From the IMG/VR virus record IMGVR_UViG_3300024520_000012, positions 1-44,659 of that record: DNA of 44,659 nucleotides. The stretch is one strand, 5' to 3'. Both the position numbers and the translations under genes were made by a program. The stretch is from a virus. The notes under the pieces are model-generated. The model saw nothing but the letters and a program-made list of their open reading frames with translations, had not been told where the DNA came from and made no database searches. This document shows positions 1-44,659 of this stretch, piece after piece. How positions within the stretch are numbered: the stretch's first letter is position 1; every line of letters begins with the position of its first letter.

Positions 1-94
1 AGGGCTTGCACCCCAGCCCGGATCGGTTACCTTTACTAGCGTGCTGAGGGGGTGGTCCTCTCAGCGAAACCCGGAAAAACGATGAACCAACCAA
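1..94. repeat. Terminal direct repeat, left copy
   Basis: These 94 bases are identical to 44566-44659. The overlap covers a promoter-hairpin cassette and also runs into the unique start of the gene at 82, so it is not just two members of the cassette family. It shows that the ends join, either as a circular or circularly permuted assembly or as a short terminal repeat. Confidence 0.95.
6..65 (+). promoter_or_regulatory. Promoter-hairpin cassette, copy 1
   Basis: The -35 box TTGCAC (6-11) is 16 bases from the -10 box TACCTT (28-33). Right after the predicted start of transcription lies an imperfect palindrome at 43-65, with 9-base arms GCTGAGGGG and CCTCTCAGC (one G-U pair in RNA) and a 5-base loop. 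The gene at 82 follows after a short SD-like GGA. It is the same locus as the copy at the right end of the window. Confidence 0.8.
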
Positions 95-480
95 CTACCA
101 GACGCCACCCGGTTCTGAGAGCGACGTACCTCGTTAACAACGTCGAGGTCGTCGGGGATTCCCTTCCCGATGGCTGGTCGATCGAGTGGGAGGTTTCCTC
201 CTACTACAACGACAATGAACGGAGGACCCACTGGCAGGACAGCCTCTCGCTGGTCAGGCGGCCTATGTCTCCTGACTACGACCCGGACTCCCCCTACACC
301 TCTGAGAACCAACAGGAAGAGATCGACCGCCACGTCGATCACGGCCGCCCCCTCTACGCGGACGACGTCTACTACACCAAGAGAGACATCGTCGACAGCA
401 TCCAGAACAGTCGGGTCGTTGTCTCCTACTACGATGAGACCCTCGACTGGAGTATCTCCCACGAACGGACGGGAGGATAA
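82..480 (+). CDS. Hypothetical early protein, 132 aa
   Basis: I do not recognise this protein. It is acidic and rich in Asp, Tyr and Ser, with clusters such as SSYYNDNERR and DYDPDSPYTSEN, and has no signal peptide or membrane segment. I chose the ATG at 82, which follows the GGA of the cassette leader. The longer frame opening at GTG 52 would start inside the leader hairpin, and that reading frame is not kept in the other cassette copies. It is the first of the small genes that each have their own promoter-hairpin cassette, and the next cassette begins just after its stop. Such small, separately promoted phage genes are often expressed early and act on host functions, but nothing in the sequence shows what this one does. 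Confidence 0.7.
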   Translation: MNQPTTRRHPVLRATYLVNNVEVVGDSLPDGWSIEWEVSSYYNDNERRTHWQDSLSLVRRPMSPDYDPDSPYTSENQQEEIDRHVDHGRPLYADDVYYTKRDIVDSIQNSRVVVSYYDETLDWSISHERTGG

Positions 481-498
481 AATAAAGGGAGAAAGGGC

Positions 499-558
499 TT
501 GCACCCCAGCCCGGATCGGTTACCTTTACTAGCGTGCTGAGGGGGTGGTCCTCTCAGC
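499..558 (+). promoter_or_regulatory. Promoter-hairpin cassette, copy 2
   Basis: TTGCAC (499-504), a 16-base spacer, TACCTT (521-526) and the palindrome at 536-558. A good Shine-Dalgarno GGAG (567-570) lies five bases before ATG 576. The upstream flank ATAAAATAAAGGGAG is shared with copy 3 and the right-end copy. Confidence 0.8.
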
Positions 559-575
559 GAAACCCCGGAGAAACC

Positions 576-890
576 ATGACGAGAAAAAACACCAAGGCGC
601 TGCTCAGCGAGGCAATTCTGCCTACCCAGGAACATGATATGAGCTACGAAGAACGATTTCCCCGGTCGTATGCCGGGAAGGTCGCCAAGGAGCGGGTTGA
701 GTCGGTCATCGCGGAGCACGGCCTCACCAAGGCCCGCGAAAACGTCAACATCCTCACCGAGAACATCTACCAGGGGTTGCCGTCTGGCGACTACGGGCGC
801 GGCGATGTGCGGCGCATGGTGATGGCCCTCGCCGGGGTCACGGTAGACGCAAACAATCGCTACGTCTGGGAAGGCCACGAGCTCAAGTAG
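576..890 (+). CDS. Hypothetical early protein, 104 aa
   Basis: Unrecognised small, charged, probably helical protein. The start at ATG 576 is fixed by GGAG five bases upstream, directly after the leader hairpin of cassette copy 2. The middle of the protein (about residues 22-75) alternates charged and hydrophobic residues and contains the stretch KERVESVIAEHGL, consistent with helices. I see no cysteine pairs, signal peptide or membrane segment. The gene is followed by a 35-base flank (GCCGGCAGATTGGTCGATAA and beyond) that is also found after the terminase gene at the right end. This suggests that gene-plus-cassette units have been copied or exchanged. Function unknown. Confidence 0.72.
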   Translation: MTRKNTKALLSEAILPTQEHDMSYEERFPRSYAGKVAKERVESVIAEHGLTKARENVNILTENIYQGLPSGDYGRGDVRRMVMALAGVTVDANNRYVWEGHELK

Positions 891-929
891 CGCCGGCAGA
901 TTGGTCGATAAAATAAAGGGAGAAAGGGC

Positions 930-989
930 TTGCACCCCAGCCCGGATCGGTTACCTTTACTAGCGTGCTGAGGGGGTGGTCCTCTCAGC
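930..989 (+). promoter_or_regulatory. Promoter-hairpin cassette, copy 3
   Basis: TTGCAC (930-935), 16-base spacer, TACCTT (952-957), palindrome 967-989. The SD is reduced to GAG (998-1000) before ATG 1006. Its upstream flank from about 893 matches the flank of the right-end copy. Confidence 0.8.
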
Positions 990-1005
990 GAAACCCCGAG
1001 AAACG

Positions 1006-1329
1006 ATGACCAACTTAAAAGACCTGAACCTGACGACCCTTGAGCGCGCCGTATTGGCCGACCTGCTGGCTAGCTGGGACGGCAACGGCGGCGACTTCGG
1101 TTTCATCGAAGACATTACCAGCGTCCCGATGAAGAGGGCGCGGGGCGTCGTGTCATCCCTGGTCAAGAAGGATCTCATCGTGGTTCACGAGGCGACCACT
1201 ACCGACAGCGGCACCTGGACGCAGTTCGATTTCTACGCGACCGAGAACGATCTGGACGGCCGCCACCTCGGCGAAGCCATTCGGAACGAACTTCGGGCAC
1301 AATCCGAGTGGCGTTACACAACCGATTGA
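1006..1329 (+). CDS. Putative winged-helix DNA-binding protein, 107 aa
   Basis: Residues about 8-60 read like a winged helix-turn-helix of the MarR type: a first helix (TTLERAVLADLLASW), a turn, a recognition-like helix (VPMKRARGVVSSLVKKD), and then a short strand pair LIVVHEATT leading to DSGTWTQFDFYAT as the wing. This is my reading of the pattern, not a family match. The start is ATG 1006 behind cassette copy 3. With its own promoter and a DNA-binding look, it could be an early regulator, for example of the repeated cassettes, but this is inference. The C-terminus (ENDLDGRHLGEAIRNELR) is charged and helical. Confidence 0.6.
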   Translation: MTNLKDLNLTTLERAVLADLLASWDGNGGDFGFIEDITSVPMKRARGVVSSLVKKDLIVVHEATTTDSGTWTQFDFYATENDLDGRHLGEAIRNELRAQSEWRYTTD

Positions 1330-1365
1330 CTACGACAGCGTGGCCTAAAGAAAACGAGAAAGGGC

Positions 1366-1425
1366 TTGCACCCCAGCCCGGATCGGTTACCTTTACTAGC
1401 GTGCTGAGGGGGTGGTCCTCTCAGC
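1366..1425 (+). promoter_or_regulatory. Promoter-hairpin cassette, copy 4
   Basis: TTGCAC (1366-1371), 16-base spacer, TACCTT (1388-1393), palindrome 1403-1425. This copy has no clear SD (AGAAAAGAAA before ATG 1443). Its upstream flank GCGTGGCCTAAAGAAAACGA is shared with copy 5. Confidence 0.8.
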
Positions 1426-1442
1426 GAAACCCAGAAAAGAAA

Positions 1443-1649
1443 ATGGCTTACTCCTCTCCCACTTACTCTTGGACGACCTCTTCGTTCGTGTGGCAGTTCA
1501 GTCCGGTTCACGGCGTGCCTTGGTGGTGGCCTGGCTGGAACAGGTTCGTTCGGGGCACTAACCCGAACTACGAGCCTTACGTGCCGGCCGCGTGGCCGCC
1601 CAAGGTGAAGGTCGGCCCTAACGGGTTCTGGGTCCCCGACAACGACTAG
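1443..1649 (+). CDS. Tryptophan-rich small protein, 68 aa
   Basis: Unrecognised, with very unusual composition. I count eight Trp in 68 residues, including WWW near residue 24, plus many Pro, Tyr and Phe and little helix-forming content. The start is ATG 1443 downstream of cassette copy 4. No strong ribosome-binding site is visible, only an A-rich AGAAAAGAAA. The aromatic clusters (HGVPWWWPGWNRF and PAAWPPKVKVGPNGFWVP) suggest a surface-binding or inhibitor-like small fold rather than an enzyme. It is not obviously a membrane protein, because the aromatics are broken up by Pro, Gly and charged residues. An early host-takeover factor is possible but unproven. Confidence 0.65.
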   Translation: MAYSSPTYSWTTSSFVWQFSPVHGVPWWWPGWNRFVRGTNPNYEPYVPAAWPPKVKVGPNGFWVPDND

Positions 1650-1688
1650 ACGCCCGACCCTTTTCTTCTTCCCCCGGAGGTTTGATTT

Positions 1689-1931
1689 ATGACTCTCCCG
1701 ACTGACGGCCGCGAGGCCGCACTCCTCTCTCTCGCCGAGAACCTCGGCCTTACCCCCTACGAGGCCGTCTTCTTGCCGGCGACCTTCGACAGCGCCGCGG
1801 CGCTTCTCGGCTCTCGCCGGCTCGTCGCCGAGCTCTCGACCAACGAAAGGCTCCAGAGCTACCTCGGCCAGGTGGTTCGCAAGGCCGCCCGGAGCCTGCC
1901 GGCCGAGATCCTCTTTACTAGCGTGGCCTAA
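1689..1931 (+). CDS. Hypothetical early protein, 80 aa
   Basis: Unrecognised, Ala/Leu-rich, probably all-helical protein. Unlike its neighbours it has no promoter-hairpin cassette of its own. Instead a strong Shine-Dalgarno GGAGG lies a few bases upstream of ATG 1689, so it is probably co-transcribed with the Trp-rich gene before it. Its last codons and stop lie within the flank that precedes cassette copy 5 (AGCGTGGCCTAAAG), which is also found before copy 4. The end of the coding region has thus been shaped by the same repeat. No domain, cysteine cluster or signal peptide is visible. Confidence 0.7.
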   Translation: MTLPTDGREAALLSLAENLGLTPYEAVFLPATFDSAAALLGSRRLVAELSTNERLQSYLGQVVRKAARSLPAEILFTSVA

Positions 1932-1948
1932 AGAAAACGAGAAAGGGC

Positions 1949-2008
1949 TTGCACCCCGGCCCGGATCTGCTACCTTTACTAGCGTGCTGAGGGGGTGGTC
2001 CTCTCAGC
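1949..2008 (+). promoter_or_regulatory. Promoter-hairpin cassette, copy 5
   Basis: TTGCAC (1949-1954), 16-base spacer with a few changes from the other copies, TACCTT (1971-1976), palindrome 1986-2008, then GGAG and ATG 2025. The palindrome is unchanged while the spacer varies, which suggests selection on the palindrome. Confidence 0.8.
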
Positions 2009-2024
2009 GAAACCCGGAGAAACG

Positions 2025-2087
2025 ATGACGACGAACCCGATGCTCGCTCTTCTTCTGGCACTGTTGCCGGGGTGGGGGTCGCTGTGA
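2025..2087 (+). CDS. Possible 20-aa hydrophobic leader peptide
   Basis: A 21-codon frame starts at ATG 2025, well placed behind the GGAG of cassette copy 5, and encodes a hydrophobic peptide with the core MLALLLALLPGW. Its stop TGA overlaps the GTG start of the next frame (GTGA at 2084-2087). The cassette position gives it the same status as the start codons of the other cassette genes. It could be a small membrane peptide or a leader peptide that couples translation of the genes behind it. It is very short, so some doubt remains. Confidence 0.5.
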   Translation: MTTNPMLALLLALLPGWGSL

Positions 2088-2191
2088 TTCTTCCCTCGCT
2101 CACTCTTCTTGTTGCTCTCGCCCTTATCTGGGTCGACGAGCGCTACTACGCCGCCGACGTTCGGGCGGCTCTGGAGCAATTGAATGGCTAA
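2084..2191 (+). CDS. Small single-pass membrane protein, 35 aa
   Basis: A 36-codon frame begins at GTG 2084, overlapping the stop of the preceding peptide, and ends in a TAA that overlaps ATG 2184 of the next gene. The N-terminal 17 residues (ILPSLTLLVALALIW) form a plausible transmembrane segment. The remainder (VDERYYAADVRAALEQLNG) is a polar helix. Overlaps on both sides suggest translational coupling in a chain 2025-2191-2507-3216 driven by cassette copy 5. The function is unknown; a small membrane-associated host-interaction peptide is one option. Confidence 0.5.
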   Translation: MILPSLTLLVALALIWVDERYYAADVRAALEQLNG

Positions 2192-2507
2192 GAGAACAAA
2201 ATACCGCTCGGTGCGCAACGCGCGTCGCTTCCGCGTGCTCGTCACCGGTGCCATGCCGGCCGCGGGCTACCATGTCGTCGAGGGCCTGGCCAAGCCGAGG
2301 CGCGGCGCCTTCTGGCAGCACGTCGCGACGGTCTCCACCGGGGCTGAGGCCACCAAGCTCGCCCAGGTGCTCGCCCCCGAGCACGGGTTCGCGATCTTGG
2401 CGCCCGACGGCCATGAGCTCGACTTCGTCTCGCCTGCCGGCGAGGTCACCGCTAGCGTCCCGCTGACCCCGGACATGCCCGGCCCGGACGGCCAAAACCA
2501 TGAGTGA
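2184..2507 (+). CDS. Hypothetical protein, 107 aa
   Basis: I do not recognise this protein. It has a basic N-terminus (AKRTKYRSVRNARRFRVLV) followed by a mixed alpha/beta middle, with strands such as FWQHVATVSTG, a helix EATKLAQVLAPEH and a strand FAILAPDG. The C-terminal tail is acidic and Pro-rich. ATG 2184 overlaps the stop of the small membrane gene before it, and its own stop overlaps ATG 2500 of the zinc-ribbon gene after it. It is therefore the middle member of a tightly coupled set. There are no cysteines arranged for metal binding and no membrane segment. Confidence 0.72.
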   Translation: MAKRTKYRSVRNARRFRVLVTGAMPAAGYHVVEGLAKPRRGAFWQHVATVSTGAEATKLAQVLAPEHGFAILAPDGHELDFVSPAGEVTASVPLTPDMPGPDGQNHE

Positions 2508-3216
2508 CCGCATCACCAATAACGAGACCGCCCGTCAGTGGCTCGCCGCTAAGGGCCACGAGGTCGAGCTCGTCGCCGACGGCGCCCAGGTTCGCGCCTC
2601 GCGCGTCTGCTCGCGCTGCCTCGGCTCGGGCCGCTACTCGTTTAACCTCACGCACGGGAGCGCGTGTTTCGGCTGCACGGTCGTTGGCAAGCCCTCGCGG
2701 TGGACCGAGCTCGTCGCCGTCGTCGACTACGCTCGCGGCCTTCGCAATGCCGAGACCAAGTCCGCCCGCGCGGCGAAGAAGGCGCAAGAGCGCGCCGAGG
2801 CCGCCGACAAGCGCGAGCGCGATTGGTGCGAGGCTAACGGCTACGGCCGTATTACCTTCGCAGAGAAGAACGCGAAGCTCGCCGAACAGCGCCAAGCCGA
2901 GCGCGAGGCGAACCGCGGCGTCGCCCCCGAGGGCCGCGTCGAGTTCACCGGGCGCGTTATCAAGGTGCAAGACCATTACCGCGGTTTCCGCGGCGGCTGG
3001 GAACTTAAGGCGACGATCGTCGTCACCGAAGACGACGGCACCGAGTGGCTCGCCTGGGGCACGGTGCCGGGCTCGCTGGCAAACAATGACGACTTCGGCA
3101 AGGGCTCGACCGTTCGCCTCACGGCGACGCTCACACGAGGTGACGACGCGCACTTCGCCTTCTACAAGCGCCCGGCGAACGCCGAGCTCGTCGCGACCGC
3201 GGCGCCGCCGGATTAG
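2500..3216 (+). CDS. Zinc-ribbon and OB-like domain protein, 238 aa
   Basis: Two CxxC pairs (CSRC about residues 36-39 and CFGC about 56-59) bracket the stretch GSGRYSFNLTHGSA, giving a DnaJ-like or rubredoxin-like zinc ribbon of a sort seen in many phage proteins. A long charged coiled-coil-like region follows (about 80-140, AKKAQERAEAADKRERDW). The C-terminal 95 residues resemble an OB-like beta barrel (VEFTGRVIKVQDHY, ELKATIVVTEDDG, WLAWGTVPGSL, STVRLTATLTRG, HFAFYKRPANAELV). This architecture suggests nucleic-acid binding. ATG 2500 overlaps the preceding stop. A role in DNA or RNA metabolism is likely, but I cannot name the partner. Confidence 0.7.
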   Translation: MSDRITNNETARQWLAAKGHEVELVADGAQVRASRVCSRCLGSGRYSFNLTHGSACFGCTVVGKPSRWTELVAVVDYARGLRNAETKSARAAKKAQERAEAADKRERDWCEANGYGRITFAEKNAKLAEQRQAEREANRGVAPEGRVEFTGRVIKVQDHYRGFRGGWELKATIVVTEDDGTEWLAWGTVPGSLANNDDFGKGSTVRLTATLTRGDDAHFAFYKRPANAELVATAAPPD

Positions 3217-3227
3217 CGAGAAAGGGC

Positions 3228-3287
3228 TTGCACCCCGGCCCGGATCGGTTACCTTTACTAGCGTGCTGAGGGGGTGGTCCTCTCAGC
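3228..3287 (+). promoter_or_regulatory. Promoter-hairpin cassette, copy 6
   Basis: TTGCAC (3228-3233), 16-base spacer, TACCTT (3250-3255), palindrome 3265-3287, GGAG, then ATG 3305. This is the last copy in this direction. The genes from 3305 to 4575 overlap one another and are probably read from it. Confidence 0.8.
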
Positions 3288-3304
3288 GAAACCCCGGAGA
3301 GACG

Positions 3305-3496
3305 ATGACTCAAGAATCCAGAAAGGAGCTCGGTGCGCGGGCGGTCGCCCGGATGCACACGCTACTCGTCTCGATCGCGGCCAGGCCGCACCACCGGATA
3401 CCCGGCCACTGCGCCGGCTGTGGGCACCCGAGCGCGGAGGTTCTCTGCTCGAAGTGCCACGACAAAGTTTACCACCAAGCAAAGGAGGACAAATGA
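3305..3496 (+). CDS. Small zinc-ribbon protein, 63 aa
   Basis: The C-terminal half has two close CxxC pairs (CAGC about residues 36-39 and CSKC about 48-51) with the spacing of a small zinc ribbon. The N-terminal half is a basic helix (SRKELGARAVARMHTLLVSIA). The start is ATG 3305, just after the GGAG of cassette copy 6. The stop shares bases with ATG 3493 of the LPD29-like gene (ATGA), so translation is probably coupled. Small zinc-ribbon proteins in phage early regions often bind nucleic acids or the transcription machinery, but nothing here decides the role. Confidence 0.65.
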   Translation: MTQESRKELGARAVARMHTLLVSIAARPHHRIPGHCAGCGHPSAEVLCSKCHDKVYHQAKEDK

Positions 3497-4005
3497 ACCA
3501 GAAGTTCGAATGGCTAACGGCCGTTGAAACGGCTAAGTGGCTGCGCAAGGCTTTGCGCAAGGCTTTCCCCGGCGTTAAGTTCCGCGTCAACGGCAGCCGG
3601 GGCACGGGCTACGGTTACTACGACGTGCGTTGGACTGGCGGCCCGAGCTACGACGAGGTCAAGGAGATTACCCGCGGCTTCGAGGGCACGCACTTCGGCA
3701 CGGACGAACACGGTAATCAGGACATCGAGTTCAGCGTGCCGACCTTCCTCGGCGTGGCAGAAGACGGCCGGCCGGTTCGCTCCGGTATGCGCGGCATCGC
3801 GTTGCAGCGCGACGTCCCCGAAGAAGAGATCGAGGCCAACGTGGCAATCTTGCGCGCCGAGTGGGGCTTCACCGGCCCCGAGCACAATCTCCGCAATGCC
3901 GCGGAGATGATGGCGAGAGGCTCCGAGGTGCCGAGAGCTCTCCAGTACTACCCCCTCACGAAGGAGACTAACCAAGTAACAACCAAGGAGAATGATGATG
4001 CTTGA
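3493..4005 (+). CDS. LPD29-like domain protein, 170 aa
   Basis: Residues about 10-75 match my memory of the large polyvalent protein-associated domain 29 (LPD29): a helix TAKWLRKALRKAFPGVKF, then a glycine-rich turn, then YYDVRWTGGPSYDEVKEI and a final RGFEG. LPD29 is found in many phage and mobile-element proteins, either alone or as part of larger polyvalent proteins, and its molecular role is unsettled. The rest (about 80-170) is unrecognised and mostly helical. AAAGGAGG lies just before ATG 3493, which fixes the start. The gene overlaps its neighbours on both sides in a short cysteine-rich gene cluster. Confidence 0.7.
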   Translation: MNQKFEWLTAVETAKWLRKALRKAFPGVKFRVNGSRGTGYGYYDVRWTGGPSYDEVKEITRGFEGTHFGTDEHGNQDIEFSVPTFLGVAEDGRPVRSGMRGIALQRDVPEEEIEANVAILRAEWGFTGPEHNLRNAAEMMARGSEVPRALQYYPLTKETNQVTTKENDDA

Positions 4006-4300
4006 GAAGTTAAGCCCCGGCGAATACCCCCACCCCGGCGGCTGCGACTGTTGCCGCAAGACGTACAAGGTCGCCCCAGGCGCGTGGGTTCGTCGTTGCA
4101 GCGTTTGCGGTTGGGCCATTCACCGCCCTTTTTCCGGCCCTTTCACACTGGACAACGGCCAACTCACCCGAGACCGATGCACTAATGGCCGTTGTTTGTT
4201 GTGCTGCCAATCCGTTTGCACGTCAGGGGGCAATACGGAGCCCGGCCACGGTTTCGGCACGCGCGAGGACGCGGAGCGCGCGGCAAAGAGGCACGGGTGA
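3998..4300 (+). CDS. Cysteine-rich putative zinc-binding protein, 100 aa
   Basis: The protein has about ten cysteines, most in pairs: CDCC near residue 17, RCSVCGW near 35, and CTNGRCLLCCQSVC near 62-75. This suggests two structural zinc sites. Three ATGs occur in a row (3992, 3995, 3998). I prefer 3998 because AAGGAG (3985-3990) is then seven bases away, whereas from 3992 the spacing would be one base. The stop shares bases with GTG 4297 of the next gene. No enzyme motif is visible, and a nucleic-acid or protein-binding adaptor is the simplest guess. Confidence 0.65.
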   Translation: MLEKLSPGEYPHPGGCDCCRKTYKVAPGAWVRRCSVCGWAIHRPFSGPFTLDNGQLTRDRCTNGRCLLCCQSVCTSGGNTEPGHGFGTREDAERAAKRHG

Positions 4301-4575
4301 ACCTGTGCCGGCGCCGGCTTCACGACAAGGACGTAACCGGTGCGACCCGGTTCGGCCAGTGCCGAGAGTGTAAGCGAGCCGACGCGCGGCGCTACAACCG
4401 GCGTAGAACTGCGAAAAGACGCAAGGTGCTACCGGATGCCCAGGCGCGCGCGGTGCTCGTAGACGCGATCCTCGGGCTAGAGGAGCGTATCGAGCGGGAG
4501 CCCCGGAAGTGGATCGAGCTCGAACTGCGCGAGGAGCTTGCCGAACTTCTGCGGAAGATGCGCGGGCTGTGCTAG
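4297..4575 (+). CDS. HNH-like zinc-finger small protein, 92 aa
   Basis: The N-terminus (LCRRRLHDKD, then GQCRECKRADARRYNRR) resembles the C..H..CxxC zinc finger that starts many phage HNH-type or zinc-finger proteins. The usual spacing is kept, but no downstream HNH catalytic core is present. The C-terminal half is a charged coiled-coil-like helix (about 55-90, LEERIEREPRKWIELELREE). I start it at GTG 4297, which overlaps the preceding stop (GTGA); the longer open frame upstream runs inside the Cys-rich gene. It is probably DNA-binding, and nuclease activity is doubtful. Confidence 0.6.
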   Translation: MNLCRRRLHDKDVTGATRFGQCRECKRADARRYNRRRTAKRRKVLPDAQARAVLVDAILGLEERIEREPRKWIELELREELAELLRKMRGLC

Positions 4576-4586
4576 GATTTACGGCC

Positions 4587-6020
4587 ATGAGTTGCGCAGG
4601 ATGCGAGGCCGAAGTACCGACGATCCTCTGGGTAGATCCTACGGCGGTAGCCAACGGATACACGCCGCTACCTATGACACCCACCGCGGGCGGCGGTTAC
4701 TCGGACCCGGCGACCGTGCCGAAGAACTTCGCAGATCCGTCGAAGACCCGGCGCGTAGCGCCGTCGTTCTTTATGACGACCGACGGATGGGATGGTTACG
4801 TTACGGTCGCTCTGGTAGGTCTTGACGTTGCGCCCAGCCACGGCACGTGCCACGAGAGCAGCGGCGGGGGCTGCGAACAGCTAACCTCATGCGCCTTCGA
4901 GCTCGTCTGCACCTGGGAGGTTATATGGGTTAGCCCCGGCGAGGCGGCTTCCCCCGTCGCGCCGACGATTCAAGTAGGCTCGGGCCCCGCGCAGGCGGCG
5001 GCCGTGGTCGGGCCGGTCGTAAACGGCGACCGCTTTGGCATCACCGGCGACATCGAGCGCTGGACTTCGATCGACTGCCAGTACGTCTACACGTATGAGC
5101 CGCAGTGCGACGGTTCTCTCTCGGCCGATTTCGACACAGACGATATTATTGTGGGCCTGGCGGGGTTTTCCGCTGCCCCCATAACCCCCCTGGGGCATAT
5201 CCGTCTCGGGTTCTCGTGCGCGGCCTGCGGATCCTCGACGAGCGCCAAGCCTGGCGGTAGCGGGCAAGACACCGGAAAGAACGTGAACCCCGCGAGCATT
5301 GGCGGGGGCACGTTGGCGTCACTTGAAGACACGAGCCCAGATAGCTCCTCTTCGTGCACGGGTTGCTCGGCCGTGGGCATGGAGGAAGGCAACGTACAAC
5401 CCAACGGCTACTGGGATCCCGTGGCCGGGTACGTTGTCTCCGAGGGTACGGGCTTCGGTGGCTCCGACCTCTCGACGGGCGGGGACTCGTCTTACGACGT
5501 GTCGGCGATAACGGTGACGAACGTGTTCGAAGCTCCGGGGGAGTGCGAGAGGTCGTCGTCGTCGGGGAAGTGCGAGGTGCTTTACTCGTGTCGGTACGGG
5601 TTCACCGTCCTGCTTGGAGGGTCGATCGTATCGAAGGACCCAAACTGGAAGGGGCCGGGTTTCCTACACACGCCATGGACTGGCTGGCGCGTCCCCGGCG
5701 AGCTCGCGCAGGTCGGTGTCGTCGGGTGCCTTCAACAACACGGCACGCAAACAGGCCCGGACGCGGGCGGGTACTACACAACCCCCATGGAGTGGTTGTG
5801 GGATTATGAAGCGGACCCGGGGTGCGGTAGTTCGTTTGAGTCGTACTTGCAGGCGTCTCAGTTCGGGCTAGACGGTAACCATTTTGACACCTTTACGAAG
5901 ATCGACGTTGAGCCGGTGGAGGTGATACATCTCCGCATGGGGTGCACGGAATGCGAAGAAGTAAAACCGCCGATTCGGACCGGGGGGCCCGGGGGCTCGC
6001 CGGATTCGTCCTCGGATTAG
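4587..6020 (+). CDS. Cys-rich protein with two related halves, 477 aa
   Basis: I do not recognise a family. The two halves look like diverged copies of one unit. The first has CAGC near residue 3, then NGY, a CEQLTSCAFE block, and ends in HIRLGFSCAACG. The second has SCTGC, then NGYWDP, a CEVLYSCRYGF block, and ends in HLRMGCTECEE. Each unit thus opens and closes with a CxxC-type pair, suggesting metal or disulfide stabilisation. Composition (Gly, Ser, Thr, Asp; beta-rich; no long helices) fits an extracellular or virion surface protein. The start at ATG 4587 is preceded by a TAGGAT box eight bases upstream and no clear SD. A Gly/Pro/Ser tail closes the protein. It lies just before the putative secreted protein and the esterase, so a host-attachment role is plausible. 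Confidence 0.6.
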   Translation: MSCAGCEAEVPTILWVDPTAVANGYTPLPMTPTAGGGYSDPATVPKNFADPSKTRRVAPSFFMTTDGWDGYVTVALVGLDVAPSHGTCHESSGGGCEQLTSCAFELVCTWEVIWVSPGEAASPVAPTIQVGSGPAQAAAVVGPVVNGDRFGITGDIERWTSIDCQYVYTYEPQCDGSLSADFDTDDIIVGLAGFSAAPITPLGHIRLGFSCAACGSSTSAKPGGSGQDTGKNVNPASIGGGTLASLEDTSPDSSSSCTGCSAVGMEEGNVQPNGYWDPVAGYVVSEGTGFGGSDLSTGGDSSYDVSAITVTNVFEAPGECERSSSSGKCEVLYSCRYGFTVLLGGSIVSKDPNWKGPGFLHTPWTGWRVPGELAQVGVVGCLQQHGTQTGPDAGGYYTTPMEWLWDYEADPGCGSSFESYLQASQFGLDGNHFDTFTKIDVEPVEVIHLRMGCTECEEVKPPIRTGGPGGSPDSSSD

Positions 6021-6577
6021 TGTCGTGCGCCGGCCCTGTGGCCGCGCCGCTCGGCAAAGCCGCCGAAGCCGATACGGTGCTCGGCGCTGTGGAGGTGCGT
6101 ACCGATGCGGCCTTTCGGTTCGGTTCGCGTGGCCGTTTTCGCGTTGTGCACGGGAGCGTTTGCCGAGCTCCAGGCCGCGGCTCTCCGCTCGTGTGGCCTG
6201 GCCGCACGCTCCCGCGCGTGGGCGCCCCTCTGCGTGTGCAATGGACGACGACCCCGACCGCGCCCTACATATCTGGCCCGGTCTTCTTGCTCTTGAGCTT
6301 CGGCGATACGCCTTCGGTCGAGCTCCCTCCTGTCGCCGGTTTCCCAGGGTGTACGCTGCACGTAGACCCGGACCCCCGCAACCTCTACGCGATCGCGCCC
6401 GCACGGGGCTCGATCCTGACGCAAGACGGCGGTCAGGTGTGGCTGCACTGGACGCCCCCGGCTTCGTTTGCCGGCGTCGAGCTCAATTGCCAGTTGGTGG
6501 CCCATGCACCCGGAGCCAACGCCGGCGGGTGGCTGTTCTCTCCGGGCTTAGAGATGTGGATCGGAGCCGGCGGCTAG
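5951..6577 (+). CDS. Putative lipoprotein with planctomycete-type beta domain, 208 aa
   Basis: The N-terminus has a basic region, a hydrophobic stretch GLAGFVLGLV and then SC, so LVSC fits a lipobox. The body has the rhythm of a beta-sandwich domain I recall as very common in secreted proteins of Planctomycetota and Myxococcota: WPGRTLPRVG, FLLLSFGD, GFPGCTLHVDPDP, then WTPPASFAGVELNCQLVA and PGANAGGWLFSPGL. The start is uncertain. ATG 5951 gives the signal-like N-terminus but overlaps the previous gene by 70 bases, while GTG 6020 overlaps its stop by one base and would remove the basic region. The domain suggests display on the cell or virion surface. The family assignment is from memory of pattern, not a search. 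Confidence 0.55.
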   Translation: MRRSKTADSDRGARGLAGFVLGLVSCAGPVAAPLGKAAEADTVLGAVEVRTDAAFRFGSRGRFRVVHGSVCRAPGRGSPLVWPGRTLPRVGAPLRVQWTTTPTAPYISGPVFLLLSFGDTPSVELPPVAGFPGCTLHVDPDPRNLYAIAPARGSILTQDGGQVWLHWTPPASFAGVELNCQLVAHAPGANAGGWLFSPGLEMWIGAGG

Positions 6578-6603
6578 CGAAAGCGCGCGCGTCCCGCTAC
6601 GCT
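6575..6603 (+). promoter_or_regulatory. Possible promoter, near-leaderless
   Basis: TAGCGA (6575-6580), a 17-base spacer and TACGCT (6598-6603) end seven bases before ATG 6611, so transcription could begin at or beside the start codon. The -35 match is weak. A similar TAGCGC-17-TACGAT arrangement lies at 31285-31313. Confidence 0.3.
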
Positions 6604-6610
6604 TTTCCGC

Positions 6611-8641
6611 ATGGCGACGAGGCCCGGCATTCTGATTTTCGGCGGCGGCGACGCGCAGGGCGGGCTTCCGAGCCAGGCGCCTACCGCGCTCGTAACGGCT
6701 TCGGACGTAACCCCCCTGTCCGAATACCACTCGCTTAATTTGTTTCGCGTGGTGCCCGACAACGGCACGACAGGCGCGTCGACGTCGGCCTCTCTCAGTT
6801 GGTGGCCGTGGTTCGACACCGACGGCGGCGCTGTGTACACGGTGGCCGTGGGTGCGACCTCGACAACGGTCACGGTGACCCCGGATCCGGGGTGGGCGAC
6901 GAACGTGTGGGCGGGGAAGACCGTTATAAACAGCACCCCGACCCCAGGCTTCGGCTTTGAGAATATGCGCGTAGCGGTCGTGTCGAACACGAGCGCTACA
7001 GTAACCGTAGCGTCGTGGACGACGACACCAACGGCAGGCACGGGGCTGCACTTCAACGAAGGCACTTTCGAGGACTATCACGCCTTCGGTGCGTGGCGAC
7101 CGGTGCCGGAACTGGCGGGCCCTGCGTACCGGGGCGGTGGTTCTGCGTTGCAGGGGAACGTAGGGATCGGGTACGACGCCGGGCTCTTGCGGGAGCTCTA
7201 CGAGAACGTATACAAGACAAGCCCCTACTTTGTGGTCGCGAAGTATGCAACCAACGCTACGGCGCATACCCTCGCGTCCGCGGGCGGTAGCGCGCAAACC
7301 ACGTTTTCGGCCTGGCTTGCGCGAGTTACGGCGGCCTTCGCGGCTCGGTACCCGAGCGACACTCTCGAATGGCATTACGTGCTGCACGATCTGGCGCACG
7401 AAGACGTGCAGGATTGGATTACAAATACAGGCACCGCGGCGGCGCGACAGGTCTCGTATCTCGCCGACGTGCAGGCGGGTATCGCCTGGCTGCGGAGCGC
7501 GAGCGTGCTAAACCGAGCGGCGTGTCGGGTGCTACTCTTCAACCACGACCAGAATATCCGCGGCGTTGCGCTCCCCGGGGGTATCGCGTGGACGGCTTCG
7601 CAGCATATCGCGGCGGCGGAGGCCGACGCCGACGTTAGAACGGTTGAGCTTAACGGGCGTGGTTTTGCGACGCACGGCGGCGCTGCGTCGACCCAGCAGC
7701 CGAGCGAGGATCGCACTTTCTACGCGCCGCACGTCTACTACGACGAGGCGCCGCCAGTTATCCGTCGAGCTATCGAACTGTGGGAAGACGGCGCGGCGCC
7801 TAATATCGACGGCGCGATGCCTGTCTACGTCCTGGTCGGGGATTCGATCGAAACGTCGACGTATCTAACCATGGCGTATACGACGGCACTCGCGTCCTCG
7901 ACGTTGACGACGACGGTGCGCGATAGCCGGCAGAAGATATACAACCGCGCAACGAATGCGGTCGAGATTTATCACGCGCACTACAACAGCCTCACGAGCG
8001 GCACCGCCCAGGCGGCGCCGACTGCTCTCGCTGGCGCCGAGTTCTCGCTCACTTACGAGCTTATGCAAAGGCACCCAGACACCGGGTTCGTGATAATCAA
8101 GCGCGCCAGTAATTCGAGCGCCCTTATCGCGGACGCGACTACGTACTCGGCGGGCTCGGGGGGCCGGTGGTCGAAGGCCTACGCGGCGACCGAGCACTAC
8201 GGAGAGCTCGAAACGGACATCGAGAACGCGCTCGCTTCGATCAACACGACGCTCGGGCGCCAGGTTGAGCTTATGGCGTTTTTTGTGGGTCTCGGCACTA
8301 ACGACGCGACGGTTGCCGGCGGGGGTGCGCTGTTCGCCTCCTCGCTTGCGCCGTTTTGCGAGGCCCTGCGCGACGATTTCGGCACGCACACGACAGGCAA
8401 GGATACGCCGATAATTTGGCGCAAGCCGCACCTGGGCGCGTCGACCGCCATCGGGGATGAGATGCTTGCAGTCCGGGCCGCCCTTGAGACGCAGGCACTT
8501 GGCGACCCCCAGTTCCGGGTTATGGATGTTGACGATCTCGACCGTGGCGCCGACGATCTGCACCTCTCGCCGGCGAGTACTGTGACGTTCGGCCGTAGGT
8601 ACGACACAGAGCTCGGGCATATCGCTCTTCCGCACTGCTAA
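6611..8641 (+). CDS. SGNH-type esterase, virion-associated candidate, 676 aa
   Basis: The C-terminal half (about residues 400-676) has the SGNH hydrolase blocks: VLVGDSIETS with the nucleophile Ser412, GLGTND with Asn564, and DDLHLSP with Asp648 and His651. This is the arrangement of sialate O-acetylesterase-like carbohydrate esterases, which remove acetyl groups from polysaccharides. The N-terminal half begins with ILIFGGGDAQGG, where a Gly-Asp but no Ser stands, and includes WHYVLHDLAHEDV. It may be a degenerate sister domain, which is inference. There is no signal peptide. It lies just ahead of the head genes and after two surface-like proteins, so a tail or fibre enzyme that opens the host glycan coat is likely. 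The ATG at 6611 has no SD. Confidence 0.78.
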   Translation: MATRPGILIFGGGDAQGGLPSQAPTALVTASDVTPLSEYHSLNLFRVVPDNGTTGASTSASLSWWPWFDTDGGAVYTVAVGATSTTVTVTPDPGWATNVWAGKTVINSTPTPGFGFENMRVAVVSNTSATVTVASWTTTPTAGTGLHFNEGTFEDYHAFGAWRPVPELAGPAYRGGGSALQGNVGIGYDAGLLRELYENVYKTSPYFVVAKYATNATAHTLASAGGSAQTTFSAWLARVTAAFAARYPSDTLEWHYVLHDLAHEDVQDWITNTGTAAARQVSYLADVQAGIAWLRSASVLNRAACRVLLFNHDQNIRGVALPGGIAWTASQHIAAAEADADVRTVELNGRGFATHGGAASTQQPSEDRTFYAPHVYYDEAPPVIRRAIELWEDGAAPNIDGAMPVYVLVGDSIETSTYLTMAYTTALASSTLTTTVRDSRQKIYNRATNAVEIYHAHYNSLTSGTAQAAPTALAGAEFSLTYELMQRHPDTGFVIIKRASNSSALIADATTYSAGSGGRWSKAYAATEHYGELETDIENALASINTTLGRQVELMAFFVGLGTNDATVAGGGALFASSLAPFCEALRDDFGTHTTGKDTPIIWRKPHLGASTAIGDEMLAVRAALETQALGDPQFRVMDVDDLDRGADDLHLSPASTVTFGRRYDTELGHIALPHC

Positions 8642-8673
8642 AGTGCGCCGGCCGGGGCGCCGATAACGTAAGT

Positions 8674-9081
8674 GTGTCAGATCGCCGCCGTCTACTTCGT
8701 CTCATTCTCCGCCACACCAAAAACCCCCGGATACGTGAGGCGGCTCGGCGCTTACGCTTGGAGGTGCGGCAAGCAGAACAGCGGTTTCGGCGGCGCCAAG
8801 AGGAAAAAGGGCGGGGGCTTGCACTCTTCGGCCTGACCCTTTACCTTGTGTTCGTGATTAGCAGCGCGCAAAAGTGCCTTTGGTGTGGCGAGGCTCGCGC
8901 CCGCGGCTTCTCCCGCGCGATTACCTACACGCTTAAGGAAGAGGCCGCGGACACGCTTAAGGCCGCAGGGTGGCATTACGACGGTGAGACGAAGGGCGGC
9001 ACGTGGAACCGCCCGAGCCGAGCTCGCGTCGATAAGGCTCCGACAGGCAAGAAAACGCGATGGCGGCGGGATCTCTCGTGA
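8674..9081 (+). CDS. Hypothetical protein with CxxC motif, 135 aa; start uncertain
   Basis: Unrecognised. The first 45 residues from GTG 8674 are extremely Arg-rich (RRRLLRLILRHTKN, then RFRRRQEEKGRG). They are followed by a hydrophobic run FGLTLYLVFVI and then KCLWCGEARARGF. The hydrophobic run is encoded by DNA that also matches a TTGCAC-17-TACCTT promoter (8819-8847), so part of this N-terminus may not be translated in the main product. GTG 8854 just after the promoter would give a 75-residue protein starting near VISSAQKC. The C-terminal part (TLKEEAADTLKAAGWHYDGE, then WNRPSRAR) is basic and may bind nucleic acid. It overlaps the HTH gene downstream. Confidence 0.5.
   Translation: MSDRRRLLRLILRHTKNPRIREAARRLRLEVRQAEQRFRRRQEEKGRGLALFGLTLYLVFVISSAQKCLWCGEARARGFSRAITYTLKEEAADTLKAAGWHYDGETKGGTWNRPSRARVDKAPTGKKTRWRRDLS
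8819..8847 (+). promoter_or_regulatory. Promoter like the cassette promoters, without hairpin
   Basis: TTGCAC (8819-8824), a 17-base spacer and TACCTT (8842-8847) have the same two boxes as the six cassettes, and even the upstream GGGGGC resembles them. The downstream palindrome is missing. It lies inside the frame opening at 8674 and could drive the internal start at 8854 and the HTH gene at 9060. Confidence 0.55.
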
Positions 9082-9453
9082 CGGAGACTCTTGCCACAAT
9101 CGAGCGCCAGGCCATCGAGGCGGCACTCGATCGGCACGATGGCTACTCCGACGTTGTCGACCGCGCGGCGGCGGATCTCGGCGTAAGCCGCTCGCTGATA
9201 TACCGCCGATTGCACGCATGGCGTACGCTAGACGGGGTAAGGCTCCCGGCCGAGGCCCGCTCGGTGGGGGTTACCGCTGACGAGGTGGCCTGCATTTTCG
9301 GGCGTCTTACGCAGCGGGAGCTCGCCGAGCGCGCGGGGTTCTCGCCGGCGACGGCTTCCGGGCGGGTGCGAGAGGCGTTACGGCTTCTTGGGCGTCGTAA
9401 AACGCGGAGGGGGCTGGCCCTTTTGCCCTCTTCCGTGCTACGGTGCCGGCACC

Positions 9454-9467
<14 letters not shown>
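9060..9467 (+). CDS. Double helix-turn-helix regulator, Fis-type plus sigma-4-like, 135 aa
   Basis: Residues about 14-52 match a Fis-type HTH: a helix ERQAIEAALDRHDG, then AAADLGVSRSLIYRRLHAW. A second HTH follows at about 82-115 (LTQRELAERAGFSPATASG, then RVREALRLLGRR), similar to the LuxR or sigma region-4 type. Two DNA-binding motifs and nothing else point to a transcription factor, for example a switch to structural gene expression. The start could be ATG 9060 or GTG 9078; the latter overlaps the preceding stop as GTGA and has a GCGGGA-like SD. The gene sits just upstream of the portal and the head operon, which fits a late-gene activator. That role is inference. Confidence 0.65.
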
Positions 9468-9648
<181 letters not shown>

Positions 9649-9653
9649 CGTCG

Positions 9654-12600
9654 GTGGTTTCCGAGCTTCGTCTGCGGAACCAAAGCCAGCAGCTTTACGT
9701 GCGCGCGCTCTCGACGGCGTGGCGCAACAGCATCGAGTTACACGACCCGAGCCTTTGGCTCCTGCGCGAGCCGGAACTCGAAGAGAAGATGCTGCGCGAC
9801 GCGGACATTGCGCACGCCGTGCAGTACCGCCGGCATATGATTGCTGGCCAGCGCTGGGCGGTCTTGCCTCGGATCGAAGGGTCGCCCCGTGCTCCGGTCG
9901 CCGTTAGCGTTGCGACGGAGCTTCTGGACGGAATAAAGAACTTCACGCAGGCTAGGCTTAACCTGGCACGTGCTTTCTTCTCTGGTTCGCGTTTCGGCTT
10001 TATCCACGGCTGCACGCGCAAGATGAAGATAGGCGACGGGGTCGAACGTCTATGGTGGTGCCCGACAACGATCGAAGACCGCGACAAGCGAACGTACCGC
10101 ATCGTTCCCGAGAATGACGGCGAGACACTCGCGGCGCATTGGGAGATATGGAACATTCCGAAGACGATATTTGAGCCCGAGACAATCGAAGACGCGGCGC
10201 AGACTATCCGCCACGTCTACCAAGAAGACCAAGCGAGCCTCGGCCACGGCCGCGCGCTGCGCGAGGCGCTCGGCTGGTGGTGGTACGCTAAGACCCACGT
10301 CTTTGAGGAGTCGTTACAAGCGGTAGAGCGGTTCGCGCAGGGTATCCTCGCCGCGAAGGTCGACGGCGCCAGAGATGCCGAGAGTGGGTTGCCTAACACG
10401 GAGCTCATTCGGGAATGGCGCGCAGTGCTTGAGGATCTGCGCGCGCGCAATGTGCTCGTATACGACTCAGCCGATCAGATCGAACATATCAGCATGAACG
10501 CGAGCGGGTGGGAGTTGCTCTCGACGATACGGGAGGAGCTACGCTCGACGATCTTCACGCTAATTCTGGGCGCAAACCTCACTACCTCGGCAAACAAAGG
10601 CGGGAGCTACGCTCTCGCTTCGATACAGGAGAACAGCACCGAAGCCCTCGTGCAGTACGACCGCGAAACCCTGGAGGAGACACTCACCGACGACCTTCTG
10701 GGCTGCGTGTGGTTCAAGAACCACGCGAACCTGGTCGAGCTCGGGATCGCCGAAGAGAAACCCCGCTTTAACGTCACGCAAGAGAAGAGGGAAGACCCGA
10801 AAGAGCGCGCGGACGTGGCTTCGGTGCTCAACCAAATGGGCGTCGAGCTATCTCTCGAAGACGTACTCGAACAGACAGGGTTTCGTAAGCCCGAGCCGGG
10901 CGAGGCCCTCGTCGAGAAGCCCGAGCCGGCGCCTGACCCGTTCGGCGGCGACGGGAGCCTGGGGCGGATTAACCCTCTGGGCGGACAGCCGGGCATGTTC
11001 CAGCGCGCAGACTTCGAGGTGCGGCACGCGCCGGCGGGGAGCTCGGAGGGCGGCCAGTTTCTCCCCGCGGACGACGCCGGCGGCGCTACTTTGGGCAAGC
11101 CTCTGCGCGAGATGAGCAAGGCGGAATATCACAACGTGATTTCGGCCTCCAAGGTGGTCGAGCGCATCGTGCGCGACTCGTATGGGGCAGTCGACGCTCG
11201 GGCCATTGGCGAGAAGGTGCGTGGGGAAGGGAAGTTATACCGCGCGACGGATGTCAACCTCGCCGACCTTGAGATCCAAGACGAGAAGAACGTCGACCCC
11301 TCGCGTGCGACACCCTCGAAGGGCGCCATCGTTGTCGATAGCTCGGGATTCATCATCGACGGGCGGCACCGAGCGGCGGCAGCCAAGGCGCGCGGTGATA
11401 CGACCATACGCGCATTGGTGCCGACCAACGACACCCGGCCCTACGAGCAGATGTTAGAGGAGGAGTCCGAAAACATGCGCGCCAGCTTCGAGGTGCGGCA
11501 CGCGCCGGCGGGGAGCTCGGAGGGCGGCCAGTTTCTCCCCGCGGACGACGCCGGCGGTGGTGGCTCGAAAGACGACAAGAAGGACAAGCCTAAGAAGGAC
11601 AAGCCTAAGAAGGACAAGCCTAAGAAGGACAAGCCTAAGAAGGACAAGCCTAAGAAGGACAGGTACGCACCGCCACGCTCGGACCCGCCGGAGGACGAAC
11701 CTGGCGCAAATTATTGGGAAGATTACTACCTGCGGGATGACGAGCCGGCGCGGGATCAAACCGGCGAGCCCAAGAAGGCGCCGATATTGGTGGATACGCC
11801 GGAGGGCGGGGCCAAAAACATCAAGCCGTACGTCGAGCAGAGAGCCGAGGAGCATCAACACCGGAAGCAACGCATACAGCAGGATCTCGACGATGGCCGT
11901 CTCACGCCCGAGACTGCGCAAGCACTCGACGCGGCGCTAGAGCGGCGCTTCAGCGAAGCGAACGCCAGGGTTGCGACGGCGGGGTATAACAACGAGGCCG
12001 AAACAGACAAACGGCATACGATCGGAGATACCGGCGAGTGGTCGATGGAGCGCAGGGCGATGCACAACGAGATCGTAGCGAATGTGATGCGTGGGGTGCC
12101 CCCCTCGGAGAACAAGACGTTCCAAATGATGGGCGGTGGCCCGGCGGCGGGGAAATCGAGCATAATCCGAGAAGGGTTTATGAGCTTGCCGGCGGCGCAC
12201 GTCATGTCGAACGCCGACGAGTTTAAGGAAGAGATTCCCGAATACAGAAACGCGGCGGCTAAGCGAGAGAAGGCGGCGGCTTGGAACGCGCACGAGGAGA
12301 GCAGTATGCTCGGCAAGCGCGTAATGCGTGAATCGCGCGAAGCGGGGCTCGACGTTGTTTGGGACGGCACCGGGGACCACAGCCTGGAGAAGCTCGCGTC
12401 TCAGGTAAAGCCGTTCCGCGATGCCGGTTACCAGGTGAAAGCCGATTACGTGACGGTAGACCCCTCGGAGGCGTGGTCTCGCGCGAAGGGGCGCGCGGCC
12501 AAGTCCGGCCGCTATGTGCCCGAGGATGTGGTAAAGGAGACACACCGAAACGTATCTCGGATGTGGGGGAACGCCGTTAAAGCGGGACTGTTCGACGAGT

Positions 12601-12911
12601 CGAACCTCTACGATACGAACACTCGGACCCCTAAGCTAATCGCGAGCGCTAAGGGGACCGAGATCGTGGTGCACGACCAGGAGGCTTTCGACCGTTTCGA
12701 GTCCCACGGGATGCCCGAGCGGACCCAGCGAAGGGAGGAAGCGGCGAGAGAGAAGGAGAAAGCCATTCGGGGAGGCCGGAGCCCTCTCAGCTATCCCGGG
12801 GGAACTCTACCAAAAGCGCTCATCGGGCCAACCAAACCCCTGAAAGGCAACCCAACCAAGGGGCCGGACGACATCGACTACGAGGATTATTACTTACGAG
12901 ATGACACTTAA
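9654..12911 (+). CDS. Portal fused to ParB-like and zeta-toxin kinase domains, 1085 aa
   Basis: Residues 1-430 match DUF935 (Mu gp29-type) portals, with ADIAHAVQYRRHMIAGQRW near the start and the INASGWELL/ANLTTSANKGGSYALASIQ region around 285-325. The portal forms the DNA gate of the capsid. A segment with DGRHRAAAAKARGD near 568-581 resembles a ParB-like domain. A Lys-rich linker (643-667) leads to a zeta-toxin-like kinase: Walker A GGGPAAGKSS near 826-835, NADEF as the likely catalytic Asp region, VVWDGTGD, and the late Arg-rich RAKGRAAKSGRYVP. Zeta toxins phosphorylate UDP-N-acetylglucosamine and block wall synthesis. A 24-residue segment is repeated exactly (about 453-476 and 611-634), and EDYYLRDD occurs at 689-696 and again at the C-terminus (1077-1084). 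Such fusions are known as polyvalent proteins. The start is GTG 9654. Confidence 0.88.
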   Translation: MVSELRLRNQSQQLYVRALSTAWRNSIELHDPSLWLLREPELEEKMLRDADIAHAVQYRRHMIAGQRWAVLPRIEGSPRAPVAVSVATELLDGIKNFTQARLNLARAFFSGSRFGFIHGCTRKMKIGDGVERLWWCPTTIEDRDKRTYRIVPENDGETLAAHWEIWNIPKTIFEPETIEDAAQTIRHVYQEDQASLGHGRALREALGWWWYAKTHVFEESLQAVERFAQGILAAKVDGARDAESGLPNTELIREWRAVLEDLRARNVLVYDSADQIEHISMNASGWELLSTIREELRSTIFTLILGANLTTSANKGGSYALASIQENSTEALVQYDRETLEETLTDDLLGCVWFKNHANLVELGIAEEKPRFNVTQEKREDPKERADVASVLNQMGVELSLEDVLEQTGFRKPEPGEALVEKPEPAPDPFGGDGSLGRINPLGGQPGMFQRADFEVRHAPAGSSEGGQFLPADDAGGATLGKPLREMSKAEYHNVISASKVVERIVRDSYGAVDARAIGEKVRGEGKLYRATDVNLADLEIQDEKNVDPSRATPSKGAIVVDSSGFIIDGRHRAAAAKARGDTTIRALVPTNDTRPYEQMLEEESENMRASFEVRHAPAGSSEGGQFLPADDAGGGGSKDDKKDKPKKDKPKKDKPKKDKPKKDKPKKDRYAPPRSDPPEDEPGANYWEDYYLRDDEPARDQTGEPKKAPILVDTPEGGAKNIKPYVEQRAEEHQHRKQRIQQDLDDGRLTPETAQALDAALERRFSEANARVATAGYNNEAETDKRHTIGDTGEWSMERRAMHNEIVANVMRGVPPSENKTFQMMGGGPAAGKSSIIREGFMSLPAAHVMSNADEFKEEIPEYRNAAAKREKAAAWNAHEESSMLGKRVMRESREAGLDVVWDGTGDHSLEKLASQVKPFRDAGYQVKADYVTVDPSEAWSRAKGRAAKSGRYVPEDVVKETHRNVSRMWGNAVKAGLFDESNLYDTNTRTPKLIASAKGTEIVVHDQEAFDRFESHGMPERTQRREEAAREKEKAIRGGRSPLSYPGGTLPKALIGPTKPLKGNPTKGPDDIDYEDYYLRDDT
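11012..11083 (+). repeat. 72-bp perfect direct repeat, copy 1
   Basis: Identical to 11486-11557, 474 bases (158 codons) downstream and in frame. It encodes a linker with FEVRHAPAGSSEGGQFLPAD at the end of the portal proper. Confidence 0.95.
11486..11557 (+). repeat. 72-bp perfect direct repeat, copy 2
   Basis: Second copy of the 72-base repeat, placed between the ParB-like domain and the Lys-rich linker leading to the zeta kinase. The two copies bracket the ParB-like module exactly. Confidence 0.95.
11580..11654 (+). repeat. 15-bp tandem repeat encoding Lys-Pro-rich linker
   Basis: Five exact units of AAGGACAAGCCTAAG encode a repeated KDKPK linker. It probably works as a flexible, strongly basic tether between the portal/ParB part and the kinase. 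Confidence 0.95.
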
Positions 12912-12914
12912 GCT

Positions 12915-13085
12915 ATGAGCGACGAAAAGCCTCTTGATGGAGACGAGATCCAGGCGATTCTAGGCGCCGCGATCGCAGGGAAGCCCAACCCGGTACGGGG
13001 AGAGAGGGCGAAAAAGCTGTTCGCGTCTATAAAAGCCGACCTTGATGCAAACCCCGAGCTGATAGTCGACATCCCGAAGTTTTGA
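12915..13085 (+). CDS. 56-aa protein beside the zeta domain; antitoxin candidate
   Basis: A 57-codon frame begins at ATG 12915, three bases after the portal-zeta stop, and its TGA overlaps the TTG start of the MuF gene. The protein is acidic at its start (SDEKPLDGDEIQAIL), then basic and helical (GERAKKLFASIKADLDANPE), and ends in VDIPKF. Zeta toxins are usually held in check by a small helical antitoxin encoded alongside. Position and size make this a candidate, but it is shorter than the classic epsilon antitoxin and I do not recognise the family. It might equally be a small head-assembly protein. Confidence 0.55.
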   Translation: MSDEKPLDGDEIQAILGAAIAGKPNPVRGERAKKLFASIKADLDANPELIVDIPKF

Positions 13086-13966
13086 ACGCCGACAAGTTTC
13101 TCGAAGGCCTGGGCAGCACACACGCACGTTTTTACTTCGCTGCGGTGCACGACTTGTACGTGGCCAAGGTGCGGGGCAACAGGCCCGCCGCCGCCGATGC
13201 ACGCCACGAGCTCGCGCGTGTCATGGCCGAGACCATAGGCGCCGCGGAGGTGCTTGGCGCTATGATGACACTACAGGCCGCCGCTAAAGGCGCCAGGTTC
13301 GCGGCCGAGCAGACCGTGCTGCCCCGTGTCACGCTAGCCGAAGCTCTCGACGACCTCGTCGCGCGGGCACCGGTGACGTTGCGCAACGCGGCGGAGCGGA
13401 CGGCGCAGAAGATCGCAGAGCTCTACACTGAGGATAGAGTTATGGCGTTCGTCCGGTCGGCCGAGGATACGGTTACGCGCGAGGCGCAGAACTTCGTCTC
13501 TCGGGCCTTTCGGGAAGGGCTTGCAGAGAACGAAGCCGGGCGCCGGATCTCGATGGCCGTCGAGCAAGTGCGCGAGCTTACGGAGCCGTGGTCTGAGGGT
13601 TACTCCCGTATGGTCTTCCGTACGAATGTGAATACGGCGGTAACTGCCGGCAGGTTTCGGCAGTCTCAAGACCCCGAGGTGCGGGCTGTTGTGCCCGCCT
13701 TCGTCTTCGATTCGGTTAACGACAGCGATACGCGCCACAACCACGGCGTTCTGGACGGGGTGGTTATGGCCGTCGACGACCCGAGATGGAACAAGCTCTC
13801 GCCGCCGCTAGGTTATAACTGCCGGTGCCAAGTGCGCCACGTGAGCGTAGTCGAGCTCGAAGCGATGGGCCGGCTCCGTGATGGTAGCGTGATCGCATCC
13901 TCTATCCCGGCAGACGGAGGGCCTGACCCCGGGTTCCGGCACGGGGGGCGGCCCGATCTACTGTGA
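13082..13966 (+). CDS. MuF-type head morphogenesis protein, 294 aa
   Basis: The C-terminal 110 residues carry the signature of Mu gpF / SPP1 gp7 minor head proteins: a region RMVFRTNVNTAVTAGRF, then DTRHNHGVLDGVV, WNKLSPPLGYNCRCQV and VS. These proteins bind the portal inside the head and help DNA exit. The N-terminal 170 residues are helical and variable, as usual for the family. The start is TTG 13082, overlapping the stop of the 56-aa gene; the next in-frame ATG would cut off conserved helical sequence. Placement directly after the portal is standard. There is no C-terminal toxin domain here, since the extra domains are on the portal instead. Confidence 0.88.
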   Translation: MNADKFLEGLGSTHARFYFAAVHDLYVAKVRGNRPAAADARHELARVMAETIGAAEVLGAMMTLQAAAKGARFAAEQTVLPRVTLAEALDDLVARAPVTLRNAAERTAQKIAELYTEDRVMAFVRSAEDTVTREAQNFVSRAFREGLAENEAGRRISMAVEQVRELTEPWSEGYSRMVFRTNVNTAVTAGRFRQSQDPEVRAVVPAFVFDSVNDSDTRHNHGVLDGVVMAVDDPRWNKLSPPLGYNCRCQVRHVSVVELEAMGRLRDGSVIASSIPADGGPDPGFRHGGRPDLL

Positions 13967-14163
13967 CCAGGCACGAATGGACGAAGACCCGAGACGCTTT
14001 TCGCCGTATTGCGGCCCGCGAGGGTATCCGTAAGATAGCGCCGGCGGTGCCTACGCACCCCGCGACCATTTACCGCATTATCCGCGGCGAGACATCCGAG
14101 CCGCATCAAGCGACGAAGGACGGGATCGCGCGCGTCGTCGAGAAATACAAGGAGAAGCAATGA
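13963..14163 (+). CDS. Small helix-turn-helix protein, 66 aa
   Basis: GTG 13963 overlaps the MuF stop (GTGA), and the TGA overlaps ATG 14160 of the next gene. Residues about 15-55 look like a Cro/CI-type HTH: RRIAAREGIRKIAPAV as the first helices, then PATIYRIIRGETSEPH as the recognition helix and turn, then a closing helix DGIARVVEKYKEK. Similar small HTH proteins are common in phages and may be repressors or simply DNA-binding packaging factors. Its position inside the head operon is odd for a repressor, since it would be made only late. Confidence 0.65.
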   Translation: MTRHEWTKTRDAFRRIAAREGIRKIAPAVPTHPATIYRIIRGETSEPHQATKDGIARVVEKYKEKQ

Positions 14164-14405
14164 CCCTACTAGATACACGCAGCGCGCCGAAGCGGGCCGT
14201 TGTTATTACGCCGGCGGACTCCGACCTCGTGAATCCCGTGCGGCGCCTCTATGTCGGTGGCACGGGCAATATAACGCTCACTACCGTTGCCGGCGACGCG
14301 GTGCTCATCTCGGCGATCCCGGTCGGCACGACCCTCGACGTAGAGTGCAAACGGGTTTCGAACACGGGCACGACGGCGACGCTCATCGTCGGTTTTTACG
14401 ACTAG
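14160..14405 (+). CDS. Spike base protein-like, RCAP_Rcc01079 family candidate, 81 aa
   Basis: The pattern VVITPADSDLVNPVRRLYVG, then GNITLTTVAGDAVLISAIP, VGTTLDVECKRVSNTGTTAT, then LIVGFYD resembles the small beta proteins called spike base proteins of the Rhodobacter gene transfer agent (Rcc01079 family), which anchor fibres or spikes on the capsid surface. The length of 81 aa is also typical. It overlaps the HTH gene before it (ATGA) and lies directly upstream of the protease/scaffold gene, among capsid genes. This implies that the virion head may carry surface spikes. The assignment is from remembered family pattern. Confidence 0.65.
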   Translation: MTLLDTRSAPKRAVVITPADSDLVNPVRRLYVGGTGNITLTTVAGDAVLISAIPVGTTLDVECKRVSNTGTTATLIVGFYD

Positions 14406-14409
14406 CGCT

Positions 14410-15774
14410 ATGGCATACAAACAATCTCGCAACAGCATGGGCCACCTCACGGTGCACCGCGTGCCTATCTTCGTCGAGTGCAAGCGCGGCGATACCGATT
14501 ACGACGCGACATGGATCGCGGAGGCTGTGCGCAAGGCCAAGCAGGGTGAGCTCGAAGGCTACTTCCCACCTCTGCACATTCGACACCACGGGGACGGCGA
14601 GGCCGTCAAGTCCGCCGGCTTCTTCAAGGTGATAGGCGCAGGCCCTATCACCTACCGAGGTACCACGCGCACAGCGATATACGCCGATCTGGTGATAACC
14701 GCGGAGGGAGTCGAGGACGACTTGCTGCAAGCGCGGCTACCTTACCGCTCGGTCGAGATTTTCAACGTCGACGACCCCGCGATAACCTCGCTGGCACTAC
14801 TTGACCACGAACCCCCGTATCTGGAGCTACCTATGCTGATGATCGCCGAGGGTGCCCCGGCGACGCCAGGGGCAGCCCCGATCACGACTCCCGGCGTCGC
14901 AAACGCGACTTTCGCTAACCCGTGGGCCTCGCAGACGCGCACGCCGCCAGATTCCGTGGTAGCGTGTTTCCGTCGAGGCCTATCCGCTCACATTCTCACG
15001 CAGGACGACGCACCCATGGCAGCCAAAACGAAGCACTTCGCCGAAGAAGACGACAACGGCGACAAGACGAAGAAAGAAGCAGAGAACGGCGAGCAGATGG
15101 ACGTCGACGGTGGCGTTGACATCGGCGGGATCGTGAAAGCGATAACCGACGGATCTATCTCCGTCGCGGACATGGAGGCGATCAAGGCGGCAATCATCGA
15201 GCAACAGGGCCAGGTGGGCGCGGAGGCCGAAGCGGCCGAAGAGCCGGCCGCTCCGGCGCCTGTCCCGGGTGGAGCGATGAAGCAAACGCCGGCGCAGTTG
15301 CCGGCGCAGTTCGCCGCGATGCAAGGCAAGATCGACGCCCAGGACGCGAAGATCGCAGCCATGGAACAAACGACGCAGCGCGAGAAGGCGATCGTCGAGG
15401 CGCTCGCGCGGCTCGCGGATCGACCCCTCGGCGCTGACCCGGAGGCCAAGTTCGGCAAGTTCTACGACGATCACGGCGCCGAGGCTTTCGCCGCGTACAT
15501 CAACGAATACGCCTCCACGTTCGCGGCAATCGCAGGCAACAGCGACAGCAAGGCCCTGGCGTTCTCGAAGACGAGCTCGCCGGTGAGCAAGCTCGCGCTC
15601 TCGTACACCGAAGCCGGCACCGAGGCCGTCGACAAAGCGGCGACCTTCTCGGCCGAGCACGAGCAACTCTCTACGCGCGGGCTTACCCGCATGAGCGAAG
15701 AGAAGTACGTCGCTTTCAACATGCACCGCCTCGGGTTCGAGGCGCCGGCCGCGAGCTCGGCCGTTTCCTCATAG
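14410..15774 (+). CDS. Mu I-like capsid maturation protease and scaffold, 454 aa
   Basis: The N-terminal 140 residues have the layout of Mu-type phage proteases: WIAEAVRKAKQGELEGYFPP, HIRHHGDGEAVKSAGFFKV, IYADLVITAEGVEDDL and YRSVEIFNV. This enzyme cleaves the scaffold during head maturation. The rest is typical scaffold: acidic (EEDDNGDKTKKEAENGEQ), Ala/Pro/Gln-rich and coiled-coil (about 295-340, QGKIDAQDAKIAAMEQ). An internal ATG at 15016, preceded by CAGGACG, could start a scaffold-only product, as in Mu and lambda. The gene stands directly before the decoration and capsid genes. No Asp/Glu protease motif other than this is visible in the head cluster. Confidence 0.78.
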   Translation: MAYKQSRNSMGHLTVHRVPIFVECKRGDTDYDATWIAEAVRKAKQGELEGYFPPLHIRHHGDGEAVKSAGFFKVIGAGPITYRGTTRTAIYADLVITAEGVEDDLLQARLPYRSVEIFNVDDPAITSLALLDHEPPYLELPMLMIAEGAPATPGAAPITTPGVANATFANPWASQTRTPPDSVVACFRRGLSAHILTQDDAPMAAKTKHFAEEDDNGDKTKKEAENGEQMDVDGGVDIGGIVKAITDGSISVADMEAIKAAIIEQQGQVGAEAEAAEEPAAPAPVPGGAMKQTPAQLPAQFAAMQGKIDAQDAKIAAMEQTTQREKAIVEALARLADRPLGADPEAKFGKFYDDHGAEAFAAYINEYASTFAAIAGNSDSKALAFSKTSSPVSKLALSYTEAGTEAVDKAATFSAEHEQLSTRGLTRMSEEKYVAFNMHRLGFEAPAASSAVSS

Positions 15775-15789
15775 TTCGGAGAATCAACC

Positions 15790-16269
15790 ATGGCCGACGC
15801 ATCAGCACGCACAATACAGAAGACTCAGACCCGTTCCGGGTACAACGCGTACCCGATTGCGAACACGATCGAAGTGTTCGAGGGTATGCTCGGCTCTCTG
15901 GAGGGGGGTTACCTCAACCACTGGGCAGACGGCGCGAACGACGTGTTCGTGGGCCTCGTGCTCGGTGACGCGCTCGGCATTTCGCCCGGCGCCACGCTGA
16001 CCGGTGACACAGGCGCCAGCCCGATCCCCGAGGCCCGTGTCGACGAGAGCGGCGTAACGCTAATGCATCTCGCCTCGGTTGCCGGCACCCCAACGCAGGC
16101 CAAGGTGGGGGATCTCGTCTACTGTGCGACAAGCAACACGGACGACATCACTCTCACCATTGGGGCGCTCAATCACCCGATCGGCTACATGAGCAAGTTT
16201 CGTAGCGCGACTGACGTCGACGTGACCCTCTTTACCCCGGCTGAGATGCTGGCGCAAGCAACCGCGTAA
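15790..16269 (+). CDS. Head decoration protein candidate, 159 aa
   Basis: A small Gly- and Ala-rich, mostly beta protein between the scaffold and the major capsid protein, the usual place for a decoration or capsid-stabilising protein. It has the look of DUF2190 or Mu-like decoration proteins, with EGMLGSLEGGYLNHWADGAN, then VFVGLVLGDALGISPG, then AKVGDLVYCATSNTDDITLT and HPIGYMSKFRS near the end. ATG 15790 is preceded by TTCGGAGAATCAACC, a good SD. The protein would bind the outside of the capsid lattice. I rate the general role as likely and the exact family as unsure. Confidence 0.65.
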   Translation: MADASARTIQKTQTRSGYNAYPIANTIEVFEGMLGSLEGGYLNHWADGANDVFVGLVLGDALGISPGATLTGDTGASPIPEARVDESGVTLMHLASVAGTPTQAKVGDLVYCATSNTDDITLTIGALNHPIGYMSKFRSATDVDVTLFTPAEMLAQATA

Positions 16270-16304
16270 GGCTGCCCAACAACCGAAACACGCGAGATTT
16301 CTAA

Positions 16305-17303
16305 ATGAGCGACGTTATTGCAAGTGGGGTGCTAGCCAACGGCTTGCGCACCGACTTCTGGGACACCTACGCGGCGATCCGAAACCGTCAAGCTGACAGC
16401 CGGCTCTCGATGGTGATGGATCTGGGCATTCCCGCCACCAACCGAGAGCACAAGTTCGGGTACATCGAAGCCGCCCCACACTTCGAGCAGTGGGTGCGCG
16501 GCCAGTCCATCCCGACCGACGCGATGGACTCGACCGACTTCACGGTGCCCGTGTTCACATGGGGCCGCCGTGTTCGTTGGCACAACGAAGACCGCGAGGA
16601 CGACCAGACGCAAAGCCTGTTCGACATCGCGCGCCAGGCCGGCCAATCGGCCGGGTTGTTGCCAGAGCGGTTCTTCTTCGACCTCATCACGGGCTCGACT
16701 AACACGCTGCCCGCGGTGCCTTTGGCGCCCGACGGTGCTGCGATGTTCGCGACCACGGACGGCGGCGGCGGCGCTCGCTTCGGTGCTAGCGGCGGCAACC
16801 TGCTCACAGGTTCGGGCGTGGCTTCCGTCAGCGCGATCCGCACGGACTACTACAACGCTATCGAACAGTGGAAGGCGCTCCAGGACGGCAAGGGGCAACC
16901 GCTCCTATCCGACGAGACCATCGACTCGGGCGTCGTGCTCGTGCACGGCTCCGGCAACACCGAGGCTTTCGAGGAGGCTTTCTTGCAGAAGCGCCAGGGC
17001 GAGATCTACGGCTCGAACACGGCCGCGAGCACGCCAACGAACTTGGTGCATGACGCGAGCCGCAACGTGGACCTCTGGGGCACGCAACGCATCTCCGACA
17101 ACGACTGGTTCATGTTCCTCAAGAACCCACCGAAGAAGGCTACGTTCTTCCTCGACCGCAAGGGCATTATGGAAGAGTCCAGCTTGCGCGGAGAGAACAA
17201 CGGCGACTTGATGCGCGACACGGGCACCGAATACATCCAGTGGCACAGCCGTTCCGGCGGTGGTATTGCACTTCCGTTCGGCGCAATGAAGGTCAACAAC
17301 TAG
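16305..17303 (+). CDS. Major capsid protein, Mu gpT-like, 332 aa
   Basis: Size, position and sequence fit the Mu major head subunit (gpT): a helical N-terminal region, ANREHKFGYIEAAPHFEQW, FTVPVFTWGRRVRWHNEDRE, SLFDIARQAGQSAGLLPERF, a Gly-rich loop about 170-190, VLVHGSGNTEAFEEAF, and the closing HSRSGGGIALPFGAMKV. HK97-fold capsids of this type assemble the shell around the scaffold. The start is ATG 16305. It is followed by a strong terminator, as expected for the most abundant virion protein. Confidence 0.93.
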   Translation: MSDVIASGVLANGLRTDFWDTYAAIRNRQADSRLSMVMDLGIPATNREHKFGYIEAAPHFEQWVRGQSIPTDAMDSTDFTVPVFTWGRRVRWHNEDREDDQTQSLFDIARQAGQSAGLLPERFFFDLITGSTNTLPAVPLAPDGAAMFATTDGGGGARFGASGGNLLTGSGVASVSAIRTDYYNAIEQWKALQDGKGQPLLSDETIDSGVVLVHGSGNTEAFEEAFLQKRQGEIYGSNTAASTPTNLVHDASRNVDLWGTQRISDNDWFMFLKNPPKKATFFLDRKGIMEESSLRGENNGDLMRDTGTEYIQWHSRSGGGIALPFGAMKVNN

Positions 17304-17335
17304 CCCGACCGGCTCAAACCGGATAGGCTCCGATG

Positions 17336-17368
17336 GGCCGGTCGTCCAACGTGGGCGGCCGGCCTTTT
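17336..17368 (+). terminator. Rho-independent terminator after the capsid gene
   Basis: A 12-base stem GGCCGGTCGTCC / GGGCGGCCGGCC (17336-17347 and 17353-17364, two G-U pairs) with loop AACGT is followed by TTTT. It lies 33 bases after the capsid stop and would end or attenuate transcription of the head operon. Confidence 0.8.
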
Positions 17369-17384
17369 GTATTCCCACCTTGAA

Positions 17385-17399
17385 CCGGGGAAGCCCCGG
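17385..17399 (+). promoter_or_regulatory. Short leader hairpin before the gene at 17413
   Basis: CCGGGG-AAG-CCCCGG forms a 6-base GC stem just upstream of GGAAGG and ATG 17413. It may limit ribosome access or protect the 5-prime end of a processed mRNA. Confidence 0.4.
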
Positions 17400-17412
17400 A
17401 AGGCTTAACGTG

Positions 17413-18126
17413 ATGTCTGACACAACCAAAACCCCCGAGCCTGCGGCCGAGCTCGTGCCTGCCACGAACCCCGACGCCGGGCGCCCTGCGACCCCTGGCG
17501 CGGCTAACGCACCACCCCCCGTAGCCGCACACCTCAAAGGCGCCGACTTGGTGCCTGACATATCGCGGGAGAGTGCCCAGGCCGGCGTATTGAAACAATA
17601 CCGCTATTGGGTCGGTGTTACCCCCTCGTGCCCTGTCGAGTCGATCGACCTCGCCGGTATTAACTTCCCCAAGCTAAACGAGAAGATCGTCCCCGACCCC
17701 ATGCGCGGCGGTGGCAAGAAGCGCATCCCGGTCGCCGGCGCGCTTGTGTGGCTCTCCGAGGATAAGGTGCGGCGTATGCGGGAATGCCTGCCGCGAACCG
17801 TTGTGCGGTTTCTCGACTCGAAGGGCCAGCGCGAAGAAAAAGGCACCGGCGAGAACATCGGCGACAACGCCGAGCGCCCGCAGCGCGGGCACCTCATCAC
17901 GATACCCACGGAGGCCGACCTCAAGGACCGCGCGCTGAAAGGCAAACCGGCGCGGGCCTATGCCCCCGACACCCAACGCGACGTGCCTGCGGCGCGCTTT
18001 ATGTTCGCGCAGTTGTGCCCCGATCAGGTCAACAGTGAGCGCGGCGAGACTTACCCAGAGCCCCTAGAAGTTACGGGCCTTGATTGGCCTGGGACGATCG
18101 CCGGGCTCGACGCCCTTTTGAGCTAG
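17413..18126 (+). CDS. Conserved-looking structural-region protein, 237 aa
   Basis: I do not recognise a family. The N-terminal 40 residues are Pro/Ala-rich and probably disordered (TPEPAAELVPATNPDAGRP). After that comes a compact-looking region (about 60-165) with KQYRYWVGVTPSCPVESIDL, KKRIPVAGALVWLSEDKVRR and CLPRTVVRFLDSKGQ. A charged segment and a C-terminal domain follow (FMFAQLCPDQVNSERG, then VTGLDWPGTIAGL). I start it at ATG 17413, after GGAAGG. It stands between capsid and connector genes, so a minor virion or assembly protein is likely. Confidence 0.6.
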   Translation: MSDTTKTPEPAAELVPATNPDAGRPATPGAANAPPPVAAHLKGADLVPDISRESAQAGVLKQYRYWVGVTPSCPVESIDLAGINFPKLNEKIVPDPMRGGGKKRIPVAGALVWLSEDKVRRMRECLPRTVVRFLDSKGQREEKGTGENIGDNAERPQRGHLITIPTEADLKDRALKGKPARAYAPDTQRDVPAARFMFAQLCPDQVNSERGETYPEPLEVTGLDWPGTIAGLDALLS

Positions 18127-18133
18127 ATCAACC

Positions 18134-19504
18134 ATGGCAGGAACACCCACCGAAGTTGAGATTCAAGCAATATGGCGGAATGCCGTCGACGTGCTCGAAA
18201 CTCTCCGCGCTCAGATTGACGCAACGCAGGCCGTCGCGGGCGGCAAGTGGGACGTGCTCTTGCAGTCTCTTGAGGGCGACTACACCCCCGCCGAGCTCTC
18301 GGCTTGGGTGGCAAACATTCGGGCGGGATGCTCTGACCTTATCTCGCCCACGGTTGCCCAACAGATGCTAGCGCCGATACTCTTCGAGTACGCCGCGCGC
18401 ATCGACGCCGACGCAACAGGCATCCAAGGTTTCGGCTCGGGCTACAGGTCTGCGTCCGAGCTCTTTCGCGCGCTCTACGACTGGTTCGTCCTGAAAGGCC
18501 ACACGGTGGAGAGCCGCGCTATTACGTACGACGCGACGGCGACAACAGGTAACGGTGGCGGCTCGATCATCGGTAACGGAGCAATGGCGCGGCTTACCCT
18601 CGACGAGAACACCCACGACATCGAGGCGTGTACGGTCGAGACAAAGCGCTTTAAGTGCGTCGCGGACCAGAACTCCGGCGTAAACGAAAACGCCGAAGTG
18701 TTCGAGGTTCTTGGCGAAGCCGCGAGCCCCGACTCGGTTAGCCGTTCGAGTTTCGGCAGCGGCGCGTCAACGAACACGACAGTAGTAAGCAAGCACGCCG
18801 GCCAGGGCAGCGGGGGTACTTTGCTCACAAACGGTAGCTTCTCAACCTTCGACAACACGGCAGCCCCGAAGTTCGCGGGGTGGACACTCACCGCAGGCGC
18901 GGAGGCTAGCGTCGGGCAGGATGTGGCCTACTATCGCACGCACCCGGGCGCGACGGTCGACGCCTCGCTCTCGATAACGTGGGCCGCGACGACGATCACG
19001 CTCAAGCAGACGCTCGCGAGTATGCGCGTAAGCCGACTCGATCCCGACACGCCCTACGTCTTTCGCGTAATGTGGGCGCGGGATCTCGGGGCGGGCGCGA
19101 ACGGCACCGGAGGCACGCTAACCATACGCTGCGGTTCAAACAGCAAGGCCGTAACCGTCGCGGCACAAACAGGGTGGCAAGAACTCATTCTCGACATGAA
19201 CCAAGAGCTATGGCCGCGGCAGTTTAACCAAGACCCTTTCGACGTCGAGATCGAATGGTCTGGAGCGACGAGCGGCGAGCTCATTATCGACGACGCGATC
19301 TTCGCGCCGATGGATCTTGTCGACGGCACTTACTGGTTCCTGCGCGGTAACGCTGCGACACATACGCCCTGGCTTCTCGACGACTCGCTTGTCTTTACCG
19401 ATACCGGCGGCGCACCGGCGACAGGCAAGGTGCAGTGGTGGCTTTACGTCGCGGGTCTCGGCTACCTGCCGAGCTCCGGCTCGCCTTCTTTCGCAGACCC
19501 CTAA
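18134..19504 (+). CDS. Structural protein with carbohydrate-binding-like module, 456 aa
   Basis: The N-terminal third (about 1-140) is helical (EVEIQAIWRNAVDVLETLRA). The middle, from about residue 235 to 395, has the pattern of a jelly-roll carbohydrate-binding module: LLTNGSFSTFDNTAAPKFAG, WTLTAGAEAS, LKQTLASMRVSRLDPDTPYV, FRVMWARD, then WQELILDMNQ and GELIIDDAIFAPMD. Modules of this type bind sugars and occur in phage tail, head fibre and collar proteins. Its position, two genes after the capsid gene, suggests a head-surface or collar protein that may touch host glycans. No catalytic motif is visible. Confidence 0.55.
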   Translation: MAGTPTEVEIQAIWRNAVDVLETLRAQIDATQAVAGGKWDVLLQSLEGDYTPAELSAWVANIRAGCSDLISPTVAQQMLAPILFEYAARIDADATGIQGFGSGYRSASELFRALYDWFVLKGHTVESRAITYDATATTGNGGGSIIGNGAMARLTLDENTHDIEACTVETKRFKCVADQNSGVNENAEVFEVLGEAASPDSVSRSSFGSGASTNTTVVSKHAGQGSGGTLLTNGSFSTFDNTAAPKFAGWTLTAGAEASVGQDVAYYRTHPGATVDASLSITWAATTITLKQTLASMRVSRLDPDTPYVFRVMWARDLGAGANGTGGTLTIRCGSNSKAVTVAAQTGWQELILDMNQELWPRQFNQDPFDVEIEWSGATSGELIIDDAIFAPMDLVDGTYWFLRGNAATHTPWLLDDSLVFTDTGGAPATGKVQWWLYVAGLGYLPSSGSPSFADP

Positions 19505-19507
19505 ACC

Positions 19508-19981
19508 ATGGCGGATCAGGACACACTTTGGGCCTACGTTAAAACCGTCTACGACTCTGACGGTCTCGTCACGCTTACCAATATCCGCGACCGTGACGCG
19601 ACGACGGCGAACGAAACCGTCGGCACCTCTGCCGCGTTGTCGACGATCCGCCTGTGGCCGCTCTACGCCCAGGTTGCTTTCGATGTTAGTGACGTCGCGC
19701 ACCTTGAGGTTGCGACGTTTGGCGTCATCGCGACGCTGTGGCAGCGAGGCGGTACGGCGCAGTCGATCCTACAAGTCTCCTGGGACGCCGTTTTTGGTGA
19801 GGGGGGTATGGTCGAGAAGCTGCGACGTACAGACCCACGCTCGCACCGCGGGCCGAAATCTAACAGTGCGATCCAGACATCCCGCGAGGACGAGAACGGG
19901 GACACCCCCTACGGATGGTCGGACCGCAAGAGCCTACCCCCCGGCACACTCCCCTCGATTTTTAGCCCCCACAACGATTAA
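19508..19981 (+). CDS. Head-tail connector candidate, 157 aa
   Basis: The pattern LWAYVKTVYDSDGLVTLTNI, RDRDATTANET, then QVAFDVSDVAHLEVATFGVI resembles DUF1320-type (Mu gp36-like) proteins, which form part of the neck between portal and tail. The C-terminal third is polar and Pro-rich, probably extended. It follows the carbohydrate-binding-like protein and precedes the gpG-like gene, as expected for neck genes in Mu-like head modules. I call it a connector with moderate confidence. Confidence 0.55.
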   Translation: MADQDTLWAYVKTVYDSDGLVTLTNIRDRDATTANETVGTSAALSTIRLWPLYAQVAFDVSDVAHLEVATFGVIATLWQRGGTAQSILQVSWDAVFGEGGMVEKLRRTDPRSHRGPKSNSAIQTSREDENGDTPYGWSDRKSLPPGTLPSIFSPHND

Positions 19982-19987
19982 CCAAAC

Positions 19988-20575
19988 ATGCCCGGGCGCG
20001 TAGTTTTTAAGCCTGGCGCGAAGGTCGAGCGGATCGAGAAGAACCTCGACGACCCGGCGCGCGCCCTTAAGCAGATCGGCGTCCTAATGGTCGCGGAGAG
20101 CCAAGCCGCATTCAAAGCGCAGGGGCACGGCACAAAGAAGTGGGAACCCCGGGCGCCGGTAAACCTTTTCGGCATTATCGCCGACTTCCACGCCGGCAGG
20201 CGTAAGCCGCCCGCGCGTCGTTTCGAGACCCGACCCGCGCTACGCGATACCGGGCGCCTTGCGAAATCTATAGCCTACGAGGTGCGCGGTGATACGGTCG
20301 AGGTCGGCACCAATCTCGATTACGCGGCCGTACACCAAACAGGCGGCGAGGTCGAGAGCCAGCCGCTCACGGGTACGGTGCGCCGCGCTCTCTGGCGGTG
20401 GCTCAAGAAGCAAGACACCGAGCTAAAGCGCCGGCTCGGGTGGGTGCTGAACAAGAAGTTTCGCGACAAGAAGCTAACAACCGAGGTGCCTGCTCGTCCG
20501 TTTATAGGCGTCACGCCTACGCTGCGGCGTGCCGTCGATAGGATCGTAGGCGTCGAGATTATGGAGGCAGGGTAG
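19988..20575 (+). CDS. Mu gpG-like virion morphogenesis (tail completion) protein, 195 aa
   Basis: The segment RPALRDTGRLAKSIAYEVRG, DTVEVGTNLDYAAVHQTGG and the closing VPARPFIGVTPT are typical of gpG / HK97 gp10-like tail completion proteins, which cap the connector or the head-proximal tail. The N-terminus is a basic helix region with KNLDDPARALKQIGVLMVAE. A basic middle insertion (KKQDTELKRRLGWVLNKKF) is longer than usual. ATG 19988 follows the previous stop by six bases. Confidence 0.8.
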   Translation: MPGRVVFKPGAKVERIEKNLDDPARALKQIGVLMVAESQAAFKAQGHGTKKWEPRAPVNLFGIIADFHAGRRKPPARRFETRPALRDTGRLAKSIAYEVRGDTVEVGTNLDYAAVHQTGGEVESQPLTGTVRRALWRWLKKQDTELKRRLGWVLNKKFRDKKLTTEVPARPFIGVTPTLRRAVDRIVGVEIMEAG

Positions 20576-20576
20576 A

Positions 20577-21134
20577 GTGGCTGCCGGAAGCGCGTCGCGC
20601 GTGATACGCGCCCCCGGCCGTCTCGTCGCAAGCCCGACGGATCTAGGCCTTAGCTACCCTTACGGGGGCACCGAGGTCGGCAAGACGCGGCTCGCGCTCC
20701 TTACAAGTTTCGGCACCGCGGTACGTGTCGAATCCGAAGGCCTTGGCGGTGAAGCCAGCGACATACTCGAACGCTCGAACCGGTGGTCGTTCTCGTGCTT
20801 CTTGCGCGGGTGGGACGACGACGCCGTCGAGAAGTTCTTCGCGACGAACTACATCCAGGGCGCGGCTAGCGGTCGCGCTCTCTTTCGAGAGCCTGGCATT
20901 CGGGCGCCCGGGGGTTCGGCTTTGGTTCGCGCGCTCAAGTTGCTTTACGTGCCCGACGATCTCAATAACCCGGCCGTGGTGATGTACCACGGGGTACCCG
21001 ACTGGAGCGATGGCGCCGAGCTCGCATTCCAGCGAGGAGAGGAGCTCGGTATTCCGCTTACCGTCGAGCTTCTCCGCGGGGCTACCGAGAAGATCGTCGA
21101 GGTTGGTCGTATAGTCGACGTGTCCCTTACTTAA
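20577..21134 (+). CDS. Probable tail tube protein, 185 aa
   Basis: The order of segments fits a tail-tube subunit: an N-terminal arm with PYGGTEVGKTRLALL, VRVESEGLGGEASDILERSN, a strand WSFSCFLRGW, a helix DDAVEKFFATN, then LLYVPDDLNNPAVVMYHGVP and a closing GIPLTVELLRG. Size and place (after the gpG-like gene and before the tape-measure candidates) also fit. The start is GTG 20577, one base after the preceding stop. Such proteins stack as hexamer rings around the tape measure. Identification rests on the pattern only. Confidence 0.5.
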   Translation: MAAGSASRVIRAPGRLVASPTDLGLSYPYGGTEVGKTRLALLTSFGTAVRVESEGLGGEASDILERSNRWSFSCFLRGWDDDAVEKFFATNYIQGAASGRALFREPGIRAPGGSALVRALKLLYVPDDLNNPAVVMYHGVPDWSDGAELAFQRGEELGIPLTVELLRGATEKIVEVGRIVDVSLT

Positions 21135-21139
21135 CCCTT

Positions 21140-21574
21140 ATGTTCAAGAAAGCCCCCGAGCTCACCAACGACGGTTACGCGCGGTGGCTTCGCGCACAGC
21201 GGCCCCCGTTGCCTTGGTTTCTCGGGCTTTCCGCTGTGGAGCAAGAGACGCTCGCGACTCTGGGCGATGAACACGCGCAAGACTTCGCCGTTGCGGTCGG
21301 CTATGCCGTAGCCGATCCCCACGTCGCAGACGCAGGCATCTCGGCGGCTGAGGGCGATACGCACGCCGAAGAGTCGCTCCTGCGTCGGCTCGCGACGAAC
21401 TTCGCGCAGCAGATCCAGACCGCCCGAGAGCCCGCACAGGCGCCGATCGGCGGTGACGGCTCGATGCCTGCGGAGACCCTCGCGGGCTTCGGAGCGAGGC
21501 GCACAGAGACGCACAAGGCCAATCAAGCCAGGCCGACCTTGTTCGGTATGGCCCCCGACGAGGTGCAGACGTGA
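21140..21574 (+). CDS. Tail assembly region protein, 144 aa
   Basis: I do not recognise this protein. It has a helical N-terminal half (LTNDGYARWLRAQRPPLPWF, SAVEQETLATLGDEHAQDFA) and a Gly/Pro/Thr-rich tail. It lies between the tail tube and the tape-measure candidates, where tail assembly chaperones are usually encoded. I see no slippery heptamer of the normal type and no long frameshifted extension; instead the next gene overlaps its stop by four bases (GTGA at 21571). If it is a chaperone, the usual frameshift has been lost. Confidence 0.45.
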   Translation: MFKKAPELTNDGYARWLRAQRPPLPWFLGLSAVEQETLATLGDEHAQDFAVAVGYAVADPHVADAGISAAEGDTHAEESLLRRLATNFAQQIQTAREPAQAPIGGDGSMPAETLAGFGARRTETHKANQARPTLFGMAPDEVQT

Positions 21575-22350
21575 ACCCGTGGCAATTAGCGCAGCAAATT
21601 AAGCACGAGCTCGGGCTCGTGCGGTGGGGCGTGGGGGCTAAGGACCTCGTATTTGGAACCTCCGTGTATATCTACGCAGGGGCGCCCAACCCCGAAGACA
21701 GGCCCCCCGCTTTTCCGTTTGCTCTCGTGGCCGTTGGCTCCGGCACCCCTGACGCTGACGCCCCCGATCTCATCGAACAGCAGTTCTCTGTCGCGACGGC
21801 GGTCGAGGTCGCCGGAGATCCCCTCGGTGAGCTCGCGGTTATCGGCTCCAGCCGCGCGGACCTGGGCAAGAGTGCCGGCGCGGGTTCGGCCGAGGTGGCC
21901 GAGCGTGTGCGTGTGACGCTGCAAGCGCTCACCACCTACGACGGCGCCTCGATCATCGTAACGGGCAGCGGTATAGGCGGGGCGACGGCGCTCGGCGAAG
22001 GTCGCGCCGTCGCTTTCGACGAGTACACCGTAACCGCACTCTGCACGAGCGCCGCCGGCTATGCGGCGCCTCAGAATCTCAAGGCGGCCGGGGATACGTG
22101 GTCTTGGGCCGGGTCGTGGTGCTCGGAGAGATTCGATTTCTTGCGTTACACGCTTGGGTACAAATCCGGCGCAACGCCGGCGACGGGTATCGCGGACCTC
22201 GACGCGATTCTGTACACGGGAACTGACACCGAGACGGCCGTGCTGCCGGTTCCGGGCCGAGTGCACCATATCTTCGCCAGCTACTCCTCGCGCGGTTCAG
22301 TGGTCGAGGGTTCGTCGGCGGTCGAGCTCGGGAGCTTTCTAATCCTATGA
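21571..22350 (+). CDS. Tail-neck protein, tail terminator-like candidate, 259 aa
   Basis: The first 140 residues have alternating strands and helices (LVFGTSVYIYAGAPNPEDRP, FPFALVAVGS, FSVATAVEVAG, then a helix, VRVTLQALTTYDGASIIVT) in the manner of tail terminator proteins that cap the tail tube. The C-terminal part (DTWSWAGSWCSERFDFLRYT, LGYKSGATPA, DAILYTGTDTETAVLP) is another beta domain that I do not recognise. GTG 21571 overlaps the preceding stop, and ATG 22347 of the next gene overlaps this one's stop. Assignment is tentative. Confidence 0.45.
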   Translation: MNPWQLAQQIKHELGLVRWGVGAKDLVFGTSVYIYAGAPNPEDRPPAFPFALVAVGSGTPDADAPDLIEQQFSVATAVEVAGDPLGELAVIGSSRADLGKSAGAGSAEVAERVRVTLQALTTYDGASIIVTGSGIGGATALGEGRAVAFDEYTVTALCTSAAGYAAPQNLKAAGDTWSWAGSWCSERFDFLRYTLGYKSGATPATGIADLDAILYTGTDTETAVLPVPGRVHHIFASYSSRGSVVEGSSAVELGSFLIL

Positions 22351-23102
22351 CGCTTCGCGATGACATGGTTTTTACGCCGGACCTGGGGCCTCAGCACCGG
22401 GCGGCGGCACCAACGCGCGCACGCGAAGAGCGCCGGATCGCAGCAGCGCAGAAGCGGGGCGGGGTATTGTCGAAGATCAACACCGCGCGAAGCATTCGCC
22501 GCCGCAGGGCTTACTCTCGCCGTGCGAAGGCGGGCGCGAAGAAAGTAACCCTGGCCCGACGCGGTGCGGCCGGCTTAGCCCGCGGCGCTAGCCGCCTGGC
22601 GACTCGCGCGGTAGGCGGGACGCCCGTCGGCATCGCGGCGACCGTTTTAATTCTAGGCGCTCTTGTCGCGGTCCGGCTTGCGACGGGGCGCCCCTTTGAG
22701 GGTATCGGCGAGTCTATGAACCGGGTACTCCTTGGCGATCTGGACGACCAAGCGCGCGCGAAGATGGAAACGCGCCACCAACTGGGGGGCGATAAGCATA
22801 TCGCGCGCATGTCGGGGCAGAGCGGGGTGATAGGGGCGCAGGTAACCGAGCTCGCGAAAGACCTAAACAAGCTCCATTTACAACACGAGATCGGGTCGTC
22901 GCTCCTGCGCGAGCGGTTCCCCGTGAACAACGTGTTCGACATGCTCATCCTTCGCGCCAAGGAGAAAATCCTAGAGGCCTGGGAAGCAAACGACGGCGTG
23001 AGAAAAGCCAAGCAACTGAGGGCGCTGTTGTCGCCCTCGGGGGCGTTTATGGAGGCCTTCAATAAGTACACGATCGCCGGCGAGTTCCTGGGGGTTCGGT
23101 GA
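22347..23102 (+). CDS. Membrane-spanning tail protein, tape-measure candidate 1, 251 aa
   Basis: The N-terminal 90 residues are very basic (SIRRRRAYSRRAKAGAKKVT, ARRGAAGLARGASRLATRA), then a transmembrane segment (GTPVGIAATVLILGALVAV) and a helical C-terminus (ITELAKDLNKLHLQHEIGSS-like, with VTELAKDLNKLHLQHE and ILRAKEKILEAWEAN). Tape-measure proteins are helical and often carry membrane segments used during DNA injection. At 251 residues this one is far shorter than usual. Overlaps on both sides (ATGA, GTGA) tie it to the next, also short, tape-measure-like gene. It might instead be an ejected membrane protein. Confidence 0.45.
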   Translation: MTLRDDMVFTPDLGPQHRAAAPTRAREERRIAAAQKRGGVLSKINTARSIRRRRAYSRRAKAGAKKVTLARRGAAGLARGASRLATRAVGGTPVGIAATVLILGALVAVRLATGRPFEGIGESMNRVLLGDLDDQARAKMETRHQLGGDKHIARMSGQSGVIGAQVTELAKDLNKLHLQHEIGSSLLRERFPVNNVFDMLILRAKEKILEAWEANDGVRKAKQLRALLSPSGAFMEAFNKYTIAGEFLGVR

Positions 23103-23662
23103 CTGAGACCAAGGTCAAGGTACGGCTCGACAACCGCCAGGCGAAGAGCCAGTTTCGAGACCTCGTACGCGAAGGCAAGCGCGCGGCGGGCAAGGTTTCG
23201 CGGAGCATTCGGTCGACAGTGGGGCGAGGGCTTGGGGCGGTCGGGTTCGGTGCCGCTCTCGGTACCGGGATTCAGACTATGCGCAGCGCTACGCAGAGCG
23301 GGGTCGGGGACGTGGTGAGCGAGTCGTTCGGGGCTTTCGGTGCGCGTATGAGTGATTTCTGGCTCGGGGGCTTGGGCCAAGAGGCTAAGGCGAGTAAGTC
23401 TGCGCGTGAGGAGACGATTGCAGCCTTCGGGGCCATTGCCGGTGCAAGGAACGCGATCCCGCCCGGCGCCAAGCAGTTCTACGAAGGTGTAAAGACGCTC
23501 CGCCTGCACGAAGAGAAAGGCCGGCATCTTTTCGAGCAAAACAAAGACATGTACGGCCCCGACGTGGGCGACCTCATTAGCCGCATCGGGTCCGTGATCG
23601 GTACAGAACTCAGTAAGGCCATCGACATTTTGATCGAGAAGATACCATTCGTGGGGAAGTGA
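23099..23662 (+). CDS. Very short tape-measure-like protein, 187 aa
   Basis: The N-terminus KVRLDNRQAKSQFRDLVREG, KRAAGKVSRSIRS, then GLGAVGFGAALGTGIQTMRS resembles the beginnings of phage tape-measure proteins, where a basic helix leads to a Gly/Ala-rich helix. The C-terminus (VGDLISRIGSVIGTELSKAI, DILIEKIPFVGK) is amphipathic. GTG 23099 overlaps the previous stop. It lies directly upstream of the distal tail genes, the normal place for a tape measure. By the usual rule of about 0.15 nm of tail per residue, 187 residues would set a tail of under 30 nm, so the tail would be stubby. Confidence 0.5.
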   Translation: MTETKVKVRLDNRQAKSQFRDLVREGKRAAGKVSRSIRSTVGRGLGAVGFGAALGTGIQTMRSATQSGVGDVVSESFGAFGARMSDFWLGGLGQEAKASKSAREETIAAFGAIAGARNAIPPGAKQFYEGVKTLRLHEEKGRHLFEQNKDMYGPDVGDLISRIGSVIGTELSKAIDILIEKIPFVGK

Positions 23663-23663
23663 A

Positions 23664-25133
23664 ATGTCAGTCGTAAACCCGTTCTCGATTACCTACAACG
23701 GCCGCCGGCTGGGGGGCACCTCGGCGACGTACCAACTCGTGGGGCCGTACGTGCTCGACAAGAGCTACGACGCGATCCGTATCGTGGCCGACGTCGTCGT
23801 TGTCGCCGGCTCGATCGCGGGCCTAAAAAGTGCGTGCGAGGCTCTCGAGGACAAGTTTCGTACGCGCCTGGAAAACGGGGAGACGTTCTCGATTTCGATG
23901 TCGGCGAACACGTGGACGTACATCACCGGGCAAAACGTGCTGAAGGTAACGAGCTCGATCACCAAGAGCGGCAACCCGGATCTTGACCGAGGTCTTTCTC
24001 GGGGTTACACGGTTACGATCACCGGCGAGCTTCCGGCAGACGCCGCGAGTGATGCGGGCTTGCGCGATATTGAGGCGCTAATCGACTTCGAGGCGGGGCG
24101 CCAGAAGGTCGTTACCTTCCGAGGCACGTATACGGCCACAACGGCGGGCGACGCCAAGGCGCGCTACGAAGCCGACGCCGACAACACGACGACCGCATAC
24201 CTTAACGTAATCGACTCGTCCGCGACGTGGGAGCTCGTCGACGAGACTTATTCGCTTGACCGCGAAGGCGGAGCAACGCCAGCGCCGCACACGCTTGACT
24301 TTACGCGCCAATACGTGGAGCTTCTCATAGCTGCCACGAGCACGGCGGGCGGCGGCGACCAGATCAGAGACCACCGCATAACATTTACGGATCTCGGCTC
24401 TTACCCGGGCGACTCAAAGGAAGAGGCGACGCGCTTCCGTCGTGTGGTCGGCTCCTACGACTGTTCTGTAAACATCGACGAAACAACGAACCTTCAGAGC
24501 GTGTACGAGGGCAAGGTTAAGAATTACGTTCGTGAGCTCTTTACGCAGAACTTCACGCCCACGCAGTACGGCGTCGAGGAGGAGCGCGTAAGCTACGACG
24601 AAACCTCGAAACGTATCTCGGTCTCTTTTCAGTTCATCTATCAAACACAGGACGGCGAGGACATTATCGAGATGTCGCAGTCGGTGGCCTACAGAGAAAG
24701 CCGCAGCATCGACTACACCCCGACGCACGAAGAGGACGAGTTCGCGCAAGAGGCCGACGTCGGGTTCGCCACGCTTGAGCGGATATGGAATCGTACGGCT
24801 ATCGGGATCGGCGAGATCAAGCCCCGCCTGCGCATCCGAGAACGAGCCGCAGCCGGCGGTCCTGTCGGGGGCTTCTACGATAAGATCGGTGGGCTTCGCG
24901 GCCCCGAGAATCGCGATACGACGGTCGTACTGCGCGAGGGGTGGAATGTCATCTCGAACACTTCCCAGGTTACGCCGCAGTGGCTCGGGATGCCTAGCGG
25001 AGAGCAGCGCATCGAAGTTACGGTCTTAAACGAATCTGTGGTCGAGCGGTTCAACACTAGACCTGGCGTGGGTACGTCCGCAGGCCCGGCTACCGGCGGG
25101 GGGAGTGGCGGCCCGATTACCGGCCCCCACTAA
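23664..25133 (+). CDS. Distal tail/baseplate protein candidate, 489 aa
   Basis: Beta-rich protein with several long strand patterns (FSITYNGRRLGGTSATYQLV, VLDKSYDAIRIVADVVVVAG, TFSISMSANTWTYITG, YTVTITGELP, VSVSFQFIYQTQDG-like, with ISVSFQFIYQTQDG). Size and position, just after the tape-measure candidates and before the hub, fit a distal tail protein with an added domain. It ends in a Gly/Pro tail whose last eight residues are GGPITGPH, a motif also present in the Gly/Pro repeat of the fibre protein (28234-28257). ATG 23664 follows the previous stop by one base. Confidence 0.5.
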   Translation: MSVVNPFSITYNGRRLGGTSATYQLVGPYVLDKSYDAIRIVADVVVVAGSIAGLKSACEALEDKFRTRLENGETFSISMSANTWTYITGQNVLKVTSSITKSGNPDLDRGLSRGYTVTITGELPADAASDAGLRDIEALIDFEAGRQKVVTFRGTYTATTAGDAKARYEADADNTTTAYLNVIDSSATWELVDETYSLDREGGATPAPHTLDFTRQYVELLIAATSTAGGGDQIRDHRITFTDLGSYPGDSKEEATRFRRVVGSYDCSVNIDETTNLQSVYEGKVKNYVRELFTQNFTPTQYGVEEERVSYDETSKRISVSFQFIYQTQDGEDIIEMSQSVAYRESRSIDYTPTHEEDEFAQEADVGFATLERIWNRTAIGIGEIKPRLRIRERAAAGGPVGGFYDKIGGLRGPENRDTTVVLREGWNVISNTSQVTPQWLGMPSGEQRIEVTVLNESVVERFNTRPGVGTSAGPATGGGSGGPITGPH

Positions 25134-25141
25134 AATACCTT

Positions 25142-27391
25142 ATGGCGAGCTTAAAGAAGGCGAAGGTAACCCTGGGTAATGTGCCCCTGGCGGCTACGGG
25201 TAGCGTGTCTTGGCAATTTGTCGGCGGCACGTCCCCATACCAGACCGTAATGTCGGTGCACAAAAGCCGGTGGCGTATACTAGAGGGACAAATTGGCGAG
25301 CCGCTTAACCTGAAGATCGTCGACTCACGCGGCGTCGAGACGTCGATTAATCAGGTGTACATCTTGCACCTAACGCCTAGCGACTCGCCGCATCGCACAT
25401 CATTCTTAGTATCCGACAAGCGGTGGAAGTGGGCGAACAAGATCGTTGTGCGGGACTTCAACATGCCCCGCAAGACGGGCGACCGCACCGCGCTTAACCG
25501 GGTGCCGGTTGAAACGCAGACGGTAGTCGACGACTACGACTACCTTGCGTATTCGCTGCAAGGGGATCAGGGCGTGAAGTGGTCAGCGAAAGAGGCGGTA
25601 AAGGAGGTGCTCGAAATACTGGAAGGCGCAGGCACGGAGAGCGGCGGGTACCGGGTCGAATCTTTTCCGATCAAGGACACGGGCGGCGGGGCTGCGGGCG
25701 AGCTCTCGCTGCAAGGGATCACGCTGCGCGATGCGGGGGACGTGGCGCTCGCTCGGATGCTCACATATGTTCCGGGCGCGGACGTGTACGTAAACGCCAA
25801 GGGGCAGGCTATCGTCTTCGACGCGACAGACATCGACGCGACGAAAGCGCACTTCCAGAAGATCCCCCCGAGCACGTACGCCGGCGAACATGCCGAGTGG
25901 ATCGACCGCAAGCACATACGACCTAAGAAAGTGATCGTGCACTACCAGCGCGAGATCGAGATTCTACTCCGTTACGAAGATAATTACGGCCAGGTCACAA
26001 GCGCGCAGCCGGTGAGAAACGCGCCCTACCTGGAGAACGTCTGTCCTACGGTCGACCCGAAAACAGAGCTCTCCAACGAGTTCGACCCCGAGTCGGGCAT
26101 GTACCAGCGAAAGACGGTACCCCCCGGTACGTGGGTTCGCTTCGACAAGTTGCTCGCTGCATGGGATGCGGACAAACCCGAGGGCAGTTGGCCGTGGACA
26201 TTTAAGACCATCAAAATGCACTGGCTTAAGGGCAACCTAGAAGGGGTGCTCGGCGCGCAAGGTAAAGACGTAGACACAGAGGCCAACATAGCGCTACGGG
26301 TGCAGGCGATCCGGCAGCACTTCCGGCAGACATTCCGCATCAACCGCCGGTACATGACGCGCGTTAGGTCTTTGCGCGCGGTGCGGGTGGGGATGCTCGA
26401 TCCCGTCACCGGGGCTCGGGCGCCGGCCGCCGTGTGGGGCCAGGCTTGCATTATACCGACGACGAAGGGGGAGTACATAGCTGCCCGGAGCACCGACGAG
26501 ACCGATAAGCTCAAGGTCTACCGTAACGTCGACTACCTCGCGCCTTCGCGGGCTCCGGGTACGCAGATCATCGAAACGGCACCAGGTCCGACCCGCGTGA
26601 GTATCATCGACGAGGAGCTCGGGATCTTTCGGCTCTCCTGGGAGGCGTCCCCCTACGGGACCGTCGGCAGCTTCATTCCGTGCCGGATTGTATGCGACAC
26701 GAAACTCGACGGGTGCGTGCCGATGCGAGACTTGTCGCAGCAAGATACCCAACCTGTGGGGCCCGGCCTCCAAGTCGAAGAGGGGGCTAACGGTATCTTC
26801 TTAGATAAGAAGCTAGAGTACGCCGTCGTTCTTACCGTGGTGCCGGCGGCTCCTAACAACGAGAAGCAGTTTCACCGCGAAGAGATCGAGGCGTCTGACG
26901 TGCAGGACCTTTTCCGGCGTGAGTTCGGTATAACCGACGGTGAGGGTCCCGACTTGCACGTCGTAGTGCCTCCTGGCGAGGTGACGGCGCGCTTTGCGCT
27001 AGCGGTAGAGGACGCCGCAGGCGCAGGTATCGCGGAGTTGTTCGGACTTAACGGCGCCCCAAACACCGCCGGCGTCGAAGGCCCGGACGTGCCTGGGTAC
27101 ATCCTCACCAACGGAGAGCGCGAGATTAAGCCCCACGCCACGAGTTTCGCGGCCGAGCTCTTGACGGCCTACGCCGATAACATCCAAGGCGCCGTGGTTA
27201 CTCGGGTACCCAAGGACGGCCTGGAGCTCGTCGGTAATATGAGCAGCGCCGCCGTTCGCGTAGCCGCGGCCCCCTCGGCGAAGGTCGACGCGGTGCACAG
27301 CTTCCCCGGGCAACAGAGGCCCATTTCGAGGCTCGCGACCATGCCCGAGAGTGCGCGCCAGCTAATCCTCGGTATCGTACCCTTCAAATGA
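25142..27391 (+). CDS. Tail hub/baseplate protein candidate, 749 aa
   Basis: Large protein in the place of a tail hub (gp27/gpD-like). The N-terminal 130 residues are beta-rich (AKVTLGNVPLAATGSVSWQF, INQVYILHLTPSDSPHRTSF, KRWKWANKIVVRDFN). The segment SAKEAVKEVLEILEGAG, then YPIK-like FPIKDTG and GELSLQGITLRDAGDVALAR resembles the helix-and-strand portion of tail hubs, with VYVNAKGQAIVFDATD after it. The C-terminal half includes a stalk-like region with FGLNGAPNTAGVEGPDVPGY. The stop shares bases with ATG 27388 of the fibre gene. No peptidase or lysozyme motif is visible. The call rests mainly on order and length. Confidence 0.5.
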   Translation: MASLKKAKVTLGNVPLAATGSVSWQFVGGTSPYQTVMSVHKSRWRILEGQIGEPLNLKIVDSRGVETSINQVYILHLTPSDSPHRTSFLVSDKRWKWANKIVVRDFNMPRKTGDRTALNRVPVETQTVVDDYDYLAYSLQGDQGVKWSAKEAVKEVLEILEGAGTESGGYRVESFPIKDTGGGAAGELSLQGITLRDAGDVALARMLTYVPGADVYVNAKGQAIVFDATDIDATKAHFQKIPPSTYAGEHAEWIDRKHIRPKKVIVHYQREIEILLRYEDNYGQVTSAQPVRNAPYLENVCPTVDPKTELSNEFDPESGMYQRKTVPPGTWVRFDKLLAAWDADKPEGSWPWTFKTIKMHWLKGNLEGVLGAQGKDVDTEANIALRVQAIRQHFRQTFRINRRYMTRVRSLRAVRVGMLDPVTGARAPAAVWGQACIIPTTKGEYIAARSTDETDKLKVYRNVDYLAPSRAPGTQIIETAPGPTRVSIIDEELGIFRLSWEASPYGTVGSFIPCRIVCDTKLDGCVPMRDLSQQDTQPVGPGLQVEEGANGIFLDKKLEYAVVLTVVPAAPNNEKQFHREEIEASDVQDLFRREFGITDGEGPDLHVVVPPGEVTARFALAVEDAAGAGIAELFGLNGAPNTAGVEGPDVPGYILTNGEREIKPHATSFAAELLTAYADNIQGAVVTRVPKDGLELVGNMSSAAVRVAAAPSAKVDAVHSFPGQQRPISRLATMPESARQLILGIVPFK

Positions 27392-30300
27392 CCGGTATTA
27401 GCGACTTCATGGACCTGGGGTTCTTCCCGCTGCAAGACCATGCCTCGGGGCAAGACGGTACCCCGGTGCACGCCCGCCTTATGATCGCAGGGGGCCGAAT
27501 CTCCCGCGTGGAGACGCCCGCGACTTCCGGCGAGTCGAACTTTATCGAGTACGCTAAAGAGTACGAACTCGGCACGCTCGGCGACGTACATCCGTGGATG
27601 TTCTGGCAGACCCGCGAGCGCGGAGCGCGCGGCATGGGCTCCTGGGCGCAGTGCTTCGGCACTCTCGCCGTCGACGCCGACGGGTATTACGGTAACGTCA
27701 ACGCGCAACCTCTGCGGGGTCGGTCTAACGCGCCATTTGCCAACGACACGCGCTACCGGGTGCTCGATCCTGCGTGGCCCGTGGGCCTGTCGCACGTGCC
27801 GCGCGGCGCGCTTACGCTTCTCGTGCCGGGCACCGACGAGGCCGAGCAGACCGAGCTCGCGCTGTGGACCGACCCGCGCATCGTAGCTCCGAATGCAACC
27901 GGCCCGGGCGAGTGCGGTACGCTTGTCGTTGACCTACAGCCGACGCATGAGCTTTGTATGGACGGCGAGACCCGCCCCGGCATGGGCGGGCGACATGCCC
28001 GTATACAGACCTTGCTGCGTGTAATCGCGGTGCCGCCTCAGACCGGTTTTGCCAATCTCGGGAACGCAGGCAACACGATTGCGCTCAATTTCACGACTAC
28101 GGGCACCGAGAGTATCCCGAACTTTGGCGCTTTCTTCGGTCTCGTAGACGGGTCCGGTGGCCCAACGACGGGCGGCCCGAGTGGCCCGACGACGGGCGGC
28201 CCGACGACGGGCGGCCCGAGTGGCCCAACGACGGGCGGCCCGATCACTGGCCCGCACGGAGCGGCTGCCCTTGCCGGCGTACGTAACGTCGGCGCCGGCT
28301 CCTTTGGGGGCGGGGGCGATCTTGGTAGCGCTAGCGGCAGCACCGAGGAGGAGTTCGAGCCTCGCAGCTTCGGGGAGTTCGCGCCGAAGCCCGTGCAGGG
28401 TCACGGGATCGGCCTCATGGCTGCCATGGGGGCAGACGGTCCGCTGCACCCAGGCGCCGCGAACGACAAGCACCGACACGGCACCGATCGCGACGGGCAC
28501 CCGATTAACGCGGCGCACATATCGACTGAGGCCTTCTTCTACCAAGACTCAGAGCTTGACGCCCCGATTGCTTTTGAGGGTGGTTACCCCAACCCAACGC
28601 CGTTACCTATCCCAGCGCCGGCCCATCTCAGCTACGACGGGACGTCTTCGCATTCCTTTATGCAAGGCGCTAAGTCCGGGCGTTGGCGGCTTTGGTGCGA
28701 GACGCCAGACGTAACACCGCCGCCGCCGGCAACGCCGACTACGGGCGGCGGCCCAGGCATCCAGCCGCCGACCTTTGTAACGGGTCCGGGCAGGCGTCCG
28801 GGCGTCCAGCCGCCGGCCTTTGTAACGGGTCCGGGCCCGGGTGTAACGGGTCCGGGCCCGGGCACGCCTGGGGGTAAGCCGAAGCCTACGGGGCCAATAA
28901 CACCGAACCCTGGAGGTAAGCGCTTTCCAGGGTACCCGCCCACCGGGCCTATCAAGCCCGGAGGCGGCCCCACAACGGGCGGCCCTGGTAGTGGCGGTCC
29001 CGCGGGGCCTGTCAGGCCTGGCGGCAGTGGGGGCCAGCCTAGCGTGCCGTGCAAGGTACCGCCGGCTGGACCTACCAGACCGGCCGGAGGGCCTACCAGA
29101 CCGAACGGCGTCCCGCCTCGTGCCGGCCAGCCCGCCGGCGGCTCGCGCACGGGCGGCAACGGCCCTAACGTGGGAATGCCCGACGAGACGGGGCTCGGAG
29201 CCGGTGCCGCCGCGGGGGCTGCCGGGTCCGAGCCGCGCACAGGGCGGAGCTCTGGACGCCCGGGCGGCTCTCCGGTATGGCGCAAGGGCGGCCGGGGGCT
29301 TATCGGCGAGGGGGGCGACCCGATCGAAACGTCCAACAGCACGGCGGTAACCCCGAGCGGCGCGCGGCTATCCGGCTCGGGCTTCATACTTCGGGACGGT
29401 GCCGCCGGCGGCCCTGGGGGTGGAGGTACGCCAGCGACCGACCCCCGCACCGACCTCGGGCGGTGGTCGGGGATGAACACCGTAAGCAATACGCCGCAGC
29501 AAGTGCAGGGCGTTGTCGAAAGAGTCGGCGAGGCGTCGCGCGAAGAGGTTGCGCTCTACTCACTCTTCAGGCCAATGGCGCAAGGCTTCGCGGCCGTCAA
29601 TTTCCGGCCGCAGTTCACCGTCGCGGGCGCCCCGTGCTTCGAGCACAATCCGCAGCTACCGACGCCGATGTACTTTCACGACGAGGCGGTAAGGCCCCAG
29701 GTGCTTGCGATGCGTGCGTGGGGCGCGCAAGACGCGGCTAGCGGCGAGTGGGCACACGTCGAAGAGCCGAGAGTATCGCGAGCGCGTGGGGGCACCGGGC
29801 ACGGCGGGGTCATCTTCTCGCCGCCGCGGTTCGAGCTCTCCGACTACTACGGCATCGGTGCCGACGTGTTGGACGTGGCCGAGACGGCGAGCGCGCAGGC
29901 GACTACGGCCTACGTGCTCGCCGCGCCTGGCGTTCGCTACGCGCTCGGGCTCCCGAACGCCGACGGCACGCTGCAAGCTAACGGCGTGCAGATATACCAG
30001 CCGACGCTAGCGTCGGGACTCTCGATTACGCACGACGACGTCGAGGTCGTGAGCGCCTACAAGAACGCCGCAAGCGAGACGATCGTCGAGCTCGCGCAGG
30101 GGGGCACGAAGACGGGGCTTCTGATGCCGAGCGGCACGACGGCGAACCGGCCGACGACAGCGGCAGCCGCCGGGCTCATGCGGTGGAACACGACGACGAG
30201 CGGGCTCGAAGTATACGACGGCGCTTCGTGGGCCGCGGTCGGTGGTGGCGGCGGTGGTGGCCTGATCACCAACGGCGATTATACGGTCTCGACCGGCGTC

Positions 30301-31287
30301 CGAGTTCTCGGCCGCGAGTCGGGCGCGGGAGACATCGAAGAGCTTCAAGTTACGAATGGGCTCCAGATAACGAGTGGCGCGCTCGGGTTTATTACCGGGG
30401 TCAAAGGCGATATAGATATCGCGGTAGATGCGAGCACGCTTACCATCGTCCAGGCGACACTTGCCGCGATCCGCGCGCTAACGCCGGCGGCAGATAACGT
30501 CCCATACTGGACAGGGGCAACAACAGCCGCAAACACCGCGCTCACCGCTACAGGTCGCGCAATCATCGGCGCGACAGACACCGACGACGCGCAGTTGCAG
30601 ATCGGGCTTAATAGCGAGCGCAGCCATGTGGACTTTCAGGACATGTGTGCCACCAATGCGGGAGCGGCTGGCTACACGGCGTCGAACTCGGGCAGCGGGA
30701 CCAATGTAAGCCAAGGGTGGCCCTTTACGAATGCCTCGACGAACGCCGTCGGGGTGCTCATGCTAGAATCAGGCACGACGACCTCGGGCTATTCTAGCAT
30801 GAGCACATGGAATAATGCTCTGCGGTTCAACACAGGCACTGCGTTTACATTCGAGGCGCGACTGATCACCGAGACGCTCTCGTCGGCGGCGCAAGAGTAT
30901 CGGCTGGAGGTTGGTTTCGGGGACTCGTGGAGCTCGACTTGGCCAACCGACTCGGCGCTGTTCCGCTATGACCGAGCAACGGACGGTGCGAACTGGCAGT
31001 GCATCACTAGGGCGGGTGGGAGCGAGACCAAGACCGATAGCGGTATCGCTGTCAATGCGGGAACCACCGGCACGATGCAGATCCTCGGCATCGAGGTGGC
31101 TGCGGACGGCTCGTCTGTGGTCTTCAAAATTGCCGAGGGCACAGTGGCGACACACACGACTCGCATCCCAACCAACGGCGGTAGCCTCGGCTATGGTGCC
31201 GCGATACTCAAGAGCGCCGGAACGACCGAGGTACGCGTGGGAATCGACTGGACCCGATTTACGACCACAAGAACGGGCGCCCGCTAG
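27388..31287 (+). CDS. Tail fibre with Gly/Pro repeats and lectin-like tip, 1299 aa
   Basis: N-terminal 245 residues: a compact, baseplate-binding-like region (MDLGFFPLQDHASGQDG, MIAGGRISRVETP). Then about residues 254-290 form a Gly-Pro-Thr repeat, followed at about 445-610 by a long Gly/Pro-rich region (TGPGPGVTGPGPGTPGGKPK, PPTGPIKPGGGPTTGG). From about 950 on, phage fibre shaft segments appear (GLMRWNTTTSGLEVYDGASW). The last 220 residues resemble a concanavalin A-like lectin domain (FTFEARLITETLSSAAQEYR, WQCITRAGGSE, TTEVRVGIDWTRF). Such fibres bind the host surface. The gene is followed by lysis-type genes and a prolyl-hydroxylase-like gene. The start overlaps the hub gene. Confidence 0.7.
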   Translation: MTGISDFMDLGFFPLQDHASGQDGTPVHARLMIAGGRISRVETPATSGESNFIEYAKEYELGTLGDVHPWMFWQTRERGARGMGSWAQCFGTLAVDADGYYGNVNAQPLRGRSNAPFANDTRYRVLDPAWPVGLSHVPRGALTLLVPGTDEAEQTELALWTDPRIVAPNATGPGECGTLVVDLQPTHELCMDGETRPGMGGRHARIQTLLRVIAVPPQTGFANLGNAGNTIALNFTTTGTESIPNFGAFFGLVDGSGGPTTGGPSGPTTGGPTTGGPSGPTTGGPITGPHGAAALAGVRNVGAGSFGGGGDLGSASGSTEEEFEPRSFGEFAPKPVQGHGIGLMAAMGADGPLHPGAANDKHRHGTDRDGHPINAAHISTEAFFYQDSELDAPIAFEGGYPNPTPLPIPAPAHLSYDGTSSHSFMQGAKSGRWRLWCETPDVTPPPPATPTTGGGPGIQPPTFVTGPGRRPGVQPPAFVTGPGPGVTGPGPGTPGGKPKPTGPITPNPGGKRFPGYPPTGPIKPGGGPTTGGPGSGGPAGPVRPGGSGGQPSVPCKVPPAGPTRPAGGPTRPNGVPPRAGQPAGGSRTGGNGPNVGMPDETGLGAGAAAGAAGSEPRTGRSSGRPGGSPVWRKGGRGLIGEGGDPIETSNSTAVTPSGARLSGSGFILRDGAAGGPGGGGTPATDPRTDLGRWSGMNTVSNTPQQVQGVVERVGEASREEVALYSLFRPMAQGFAAVNFRPQFTVAGAPCFEHNPQLPTPMYFHDEAVRPQVLAMRAWGAQDAASGEWAHVEEPRVSRARGGTGHGGVIFSPPRFELSDYYGIGADVLDVAETASAQATTAYVLAAPGVRYALGLPNADGTLQANGVQIYQPTLASGLSITHDDVEVVSAYKNAASETIVELAQGGTKTGLLMPSGTTANRPTTAAAAGLMRWNTTTSGLEVYDGASWAAVGGGGGGGLITNGDYTVSTGVRVLGRESGAGDIEELQVTNGLQITSGALGFITGVKGDIDIAVDASTLTIVQATLAAIRALTPAADNVPYWTGATTAANTALTATGRAIIGATDTDDAQLQIGLNSERSHVDFQDMCATNAGAAGYTASNSGSGTNVSQGWPFTNASTNAVGVLMLESGTTTSGYSSMSTWNNALRFNTGTAFTFEARLITETLSSAAQEYRLEVGFGDSWSSTWPTDSALFRYDRATDGANWQCITRAGGSETKTDSGIAVNAGTTGTMQILGIEVAADGSSVVFKIAEGTVATHTTRIPTNGGSLGYGAAILKSAGTTEVRVGIDWTRFTTTRTGAR
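28157..28257 (+). repeat. Gly-Pro-Thr coding repeats in the fibre
   Basis: Irregular repeats of GGCGGCCCGACGACGGGC and its GAGTGGCCC variant encode the Gly-Gly-Pro-Thr-Thr and Gly-Pro-Ser units. They end in GGPITGPH, which is also the C-terminus of the protein encoded at 23664. The period is mixed, so it is not a strict Gly-X-Y collagen. Confidence 0.85.
30754..30806. repeat. 16-bp perfect inverted repeat inside the fibre gene
   Basis: GTGCTCATGCTAGAAT (30754-30769) and its exact complement (30791-30806) are separated by 21 bases within the coding region near the 3-prime end of the fibre gene. The arms are less GC-rich than the surrounding gene. Confidence 0.95.
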
Positions 31288-31313
31288 CGCTACCCGCACC
31301 GAGGGCCTACGAT
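31285..31313 (+). promoter_or_regulatory. Possible promoter before the lysis region
   Basis: TAGCGC (31285-31290), a 17-base spacer and TACGAT (31308-31313) end 12 bases before ATG 31326. The arrangement resembles 6575-6603. The -35 match is weak, so this is tentative. Confidence 0.3.
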
Positions 31314-31325
31314 CAACGCCAACCT

Positions 31326-31550
31326 ATGGACGCAAAACTAGCCCCGTCGACGAAGCCGAAAGCAGACGACCGACCCGAGGCGGCGCAGCGCGCGGAGGCG
31401 TGCGGCCGTGAGATCGAGGCCGTGCTCGCCAAACACCGGTGCCGAATCCTTCCTTTCTTGCAGCCACTCGAAGCGATCGGCGCCGACGGATCTAGGGCCG
31501 TCGTATCGGCGAGCTTCGGCATCATCCCCGACCCCTCGCCGACGCCGTGA
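31326..31550 (+). CDS. Hypothetical protein, 74 aa
   Basis: Unrecognised. The N-terminus is basic and Pro/Ala-rich (KLAPSTKPKADDRPEAAQRA), then a helix and two strand-like segments (CGREIEAVLAKHRCRILPFL, RAVVSASFGIIPDP). ATG 31326 has no clear SD, but a possible promoter ends 12 bases upstream. Its stop shares bases with the GTG of the holin-region gene (GTGA at 31547). Small proteins with a pattern like CRILPFLQPLEAIG are often found beside lysis genes in phages, with no known role. Confidence 0.6.
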   Translation: MDAKLAPSTKPKADDRPEAAQRAEACGREIEAVLAKHRCRILPFLQPLEAIGADGSRAVVSASFGIIPDPSPTP

Positions 31551-31858
31551 CCGACGGCGTCAAGGGCGAGGGCACCGGCGGCGGGTGGGAGAGTTGGTCC
31601 CGGTTGGTACTTGCCGAGCTAAAACGCCTGGACGCTAACGTAGAACGCCTGGCGGATAAGATGGCCGAGGTGCCCCGGTGGATAGATCGCGCCGTAAAAC
31701 ACGAAACAAACAACCGCCGCCACGTCGAGGACGACGTGCGCGTCGAGCTCTTGCGGATCGCCACCGATCTCGCTCAACTGAAAGTGAAGGCCGGCGTCTG
31801 GGGCTTGTGCGGGGGGCTTTTGCCCGTAGCAGTCGCGGTCGCTCTTAAAGCCCTGTAA
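31547..31858 (+). CDS. XhlA-like lysis-region membrane protein, 103 aa
   Basis: A helical, charged body (LVLAELKRLDANVERLADKM, VEDDVRVELLRIATDLAQLK) leads to a C-terminal membrane segment (AGVWGLCGGLLPVAVAVALK). This layout, a coiled coil followed by one membrane helix at the end, is that of the hemolysin XhlA-type proteins that act with holins. GTG 31547 overlaps the previous stop. Together with the lipoprotein-like gene after it, it makes a lysis cassette, although no muralytic enzyme is recognised nearby. Confidence 0.6.
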   Translation: MTDGVKGEGTGGGWESWSRLVLAELKRLDANVERLADKMAEVPRWIDRAVKHETNNRRHVEDDVRVELLRIATDLAQLKVKAGVWGLCGGLLPVAVAVALKAL

Positions 31859-31863
31859 AGACT

Positions 31864-32172
31864 ATGCGAAACCTTACCCGATGGGCGGTACTAGCCGCGG
31901 TTTGCCTGGCCCTCTGCTCCTGTGGGCTCTTCAACAGCGAACAAATCGAGGCCGCGTTAACGGTCATCGACCAGCTCGCCGAGGACGGCAAGATCACAGG
32001 TGAACAGGCCGAAGCCATGCGCCAGGCACTCATGGCGAACACGGGCGAGCCGTGGTACCTGCAAGTCGGTCGCGTGGCTCTGGAAGTGGGTATGGCGGTG
32101 CTTGGCGTTCGGCTGTGGCGCGGTCCGAGCGCGACCGCGGCGGAGCGCCTCGTGCGTCGGGGCGGCGCGTGA
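31864..32172 (+). CDS. Lipoprotein with C-terminal membrane segment, spanin-like candidate, 102 aa
   Basis: The N-terminus is a clear lipoprotein signal: RNLTRW, then AVLAAVCLALCSCGLF, where LCSC stands near the lipobox position. After a helical soluble region (EQIEAALTVIDQLAEDGKIT) comes a second hydrophobic stretch (VGRVALEVGMAVLGVRLW). A lipid-anchored start plus a C-terminal membrane helix is the design of unimolecular spanins, which fuse the inner and outer membranes at lysis; this suggests a host with an outer membrane. At 102 aa it is short for that family. A membrane-associated holin partner is an alternative. Confidence 0.5.
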   Translation: MRNLTRWAVLAAVCLALCSCGLFNSEQIEAALTVIDQLAEDGKITGEQAEAMRQALMANTGEPWYLQVGRVALEVGMAVLGVRLWRGPSATAAERLVRRGGA

Positions 32173-32861
32173 CAACTCCGACCCGCGAGCTCCTTCAAGC
32201 GAAGGCCGCGCCGGCGTTCGTCCCGAACCGTTTTCGCGATCCGCTTTACCACGTCGAGGACGGCGCTATGGGCGAAGCCTACGGGGCTAAGCTCGGTAAG
32301 TGGTTCGACGAGCACCGAGACAAGTTTGTACGCGGCGGCGACGAGCACGGAGCACAGCGCTTTAACTACGAGCTAACCGATCTCGATGGCTACATGCCCA
32401 CGGAGCTCCTGGGGCCGTTCAAGAAAAAGCTCATCGCAGCAACAGCAGACCCGGAGGTGCTCGACGCGCTCAGTATCCCGGCGTTCGACCTCCGGTTCGT
32501 CGAGATTCACGCCACGCTGTACCATCACGGCTCACACTTCATCTGGCACGATGACGCGCCAGGTTACGACGGCGAGATCGTGCCCAGCCGGCGCGCGACC
32601 TTCTGCTATTACATGCACTCTACGCCGAAGATGTTCGCCGGCGGCGAACTGGAGTTTCTCGACGGTACGGAGGTCGAACCGAAGAACGATCGCCTTTGTC
32701 TCTTCCACCCGATCCAACAGCACCGCGTGAAGCGCGTCGAGTGTTGGAGCTCACACGTGTTACATGGGCGCTGGGCGCTCATGGGGTGGGTGCACGGAGA
32801 GCCGCCCGAAGGGTGGGTCGAGCGCATACCCGAGCTTCGAGGTAAGCCACATCAAGGCTAA
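32169..32861 (+). CDS. 2-oxoglutarate/Fe(II) prolyl-4-hydroxylase-like oxygenase, 230 aa
   Basis: The double-stranded beta-helix signature is clear: iron ligands in FIWHDDAPGY (His127 and Asp129) and in HPIQQHRVKRVE (His185), and Arg201 in GRWALMGWVHG as the candidate 2-oxoglutarate ligand. The strand RATFCYYMHSTP and GGELEFLDG match prolyl-4-hydroxylase-like enzymes, which hydroxylate proline or lysine residues. I start it at GTG 32169, overlapping the lipoprotein stop (GTGA); the longer frame is within that gene. It follows the fibre with Gly/Pro repeats by under 1 kb and is in the same direction, so the fibre may be its substrate. A DNA or host-protein substrate cannot be excluded. Confidence 0.87.
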   Translation: MTTPTRELLQAKAAPAFVPNRFRDPLYHVEDGAMGEAYGAKLGKWFDEHRDKFVRGGDEHGAQRFNYELTDLDGYMPTELLGPFKKKLIAATADPEVLDALSIPAFDLRFVEIHATLYHHGSHFIWHDDAPGYDGEIVPSRRATFCYYMHSTPKMFAGGELEFLDGTEVEPKNDRLCLFHPIQQHRVKRVECWSSHVLHGRWALMGWVHGEPPEGWVERIPELRGKPHQG

Positions 32862-32898
32862 AAAAAGGCCCTGCAGGGTTCGCCGACCTACAGGGCCT
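32860..32898 (-). terminator. Terminator for leftward transcription
   Basis: Reading leftward, AGGCCCTG ... CAGGGCCT (8-base stem, arms at 32891-32898 and 32866-32873) is followed by a run of T. There is no T run on the rightward side. It ends the leftward genes from 33485, and perhaps the replication operon as well. Confidence 0.7.
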
Positions 32899-32905
32899 CT
32901 ACCTC

Positions 32906-33010
32906 TCACTGGCACCGCGCTAACCACCAAATCGAGAGCCCTACCGCCCACAGCATACCACCGACAAACACCCACGCGATAACCGCGGCCCCGTTATCTT
33001 CGTCGGTCAT
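32906..33010 (-). CDS. Small membrane protein, 34 aa
   Basis: A 35-codon leftward frame whose ATG (33010) overlaps the stop of the double-HTH gene (ATGA). It encodes TDEDNGAAVIAWVFVGGMLW followed by AVGLSIWWLARCQ: one membrane helix with an acidic N-terminus, so the N-terminus probably faces outward. It is the last gene before the leftward terminator. The function is unknown; size and shape would also fit a small toxin-like or holin-like peptide. Confidence 0.55.
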   Translation of the reverse strand: MTDEDNGAAVIAWVFVGGMLWAVGLSIWWLARCQ

Positions 33011-33342
33011 TTGGAGGGTACCCCCGCCACGTAGCGCGGGCGCACCTTAAGCCCTGCGTCGCGGCACTTAGCGGCGAAAAGCTGCACGGCTTGGCGAGAG
33101 ACCCGGTGCCTTCGGGCGAGCTCAGAGAACGTGGTACGCGTGTTTACCAGCGCCGCGACCAGCCGAAGCCTCGACCGCGGGGGCTCAGGCTCCCCGGAGA
33201 GAGGCACGACATCATGCTCGGCACACGCGGTCTGAACCAAGGTCGCGCCGACGCCGAACTCTTTACAAGCCTCGGCGGTCGTGTGGCGCTGGCAAAATCG
33301 CGCGATCTTCTTGCGCCGGGCCTGGCGCTCGGCCCGGCTCAT
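33007..33342 (-). CDS. Double helix-turn-helix protein, 111 aa
   Basis: The N-terminus is basic (SRAERQARRKKIARF), followed by a first HTH (CQRHTTAEACKEFGVGATLV). A second HTH lies at about residues 75-100 (TTFSELARRHRVSRQAVQLF), with a basic Arg/Lys tail. I start it at ATG 33342, which overlaps the TGA of the upstream membrane gene (ATGA); a start at 33351 is possible. Small double-HTH proteins made from a strong leftward promoter near replication genes may act as repressors or as switch proteins. It stands between two membrane peptides, which is unusual for a simple repressor. Confidence 0.65.
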   Translation of the reverse strand: MSRAERQARRKKIARFCQRHTTAEACKEFGVGATLVQTACAEHDVVPLSGEPEPPRSRLRLVAALVNTRTTFSELARRHRVSRQAVQLFAAKCRDAGLKVRPRYVAGVPSK

Positions 33343-33485
33343 CGAAGACACAGCACCCCCAACAGCAGAAGACCCAAGAGGAGAGCGGTACCGACAGCGA
33401 ACCCGCTCTCGGTGACGTGCTGGCCGGCGCGACCCTGGCCCCCAAGGACAAGGGGCGGCTCGCTATCTTTCGGTGTTTTGGTCAT
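33339..33485 (-). CDS. Small membrane protein, C-terminal helix, 48 aa
   Basis: The first 30 residues are polar (TKTPKDSEPPLVLGGQGRAG), and the rest is a membrane helix (FAVGTALLLGLLLLGVLCLR). The ATG at 33485 follows the predicted transcription start by only a few bases, so the mRNA may be leaderless. The stop shares bases with the HTH gene. The gene opens a three-gene leftward operon. Function unknown. Confidence 0.55.
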   Translation of the reverse strand: MTKTPKDSEPPLVLGGQGRAGQHVTESGFAVGTALLLGLLLLGVLCLR

Positions 33486-33495
33486 AGTGGGCCGG

Positions 33496-33524
33496 ATAAT
33501 GATGGAAGAGCTACCCCCTGTCAA
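33496..33524 (-). promoter_or_regulatory. Strong leftward promoter, predicted leaderless
   Basis: On the minus strand TTGACA (33519-33524) is exactly 17 bases from CATTAT (33496-33501). The start of transcription would fall two or three bases before ATG 33485. The -10 box overlaps the rightward start codon of the gene at 33499, so the two directions may exclude each other. Confidence 0.7.
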
Positions 33525-33795
33525 CCCCCGCGCCTCTAAATCGGTGCTCTTGGAGGCTCATGCGATCGTCTACGGTGCTCGGCAAGACCGCTACGGCACC
33601 CCGAGCGATAATCACGCGCGCACCGCGGCGCTGTGGTCTGCGTATCTCGGGTGCCCGATCACCGCGCGCCAGGTGTGCGTGCTTAACATCTTGCAGAAAG
33701 TGAGCCGCGACGCTCACACGCCGGGGCGAGATAACGCCGTCGACATCGCCGGCTACGCCGAATGCTTAGAGATCACTCGCCATGTCTTGGATTAA
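33499..33795 (+). CDS. DUF6378-like protein, 98 aa
   Basis: The sequence AIVYGARQDRYGTPSDNHAR, then TAALWSAYLGCPITARQVCV, then LQKVSRDAHTPGRDNAVDIA plus GYAECLE closely follows DUF6378 phage proteins, a small helical family of unknown function found beside replication and nucleotide-metabolism genes. Two ATGs (33499 and 33502) could start it; the pair sits on the -10 box of the leftward promoter. The next gene overlaps its 3-prime end by 14 bases. How it is transcribed is unclear: no good rightward promoter is visible upstream. Confidence 0.72.
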   Translation: MMEELPPVNPRASKSVLLEAHAIVYGARQDRYGTPSDNHARTAALWSAYLGCPITARQVCVLNILQKVSRDAHTPGRDNAVDIAGYAECLEITRHVLD

Positions 33796-33973
33796 GTGCG
33801 TGTGCGGAGATTACTGGTGCACCACCCACCAAGCACACGTGCACGATTGCGATTGTCCGCCCGTCGAAGAGTGGGAGACTAATCCGTACCGCGTTAGCCC
33901 CGAAATCTTTTCGCTCGATATCCGTCTGCGGCGACGGGGCAACCGGCCGCCCAACGGGGCACCTCGGCCATGA
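33782..33973 (+). CDS. Cys/His-rich small protein, 63 aa
   Basis: The pattern CVCGDYWCTTHQAHVHDCDC, followed by PPVEEWETNPYRV, resembles small metal-binding phage proteins that share a C-C-C-H-H-C-C cluster and a closing PP..EEW motif. The function is unknown. ATG 33782 overlaps the DUF6378-like gene. The last 80 bases overlap the 3-prime end of the leftward DNA polymerase gene, so the two are tail to tail with no terminator between them. Confidence 0.65.
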   Translation: MSWIKCVCGDYWCTTHQAHVHDCDCPPVEEWETNPYRVSPEIFSLDIRLRRRGNRPPNGAPRP

Positions 33974-36020
33974 TCGCGCAGTACTCGCGCACGTCCCCCT
34001 TACCTTCGGGTACCTCGGAAGCTGCCGAGTCGTGCACGTGCATTACGAGCGGATAGCCGGCCGCCTCTAGCCGCAGGAGTGCGTCGGCCAGCAGGTCGCG
34101 CGCGAGCCTTTGCACCACATTCTCGACGAGCTTACCTCCGTAGGTATCTTCGAGCTCCATACCGCTCTTAGCGCTGTTCTGGGACCAGAATTGTAGCTGT
34201 GGCCCCGCGAACTCATGCTCGACGATCTCGCCGGCTTCGACATCCCACCACTTGACTTTCTTCGTTTTGTGGACGATGGCAGGGCGCCAGTATCGAATGG
34301 CGCCACCGCTGGGGAGCGCGATGAAGAGGCACGAGTCGTTGGCCCACGCGCGCAGGCGTCCGACCGTGTGCGAGGTGCCTCGCTCACGCACCGCGGCCAT
34401 TGCGGCCTTTTGGAGCGCGGCCCACAAGTCTACGATATGGCCGTTCGTTGCGCGCCAGGCCTTCTGTACCTGCGAGGCGGTGCTCGCGTCAAGCGAGACG
34501 CCCCACGCCGAGGCCGTGTCGGCGAACTTGAGGCCGCCCATTTGGTACTGGAGCGCCAGTTCGGCTACCTTGCCAAGCTGGCGCTTGTCGCTGCCGACCG
34601 CGGCGGCGGCGAACTCGTAGAGGTCTTGCGGCTTGTCGTCGATCTCACCCTGGCGGAAACGGTCGAGCTCGCGAAAGTAGGTGTGCAAGAACTCTAGCTT
34701 GTCCGTTTGGTCGGCGACCCAAGCGCAAACACACGCCTCGATACTTGAGAAATCGGCCGCGATAAGATCGTGGCCAGGTGCCGCGGCGACCACTGACCGC
34801 AGCTTTTGCGAGAGCGCCTCTAGGGGGCGCGCTTCGGCGCGCTCAAGGAGCTCCATATCGTTGCGTGCGATCGCCATATCGACGAGGTAAGACGCCGACG
34901 CCGTTAGCCGGTCCTTCGGTAGGTTGTGCACTTGCAGCCCGGAGCTCGACCACCGCATCGTGGACGCTGCACCGTAGCGGAGCGCGTTACGCAGGCGACC
35001 GTCACCGCCGACCATGAGGTCGACTCTCCGCAGTTTACGCAGCGACGTTATCTTCGTCGCTTCGACGCGATTCTCTAGCACCTCGCGTACCGAAGGCTTG
35101 AGGTCGTGCCGCCCCAGGATCTCGGCGAGCGCGCGCTTGTCGGTGCTCTCGGACCAGTACCACCTACCCGTGGCGGGGCTGCGCTTTTGCACGCGCGGCA
35201 GTTCGACGCCGTGGCTCTTGAGCCACCGCTTGAGCGCCGGCGATGCCACCGAGTCCGCGAGCTCGTAGCGCGAGGCCCGTTGCGCGCTACGCGCTAAGCG
35301 CCGCACACGGCGCTCGGCCATCGAGCGCAGCCGTGCGGCGAACTTCTGGTCGAGGTATACGCCCCGTAGGTTGATCTTCTTGTCTAGGTTCCAGATCGCA
35401 AGCTCGCGCACGGATAGCCCGTCCATCAAAAACCAGCAGTGCAGCATCGAGAGCACGTCGTCGTCACAATACACAGACAAGCGCTCAAGATCGGCAGGCG
35501 TGGCCGTCGGGTAGTCGACCAGGCCGTCGCCCAGCTCTCGGGCTTTTGCCAGCCGTTGCATTAGTTTCTTCCCGACGCTGTCCTTTTGTACTCGCGCGCC
35601 GAGGGCTTCGGCTAACCCGGCCAAGGACGCCGGCAGGTTGAGCTCGCACCCGTTCGCTTGCGTGTCGCGCCACTGCGAGAGATCGCACGGCGGCCAGTCG
35701 AAGCGTGGTAGCAGCACATTCGACCAGATCGCAATCTCGAAGCTCGTGTTGTGCGCAAGCAAACGGCCGCCAGCACCGATGTAGTCTATGAGCTCGCGGG
35801 GTAGCTCGTCGCCGGGGTACCACCGGTGCACCGGGCCGACCGTCTCGGCGCTCTCTGCGTACGCCCAGGAGAGCACATATACGCGCGTCGACGGGTGCCT
35901 CGAATACGCCCAAGCGCCGTAGTCGGAGAGATCGGCCGCCGATACGGTTTCGATATCGACACCGACGACCCCCTTGTTCACGTCGAAAAAGAAGGCGCCG
36001 GGTTCGCGGGAAGGGGTCAT
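33894..36020 (-). CDS. DNA polymerase I (family A) with 3'-5' exonuclease, 708 aa
   Basis: It replicates the phage genome. The N-terminal exonuclease has DIETVS (Asp22, Glu24), LLAHNTSFE as Exo II, and VYCDDDV as Exo III. The polymerase has motif A DLIAADFSSIEACVCAW, motif B KRQLGKVAELALQYQMGG and motif C MHVHDSAASE. Motif C has HDS in place of the usual HDE, which is seen in some phage enzymes. There is no 5'-3' exonuclease domain. The ATG at 36020 lies inside the loop of a 14-base inverted repeat. It is the last gene of the leftward replication operon, and overlaps a rightward small gene at its 3-prime end. Confidence 0.95.
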   Translation of the reverse strand: MTPSREPGAFFFDVNKGVVGVDIETVSAADLSDYGAWAYSRHPSTRVYVLSWAYAESAETVGPVHRWYPGDELPRELIDYIGAGGRLLAHNTSFEIAIWSNVLLPRFDWPPCDLSQWRDTQANGCELNLPASLAGLAEALGARVQKDSVGKKLMQRLAKARELGDGLVDYPTATPADLERLSVYCDDDVLSMLHCWFLMDGLSVRELAIWNLDKKINLRGVYLDQKFAARLRSMAERRVRRLARSAQRASRYELADSVASPALKRWLKSHGVELPRVQKRSPATGRWYWSESTDKRALAEILGRHDLKPSVREVLENRVEATKITSLRKLRRVDLMVGGDGRLRNALRYGAASTMRWSSSGLQVHNLPKDRLTASASYLVDMAIARNDMELLERAEARPLEALSQKLRSVVAAAPGHDLIAADFSSIEACVCAWVADQTDKLEFLHTYFRELDRFRQGEIDDKPQDLYEFAAAAVGSDKRQLGKVAELALQYQMGGLKFADTASAWGVSLDASTASQVQKAWRATNGHIVDLWAALQKAAMAAVRERGTSHTVGRLRAWANDSCLFIALPSGGAIRYWRPAIVHKTKKVKWWDVEAGEIVEHEFAGPQLQFWSQNSAKSGMELEDTYGGKLVENVVQRLARDLLADALLRLEAAGYPLVMHVHDSAASEVPEGKGDVREYCAIMAEVPRWAAGCPVAADGYRAKRFRG

Positions 36021-36060
36021 CGTCTTTTAACGGTCGGGTCAAGACAGCGAACCCGGCGCC
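35994..36060 (-). promoter_or_regulatory. 14-bp inverted repeat enclosing the polymerase start
   Basis: GGCGCCGGGTTCGC (35994-36007) and its exact complement (36047-36060) enclose 39 bases that hold the start codon and the ribosome-binding region of the DNA polymerase gene. In mRNA this would form a very stable stem with the start codon in the loop. Confidence 0.75.
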
Positions 36061-36081
36061 GAGTGTGCTAGGGGTAGGAGT

Positions 36082-36723
36082 CTACCCGAGAAGGCCGGCG
36101 AGAGGATCGCCGCCGTCGACTTCTGGCGGGGTGCTCCCCGTGTCGATCGTCTCGAACAGGTCACTCGCCTGCGTACGGCCGGCGAACGCCTCGTCGTCCT
36201 TGACCAGTTGCACGGCTTCGAGGCTGAAAGAGACGCCCTTGCCGCTGGCGTTATCCCACGCGAAAGCGCGGACATAGAAGCGGCACCAGCACCCCGAGTA
36301 GACACGCTTCTCGGCTTCGGCGGTGGCGCGGGCGATGGTGTCCTCGTCCGCGTTCGCGGCCACGTCCAAGACAGGGCGCTTCGCTTGGTCGACAATCTGC
36401 GGGGCGTACCGGTTCATCGCCTTAAGGGTAAACCAACCGGGTTCGAAGCCCGAGTAGGGGCGCCCGTCCTGCGTGGTCTTGCCGTCGGCCTTCTTGAGCG
36501 GCATCGCGCGCCCTTCGAGGGGGGTCGTCTTCCCCCACTTCTCGATCATCGCCGCGTTGATTGCCTTCGAGAAAGGGGTCATGTCGAGGCCCGGCGGGAT
36601 AAGCACCGTCGCCTGGTAGCGCACCTCGGTCGGTGTCGTCGGGTGCTTGGGCGTCGGCGCGAACAGGCTCGCGAACGCGAGCCGGCACGGCGGGGTGAGG
36701 ACTTCGTTATCTTTCAGTTCCAT
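36082..36723 (-). CDS. DUF2815-type single-stranded DNA-binding protein, 213 aa
   Basis: The layout follows DUF2815 (Enc34-like) ssDNA-binding proteins: ACRLAFASLFAPTP-like start (PPCRLAFASLFAPTPKHPTT), RYQATVLIPPGLDMTPFSKA, GRPYSGFEPGWFTLKAMNRY, VYSGCWCRFYVRAFAWDN and VSFSLEAVQLVKDDEAFAGR. These OB-fold proteins coat replicating phage DNA. The C-terminal tail is acidic (ETIDTGSTPPEVDGGDPLAG), as in many SSBs, to recruit partner proteins. It lies between the nuclease and polymerase genes in the leftward operon. Confidence 0.85.
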   Translation of the reverse strand: MELKDNEVLTPPCRLAFASLFAPTPKHPTTPTEVRYQATVLIPPGLDMTPFSKAINAAMIEKWGKTTPLEGRAMPLKKADGKTTQDGRPYSGFEPGWFTLKAMNRYAPQIVDQAKRPVLDVAANADEDTIARATAEAEKRVYSGCWCRFYVRAFAWDNASGKGVSFSLEAVQLVKDDEAFAGRTQASDLFETIDTGSTPPEVDGGDPLAGLLG

Positions 36724-36734
36724 AGGTCAAGTTA

Positions 36735-37913
36735 TCAGTCGGAGAAAACGGCAGCCGCCGACTTGGCGGGCGCGCGTGTGTCGGAGTGCGGCACGAGCTT
36801 CTTAGCTTCGGGCCGCGTAATCAGAGGGGCGAGTTGTGCTGCGGCTTCTTTCTTCGAGACCGGCAGCGCCGCCACGATTGCTTTCTCGGCCGCCGTCGGC
36901 GACAGGGTCTTCGTAGGCGCGTCGGGGTCGACGCCGACCGAGCGCATATATTCAGCGGCGGCCGTCGCGTCTTTCCATGCGCGGTTACCTTGCGTTGTGA
37001 CGAGCTTGTGCCCCGGGATCTCGACGCCACCGTGCGCGAGCTCGGTGGCGCGCTCGCGCACCGCCTTTATGAATGCCTCGACCCGCGGGAACATCTCAAG
37101 CATCTGCCCGATGTCGTCGGGCCGCAGCCCGGGCACGTCGGCGGTCTTCGGCACGAGCTCACCGCCGACGGGCTCGTCGAAGACTTGCAGCGCGATCTCG
37201 CGGGCCTCGGCGTTACGGGCAGGGCAGACCGTCGCCGCCCGGCAGAATTGGCACTGCTTCTCACCTGGCACGAGGGTCTCGCCACCGTCGGCCGCCGCCT
37301 TCTTGGCGGCCGGCCGGCAGGTGCCCTCGGTCCACTGGGCGAGATCGTGCGCGGATATGTCGAACCAACGCCACGGCGGCCCACGGTGGTGCCGTGGCTG
37401 CACGATATGCACCCGGACGTGGTCTATGCCGGGGTGGGTTTCGGCGAACGAGAGAAGCGCAGCGGCGGCGTAGACCATGCCCTGCTCGTTAGCGTGAGCG
37501 TCGACAAAGACGCCAGCCCCGAACTTCAAGTCGAACACGTCAAGCCGGCGCTCCGAGAAGACGAGCGCGTCGGCGGTGCCCCAAACGTCGGGCGTGAGTG
37601 TAACCTTTTGCTCGACGTAGAGCGTGCCGCCTTCGGTGCGGAGTACCGCCGCCGCCGCGTTAACGTAAGTCCGCACGGCGTCGACCATCTCGTCGTCGAC
37701 GGTGAACCTACCGCAATCGGAGACCTTGCCCCGGTACCATACCGGCGAGACTCGCGCCCCAGGGTCGAGGCACTCGCTCGCGACCCAGTGCGCGAAGGTG
37801 CCCTCGTCGGCGGCCTTGCTCGATGTCTCCGGCAGCGCCGCCTCCAGGGCGTAAGAGCCGGGACAGCGCATCCAACGCGCGGCTGAGCTTGGGGCTAGGT
37901 TTGCGTGCGCCAT
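36735..37913 (-). CDS. DUF2800 PD-(D/E)XK nuclease, 392 aa
   Basis: The N-terminus SAARWMRCPGSYALEAALPE, then ADEGTFAHWVASECLD matches DUF2800, a RecB/Cas4-like nuclease family. The catalytic segment is GTADALVFSERRLDVFDLKF (Asp and DxK). Cys18 together with CQFCRAATVC near residues 223-232 makes a likely four-cysteine iron-sulfur site. Nucleases of this type process DNA ends in replication and recombination. The ATG at 37913 touches the stop of the gene before it. In many phages this gene is followed by the DUF2815 ssDNA-binding gene, as here. Confidence 0.86.
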   Translation of the reverse strand: MAHANLAPSSAARWMRCPGSYALEAALPETSSKAADEGTFAHWVASECLDPGARVSPVWYRGKVSDCGRFTVDDEMVDAVRTYVNAAAAVLRTEGGTLYVEQKVTLTPDVWGTADALVFSERRLDVFDLKFGAGVFVDAHANEQGMVYAAAALLSFAETHPGIDHVRVHIVQPRHHRGPPWRWFDISAHDLAQWTEGTCRPAAKKAAADGGETLVPGEKQCQFCRAATVCPARNAEAREIALQVFDEPVGGELVPKTADVPGLRPDDIGQMLEMFPRVEAFIKAVRERATELAHGGVEIPGHKLVTTQGNRAWKDATAAAEYMRSVGVDPDAPTKTLSPTAAEKAIVAALPVSKKEAAAQLAPLITRPEAKKLVPHSDTRAPAKSAAAVFSD

Positions 37914-38269
37914 TACCTACCCTTGCAGCGCAGCGCAGCGATAACGGTCGCGCGGTCTTCCGGCTTGATAGACGAGACATCCGCCGCGCCCACGGTCTGG
38001 AAAGCCTTACCGACGGCGTCGATGCCGGTCGGGTCTTTCTCGACGCACGCGCGGATTGCGTCGCGCACCGCGTCGGCGGTGGGCAGGTCCGGGGCTTCTA
38101 CCTCCGGGGCCACCTCCGGCGGCTTTTTGTTCTTCGAGCCAGCAGGACGGCCGCGCTTCGGCTTGGTGGGCTTAGTCGGCTCAGGCGCGTCGGTCTCTTG
38201 GCAGAATCGTTGCAGGTCGCTAAGGCGATCGGCGGGAACGGTGAGGGTGACGGTTACTTCAGAGATCAT
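37913..38269 (-). CDS. AT-hook-like DNA-binding protein, 118 aa
   Basis: N-terminal 25 residues form strands and a helix (SEVTVTLTVPADRLSDLQRF). The central linker has an AT-hook-like KPKRGRPAGSKNKKPPEV. The C-terminal domain (DAVRDAIRACVEKDPTGIDA, VGKAFQTVGAADVSSIKPED) is helical and resembles a small domain I have seen in phage replication operons. DNA binding is likely because of the hook. Its stop TAA shares one base with the ATG of the nuclease gene. A precise role is unknown. Confidence 0.65.
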   Translation of the reverse strand: MISEVTVTLTVPADRLSDLQRFCQETDAPEPTKPTKPKRGRPAGSKNKKPPEVAPEVEAPDLPTADAVRDAIRACVEKDPTGIDAVGKAFQTVGAADVSSIKPEDRATVIAALRCKGR

Positions 38270-38274
38270 AGTTA

Positions 38275-39618
38275 TTACGGGCGGGGGGAATGCGGGGCGT
38301 CTATCACCTCGCGGATCATTTGGGTTTTACGTTGCAGCACGCCGACGAGGGCCTCGTCGAGCGTGCCGGCAAGAGTTACGAATCGCACGCGGCACTTGTG
38401 CTCCTGGCCGATGCGGCGGATACGGATAGCGGCCTGCGTGTTCTCGCCCGGCACGAAAGACATCTCGGCGAACACTAGCTCGCTAGCGGCCGTGAGAGTG
38501 GTACCCGTGCCGCCGGCGAGGATGTTGCACACGATGACACGCACGTCGTCGCGCGTCTGGAAATCGTCGACGTAAGCCGTGCGCCGCGCGGCACCGGTGG
38601 CGCCGGTGATGGTGCGAACACCGAACCGAGCCAGGCTCCGCGCTATGGCGTCGACTACGTCCTTGTGGTGGGCGAAGACGACGACCTTGTCTAGCTGGCC
38701 GTCTTGGAGCTCGTGTTCGAGCAGGGCGGCGGTAGCGTCGGCCTTCGCCAACCCACACAAGCGCCGGAAGGCGGCGAAGGCCTTTGACGTGCCCAGCACC
38801 TCGAAGGCTTGCTCGGCTGTGCGTTCTTCGGCGAGCGCGGAGACCAACGCCGGCGGGAGCTCGGCGGCGAGGCGCTGGATCTCGTGCGGCATCTTGTCCG
38901 GTCGCAGGGCCACCGTCTCGTAACGGATGTCGGGCAGGTCGAGCGCCTCGTCGGCTCGGCGGCGTAGGATCTTGCCGGTGAGGCGTTCGCGCAGCTTGTC
39001 GAGGTTCTTGTTGCCGATCACCTTGACGTTATCTCCGTAGGGCGACCACGTTGTCGCGCAGAAGTGACCGCGGAACGACTCAAAGGCCTCGGAGAAATCG
39101 GCGGGCCAGAGCCCATGTGCCATTGTCCAGAGGTCGGTGGCGTTGTTCGGCATCGGGGTACCGCTCAGACACCACACGCGCTCTGAGGTGGCGGCGATAG
39201 ATAAGGGGACTCTATTAAGGCCGTAGAAGATGGCCGAGCGCTTGGCGCCGCGCCCGCGGAAGAAGTGCGACTCGTCTAATACGCACACGTCCCACCGCTG
39301 CCTAAGTAACGCCGCGCGGACTTTCGGGCTGAGTAGCAGCCCGTGCGTCGTGATAACGGTATCGCTCTGGCCGGCGAGGTTCGCGTCGGCGCCGCTCGCG
39401 ATGACGAGCGGCGCGCGGAGGGGAGACCACTTCTCGATCTCGCGCCGCCAGTTCCATATAACGCACGTGGGCGCAACGACGAGCATACGGTGCGCGCGCG
39501 CTCGGTCCGCGGCGACGACCGCGGTAATGGTCTTGCCGAGGCCGGGATCGTCGGCCAGGCACGCGCGAGTGCGACAGGCTAGCCAGTCGGCGCCCGTCCG
39601 TTGGTGAGTGTAGAGCAT
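38275..39618 (-). CDS. SNF2-family helicase/ATPase, 447 aa
   Basis: The motifs are in order: Q-like YTHQRTGADWL, Walker A ADDPGLGKTIT (Lys29), LVVAPTCVIWNWRREIEKW, Walker B as VLDESHFF (DESH instead of DEAH), LSGTPMPN (motif III), then VVFAHHKDVVDAIARSL, LAGGTGTTLTAASELVFAEM and QAAIRIRRIGQ (motif VI). Such compact SNF2 proteins in phages remodel or unwind DNA in replication and recombination. This is the first gene of the leftward operon; ATG 39618 lies about 16 bases after the predicted start of transcription from the promoter at 39642-39670. Confidence 0.92.
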   Translation of the reverse strand: MLYTHQRTGADWLACRTRACLADDPGLGKTITAVVAADRARAHRMLVVAPTCVIWNWRREIEKWSPLRAPLVIASGADANLAGQSDTVITTHGLLLSPKVRAALLRQRWDVCVLDESHFFRGRGAKRSAIFYGLNRVPLSIAATSERVWCLSGTPMPNNATDLWTMAHGLWPADFSEAFESFRGHFCATTWSPYGDNVKVIGNKNLDKLRERLTGKILRRRADEALDLPDIRYETVALRPDKMPHEIQRLAAELPPALVSALAEERTAEQAFEVLGTSKAFAAFRRLCGLAKADATAALLEHELQDGQLDKVVVFAHHKDVVDAIARSLARFGVRTITGATGAARRTAYVDDFQTRDDVRVIVCNILAGGTGTTLTAASELVFAEMSFVPGENTQAAIRIRRIGQEHKCRVRFVTLAGTLDEALVGVLQRKTQMIREVIDAPHSPRP

Positions 39619-39641
39619 GGAGAGAGGAGTAAGGGGCGCCG

Positions 39642-39670
39642 AACATACCTCGCACCCTTTCTTCGTGCAA
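39642..39670 (-). promoter_or_regulatory. Leftward promoter for the replication operon
   Basis: On the minus strand TTGCAC (39665-39670) is 17 bases from TATGTT (39642-39647). The -35 box is identical to that of the cassettes. It faces the rightward promoter at 39735-39763. Confidence 0.7.
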
Positions 39671-39734
39671 GCGCAAGCCCGCGAACTTTTTGGCGATCCG
39701 CTGCGGCGGCGGCCCGACCCCTACATTCGGTGGC

Positions 39735-39763
39735 TTGCAACCGTCGCGTTCGCGTGGCAGGTT
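39735..39763 (+). promoter_or_regulatory. Rightward promoter for the primase-helicase gene
   Basis: TTGCAA (39735-39740), a 17-base spacer and CAGGTT (39758-39763) stand exactly seven bases before GTG 39771, so the mRNA would begin at the start codon. The -10 box is poor, so an activator may be needed. The space 39619-39770 holds no gene. Confidence 0.45.
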
Positions 39764-39770
39764 GGCGGCT

Positions 39771-41885
39771 GTGCCAACCCATGCCGCCCCGGCCCTGCTT
39801 TGTGAGCTCACTAGATGGCTCCGGTGGGATCTCAAGACCAACCGGAAGGGGAAGGCAACCAAGGTGCCCGACCGCAGCACGCGGCACCGGGGGCGATGGC
39901 TCACCCACGCCCAGGCGAGCGCGGGCACGAAGACCTCGGCGGAGGGTGGGGTCGGCTTCGTGTTCACTGGTGGCGTTGACACTCCCGCCGGCCGAGTCTA
40001 CGCGCTCGACGTAGACGGGTGCCGAGATCCGGCGAGCGGCGCCGTCGAGGCTTGGGCTATGGCTATCGTAAACCATTACGGGCGCACGTTCACAGAAGTT
40101 ACCCCGAGCGGTTGCGGGCTGCGTGTGTGGGTGATCGTTCGCGACTACCCGAAGACCCTGGCTCGGGCGAAGGTCAAGCTAGAGCACGCGCGGCCGGCAA
40201 ACGTGCCAGAGCATAAGGCCGTCGAGGTTCAGTTGTTTGGCTACGGCGTGCCGCAGTATGTCACCGTCACCGGGTGCCTACTCCCCGGCTGCCGTACCGA
40301 CATCGAGGTCGTCGAGAATCTCGACTACCTGGTAGAGACGTTCGGTTTTGCGGAGAGCGACCAGGAGCTCACGAGCAACGCGCTACCAAAAGGGGGCGGC
40401 GATGCGCCCTCGGTCGACACGATAGCCGCGCGCATCGGCGGCAGTCCCGACGCGGCTTTGATCGTCGACGCCGAATGGGCCGGCCGTAACCTGGGCGAAG
40501 ACCCGAGCGCTAGTGGTGCCTACTGGCGCGTGGCGCAAGAGGCGCTAAGGGCTGCCCACGGCCACGGCAGCGCGGCGCTCGACTACTTGCTTACCCGCAC
40601 GGCCTGGGGTCGAGGTGATGTCGAAGAGTCGGCAGACCCGGCCAAGTATGGCCGGCGGTCGTGGGTAGCGGCCGAGATCCGGCGCGCGGCCGGCAAGAAC
40701 ACAAGCACCAACCCCGAGACGATCTTCGAAGACGAGGTCGACGACTTCGAGCCCCCACCACGACGCGAGAGCCCTATGCTCACGGTCGGCAAAGGCAAGC
40801 GGCGGCCTTGGTTTGAGCAGACGCCACCGCCTCGCGAATATCTGTTGCACCACCCAGGAGGGGACGGCCTGCTCCCCCGAGGCAAAGTAGGACTCTTGAG
40901 CGCAGCCGGAGGCACCGGGAAGACGACCGCACTTATCCAACTGGCCGTAGCGATCGCTACCAGGCGCCCATGGCTCGATCACTTCGACATCGGCGAAACC
41001 GCAGGCCGTGACGTGCTCCTGCTCTTAGGCGAAGAGGATGCAGACGAGGTCTGGCGCAAAGTTTTTTTCGCGTGCATCGAGCTCGGGCTTACCCCCGAGC
41101 AAAAGCGCGAGGTTGAGCACCACGTACTCGCGGCCCCGCTCGCCGGCGAGGCGGTGCCGCTCATGCGTCTGGGCGAGCACGGTAACGCCGAAGGCACCGG
41201 CCATAGCGACGCGCTACTTGCGCGGCTGAACGAGGGTTACGACTGGGGGCTCGTCGTCGTCGATCCCGTAAGCCGGTTCGCGGGGATCAACGTCGAGAGC
41301 GATAATACGGTCGCGACTCGCTTCGTGCAGGAGCTCGAACGGTTTTGCCACGCGCCCGGACGTCCGACAGTGCTCGCCGTCGGCCACACGAGTAAAGAGG
41401 CGCGACGCGCCGGCACCGCAGACCAGCGAGGCGTTACGGGACTCTTCGACGCCGTGAGGTGGGCGGCTACGCTCAACGGTAAGTCCAGGCACAGAGTCGA
41501 GTTCGAGGTGCCTAAGAATAACCTGGGCAGGCCCTCGGAGATGGTCGCCCTCGTGCGCGGCGAGCACGGGCTCCTGTCCGCAGAAACAAACACCCAAGCC
41601 GCCGAACGTAGCGCACAAGAGGCGCACGAGAAGGCGGCAGCGGCGGCCGTCAAGGAAGATCAGAAACTCGCAGCACAAGAGGCTCGACGCTCAAACCTCG
41701 TTACCGACGTCGTCACCGCCTGCCGGCGTAACCCCGGAGCTTCGAAGGCGACACTTGTCGCGCTCGTCAAAGGCAAACGAACCTACGCGCACGATGCGGT
41801 GGACCGTGCCGTAGCGCTTGGTCTGTTGGTTCGCGAATCTAACGGGAAGGCTTTCCAGCATTATGTGGCGGAGGTGCTGAGATGA
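39771..41885 (+). CDS. Primase-polymerase/helicase, 704 aa
   Basis: The N-terminal domain resembles the bifunctional primase-polymerase fold: GRWLTHAQASAGTKTSAEGG, VYALDVDGCRD with Asp80 and Asp82, and TEVTPSGCGLRVWVIV. The C-terminal domain is a RecA-like (AAA_25 / RepA-type) helicase with GLLSAAGGTGKTTALIQLAV (Lys384), WGLVVVDPVSRFAGI (Asp498) and TVLAVGHTSKEARRAGTADQ. It should prime and unwind at the origin. I chose GTG 39771; the frame is open further upstream, but that sequence is promoter DNA. The final 50 residues look like a winged helix (VKGKRTYAHDAVDRAVALGL). Its stop overlaps the next frame (ATGA). Confidence 0.87.
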   Translation: MPTHAAPALLCELTRWLRWDLKTNRKGKATKVPDRSTRHRGRWLTHAQASAGTKTSAEGGVGFVFTGGVDTPAGRVYALDVDGCRDPASGAVEAWAMAIVNHYGRTFTEVTPSGCGLRVWVIVRDYPKTLARAKVKLEHARPANVPEHKAVEVQLFGYGVPQYVTVTGCLLPGCRTDIEVVENLDYLVETFGFAESDQELTSNALPKGGGDAPSVDTIAARIGGSPDAALIVDAEWAGRNLGEDPSASGAYWRVAQEALRAAHGHGSAALDYLLTRTAWGRGDVEESADPAKYGRRSWVAAEIRRAAGKNTSTNPETIFEDEVDDFEPPPRRESPMLTVGKGKRRPWFEQTPPPREYLLHHPGGDGLLPRGKVGLLSAAGGTGKTTALIQLAVAIATRRPWLDHFDIGETAGRDVLLLLGEEDADEVWRKVFFACIELGLTPEQKREVEHHVLAAPLAGEAVPLMRLGEHGNAEGTGHSDALLARLNEGYDWGLVVVDPVSRFAGINVESDNTVATRFVQELERFCHAPGRPTVLAVGHTSKEARRAGTADQRGVTGLFDAVRWAATLNGKSRHRVEFEVPKNNLGRPSEMVALVRGEHGLLSAETNTQAAERSAQEAHEKAAAAAVKEDQKLAAQEARRSNLVTDVVTACRRNPGASKATLVALVKGKRTYAHDAVDRAVALGLLVRESNGKAFQHYVAEVLR

Positions 41886-42085
41886 TAAAGGCCGGGCGTT
41901 TCTCCACGGTTCCCACGTGTTCCGGGAACCGGTGGAAATTGGCCCACACTCCCCGGGGTACCGGTCCCCTCGGGACCCTGGGGGGTATGGGGGGAAAAAA
42001 CATTGTATATGAGAAAATAATACTTCGGGAACTCATCGGTTCCCGAAATACTCGGTGCCGGGGGGAACTGGGAACCGATGGCTAG
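41882..42085 (+). CDS. Doubtful small ORF across the origin-like segment, 67 aa
   Basis: The frame begins at an ATGA overlap with the primase-helicase stop, and its end overlaps the start of the nuclease gene. It has no recognisable domain, and its residues (SGNRWKLAHTPRGTGPLGTL) follow from the GGGAAC-type repeats and the G-rich DNA beneath. It is just as likely a chance frame through a non-coding control region. The coupling at both ends is the only argument for it. Confidence 0.3.
   Translation: MIKAGRFSTVPTCSGNRWKLAHTPRGTGPLGTLGGMGGKNIVYEKIILRELIGSRNTRCRGELGTDG
41904..42076. other. Candidate replication origin with GGGAAC repeats and AT-rich patch
   Basis: Six GGGAAC half-sites occur here: an inverted pair CGGTTCCC (41907-41914) and GGGAACCG (41924-41931); a 9-base inverted pair TTCGGGAAC / GTTCCCGAA (42024-42032, 42039-42047); and two direct copies at 42063-42068 and 42070-42075. 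A further GGTCCC-CTC-GGGACC palindrome is at 41963-41977. In between, 41995-42025 is over 80 percent A+T, far from the average of this genome. Repeats plus an easily melted patch next to the primase-helicase gene are typical of an origin. Confidence 0.55.
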
Positions 42086-42419
42086 GGCGTCGCGCGACAA
42101 GGGCAAGCGCGGCGAGCTCATGCTGCGCGACGTGCTGCGGCGCCACGGGTGGCCCGGTGCCGAACGCGGACAGCAGCGGCACGGCGGACCAGGCTCTCCC
42201 GACGTGCGCGGCGGTCCGGCCGGCGTGCACTTCGAGTGTAAGTTCGTCGAGGCTCTCAGCGCGCGTGTAGCGCTCGATCAGGCTCGGGCCGACGCGGGGG
42301 AGGGGGAGATCCCGATCGTGGCGCACAAGCGCTCTCGCGAGCCCTGGGTGGCAATCCTAGAGCTCGACGCACTGCTAGAGCTACTTCGCGAGCGCGAGCT
42401 CGGGCGCTTGCTGCGGTGA
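42078..42419 (+). CDS. Holliday junction resolvase-like nuclease, 113 aa
   Basis: The pattern DKGKRGELMLRDVLRRHGWP, GGPGSPDVRG, GVHFECKFVE and EIPIVAHKRSREPWVAIL gives the PD-(D/E)XK order of Hjc- or VRR-NUC-like resolvases: Glu near residue 13, Pro-Asp near 39-42 and ExK near 53-55. Such enzymes cut branched DNA before packaging, and phages usually place them near the terminase. ATG 42078 lies within the origin-like segment. The length is at the low end for the family. Confidence 0.68.
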   Translation: MARASRDKGKRGELMLRDVLRRHGWPGAERGQQRHGGPGSPDVRGGPAGVHFECKFVEALSARVALDQARADAGEGEIPIVAHKRSREPWVAILELDALLELLRERELGRLLR

Positions 42420-42557
42420 TCCGGGCGTTATTCCTTTGTTCCGATAACAGGTCTTATGTAGTGCTCAGGAATTACCGCGCGCGTGGCACGCTTTTTGTGT
42501 GGGCGGTTTATGGCTTAGGCCCTTGCGGCCGGCTGGCCGTCGTGTATGGAGGGGCGT
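42420..42557. other. Intergenic region before the terminase genes
   Basis: These 138 bases hold no gene. They contain a T-run (CACGCTTTTTGTG), an imperfect -10-like TCTTAT near 42453 and a short palindrome CGGCC-GGCT-GGCCG near 42526-42539. I see no convincing promoter or terminator. A packaging recognition site or control of terminase expression is possible, since such sites often lie next to the small terminase gene. Confidence 0.35.
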
Positions 42558-42902
42558 ATGCCGATAATCGAGACTCCCGCCGAGTTGGTGCTTAAGGTCA
42601 AGGGTGGGCGCACGGGGCGCGTGGAGCTCATCGCCGTGTGCCGTCGGATGGCGATCGAGGAAGGCACGACGCTCGAAGTGATGCTGTGGGAAACTGTCAA
42701 GGGTGTGGCGCATTGGGCACGCCACGGGGACGCGGCGTGCGCGAAACTCATGCTCTCGCTTTTCGCGAGGGACGAGGCCTCGGCGCCCGAGGGGGTGCCG
42801 AGCGCGAAGGACGTCGAGATCGGGCCGCCCGTGCCGCGCGACCAGGCGCACTACGCCGAGCTCGGCGAGAAGGTGATCGCAGAGCTCGACCTACTCGCAT
42901 GA
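42558..42902 (+). CDS. Probable terminase small subunit, 114 aa
   Basis: Position directly before the large terminase, and a size and helical make-up (LKVKGGRTGRVELIAVCRRM, AIEEGTTLEVMLWETVKGVA, HWARHGDAACAKLMLSLFAR) fit a small terminase subunit, which recognises phage DNA for packaging. No firm HTH motif is visible. I start it at ATG 42558, which has GGAGG at the right distance; an ATG at 42546 overlaps that SD. Its stop shares bases with the large subunit start (ATGA). Confidence 0.55.
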   Translation: MPIIETPAELVLKVKGGRTGRVELIAVCRRMAIEEGTTLEVMLWETVKGVAHWARHGDAACAKLMLSLFARDEASAPEGVPSAKDVEIGPPVPRDQAHYAELGEKVIAELDLLA

Positions 42903-44521
42903 AAACACCCGAGGAACGCCTGGAGCTTTTCGGCCGCGCGCTAGGCGCGGCCACCGCCCCCGGTGCCGTCGAGCACCTCACGCGCCGGCTCGTGCCGGGC
43001 ATTGTGGGCAACCCCTTCTGCCCGCACTTTCCGCACCCGAAGCAACTGGCGGGGCTCTTCGTGCCTGAGTGGCACGACGACAAGGGCGGCCCCTTCGAGA
43101 TGCTCTTCGGCGGCGCCGCCGGCGGGGGCAAGAGCGATTGGCTTCTCATGCTCGCGGCGGCGCGCGCGTGGCGGTGGCCCCATTACCGCGGCGTCGTTCT
43201 GCGGCGCACCCATGCCGAGATGATAAAAGCGGGCGCCGTCTTGTCGCGCGCGATGTCGTGGTGGCTGCCGGCCGGGGTCGCATGGAACGGGACTGAGAAG
43301 CGCTTTCGTTTTCCGAACGGCGCCGAGGTCGAGTTCGGTTATCACGCGAACCCGAAAGACGATAGCCAGTACCAGGGCGGCGAGTGGCACGACGCACTCT
43401 TCGACGAGCTCACGCACTGGCCCGACGAGGGCGCCTTCGAGTGGCTGCGTTCGCGCTTGCGCACGAACGAAGGCGACCCGCTTACGCGCCGCCTCATCGG
43501 TACGAGCAACCCAGGCGGCCCCGGCCACGTGTGGGTAAAGCACCGGTTCGTCGGTGGCACGGATATAGCCAGCGGTGCGAGCTTCGACGCGCGCTCGTTC
43601 TACCTGCCCTCGAAGATCAACGACAACCCGAGCCTGGACCGCGAGGCCTACGTCGCGACGCTGCAAGAGATGCACCCGACGCGCCGCGCGCAACTGCTCG
43701 ACGGCGATTGGGGCGCGCGCGAGCCAGGCGATTATTTCCGCGCCGAGTGGTTCGGCCCTCTGCTCGACGAGCCGAGCCGCGACCTCGTCGCGATTCGGTG
43801 GTGGGATCTGGCCGCGAGCGAGAAGAAAGACGCAGCGCGTACGGCCGGCGTCCGCATGGCGCGACTACGCGCCGGCGTGCGCGTCATCACGCACGCGACG
43901 GCCTTCCGAGCGACGCCAGGCAAACGCGACTCGAAGATCGCGCAGCAAGCGCAACTCGACGGCCGCAGCACTATCGTCGGGATCGAGATTGAAGGGGGCA
44001 GCGGCGGCCCGGCGCAGTTCGAGGCCCTGGCGAAACGACTGCGCGCCGAAGGCTACCGCGTCGTCGGAGCTCGACCGCGCGCCGGCCAGCAACTCACCGA
44101 CCCCGAGAAGGGCTCGCTAGCGATCAACACGCCGAGCGACAAGGGCAAGACCGCGCGCGCGGACCCGGTGGCGTCGTGTCTCGAACGCGGTTACCAACGC
44201 CGCGGCGAGTGTGATCGGACAAGCGCGCCCTACTGGGGCCTCGACGCTGGCCGCGGTGTTGCACAGCAGCGCGACGGTTTGCGTCTCGTCGCCGGTGCGT
44301 GGACACAAGGCTACCTCGACGAGATCGAGGGTTTCCCCGACGCCACGCTAAAAGACCTCGTAGACGCCACCTCGGGCGCGTGGTCGTGGCTGCAAGCGCA
44401 CCCCTACGGCCTGCGGGTTGCCCCGAGCGAAGGGACGAAAGCGCCCGCCGTTACGCAGGACACGCACCCGGACGACCGCCCCGAGGTCGAAGAGCCCGCC
44501 GGCCGATTCTGGCGGCCGTAG
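42899..44521 (+). CDS. terL: Terminase large subunit, 540 aa
   Basis: The DNA-packaging motor. The ATPase has Walker A LFGGAAGGGKSDW (Lys78) and Walker B DALFDELTHW (Asp169, Glu170), followed by LIGTSNPGGPGH as the coupling motif. The nuclease domain has IRWWDLAASEKKD with its Asp, IVGIEIEGGSGG, then RADPVASCLERGY. The start at ATG 42899 overlaps the small subunit stop; the longer open frame upstream lies within that gene. It is preceded by the small subunit and followed, after about 45 bases, by the cassette that also forms the left end of the window. It is therefore the last gene before the circle closes. Confidence 0.95.
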   Translation: MKTPEERLELFGRALGAATAPGAVEHLTRRLVPGIVGNPFCPHFPHPKQLAGLFVPEWHDDKGGPFEMLFGGAAGGGKSDWLLMLAAARAWRWPHYRGVVLRRTHAEMIKAGAVLSRAMSWWLPAGVAWNGTEKRFRFPNGAEVEFGYHANPKDDSQYQGGEWHDALFDELTHWPDEGAFEWLRSRLRTNEGDPLTRRLIGTSNPGGPGHVWVKHRFVGGTDIASGASFDARSFYLPSKINDNPSLDREAYVATLQEMHPTRRAQLLDGDWGAREPGDYFRAEWFGPLLDEPSRDLVAIRWWDLAASEKKDAARTAGVRMARLRAGVRVITHATAFRATPGKRDSKIAQQAQLDGRSTIVGIEIEGGSGGPAQFEALAKRLRAEGYRVVGARPRAGQQLTDPEKGSLAINTPSDKGKTARADPVASCLERGYQRRGECDRTSAPYWGLDAGRGVAQQRDGLRLVAGAWTQGYLDEIEGFPDATLKDLVDATSGAWSWLQAHPYGLRVAPSEGTKAPAVTQDTHPDDRPEVEEPAGRFWRP

Positions 44522-44565
44522 GCTTAAGCCCTGCCGGCAGATTGGTCGATAAAATAAAGGGAGAA

Positions 44566-44659
44566 AGGGCTTGCACCCCAGCCCGGATCGGTTACCTTTA
44601 CTAGCGTGCTGAGGGGGTGGTCCTCTCAGCGAAACCCGGAAAAACGATGAACCAACCAA
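44566..44659. repeat. Terminal direct repeat, right copy
   Basis: Identical to bases 1-94. It includes the cassette and the first codons of the gene at 82. Together with the left copy it shows that the genome is circular or terminally redundant. Confidence 0.95.
44571..44630 (+). promoter_or_regulatory. Promoter-hairpin cassette, right-end copy (same as copy 1)
   Basis: TTGCAC (44571-44576), TACCTT (44593-44598) and the palindrome (44608-44630) repeat the first cassette. The upstream flank from 44533 (GCCGGCAGATTGGTCGATAA) matches that of copy 3 near 893. Confidence 0.8.

Follow-up and report, generated by a model that had tools for sequence, protein, structure and literature searches.

A promoter cassette copied before six small genes of a phage, with a putative leaderless start beneath a 5' hairpin

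The DNA analysed here (the window, all 44,659 nt of IMG/VR virus record IMGVR_UViG_3300024520_000012) holds a self-contained expression cassette that has been copied to no fewer than six sites, each ahead of a different, unrelated small gene or gene group. All lie in the interval bounded by the terminase large subunit gene (42899-44521) on one side and the portal/minor head gene (9654-12911) on the other. The likeness of the cassettes firmly indicates that the promoter unit was copied within this genome, as the initial annotation had proposed, and the arrangement of one unit for each small gene or gene group is borne out as well. The best reading of the whole cassette, held with slightly more confidence than doubt, is a copied promoter joined to a start module in which a leaderless fore-cistron carries a 5' hairpin. 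The upstream half would be an A-rich tract and a sigma-70-type promoter, similar in layout and place to the promoters of related phages, and the downstream half a start module of 41-42 nt found in this phage only. Transcription is predicted to start 7-8 nt past the -10 box, on or next to a GTG that occupies the position of the leaderless ATG of the relatives. From this GTG a leader of 14 codons (MLRGWSSQRNP...) would be read. In copies 2, 4, and 6 it would continue in frame into the gene, while in copies 1, 3, and 5 it would end at ATGA, where the ribosome would restart on the gene. Such a natural leaderless fore-cistron would make the start less dependent on the downstream gene, and the hairpin, which begins at +2, would most likely shield the 5' end of the RNA and perhaps gate access to the GTG.

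The repeated unit is a 77-nt core (GAGAAAGGGC) present six times within 3.3 kb (a copy number that short-read assembly may have lowered), comprising a -35 box (TTGCAC), 16 nt, a -10 box (TACCTT), the hairpin, and GAAACCC. This confirms the six near-identical promoter and palindrome cassettes that had been described, with boxes and spacing exact in every copy. Intact cores begin at 489, 920, 1356, 1939, 3218, and 44561, copy 1 being truncated by the window start, and the 23-nt palindrome begins at 43, 536, 967, 1403, 1986, 3265, and 44608 (0 expected from shuffled sequences). The copy at the right end had been counted as an extra unit, but the contig begins and ends with the same 94 nt, the overlap of a circular contig, and the right-end copy is therefore copy 1 again and not a seventh unit. 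The cassettes are as follows.

1-72, + strand: copy 1, truncated by the window start; -35 box 6-11, -10 box 28-33, GTG 41-43, palindrome 43-65
44533-44659, + strand: copy 1 with its complete upstream flank; 28-nt flank common to copy 3, then core 44561-44637; the same DNA as window 1-94 via the terminal overlap
489-565, + strand: core of copy 2; -35 box 499-504, -10 box 521-526, GTG 534-536, palindrome 536-558; type A flank 476-488
920-996, + strand: core of copy 3; -35 box 930-935, -10 box 952-957, GTG 965-967, palindrome 967-989; type A flank 892-919
1356-1432, + strand: core of copy 4; -35 box 1366-1371, -10 box 1388-1393, GTG 1401-1403, palindrome 1403-1425; type B flank 1337-1355
1939-2015, + strand: core of copy 5; -35 box 1949-1954, -10 box 1971-1976, GTG 1984-1986, palindrome 1986-2008; type B flank 1920-1938
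3218-3294, + strand: core of copy 6; -35 box 3228-3233, -10 box 3250-3255, GTG 3263-3265, palindrome 3265-3287; no shared flank

The upstream flank types that had been noticed at several loci are real: 28 nt are common to copies 1 and 3, 13 nt (GATAAAATAAAGG) to copies 1, 2, and 3, and 19 nt (AGCGTGGCCTAAAGAAAAC) to copies 4 and 5, and copy 6 has neither type. The cassette may also act as a homologous junction for gene swapping. Between -45 and +30 the only variable positions are -26, -16, and -14, all inside the 16-nt spacer (P about 0.008 under random placement). It is true, as had been observed, that the spacer varies and the palindrome does not, but the boxes, the stretch from the -10 box to +1, and the ten bases 5' of the -35 box are equally invariant, so conservation does not single out the palindrome. 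The 23-mer itself is found in all copies but is imperfect as DNA, its arms (GCTGAGGGG / CCTCTCAGC) matching at 8/9 pairs plus one G-T that can pair, as a wobble, in RNA only. In copy 5, TGC precedes the -10 box, making it an extended -10. The sole candidate for a cassette remnant (CTTTACTAGCGTG at 1913-1925, adjoining the flank of copy 5) is not claimed as such, its length of 13 being within the simulation range.

The genes behind the cassettes, together with a second kind of site in the same interval, are listed below.

82-480, + strand: gene following copy 1, product of 132 aa without a family
534-890, + strand: gene of copy 2 with in-frame leader, 118 aa from GTG and 104 aa from ATG 576, 14 leader codons, no family
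1006-1329, + strand: gene following copy 3, 107-aa product weakly similar to winged-helix (TrmB) proteins, E 0.014, under the Pfam cut-off
1401-1649, + strand: gene of copy 4 with in-frame leader, 82 aa from GTG and 68 aa from ATG 1443, the ATG without a Shine-Dalgarno site, no family
2025-3216, + strand: chain of overlapping ORFs behind copy 5, namely 2025-2087 (20 aa), 2084-2191 (35 aa, GTGA overlap), 2184-2507 (107 aa), and 2500-3216 (238 aa)
3263-3496, + strand: small zinc-ribbon-like gene of copy 6 with in-frame leader, ATG 3305; then, via ATGA, 3493-4005 (LPD29 domain)
8819-9081, + strand: site of another kind, sharing the boxes but lacking the hairpin; TTGCAC 8819, TACCTT 8842, GTG 8854 (6 nt on), 75-aa ORF with a GTGA overlap at its end

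An AlphaFold model of the product of 1006-1329, made without an alignment, had a mean pLDDT of 50 and was discarded. A host-takeover role had been suggested for these genes; it is unsupported, as family searches gave no informative match. Their earlier description as early genes is unsupported too, since the sequence carries no indication of the timing of expression.

Phages that share the terminase-portal neighbourhood have repeated promoter cassettes of their own at this locus, alike within a genome and unlike between genomes. L110 (IMGVR_UViG_3300009130_001246) and L111/L112 (L111 being IMGVR_UViG_3300024518_003826) have repeated promoter cassettes before unrelated small genes at the same locus, and L081/L082 (L082 being IMGVR_UViG_3300025133_000485) have repeated promoter units before small genes. 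As in the window, L110, L111, and L082 combine an A-rich tract with a sigma-70-type promoter, one per small gene and alike within the genome, and the cassettes of L110 and L111 adjoin the terminase gene. RTGA-joined leaderless ORFs occur in L111 and L045, and in L111, as in the window, a leaderless ORF is linked to the next gene through ATGA. Unlike the window, however, L110, L111, and L082 have the gene ATG 6-7 nt past the -10 box, with neither hairpin nor leader, and L082 differs further in an intrinsic terminator 5' of the promoter and in shared first codons (MNNT). Since the ATG of the relatives' genes lies 6-7 nt past the -10 box, their mRNAs are predicted to be leaderless. Across the phage group, an ATG stands exactly 7 nt past the -10 box in 7/71 promoter-like sites as opposed to ≤2 at other distances, and control codons show no peak of this kind. 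With the -35 box not required, ATG is in excess at 6 and 7 nt past the -10 box (45 and 39 vs about 20). An inverted repeat around the -35 box has P values of 0.04-0.17 in the full copies of the window, the truncated copy 1 being uninformative, and of 0.03-0.44 in L110 and L111, and is therefore recorded as a side observation only.

The initial annotation had called for a search of related phages and had named a palindrome not conserved among them as a refuting outcome. Repeated cassettes were indeed found at the same place, but the palindrome in 0/57 related records with ≤3 mismatches allowed; by that measure it is not a conserved site of the phage group. Outside this record it was not found in scans of IMG/VR or GTDB, collections that may lack very near relatives. 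Three IMG/VR patterns (promoter plus stem, hairpin alone, and -10 box to stem) gave nothing beyond this record, while a looser promoter-plus-GCTGAG pattern matched once in each of seven contigs, and the GTDB genomes held no hairpin match and no capsid relatives. Among cultured phages there were no matches to the region, and the cassette alone gave only a 30-nt match to Gordonia phage OneUp (E 0.7). An exonuclease query returned only relatives at 30-38%, which are uninformative for this locus. As judged from these genomes, the arrangement of hairpin plus shared leader is not found in the relatives of this phage. Taken together, the comparison suggests a group habit in which every genome has one uniform promoter-start cassette of its own, spread across small genes whose set changes.

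The leader was assessed as a reading frame. A GTG lies 7 nt past the -10 box in 6/6 cassettes, the chance of an ATG or GTG at a given position being 0.025, and the frame from the predicted +1 to the gene ATG (MLRGWSSQRNP...) is open in 6/6 copies, a feature absent from the initial annotation; the six are of common descent and so do not amount to six independent tests, and agreement in frame and length is weak evidence by itself. In copies 2, 4, and 6 the frame continues in frame into the gene, and in copies 1, 3, and 5 it stops at a TGA overlapping the ATG of the gene (ATGA), giving three proposed leader ORFs.

41-85, + strand: copy 1, MLRGWSSQRNPEKR and stop; TGA 83-85 overlaps ATG 82-84
965-1009, + strand: copy 3, MLRGWSSQRNPEKR and stop; ATGA overlap with gene start 1006
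1984-2028, + strand: copy 5, MLRGWSSQRNPEKR and stop; ATGA overlap with gene start 2025

Inside each length class (41/42 nt), 4/4 variable sites of the leader are synonymous third positions (P about 0.01). In favour of a leaderless start there is also the gene at 8819-9081, predicted to be leaderless from its GTG behind identical boxes. The leader also contains rare codons (AGG 5% of Arg, CGA 9%, TCT 9% of Ser). Codon usage and the hairpin both weigh against treating the leader as a proven gene, a view set aside as over-simple; use of the cassette GTG as a translation start is nevertheless fairly probable.

The first 26 nt of the predicted RNA form a 10-pair hairpin starting at +2 (-16.5 kcal/mol, z -2.8), in support of the hairpin that had been proposed for the 5' end of these messages. 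It is stronger than 99.3% of synonymous recodings, the leaderless 5' ends of the relatives fold far more weakly, and its 5-nt loop, GUGGU, is fixed in all six copies. An intrinsic terminator or attenuator was discarded, as the stem is followed by GAAACCC and not by a T run, and a terminator scan of the + strand does not list it; an Rfam search gave no match. The hairpin extends over the final base of the GUG (probability of being unpaired 0.93 for G1, 0.4 for U2, and 0.0 for G3) and should therefore hinder leaderless initiation, which is the main difficulty for a start at the GTG. How a leaderless start could work, or be regulated, beneath a strong 5' hairpin is a puzzle in its own right. Bacterial mRNAs such as ompA carry a 5'-terminal stabilising hairpin in their untranslated leader, and the window likewise has a stable stem a few nt from the predicted mRNA 5' end. 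Unlike that of ompA, the stem of the window is situated inside what may be a reading frame and belongs to a copied promoter unit.

This resemblance underlies an alternative, considered rather unlikely, in which the promoter is followed by an untranslated 5' leader whose hairpin (+2 to +26) blocks 5'-end-dependent decay, ribosomes enter at the ATG via a GGAG-like site, and the presence of a GTG at +1 is accidental or vestigial. A strong hairpin right at the predicted 5' end, a G-U pair that is sensible only in RNA, and a stability beyond the needs of the peptide would all fit it. Good Shine-Dalgarno pairing in copies 2, 5, and 6 (GGAG at the proper distance) would fit it as well. Against it, pairing is at random level in copies 1 and 3 and absent in copy 4, and no part of the cassette is less conserved than the stretch concerned. 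Third-position A/G changes in the leader could also reflect this purine-rich stretch. The position of the GTG, precisely at the leaderless position of the phage group, argues against an untranslated leader, as do the synonymous pattern and the leader lengths of 41/42 nt.

The palindrome had also been suggested to be a repressor or activator site, and no positive support for this was obtained. As a DNA operator 3' of the start site, it would let a phage or host protein repress or activate the six promoters jointly, and its near-symmetric 9-5-9 form (8/9 positions symmetric), identical in all copies, is suited to this; candidate binders would be the products of 1006-1329 (weak wHTH) and 9078-9467 (helix-turn-helix-like stretches, seen by eye). 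However, in DNA the two arms mismatch at one position (G-T), relatives with similar repeated promoters lack the palindrome there, and no integrase or repressor family was found among the proteins searched, which were part of the full set, so that an operator is improbable. Less probable still is an RNA site at which a protein represses or activates translation of all six messages. The short stem and fixed, invariant loop would be in keeping with such a site, but no candidate RNA-binding protein was identified, and the promoter boxes are equally invariant, which may merely reflect recent copying.

The copied promoter with a leaderless fore-cistron, preferred here, can be compared with known systems. 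In cluster K mycobacteriophages, the 13-nt SAS (GGGATAGGAGCCC) lies 3-7 nt 5' of start codons (PMC3203893). Like the window cassette, SAS/ESAS are short repeats preceding the start codons of numerous small non-structural genes that belong to different families, and ESAS adds an inverted repeat. In contrast to the cassette, SAS lies at the ribosome-binding site, occurs in many copies spread through half of a genome, and is not linked to promoters in that paper, and the ESAS arms were judged not to form RNA hairpins (PMC3203893). The likeness that had been drawn to such start-associated sequences is an analogy only, as the SAS motif is absent: a scan allowing 2 mismatches gave a single match, located within a gene on the opposite strand, where 1.4 are expected by chance. 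The synthetic leaderless bicistronic design of Corynebacterium glutamicum places a leaderless promoter and a short fore-cistron with an internal Shine-Dalgarno site before the gene and, as proposed for the cassette, makes expression less gene-dependent (PMC10367133). It differs in being man-made, in having longer fore-cistrons, and in requiring an active Shine-Dalgarno site (PMC10367133); in the window this site is weak or missing in three copies, and a functional one inside the fore-cistron is not present across the copies.

A fuller proposal, tentative and somewhat short of probable, is that of a portable leaderless bicistronic module (a promoter, a GTG at the very start of the RNA, and a leader of 14 codons, gated by the hairpin, that couples or fuses to any gene placed after it). 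Evolved by the phage, this module would be kept uniform through copying over six unrelated genes, while the relatives keep private, simpler leaderless cassettes. If true, it would be a natural counterpart of the leaderless bicistronic cassettes built by synthetic biologists in 2023, and it would give newly acquired small genes dependable expression regardless of their own start region. A natural parallel is found in mycobacteria, where an ATG or GTG at the 5' end of an mRNA begins a short ORF that terminates in a TGA overlapping the following start codon (RTGA), and where each leader has its own sequence, the coupling being kept and not the peptide (PMC4633059). Copies 1, 3, and 5 of the window resemble these ORFs in their stop-start overlap, the mRNA start of the window being predicted only, whereas the window differs from them in having one identical leader before six unrelated genes, half of the copies fused in frame, and a strong 5' hairpin.

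The 77-nt core of the cassette, GAGAAAGGGC-TTGCAC-16 nt-TACCTT-TACTAGC-GTGCTGAGGGGGTGGTCCTCTCAGC-GAAACCC, occurs six times in the first 3.3 kb of the window, where chance would give none. Six copies is a minimum, since repeats of about 100 nt are hard to assemble from short reads and some copies may have dropped out or changed order. The right-end duplicate that the initial annotation listed in addition to the six is copy 1 again: the contig is circular, its two ends overlapping exactly over 94 nt, and the duplicate reveals the true upstream flank of copy 1 (44533-44560). The proposed combination of a varying spacer and a constant 23-nt palindrome after the -10 is borne out: from -45 to +30 only positions -26, -16 and -14 vary, all within the spacer, and in copy 5 the spacer changes place TGC ahead of the -10, creating an extended -10. 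The suggestion of at least two upstream flank types also held, with two shared types and one copy carrying neither. The stop codon TAA of GATAAAATAAA in gene 82-480 comes from the shared flank of the next cassette, as does that of GCGTGGCCTAA in ORF 1689-1931; in these two cases coding DNA looks to have been attached to the border of the cassette. Directly 5' of the copy 5 flank, CTTTACTAGCGTG (1913-1925) is identical to the -10 to +1 stretch of the cassette and is possibly the scar of a lost copy, a match that is not beyond chance.

The cassette block lies between the terminase gene and the structural genes, and the genes behind the cassettes lack informative family matches:

2500-3216, gene behind a cassette, matching phage families of unknown function
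3493-4005, gene behind a cassette, LPD29 match
9654-12911, portal/minor head gene, structural, on one side of the block
16305-17303, major head gene, structural, on the same side
42899-44521, terminase large subunit gene, on the other side

Sub-threshold winged-helix and zinc-ribbon matches also occur among the genes behind the cassettes. The labels "early" and "host takeover" given to these genes are thus not established. The 1085-aa ORF at 9654-12911 matches portal proteins in its first half and minor head proteins in its last third, and is apparently a portal-minor head fusion.

Capsid searches provided 73 related viral loci. The palindrome, which the initial annotation had proposed seeking in related phages, was absent from all 57 related records searched, allowing up to 3 mismatches. 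A search with gene 2500-3216 led to L110 (IMGVR_UViG_3300009130_001246; 84% identical protein) and L111/L112 (46%). L110 is syntenic with the window (terminase 71% identical) and has three promoters directly after the terminase gene, two of which share almost the same upstream sequence (AAAAAAAGAGAGCAGGGGCTTGCAAGCCCTTCGCCGAA); from the -10 to the ATG are 6-7 nt. L111 (IMGVR_UViG_3300024518_003826) has three promoters of its own, composed of an A-rich tract, CTTGACACCC... and AACTAGTGTCTACT, with ATG 7 nt on. In L082 (IMGVR_UViG_3300025133_000485; 1-1100), each of three small genes comes with an intrinsic terminator (partly cut in the first unit), an A-rich tract, a promoter and the identical first codons ATGAACAACACC, so that a different type of cassette, combining terminator, promoter and start, is repeated there. 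The nearest long-record relative by capsid, G001 (L045/L008; capsid 84% identical), carries promoters of the leaderless type at this locus and lacks repeats there. Judged from these sequences, one promoter per small gene is a habit common to the window phage and its relatives, each genome has copied cassettes of its own, and only the window phage has the hairpin module. This pattern is the one expected from copying or homogenisation within genomes.

At promoter-like sites of the relatives, ATG stands exactly 7 nt after the -10 in 7 of 71 and at any single other distance in at most 2, and control codons give no comparable 7-nt peak. When no -35 is required, TANNNT is over-represented at 6 and 7 nt ahead of ATG (45 and 39 vs. 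about 20 elsewhere). Given the usual -10 to +1 spacing, the relatives' mRNAs are thus predicted to be leaderless. The window cassette carries GTG where the relatives have ATG, and this GTG opens the frame GTG CTG AGG GGG TGG TCC TCT CAG CGA AAC CCN. In copies 1, 3 and 5 the proposed leader ends GAR AAA CGA TGA (predicted product MLRGWSSQRNPEKR*), its TGA overlapping the ATG of the gene; in copies 2 and 6, which differ from copies 1, 3 and 5 by a single base in length, it ends GGA GAR ACS ATG, and in copy 4 GAA AAG AAA ATG, both in frame with the gene. All four variable leader sites in the two multi-copy classes are synonymous third positions (P ~0.01, frame pre-set). A second TTGCAC/TACCTT promoter, at 8819 and without the hairpin, is followed, 6 nt past its -10, by a GTG that starts a 75-aa ORF. 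This ORF has a weak Mom-like match (E 2e-4), and its end overlaps, as GTGA, a 129-aa ORF containing helix-turn-helix-like stretches; the 8819-9467 region possibly encodes a phage regulator. L111 (36 aa) and L045 (57 aa) likewise have leaderless-type ORFs with an RTGA junction. The one in L111 ends AAACCCGGAGcatctcACGATGAACCA (6905-6930), similar in sequence to the end of the window leader (AAACCCGGAaaaACGATGAACCA in copy 1), and a common origin of the junction is possible.

Known systems offer parallels. Leaderless translation in mycobacteria needs an ATG or GTG at +1 and nothing more, and leader ORFs coupled through RTGA are commoner there than expected (PMC4633059). A GUG leaderless start is functional in several actinobacteria and poor in E. 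coli (PMC9031893), and a synthetic leaderless bicistronic cassette works only if its fore-cistron is translated and a Shine-Dalgarno site is present (PMC10367133). The likeness drawn to mycobacteriophage start-associated sequences (cluster K; PMC3203893) survives as an analogy only, their motif being absent from the window. No phage spreading such a start module over several genes was found in the open-licence literature.

We lean towards the cassette encoding a leaderless fore-cistron, a short ORF translated ahead of the gene, with its start predicted on the GTG. The chief obstacle is the hairpin. In computed folding, transcripts beginning at the predicted +1 form a 10-pair stem starting at +2 with a GUGGU loop (-16.5 kcal/mol, z -2.8), so that the last base of the GUG lies within the stem; the relatives' leaderless 5' ends are far weaker (0 to -9.4 kcal/mol). 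The hairpin is more stable than in 99.3% of sequences that recode the peptide synonymously at random, and the structure itself thus seems selected. An alternative possibility, which we consider rather unlikely, is that the phage has switched to leadered mRNAs, protected by a 5' hairpin, and that the GTG is a relic. Starts would then fall on the genes' own ATGs, and the stretch directly before these varies more than any other part of the cassette, with Shine-Dalgarno pairing good in three copies, at random level in two and absent in one; it would be odd if so poorly conserved a stretch were the main start signal. Under a leaderless fore-cistron, ribosomes might load ahead of stem closure, or the stem might gate translation start.

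Inverted repeats also occur elsewhere. Within the 1299-aa ORF 27388-31287, a long one, GTGCTCATGCTAGAAT ... ATTCTAGCATGAGCAC (30755-30803), has 16-nt arms about 21 nt apart. A GC-rich inverted repeat surrounds the -35 hexamer at 489-517 and in the other cassettes, as well as in L110 (5610-5640) and L111 (5148-5170, 5912-5938); its arms vary between phages with complementarity kept (GGGCT/AGCCC, GGGTG/CACCC, GGGGAG/CTCCCC). With the A-rich tract it resembles an intrinsic terminator on the bottom strand, each instance being weak.

What the first reader, a model, noticed from the sequence alone, without database searches (positions are those of the whole stretch)
9654..13085. Portal protein fused to ParB-like and zeta-toxin kinase domains, with a small partner gene
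A full portal is followed in the same frame by DGRHR-type ParB-like and zeta-like kinase domains (Walker A GGGPAAGKSS, NADEF, late Arg residues). A 56-codon frame lies directly after it. Portals occur in 12 copies at one vertex, so a portal-bound kinase would be carried in each virion and could reach the cell during entry or act late in infection. Zeta enzymes block peptidoglycan precursor synthesis. The small gene may be an antitoxin. Polyvalent fusions with such domains are known in general, but this exact arrangement, on the portal rather than on MuF, looks unusual.
Basis: partly seen in the sequence, partly recalled or inferred. Interest (0 to 1): 0.82.

Follow-up and report, generated by a model that had tools for sequence, protein, structure and literature searches.

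The report
Phage portal carrying a zeta-like kinase
A virus of bacteria has its DNA gateway protein joined to a toxin-like kinase, followed by a tiny gene resembling a so far unnamed family that turns up beside the same kinase on other phage head proteins, which points to a toxin and its safety catch carried by phage heads.

Summary
ORF 9654-12911 (1085 aa) is a Mu-type portal fused in frame to a DGRHR module (ParB-like, weakly supported) and a confidently modelled zeta-fold kinase. A 56-aa gene follows, then MuF.

(2) Relatives of the kinase ride on MuF/head-morphogenesis proteins, head proteases and two other portal families, so portal placement recurred. (3) The small gene resembles a diverged family, unnamed in Pfam, PHROGs and PDB, linked to this kinase across unrelated carriers: 34 hits at E<=0.01, all in kinase loci, none in 64 portal-clade loci without it. 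P0002's own membership rests on position plus modest scores.

Most likely: a head-borne kinase with a downstream antitoxin-like partner, working like AvrRxo1:Arc1 or MuF toxin-immunity pairs. UDP-GlcNAc as target is doubtful: two UDP-contacting residues are changed. Virion loading, release, toxicity and neutralisation are inferred. Portal-effector and zeta-MuF fusions are in print, so: new variant of a known kind.

The parts
9654..10967 (+). Portal part (aa 1-438), Mu-type
   Evidence: Portal_Mu aa 42-409, E 3.9e-36; 80% identical over residues 1-432 to the portal of L002
11012..11083 (+). Linker copy 1, 72 nt identical to copy 2; encodes FEVRHAPAGSSEGGQFLPADDAGG (codons 11013-11084)
   Evidence: Repeat family D3; exact run measured
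11085..11486 (+). ParB-like module with GFIIDGRHR
   Evidence: Weak: PHROG ParB-like families E 0.034-0.079; no Pfam/PDB match; low pLDDT
11486..11557 (+). Linker copy 2, 474 nt after copy 1, in frame
11577..11661 (+). Lys-rich tandem repeat, 15-nt unit x 5.7
   Evidence: Tandem Repeats Finder
11718..11741 (+). EDYYLRDD copy 1
11820..12005 (+). Predicted helical hairpin before the kinase
   Evidence: AlphaFold2 model residues 269-330
12018..12719 (+). Zeta-fold kinase (aa 789-1022; Lys834, Asp855, Arg947, Arg953 counted from alignment A9)
   Evidence: Zeta_toxin E 8.3e-26; block-mean pLDDT 85-98; 1gvn_B Z 20.7; invariant residues
12882..12905 (+). EDYYLRDD copy 2, near the C-terminus
12915..13085 (+). 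56-aa gene (P0002), proposed kinase partner
   Evidence: Rank 1 of 829 window ORFs with a family model built without it, E 0.041, next 6.0; hhalign P 0.0016; 10 of 20000 shuffles score as high; but E 1.1-4.8 over all 22306 ORFs
13082..13966 (+). MuF minor head protein, no cargo domain found
   Evidence: Phage_Mu_F E 2.7e-16
16305..17303 (+). Major capsid protein (context)
   Evidence: Phage_capsid_4 E 2.4e-11
42638..44521 (+). Terminase large subunit (context)
   Evidence: phrog_979 E 1.8e-74

Best explanation
The phage uses its portal as a carrier for host-directed enzymes. Shown: portal, ParB-like module and kinase are one open frame; the kinase has the zeta-toxin fold and its catalytic Lys and Asp; the small gene directly after it resembles a family that accompanies this kinase on unrelated carriers. 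Inferred: the fusion is made late in infection and assembled, so that up to twelve copies of the cargo lie inside the head by the portal; the 56-aa partner holds the kinase inactive, or chaperones it, in the producing cell; the linker peptides are release points or targeting tags; kinase that reaches the next cell without its partner phosphorylates a small molecule there. The acceptor is unknown and need not be UDP-GlcNAc. The system would work like AvrRxo1:Arc1 (injected zeta-fold kinase, downstream antitoxin) or like MuF toxin-immunity pairs.
For: Kinase. Same kinase on other head carriers: among 20 representative proteins 2 are portals of other families (L069, Phage_portal_3 E 2e-14; L082, Phage_portal E 5.1e-39), 7 MuF or head-morphogenesis proteins, 2 head proteases, 9 other or unassigned; on a tree of 30 kinases the portal label (3 rows) needs 3 changes, 0% of 200 bootstrap trees need only one, at least 2 are forced. 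Partner: the full model finds 34 ORFs at E<=0.01 among 22306 in 147 loci, all in kinase loci; the best in 64 loci without kinase (10528 ORFs) is E 0.26 over twelve leave-out models; 8 of 12 groups are recovered when left out; no hit at E<=1 among 11907 ORFs of 80 loci from other phages; partner-first scans of viral contigs gave 7 loci, all 7 on kinase contigs; a bacterial contig not used in the model (L152) has a hit right after its kinase, E 0.0017. Cargo slot: 5 of 60 portals (59 loci plus window), 4 of 36 clusters, carry 311-647 aa of cargo.
Against: P0002 left out at group level scores only E 4.8 over all ORFs; its membership leans on position. L081, L119 and L082 also fail leave-out. 25 of 36 kinase clusters have no partner hit at E<=0.01, some on truncated contigs; four further kinase-like ORFs (L177, L191, L196, L230) have none either. 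Of 11 bacterial loci searched (13 were found), only L152 and L150 have a hit at E<=0.01, and L150 appears to be the same contig as L076. The 64 control loci are all of one portal clade. In the L088 group the partner lies 1-3 kb away on the other strand, odd for a co-translated antitoxin. The one apparent kinase-partner fusion (L089) was modelled with low confidence and a different secondary structure there, so there is no docking evidence. Nothing here shows the fusion in a virion; a portal is not ejected (recalled).
Confidence: 0.5

Rival explanations
1. The kinase acts in the cell that makes it, late in infection (against superinfecting phages, host defence, or cell-wall synthesis before lysis); fusion to an abundant late protein is only a way to be expressed, and the fused form need not enter particles.
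For: Position between portal and MuF; a portal is not ejected (recalled). Bare portals in close kin (L002, L004) show that assembly does not need the cargo.
Against: Relatives recur on MuF, portals and head proteases (11 of 20 representatives), that is on head components rather than on any late gene; a separate late gene would serve as well.
Confidence: 0.25
2. The small protein is not an antitoxin but a head-assembly factor or chaperone for bulky cargo, which need not inhibit the enzyme.
For: In the PSS2 group it lies 280-500 nt downstream and in the L088 group on the opposite strand, so strict co-translation is not kept; MuF and portals are assembly proteins.
Against: No hit at E<=0.01 in 64 loci without kinase, all of which were fetched by their portal gene: it follows the kinase, not this carrier. 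Arc1 was first called a chaperone and acted as an antitoxin in E. coli (PMC4938570, passages).
Confidence: 0.25
3. The cargo guards the portal: enzymes held next to the portal act on host immune sensors that recognise packaging proteins.
For: PMC9503650 offers this as an alternative for ARTs near portal or terminase genes (passage). Among 65 protein segments with this kind of linker one matches Acb1 (anti-CBASS) and one a 2H-like family.
Confidence: 0.1
4. Artefact: a chance or assembly-made fusion of a portal and an unrelated gene.
For: The only record of 21 in its portal clade with a kinase match over the cut-off (records may be fragments).
Against: No stop or frameshift, other cargo on a kin portal with the same kind of linker (L008, L009), and two other portal families with the same kinase.
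Confidence: 0.03

Closest known systems
MuF and portal effector fusions, polyvalent proteins (Iyer et al. 2017, PMC5512222; PMC9503650; passages seen)
   Same: Head protein fused to effector domains; zeta-like kinase on MuF, and portal fusions to PBECR, 2H, InPase, ART and Nudix, are described there
   Different: I saw no zeta kinase on a portal and no partner family in the passages; here cargo is preceded by duplicated linkers
Cyanophage PSS2 gp030 (minor head protein, PHROG 16619)
   Same: Zeta domain 39.6% identical; ART-like cargo of L010 matches a later part of the same PHROG; partner homologue gp033 downstream
   Different: Carrier is a head-morphogenesis protein of 1499 aa (MuF by its relative L073); partner about 400 nt further on
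AvrRxo1:Arc1 (zeta-fold kinase with downstream antitoxin, PMC4938570, passages)
   Same: Fold (Z 19.2), small gene downstream, UDP-GlcNAc contacts not conserved
   Different: Delivered by type III secretion; Arc1-like proteins are about 81-121 aa with a motif KExFD...ExxYY that I do not see in P0002 by eye
epsilon/zeta and PezAT
   Same: Kinase fold and catalytic Lys/Asp
   Different: No epsilon/PezA match for P0002; kinase gene comes first; two UDP-contacting residues changed
MuF polymorphic toxins (PMC5576092, passages)
   Same: Toxin-like domain on a head protein with a small ORF after it
   Different: Carrier is the portal; MuF here is a separate protein without cargo

Membership tests
Zeta_toxin fold family (PF06414) | Curated profile match | tested here: met
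   91.1 bits against cut-off 22.3
Zeta_toxin fold family (PF06414) | Walker A Lys and catalytic Asp | tested here: met
   Lys45 and Asp66 of the kinase region invariant in alignments of 15 and 27 sequences, window included
Zeta_toxin fold family (PF06414) | Three-dimensional fold | tested here: met
   Predicted model: 1gvn_B Z 20.7, 2p5t_F 19.6, next family 14.7
UNAG kinase (zeta/PezT type) | UDP contacts Arg120 and Glu100 | tested here: not met
   Arg120 aligns with Asp908 and Glu100 with Lys888 in the alignment; contacts from PMC3062530
epsilon/zeta toxin-antitoxin | Epsilon-type antitoxin | tested here: inconclusive
   No Pfam family for P0002 at E<=1; among 11 members only two single chance-level matches; fold not tested
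epsilon/zeta toxin-antitoxin | Antitoxin neutralises toxin | not testable with these tools
   Needs bench assay
MuF polymorphic toxin | Toxin domain on the MuF protein | tested here: not met
   MuF (P0003, 294 aa) has no toxin domain match
Polyvalent protein (Iyer et al.) | Two or more effector domains, tied to a virion component | tested here: inconclusive
   Kinase clear, ParB-like weak
ParB-like (DdrB-ParB) | Profile match or fold | tested here: inconclusive
Portal_Mu (PF06074) | Curated profile match | tested here: met
   125.5 bits against 23.9

The most novel reading that the evidence does not exclude
HxPAGSxxGGQF is a portable head-targeting or processing tag of phage cargo, comparable in role to the T4 capsid-targeting sequence (recalled), and this portal is a self-loading polyprotein whose tags let the ParB-like module and the kinase be cut free inside the head, while the 56-aa antitoxin stays in the producing cell. 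Support: 68 of 90 pattern matches lie in the longest frame at their place, of at least 150 aa; of these 68, 29 lie within 60 aa of the earliest possible start, 33 further inside, 6 in frames open at the contig end; Asn at -3 and Ser at +5 are conserved (each 50 of 67) although the pattern did not ask for them. Of 65 scanned segments, portal models match 7 times, prohead protease S78 3 times, MuF once, and Acb1, 2H-like and zeta once each, ART families twice. Most segments match no listed family, and 13 match a peptidoglycan-binding domain, so a head role is not general proof.
Probability: 0.2. Interest if true: 0.82.

Novelty: new variant of a known kind. Interest (0 to 1): 0.62.

Why it matters
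If right, it gives a small, testable pair: a kinase carried by the phage head and a previously unnamed small protein that may silence it. Because the pair occurs in an isolated phage (PSS2 gp030 and gp033), the question of how head-borne toxins are kept off in the producing cell can be tested now. The repeated linker suggests how phages swap enzyme cargo on head proteins.

Tried and rejected
The linker peptide of the window as a protein query found nothing in isolated phages; the similar tag of L230 found one poor match. Relatives of the portal were sought in the genome collection (84,980 species by the tool's text) with two peptide patterns: none, so no host is assigned. The window kinase alone found nothing in viral contigs; an alignment with PSS2 and DAC16 did.

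Rejected: that the small gene is just part of the portal-MuF slot. The slot holds other small genes in kin without kinase (83 aa in L007, L026-L028; about 180 aa in L004 and L014-L024; 50 aa in L038). Three small genes of kin do not match the partner profile well (hhalign P 0.44 for L027, 0.6 for L008, 0.021 for L010). Not accepted as proof: L089 as a natural kinase-partner fusion. PDB hits of the partner profile, one of them at E 1.7e-5 to RecA with no single stretch passing, look like helical chance matches. The ORFs after the kinases of L070, L086 and L082 were first read as partners by eye but fail the tests; L081 and L119 remain borderline. L124 is counted as 'other' although part of it matches the C-terminal part of a PHROG portal profile. 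No RNA family in 9000-14500.

Rows dropped: four of the 63 portal loci (L060, L063, L065, L066), cut within the portal gene; L005 replaced by L038 (same contig). L059 and L064 are cut at the 5' end but kept. The tool kept the best 80 of 117 kinase loci. Eleven of 13 bacterial loci were searched for the partner (L156 and L160 left out).

Papers: of the six cited I saw passages only; others as search listings. Searches behind 'not seen in print'; the library lacks most subscription journals.
Full report
What is there. The window is a 44.7 kb virus record. ORF 9654-12911 encodes 1085 aa without a stop: Portal_Mu at aa 42-409 and Zeta_toxin at aa 815-970. Between them lies a module with GFIIDGRHR that resembles ParB-like families only weakly (no match). 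A 56-aa gene begins 3 nt after the stop and overlaps the start of MuF. The record also holds a major capsid protein, terminase, a DNA polymerase, an exonuclease, an SNF2-type helicase, an ssDNA-binding protein and a primase/helicase. I did not scan every ORF, so a lytic life style is not shown.

Anatomy of the fusion. The peptide FEVRHAPAGSSEGGQFLPADDAGG precedes both cargo modules, with 72 nt of identical DNA, 474 nt apart and in frame. The DNA identity suggests a recent duplication; recombination between the copies would remove the ParB-like module and leave the frame intact (inference). EDYYLRDD stands before the kinase and at the C-terminus, with diverged DNA. A Lys-rich tandem repeat lies between linker copy 2 and the kinase.

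The kinase. A model from 20 sequences gives block-mean pLDDT 85-98 over the kinase. The best solved structures are zeta toxin 1gvn_B (Z 20.7, rmsd 3.0, 216 residues), PezT (19.6) and AvrRxo1 (19.2); the next family, polynucleotide kinase, has 14.7. A second member, L089, gives the same set of zeta-fold kinases on top, with 1gvn_B first and AvrRxo1 ahead of PezT. The Walker Lys, the catalytic Asp, a HEExS motif and two late arginines are invariant in an alignment of 15 sequences with the window. Of the UNAG contacts described in PMC3062530 (passages), the Asp and Thr118 are kept, but Arg120 aligns with Asp and Glu100 with Lys; Thr128 was not placed. AvrRxo1 likewise lacks most of these contacts and does not phosphorylate UDP-GlcNAc (PMC4938570, passages). 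The acceptor is therefore open.

The portal clade and its slot. An alignment of ten portals found 63 loci in viral contigs and none in genome contigs; the portal part has no match in isolated phages at E 1e-5. Of 60 portal genes with an intact 3' end (59 loci plus the window), 5 carry 311-647 aa of cargo: the window, L008 and L009 (RelA/SpoT-like, Pfam E 0.0045, below the cut-off), L010 (ART-like, PHROG 16619 E 1.9e-8) and L053 (HEFGHAMHG, zincin-like by motif, read by eye; no Pfam match). These are 4 of 36 clusters at 90% identity. The other portals have at most 124 aa beyond the matched region. The nearest kin, L002 and L004, are bare. L008 and L009 carry the same kind of linker, and in L038 a 50-aa ORF with the linker alone sits between portal and MuF. 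Among 21 records of the clade only the window has a Zeta_toxin match over the cut-off; the record of L034 has a sub-threshold one (E 1.1e-4).

The kinase on other carriers. A scan with three kinases gave 117 loci, best 80 kept. Pfam and PHROGs on 20 representatives: portals L069 and L082; MuF or head morphogenesis L068, L071, L073, L084, L088, L089, L115 (L068 and L115 below the Pfam cut-off); head proteases L078 and L140; nine with other or no assigned carrier, including PG-binding, NUDIX and phosphatase domains and L124, part of which matches the C-terminal part of a PHROG portal profile (PHROGs on 10 of the 20). With Portal_Mu here, three portal families carry the kinase. On a tree of 30 kinases the portal label (three rows) needs three changes, bootstrap range 3-3, at least two forced by well-supported branches; with so few rows, shuffled labels do as well, so this shows separate placements, not clustering.

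The small partner. The ORFs after many of these kinases look alike: a helix-like start (xxIxxIMxEVxxG), an EExxFRxxI segment and an end such as DIP or EIP. A profile from 16 sequences finds 34 of 22306 ORFs at E<=0.01, all in kinase loci; many are near-copies, and they stand for 11 of 36 kinase clusters. The 64 loci without kinase (10528 ORFs, all of this portal clade) give none; the best there over twelve leave-out models is E 0.26. A wider control, 11907 ORFs of 80 loci picked by the linker motif, gives none at E<=1, although four ORFs there are kinase-like. Left out as whole groups, 8 of 12 are recovered at E<=0.01, down to 5e-13; L081, L119, L082 and the window are not. Members not used as first seeds include PSS2 gp033. 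Partner-first scans of the viral collection with two sub-alignments gave 5 and 2 loci, all on contigs that carry the kinase; these include sequences that made the queries, so the point is that no locus without kinase appeared. Among 11 of the 13 bacterial loci, L152 (Clostridiales) has a hit directly after its kinase, E 0.0017, and L150 one that appears to be the L076 contig. No Pfam, PHROG or PDB family names the partner.

Is P0002 a member? By itself the score is modest: E 1.1 or 4.8 over all ORFs depending on the model, rank 1 of 829 in the window with E 0.041 against 6.0 for the next, hhalign P 0.0016 against 0.021-0.6 for three small genes of kin, 10 of 20000 shuffles as good. Together with its place right after the kinase I take it as a member, about 0.85.

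How it most likely works. [quoted passage not shown] In AvrRxo1:Arc1 a zeta-fold kinase is injected and its small downstream antitoxin is predicted to cover the ATP site. Antitoxins of zeta kinases need not be epsilon-like: that of the gonococcal zeta toxin has an unrelated fold (PMC5923241, passages). The present pair fits that pattern, with the head as vehicle. That portals are dodecamers whose C-termini face the head interior is recalled, not tested; release from the portal would need cleavage, for which the linkers are only candidates.

The linker. A DNA pattern for HxPAGxxxGGQF in viral contigs stopped at its limit; the 80 listed loci hold 90 matches. In 68 of 90 the motif lies in the longest frame at its place, of 150 aa or more. 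Unrequested positions are conserved (Asn at -3 and Ser at +5, each 50 of 67), and 29 of the 68 lie within 60 aa of the earliest possible start. Of 65 segments, Phage_portal_3 matches 4, Phage_portal 2, Portal_Mu 1, prohead protease S78 3, MuF 1, PG_binding_1 13, DUF6582 8, and single members match Acb1, two ART families, 2H-like, GNAT and Zeta_toxin. It looks like a cargo linker or tag of phage proteins, head proteins among them; its function is unknown to me, and one search listing showed no paper that holds GGQF among its first ten.

Verdict. Portal fusions with effectors and zeta on MuF are in print (PMC5512222, PMC9503650, passages). New, as far as my searches reach, are the recurrent zeta-portal combination, the linked partner family and the duplicated linkers. 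New variant of a known kind, interest 0.62.

Noticed in passing
L204 (contig IMGVR_UViG_3300033482_000002), 649-6216: Seven copies of the HxPAGxxxGGQF motif in 6.8 kb, spread over several neighbouring ORFs, with an eighth on the same contig (L226).
   Followed up: partly
window 3274-4005: Another domain of polyvalent proteins in the record: LPD29 (PF18847, E 4.5e-15) in a 243-aa ORF.
   Followed up: no
L008:6814-7026 and L010:5727-5885: The RelA/SpoT-like and ART-like portal fusions are also followed by small ORFs (70 and 52 aa) that do not match the P0002 family well; possible partners of their own.
   Followed up: partly
L120, L121, L128, L139, just downstream of the kinase ORF: A second kind of small ORF (IPPDSAEYL-type) follows another branch of the same kinase, perhaps a different partner.
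   Followed up: no
window 9567-9637: Perfect CGAGCC hexamer array giving a Glu-Pro or Ser-Pro repeat just before the portal start.
   Followed up: no
L010 and L032, between portal and MuF: Several ORFs fill the slot in two portal-clade phages; two of them look alike between the loci by eye; not assigned to families.
   Followed up: no
L014-L024, between portal and MuF: A conserved gene of about 180 aa, without a Pfam or PHROG match in the one member tested (L016), occupies the slot.
   Followed up: partly
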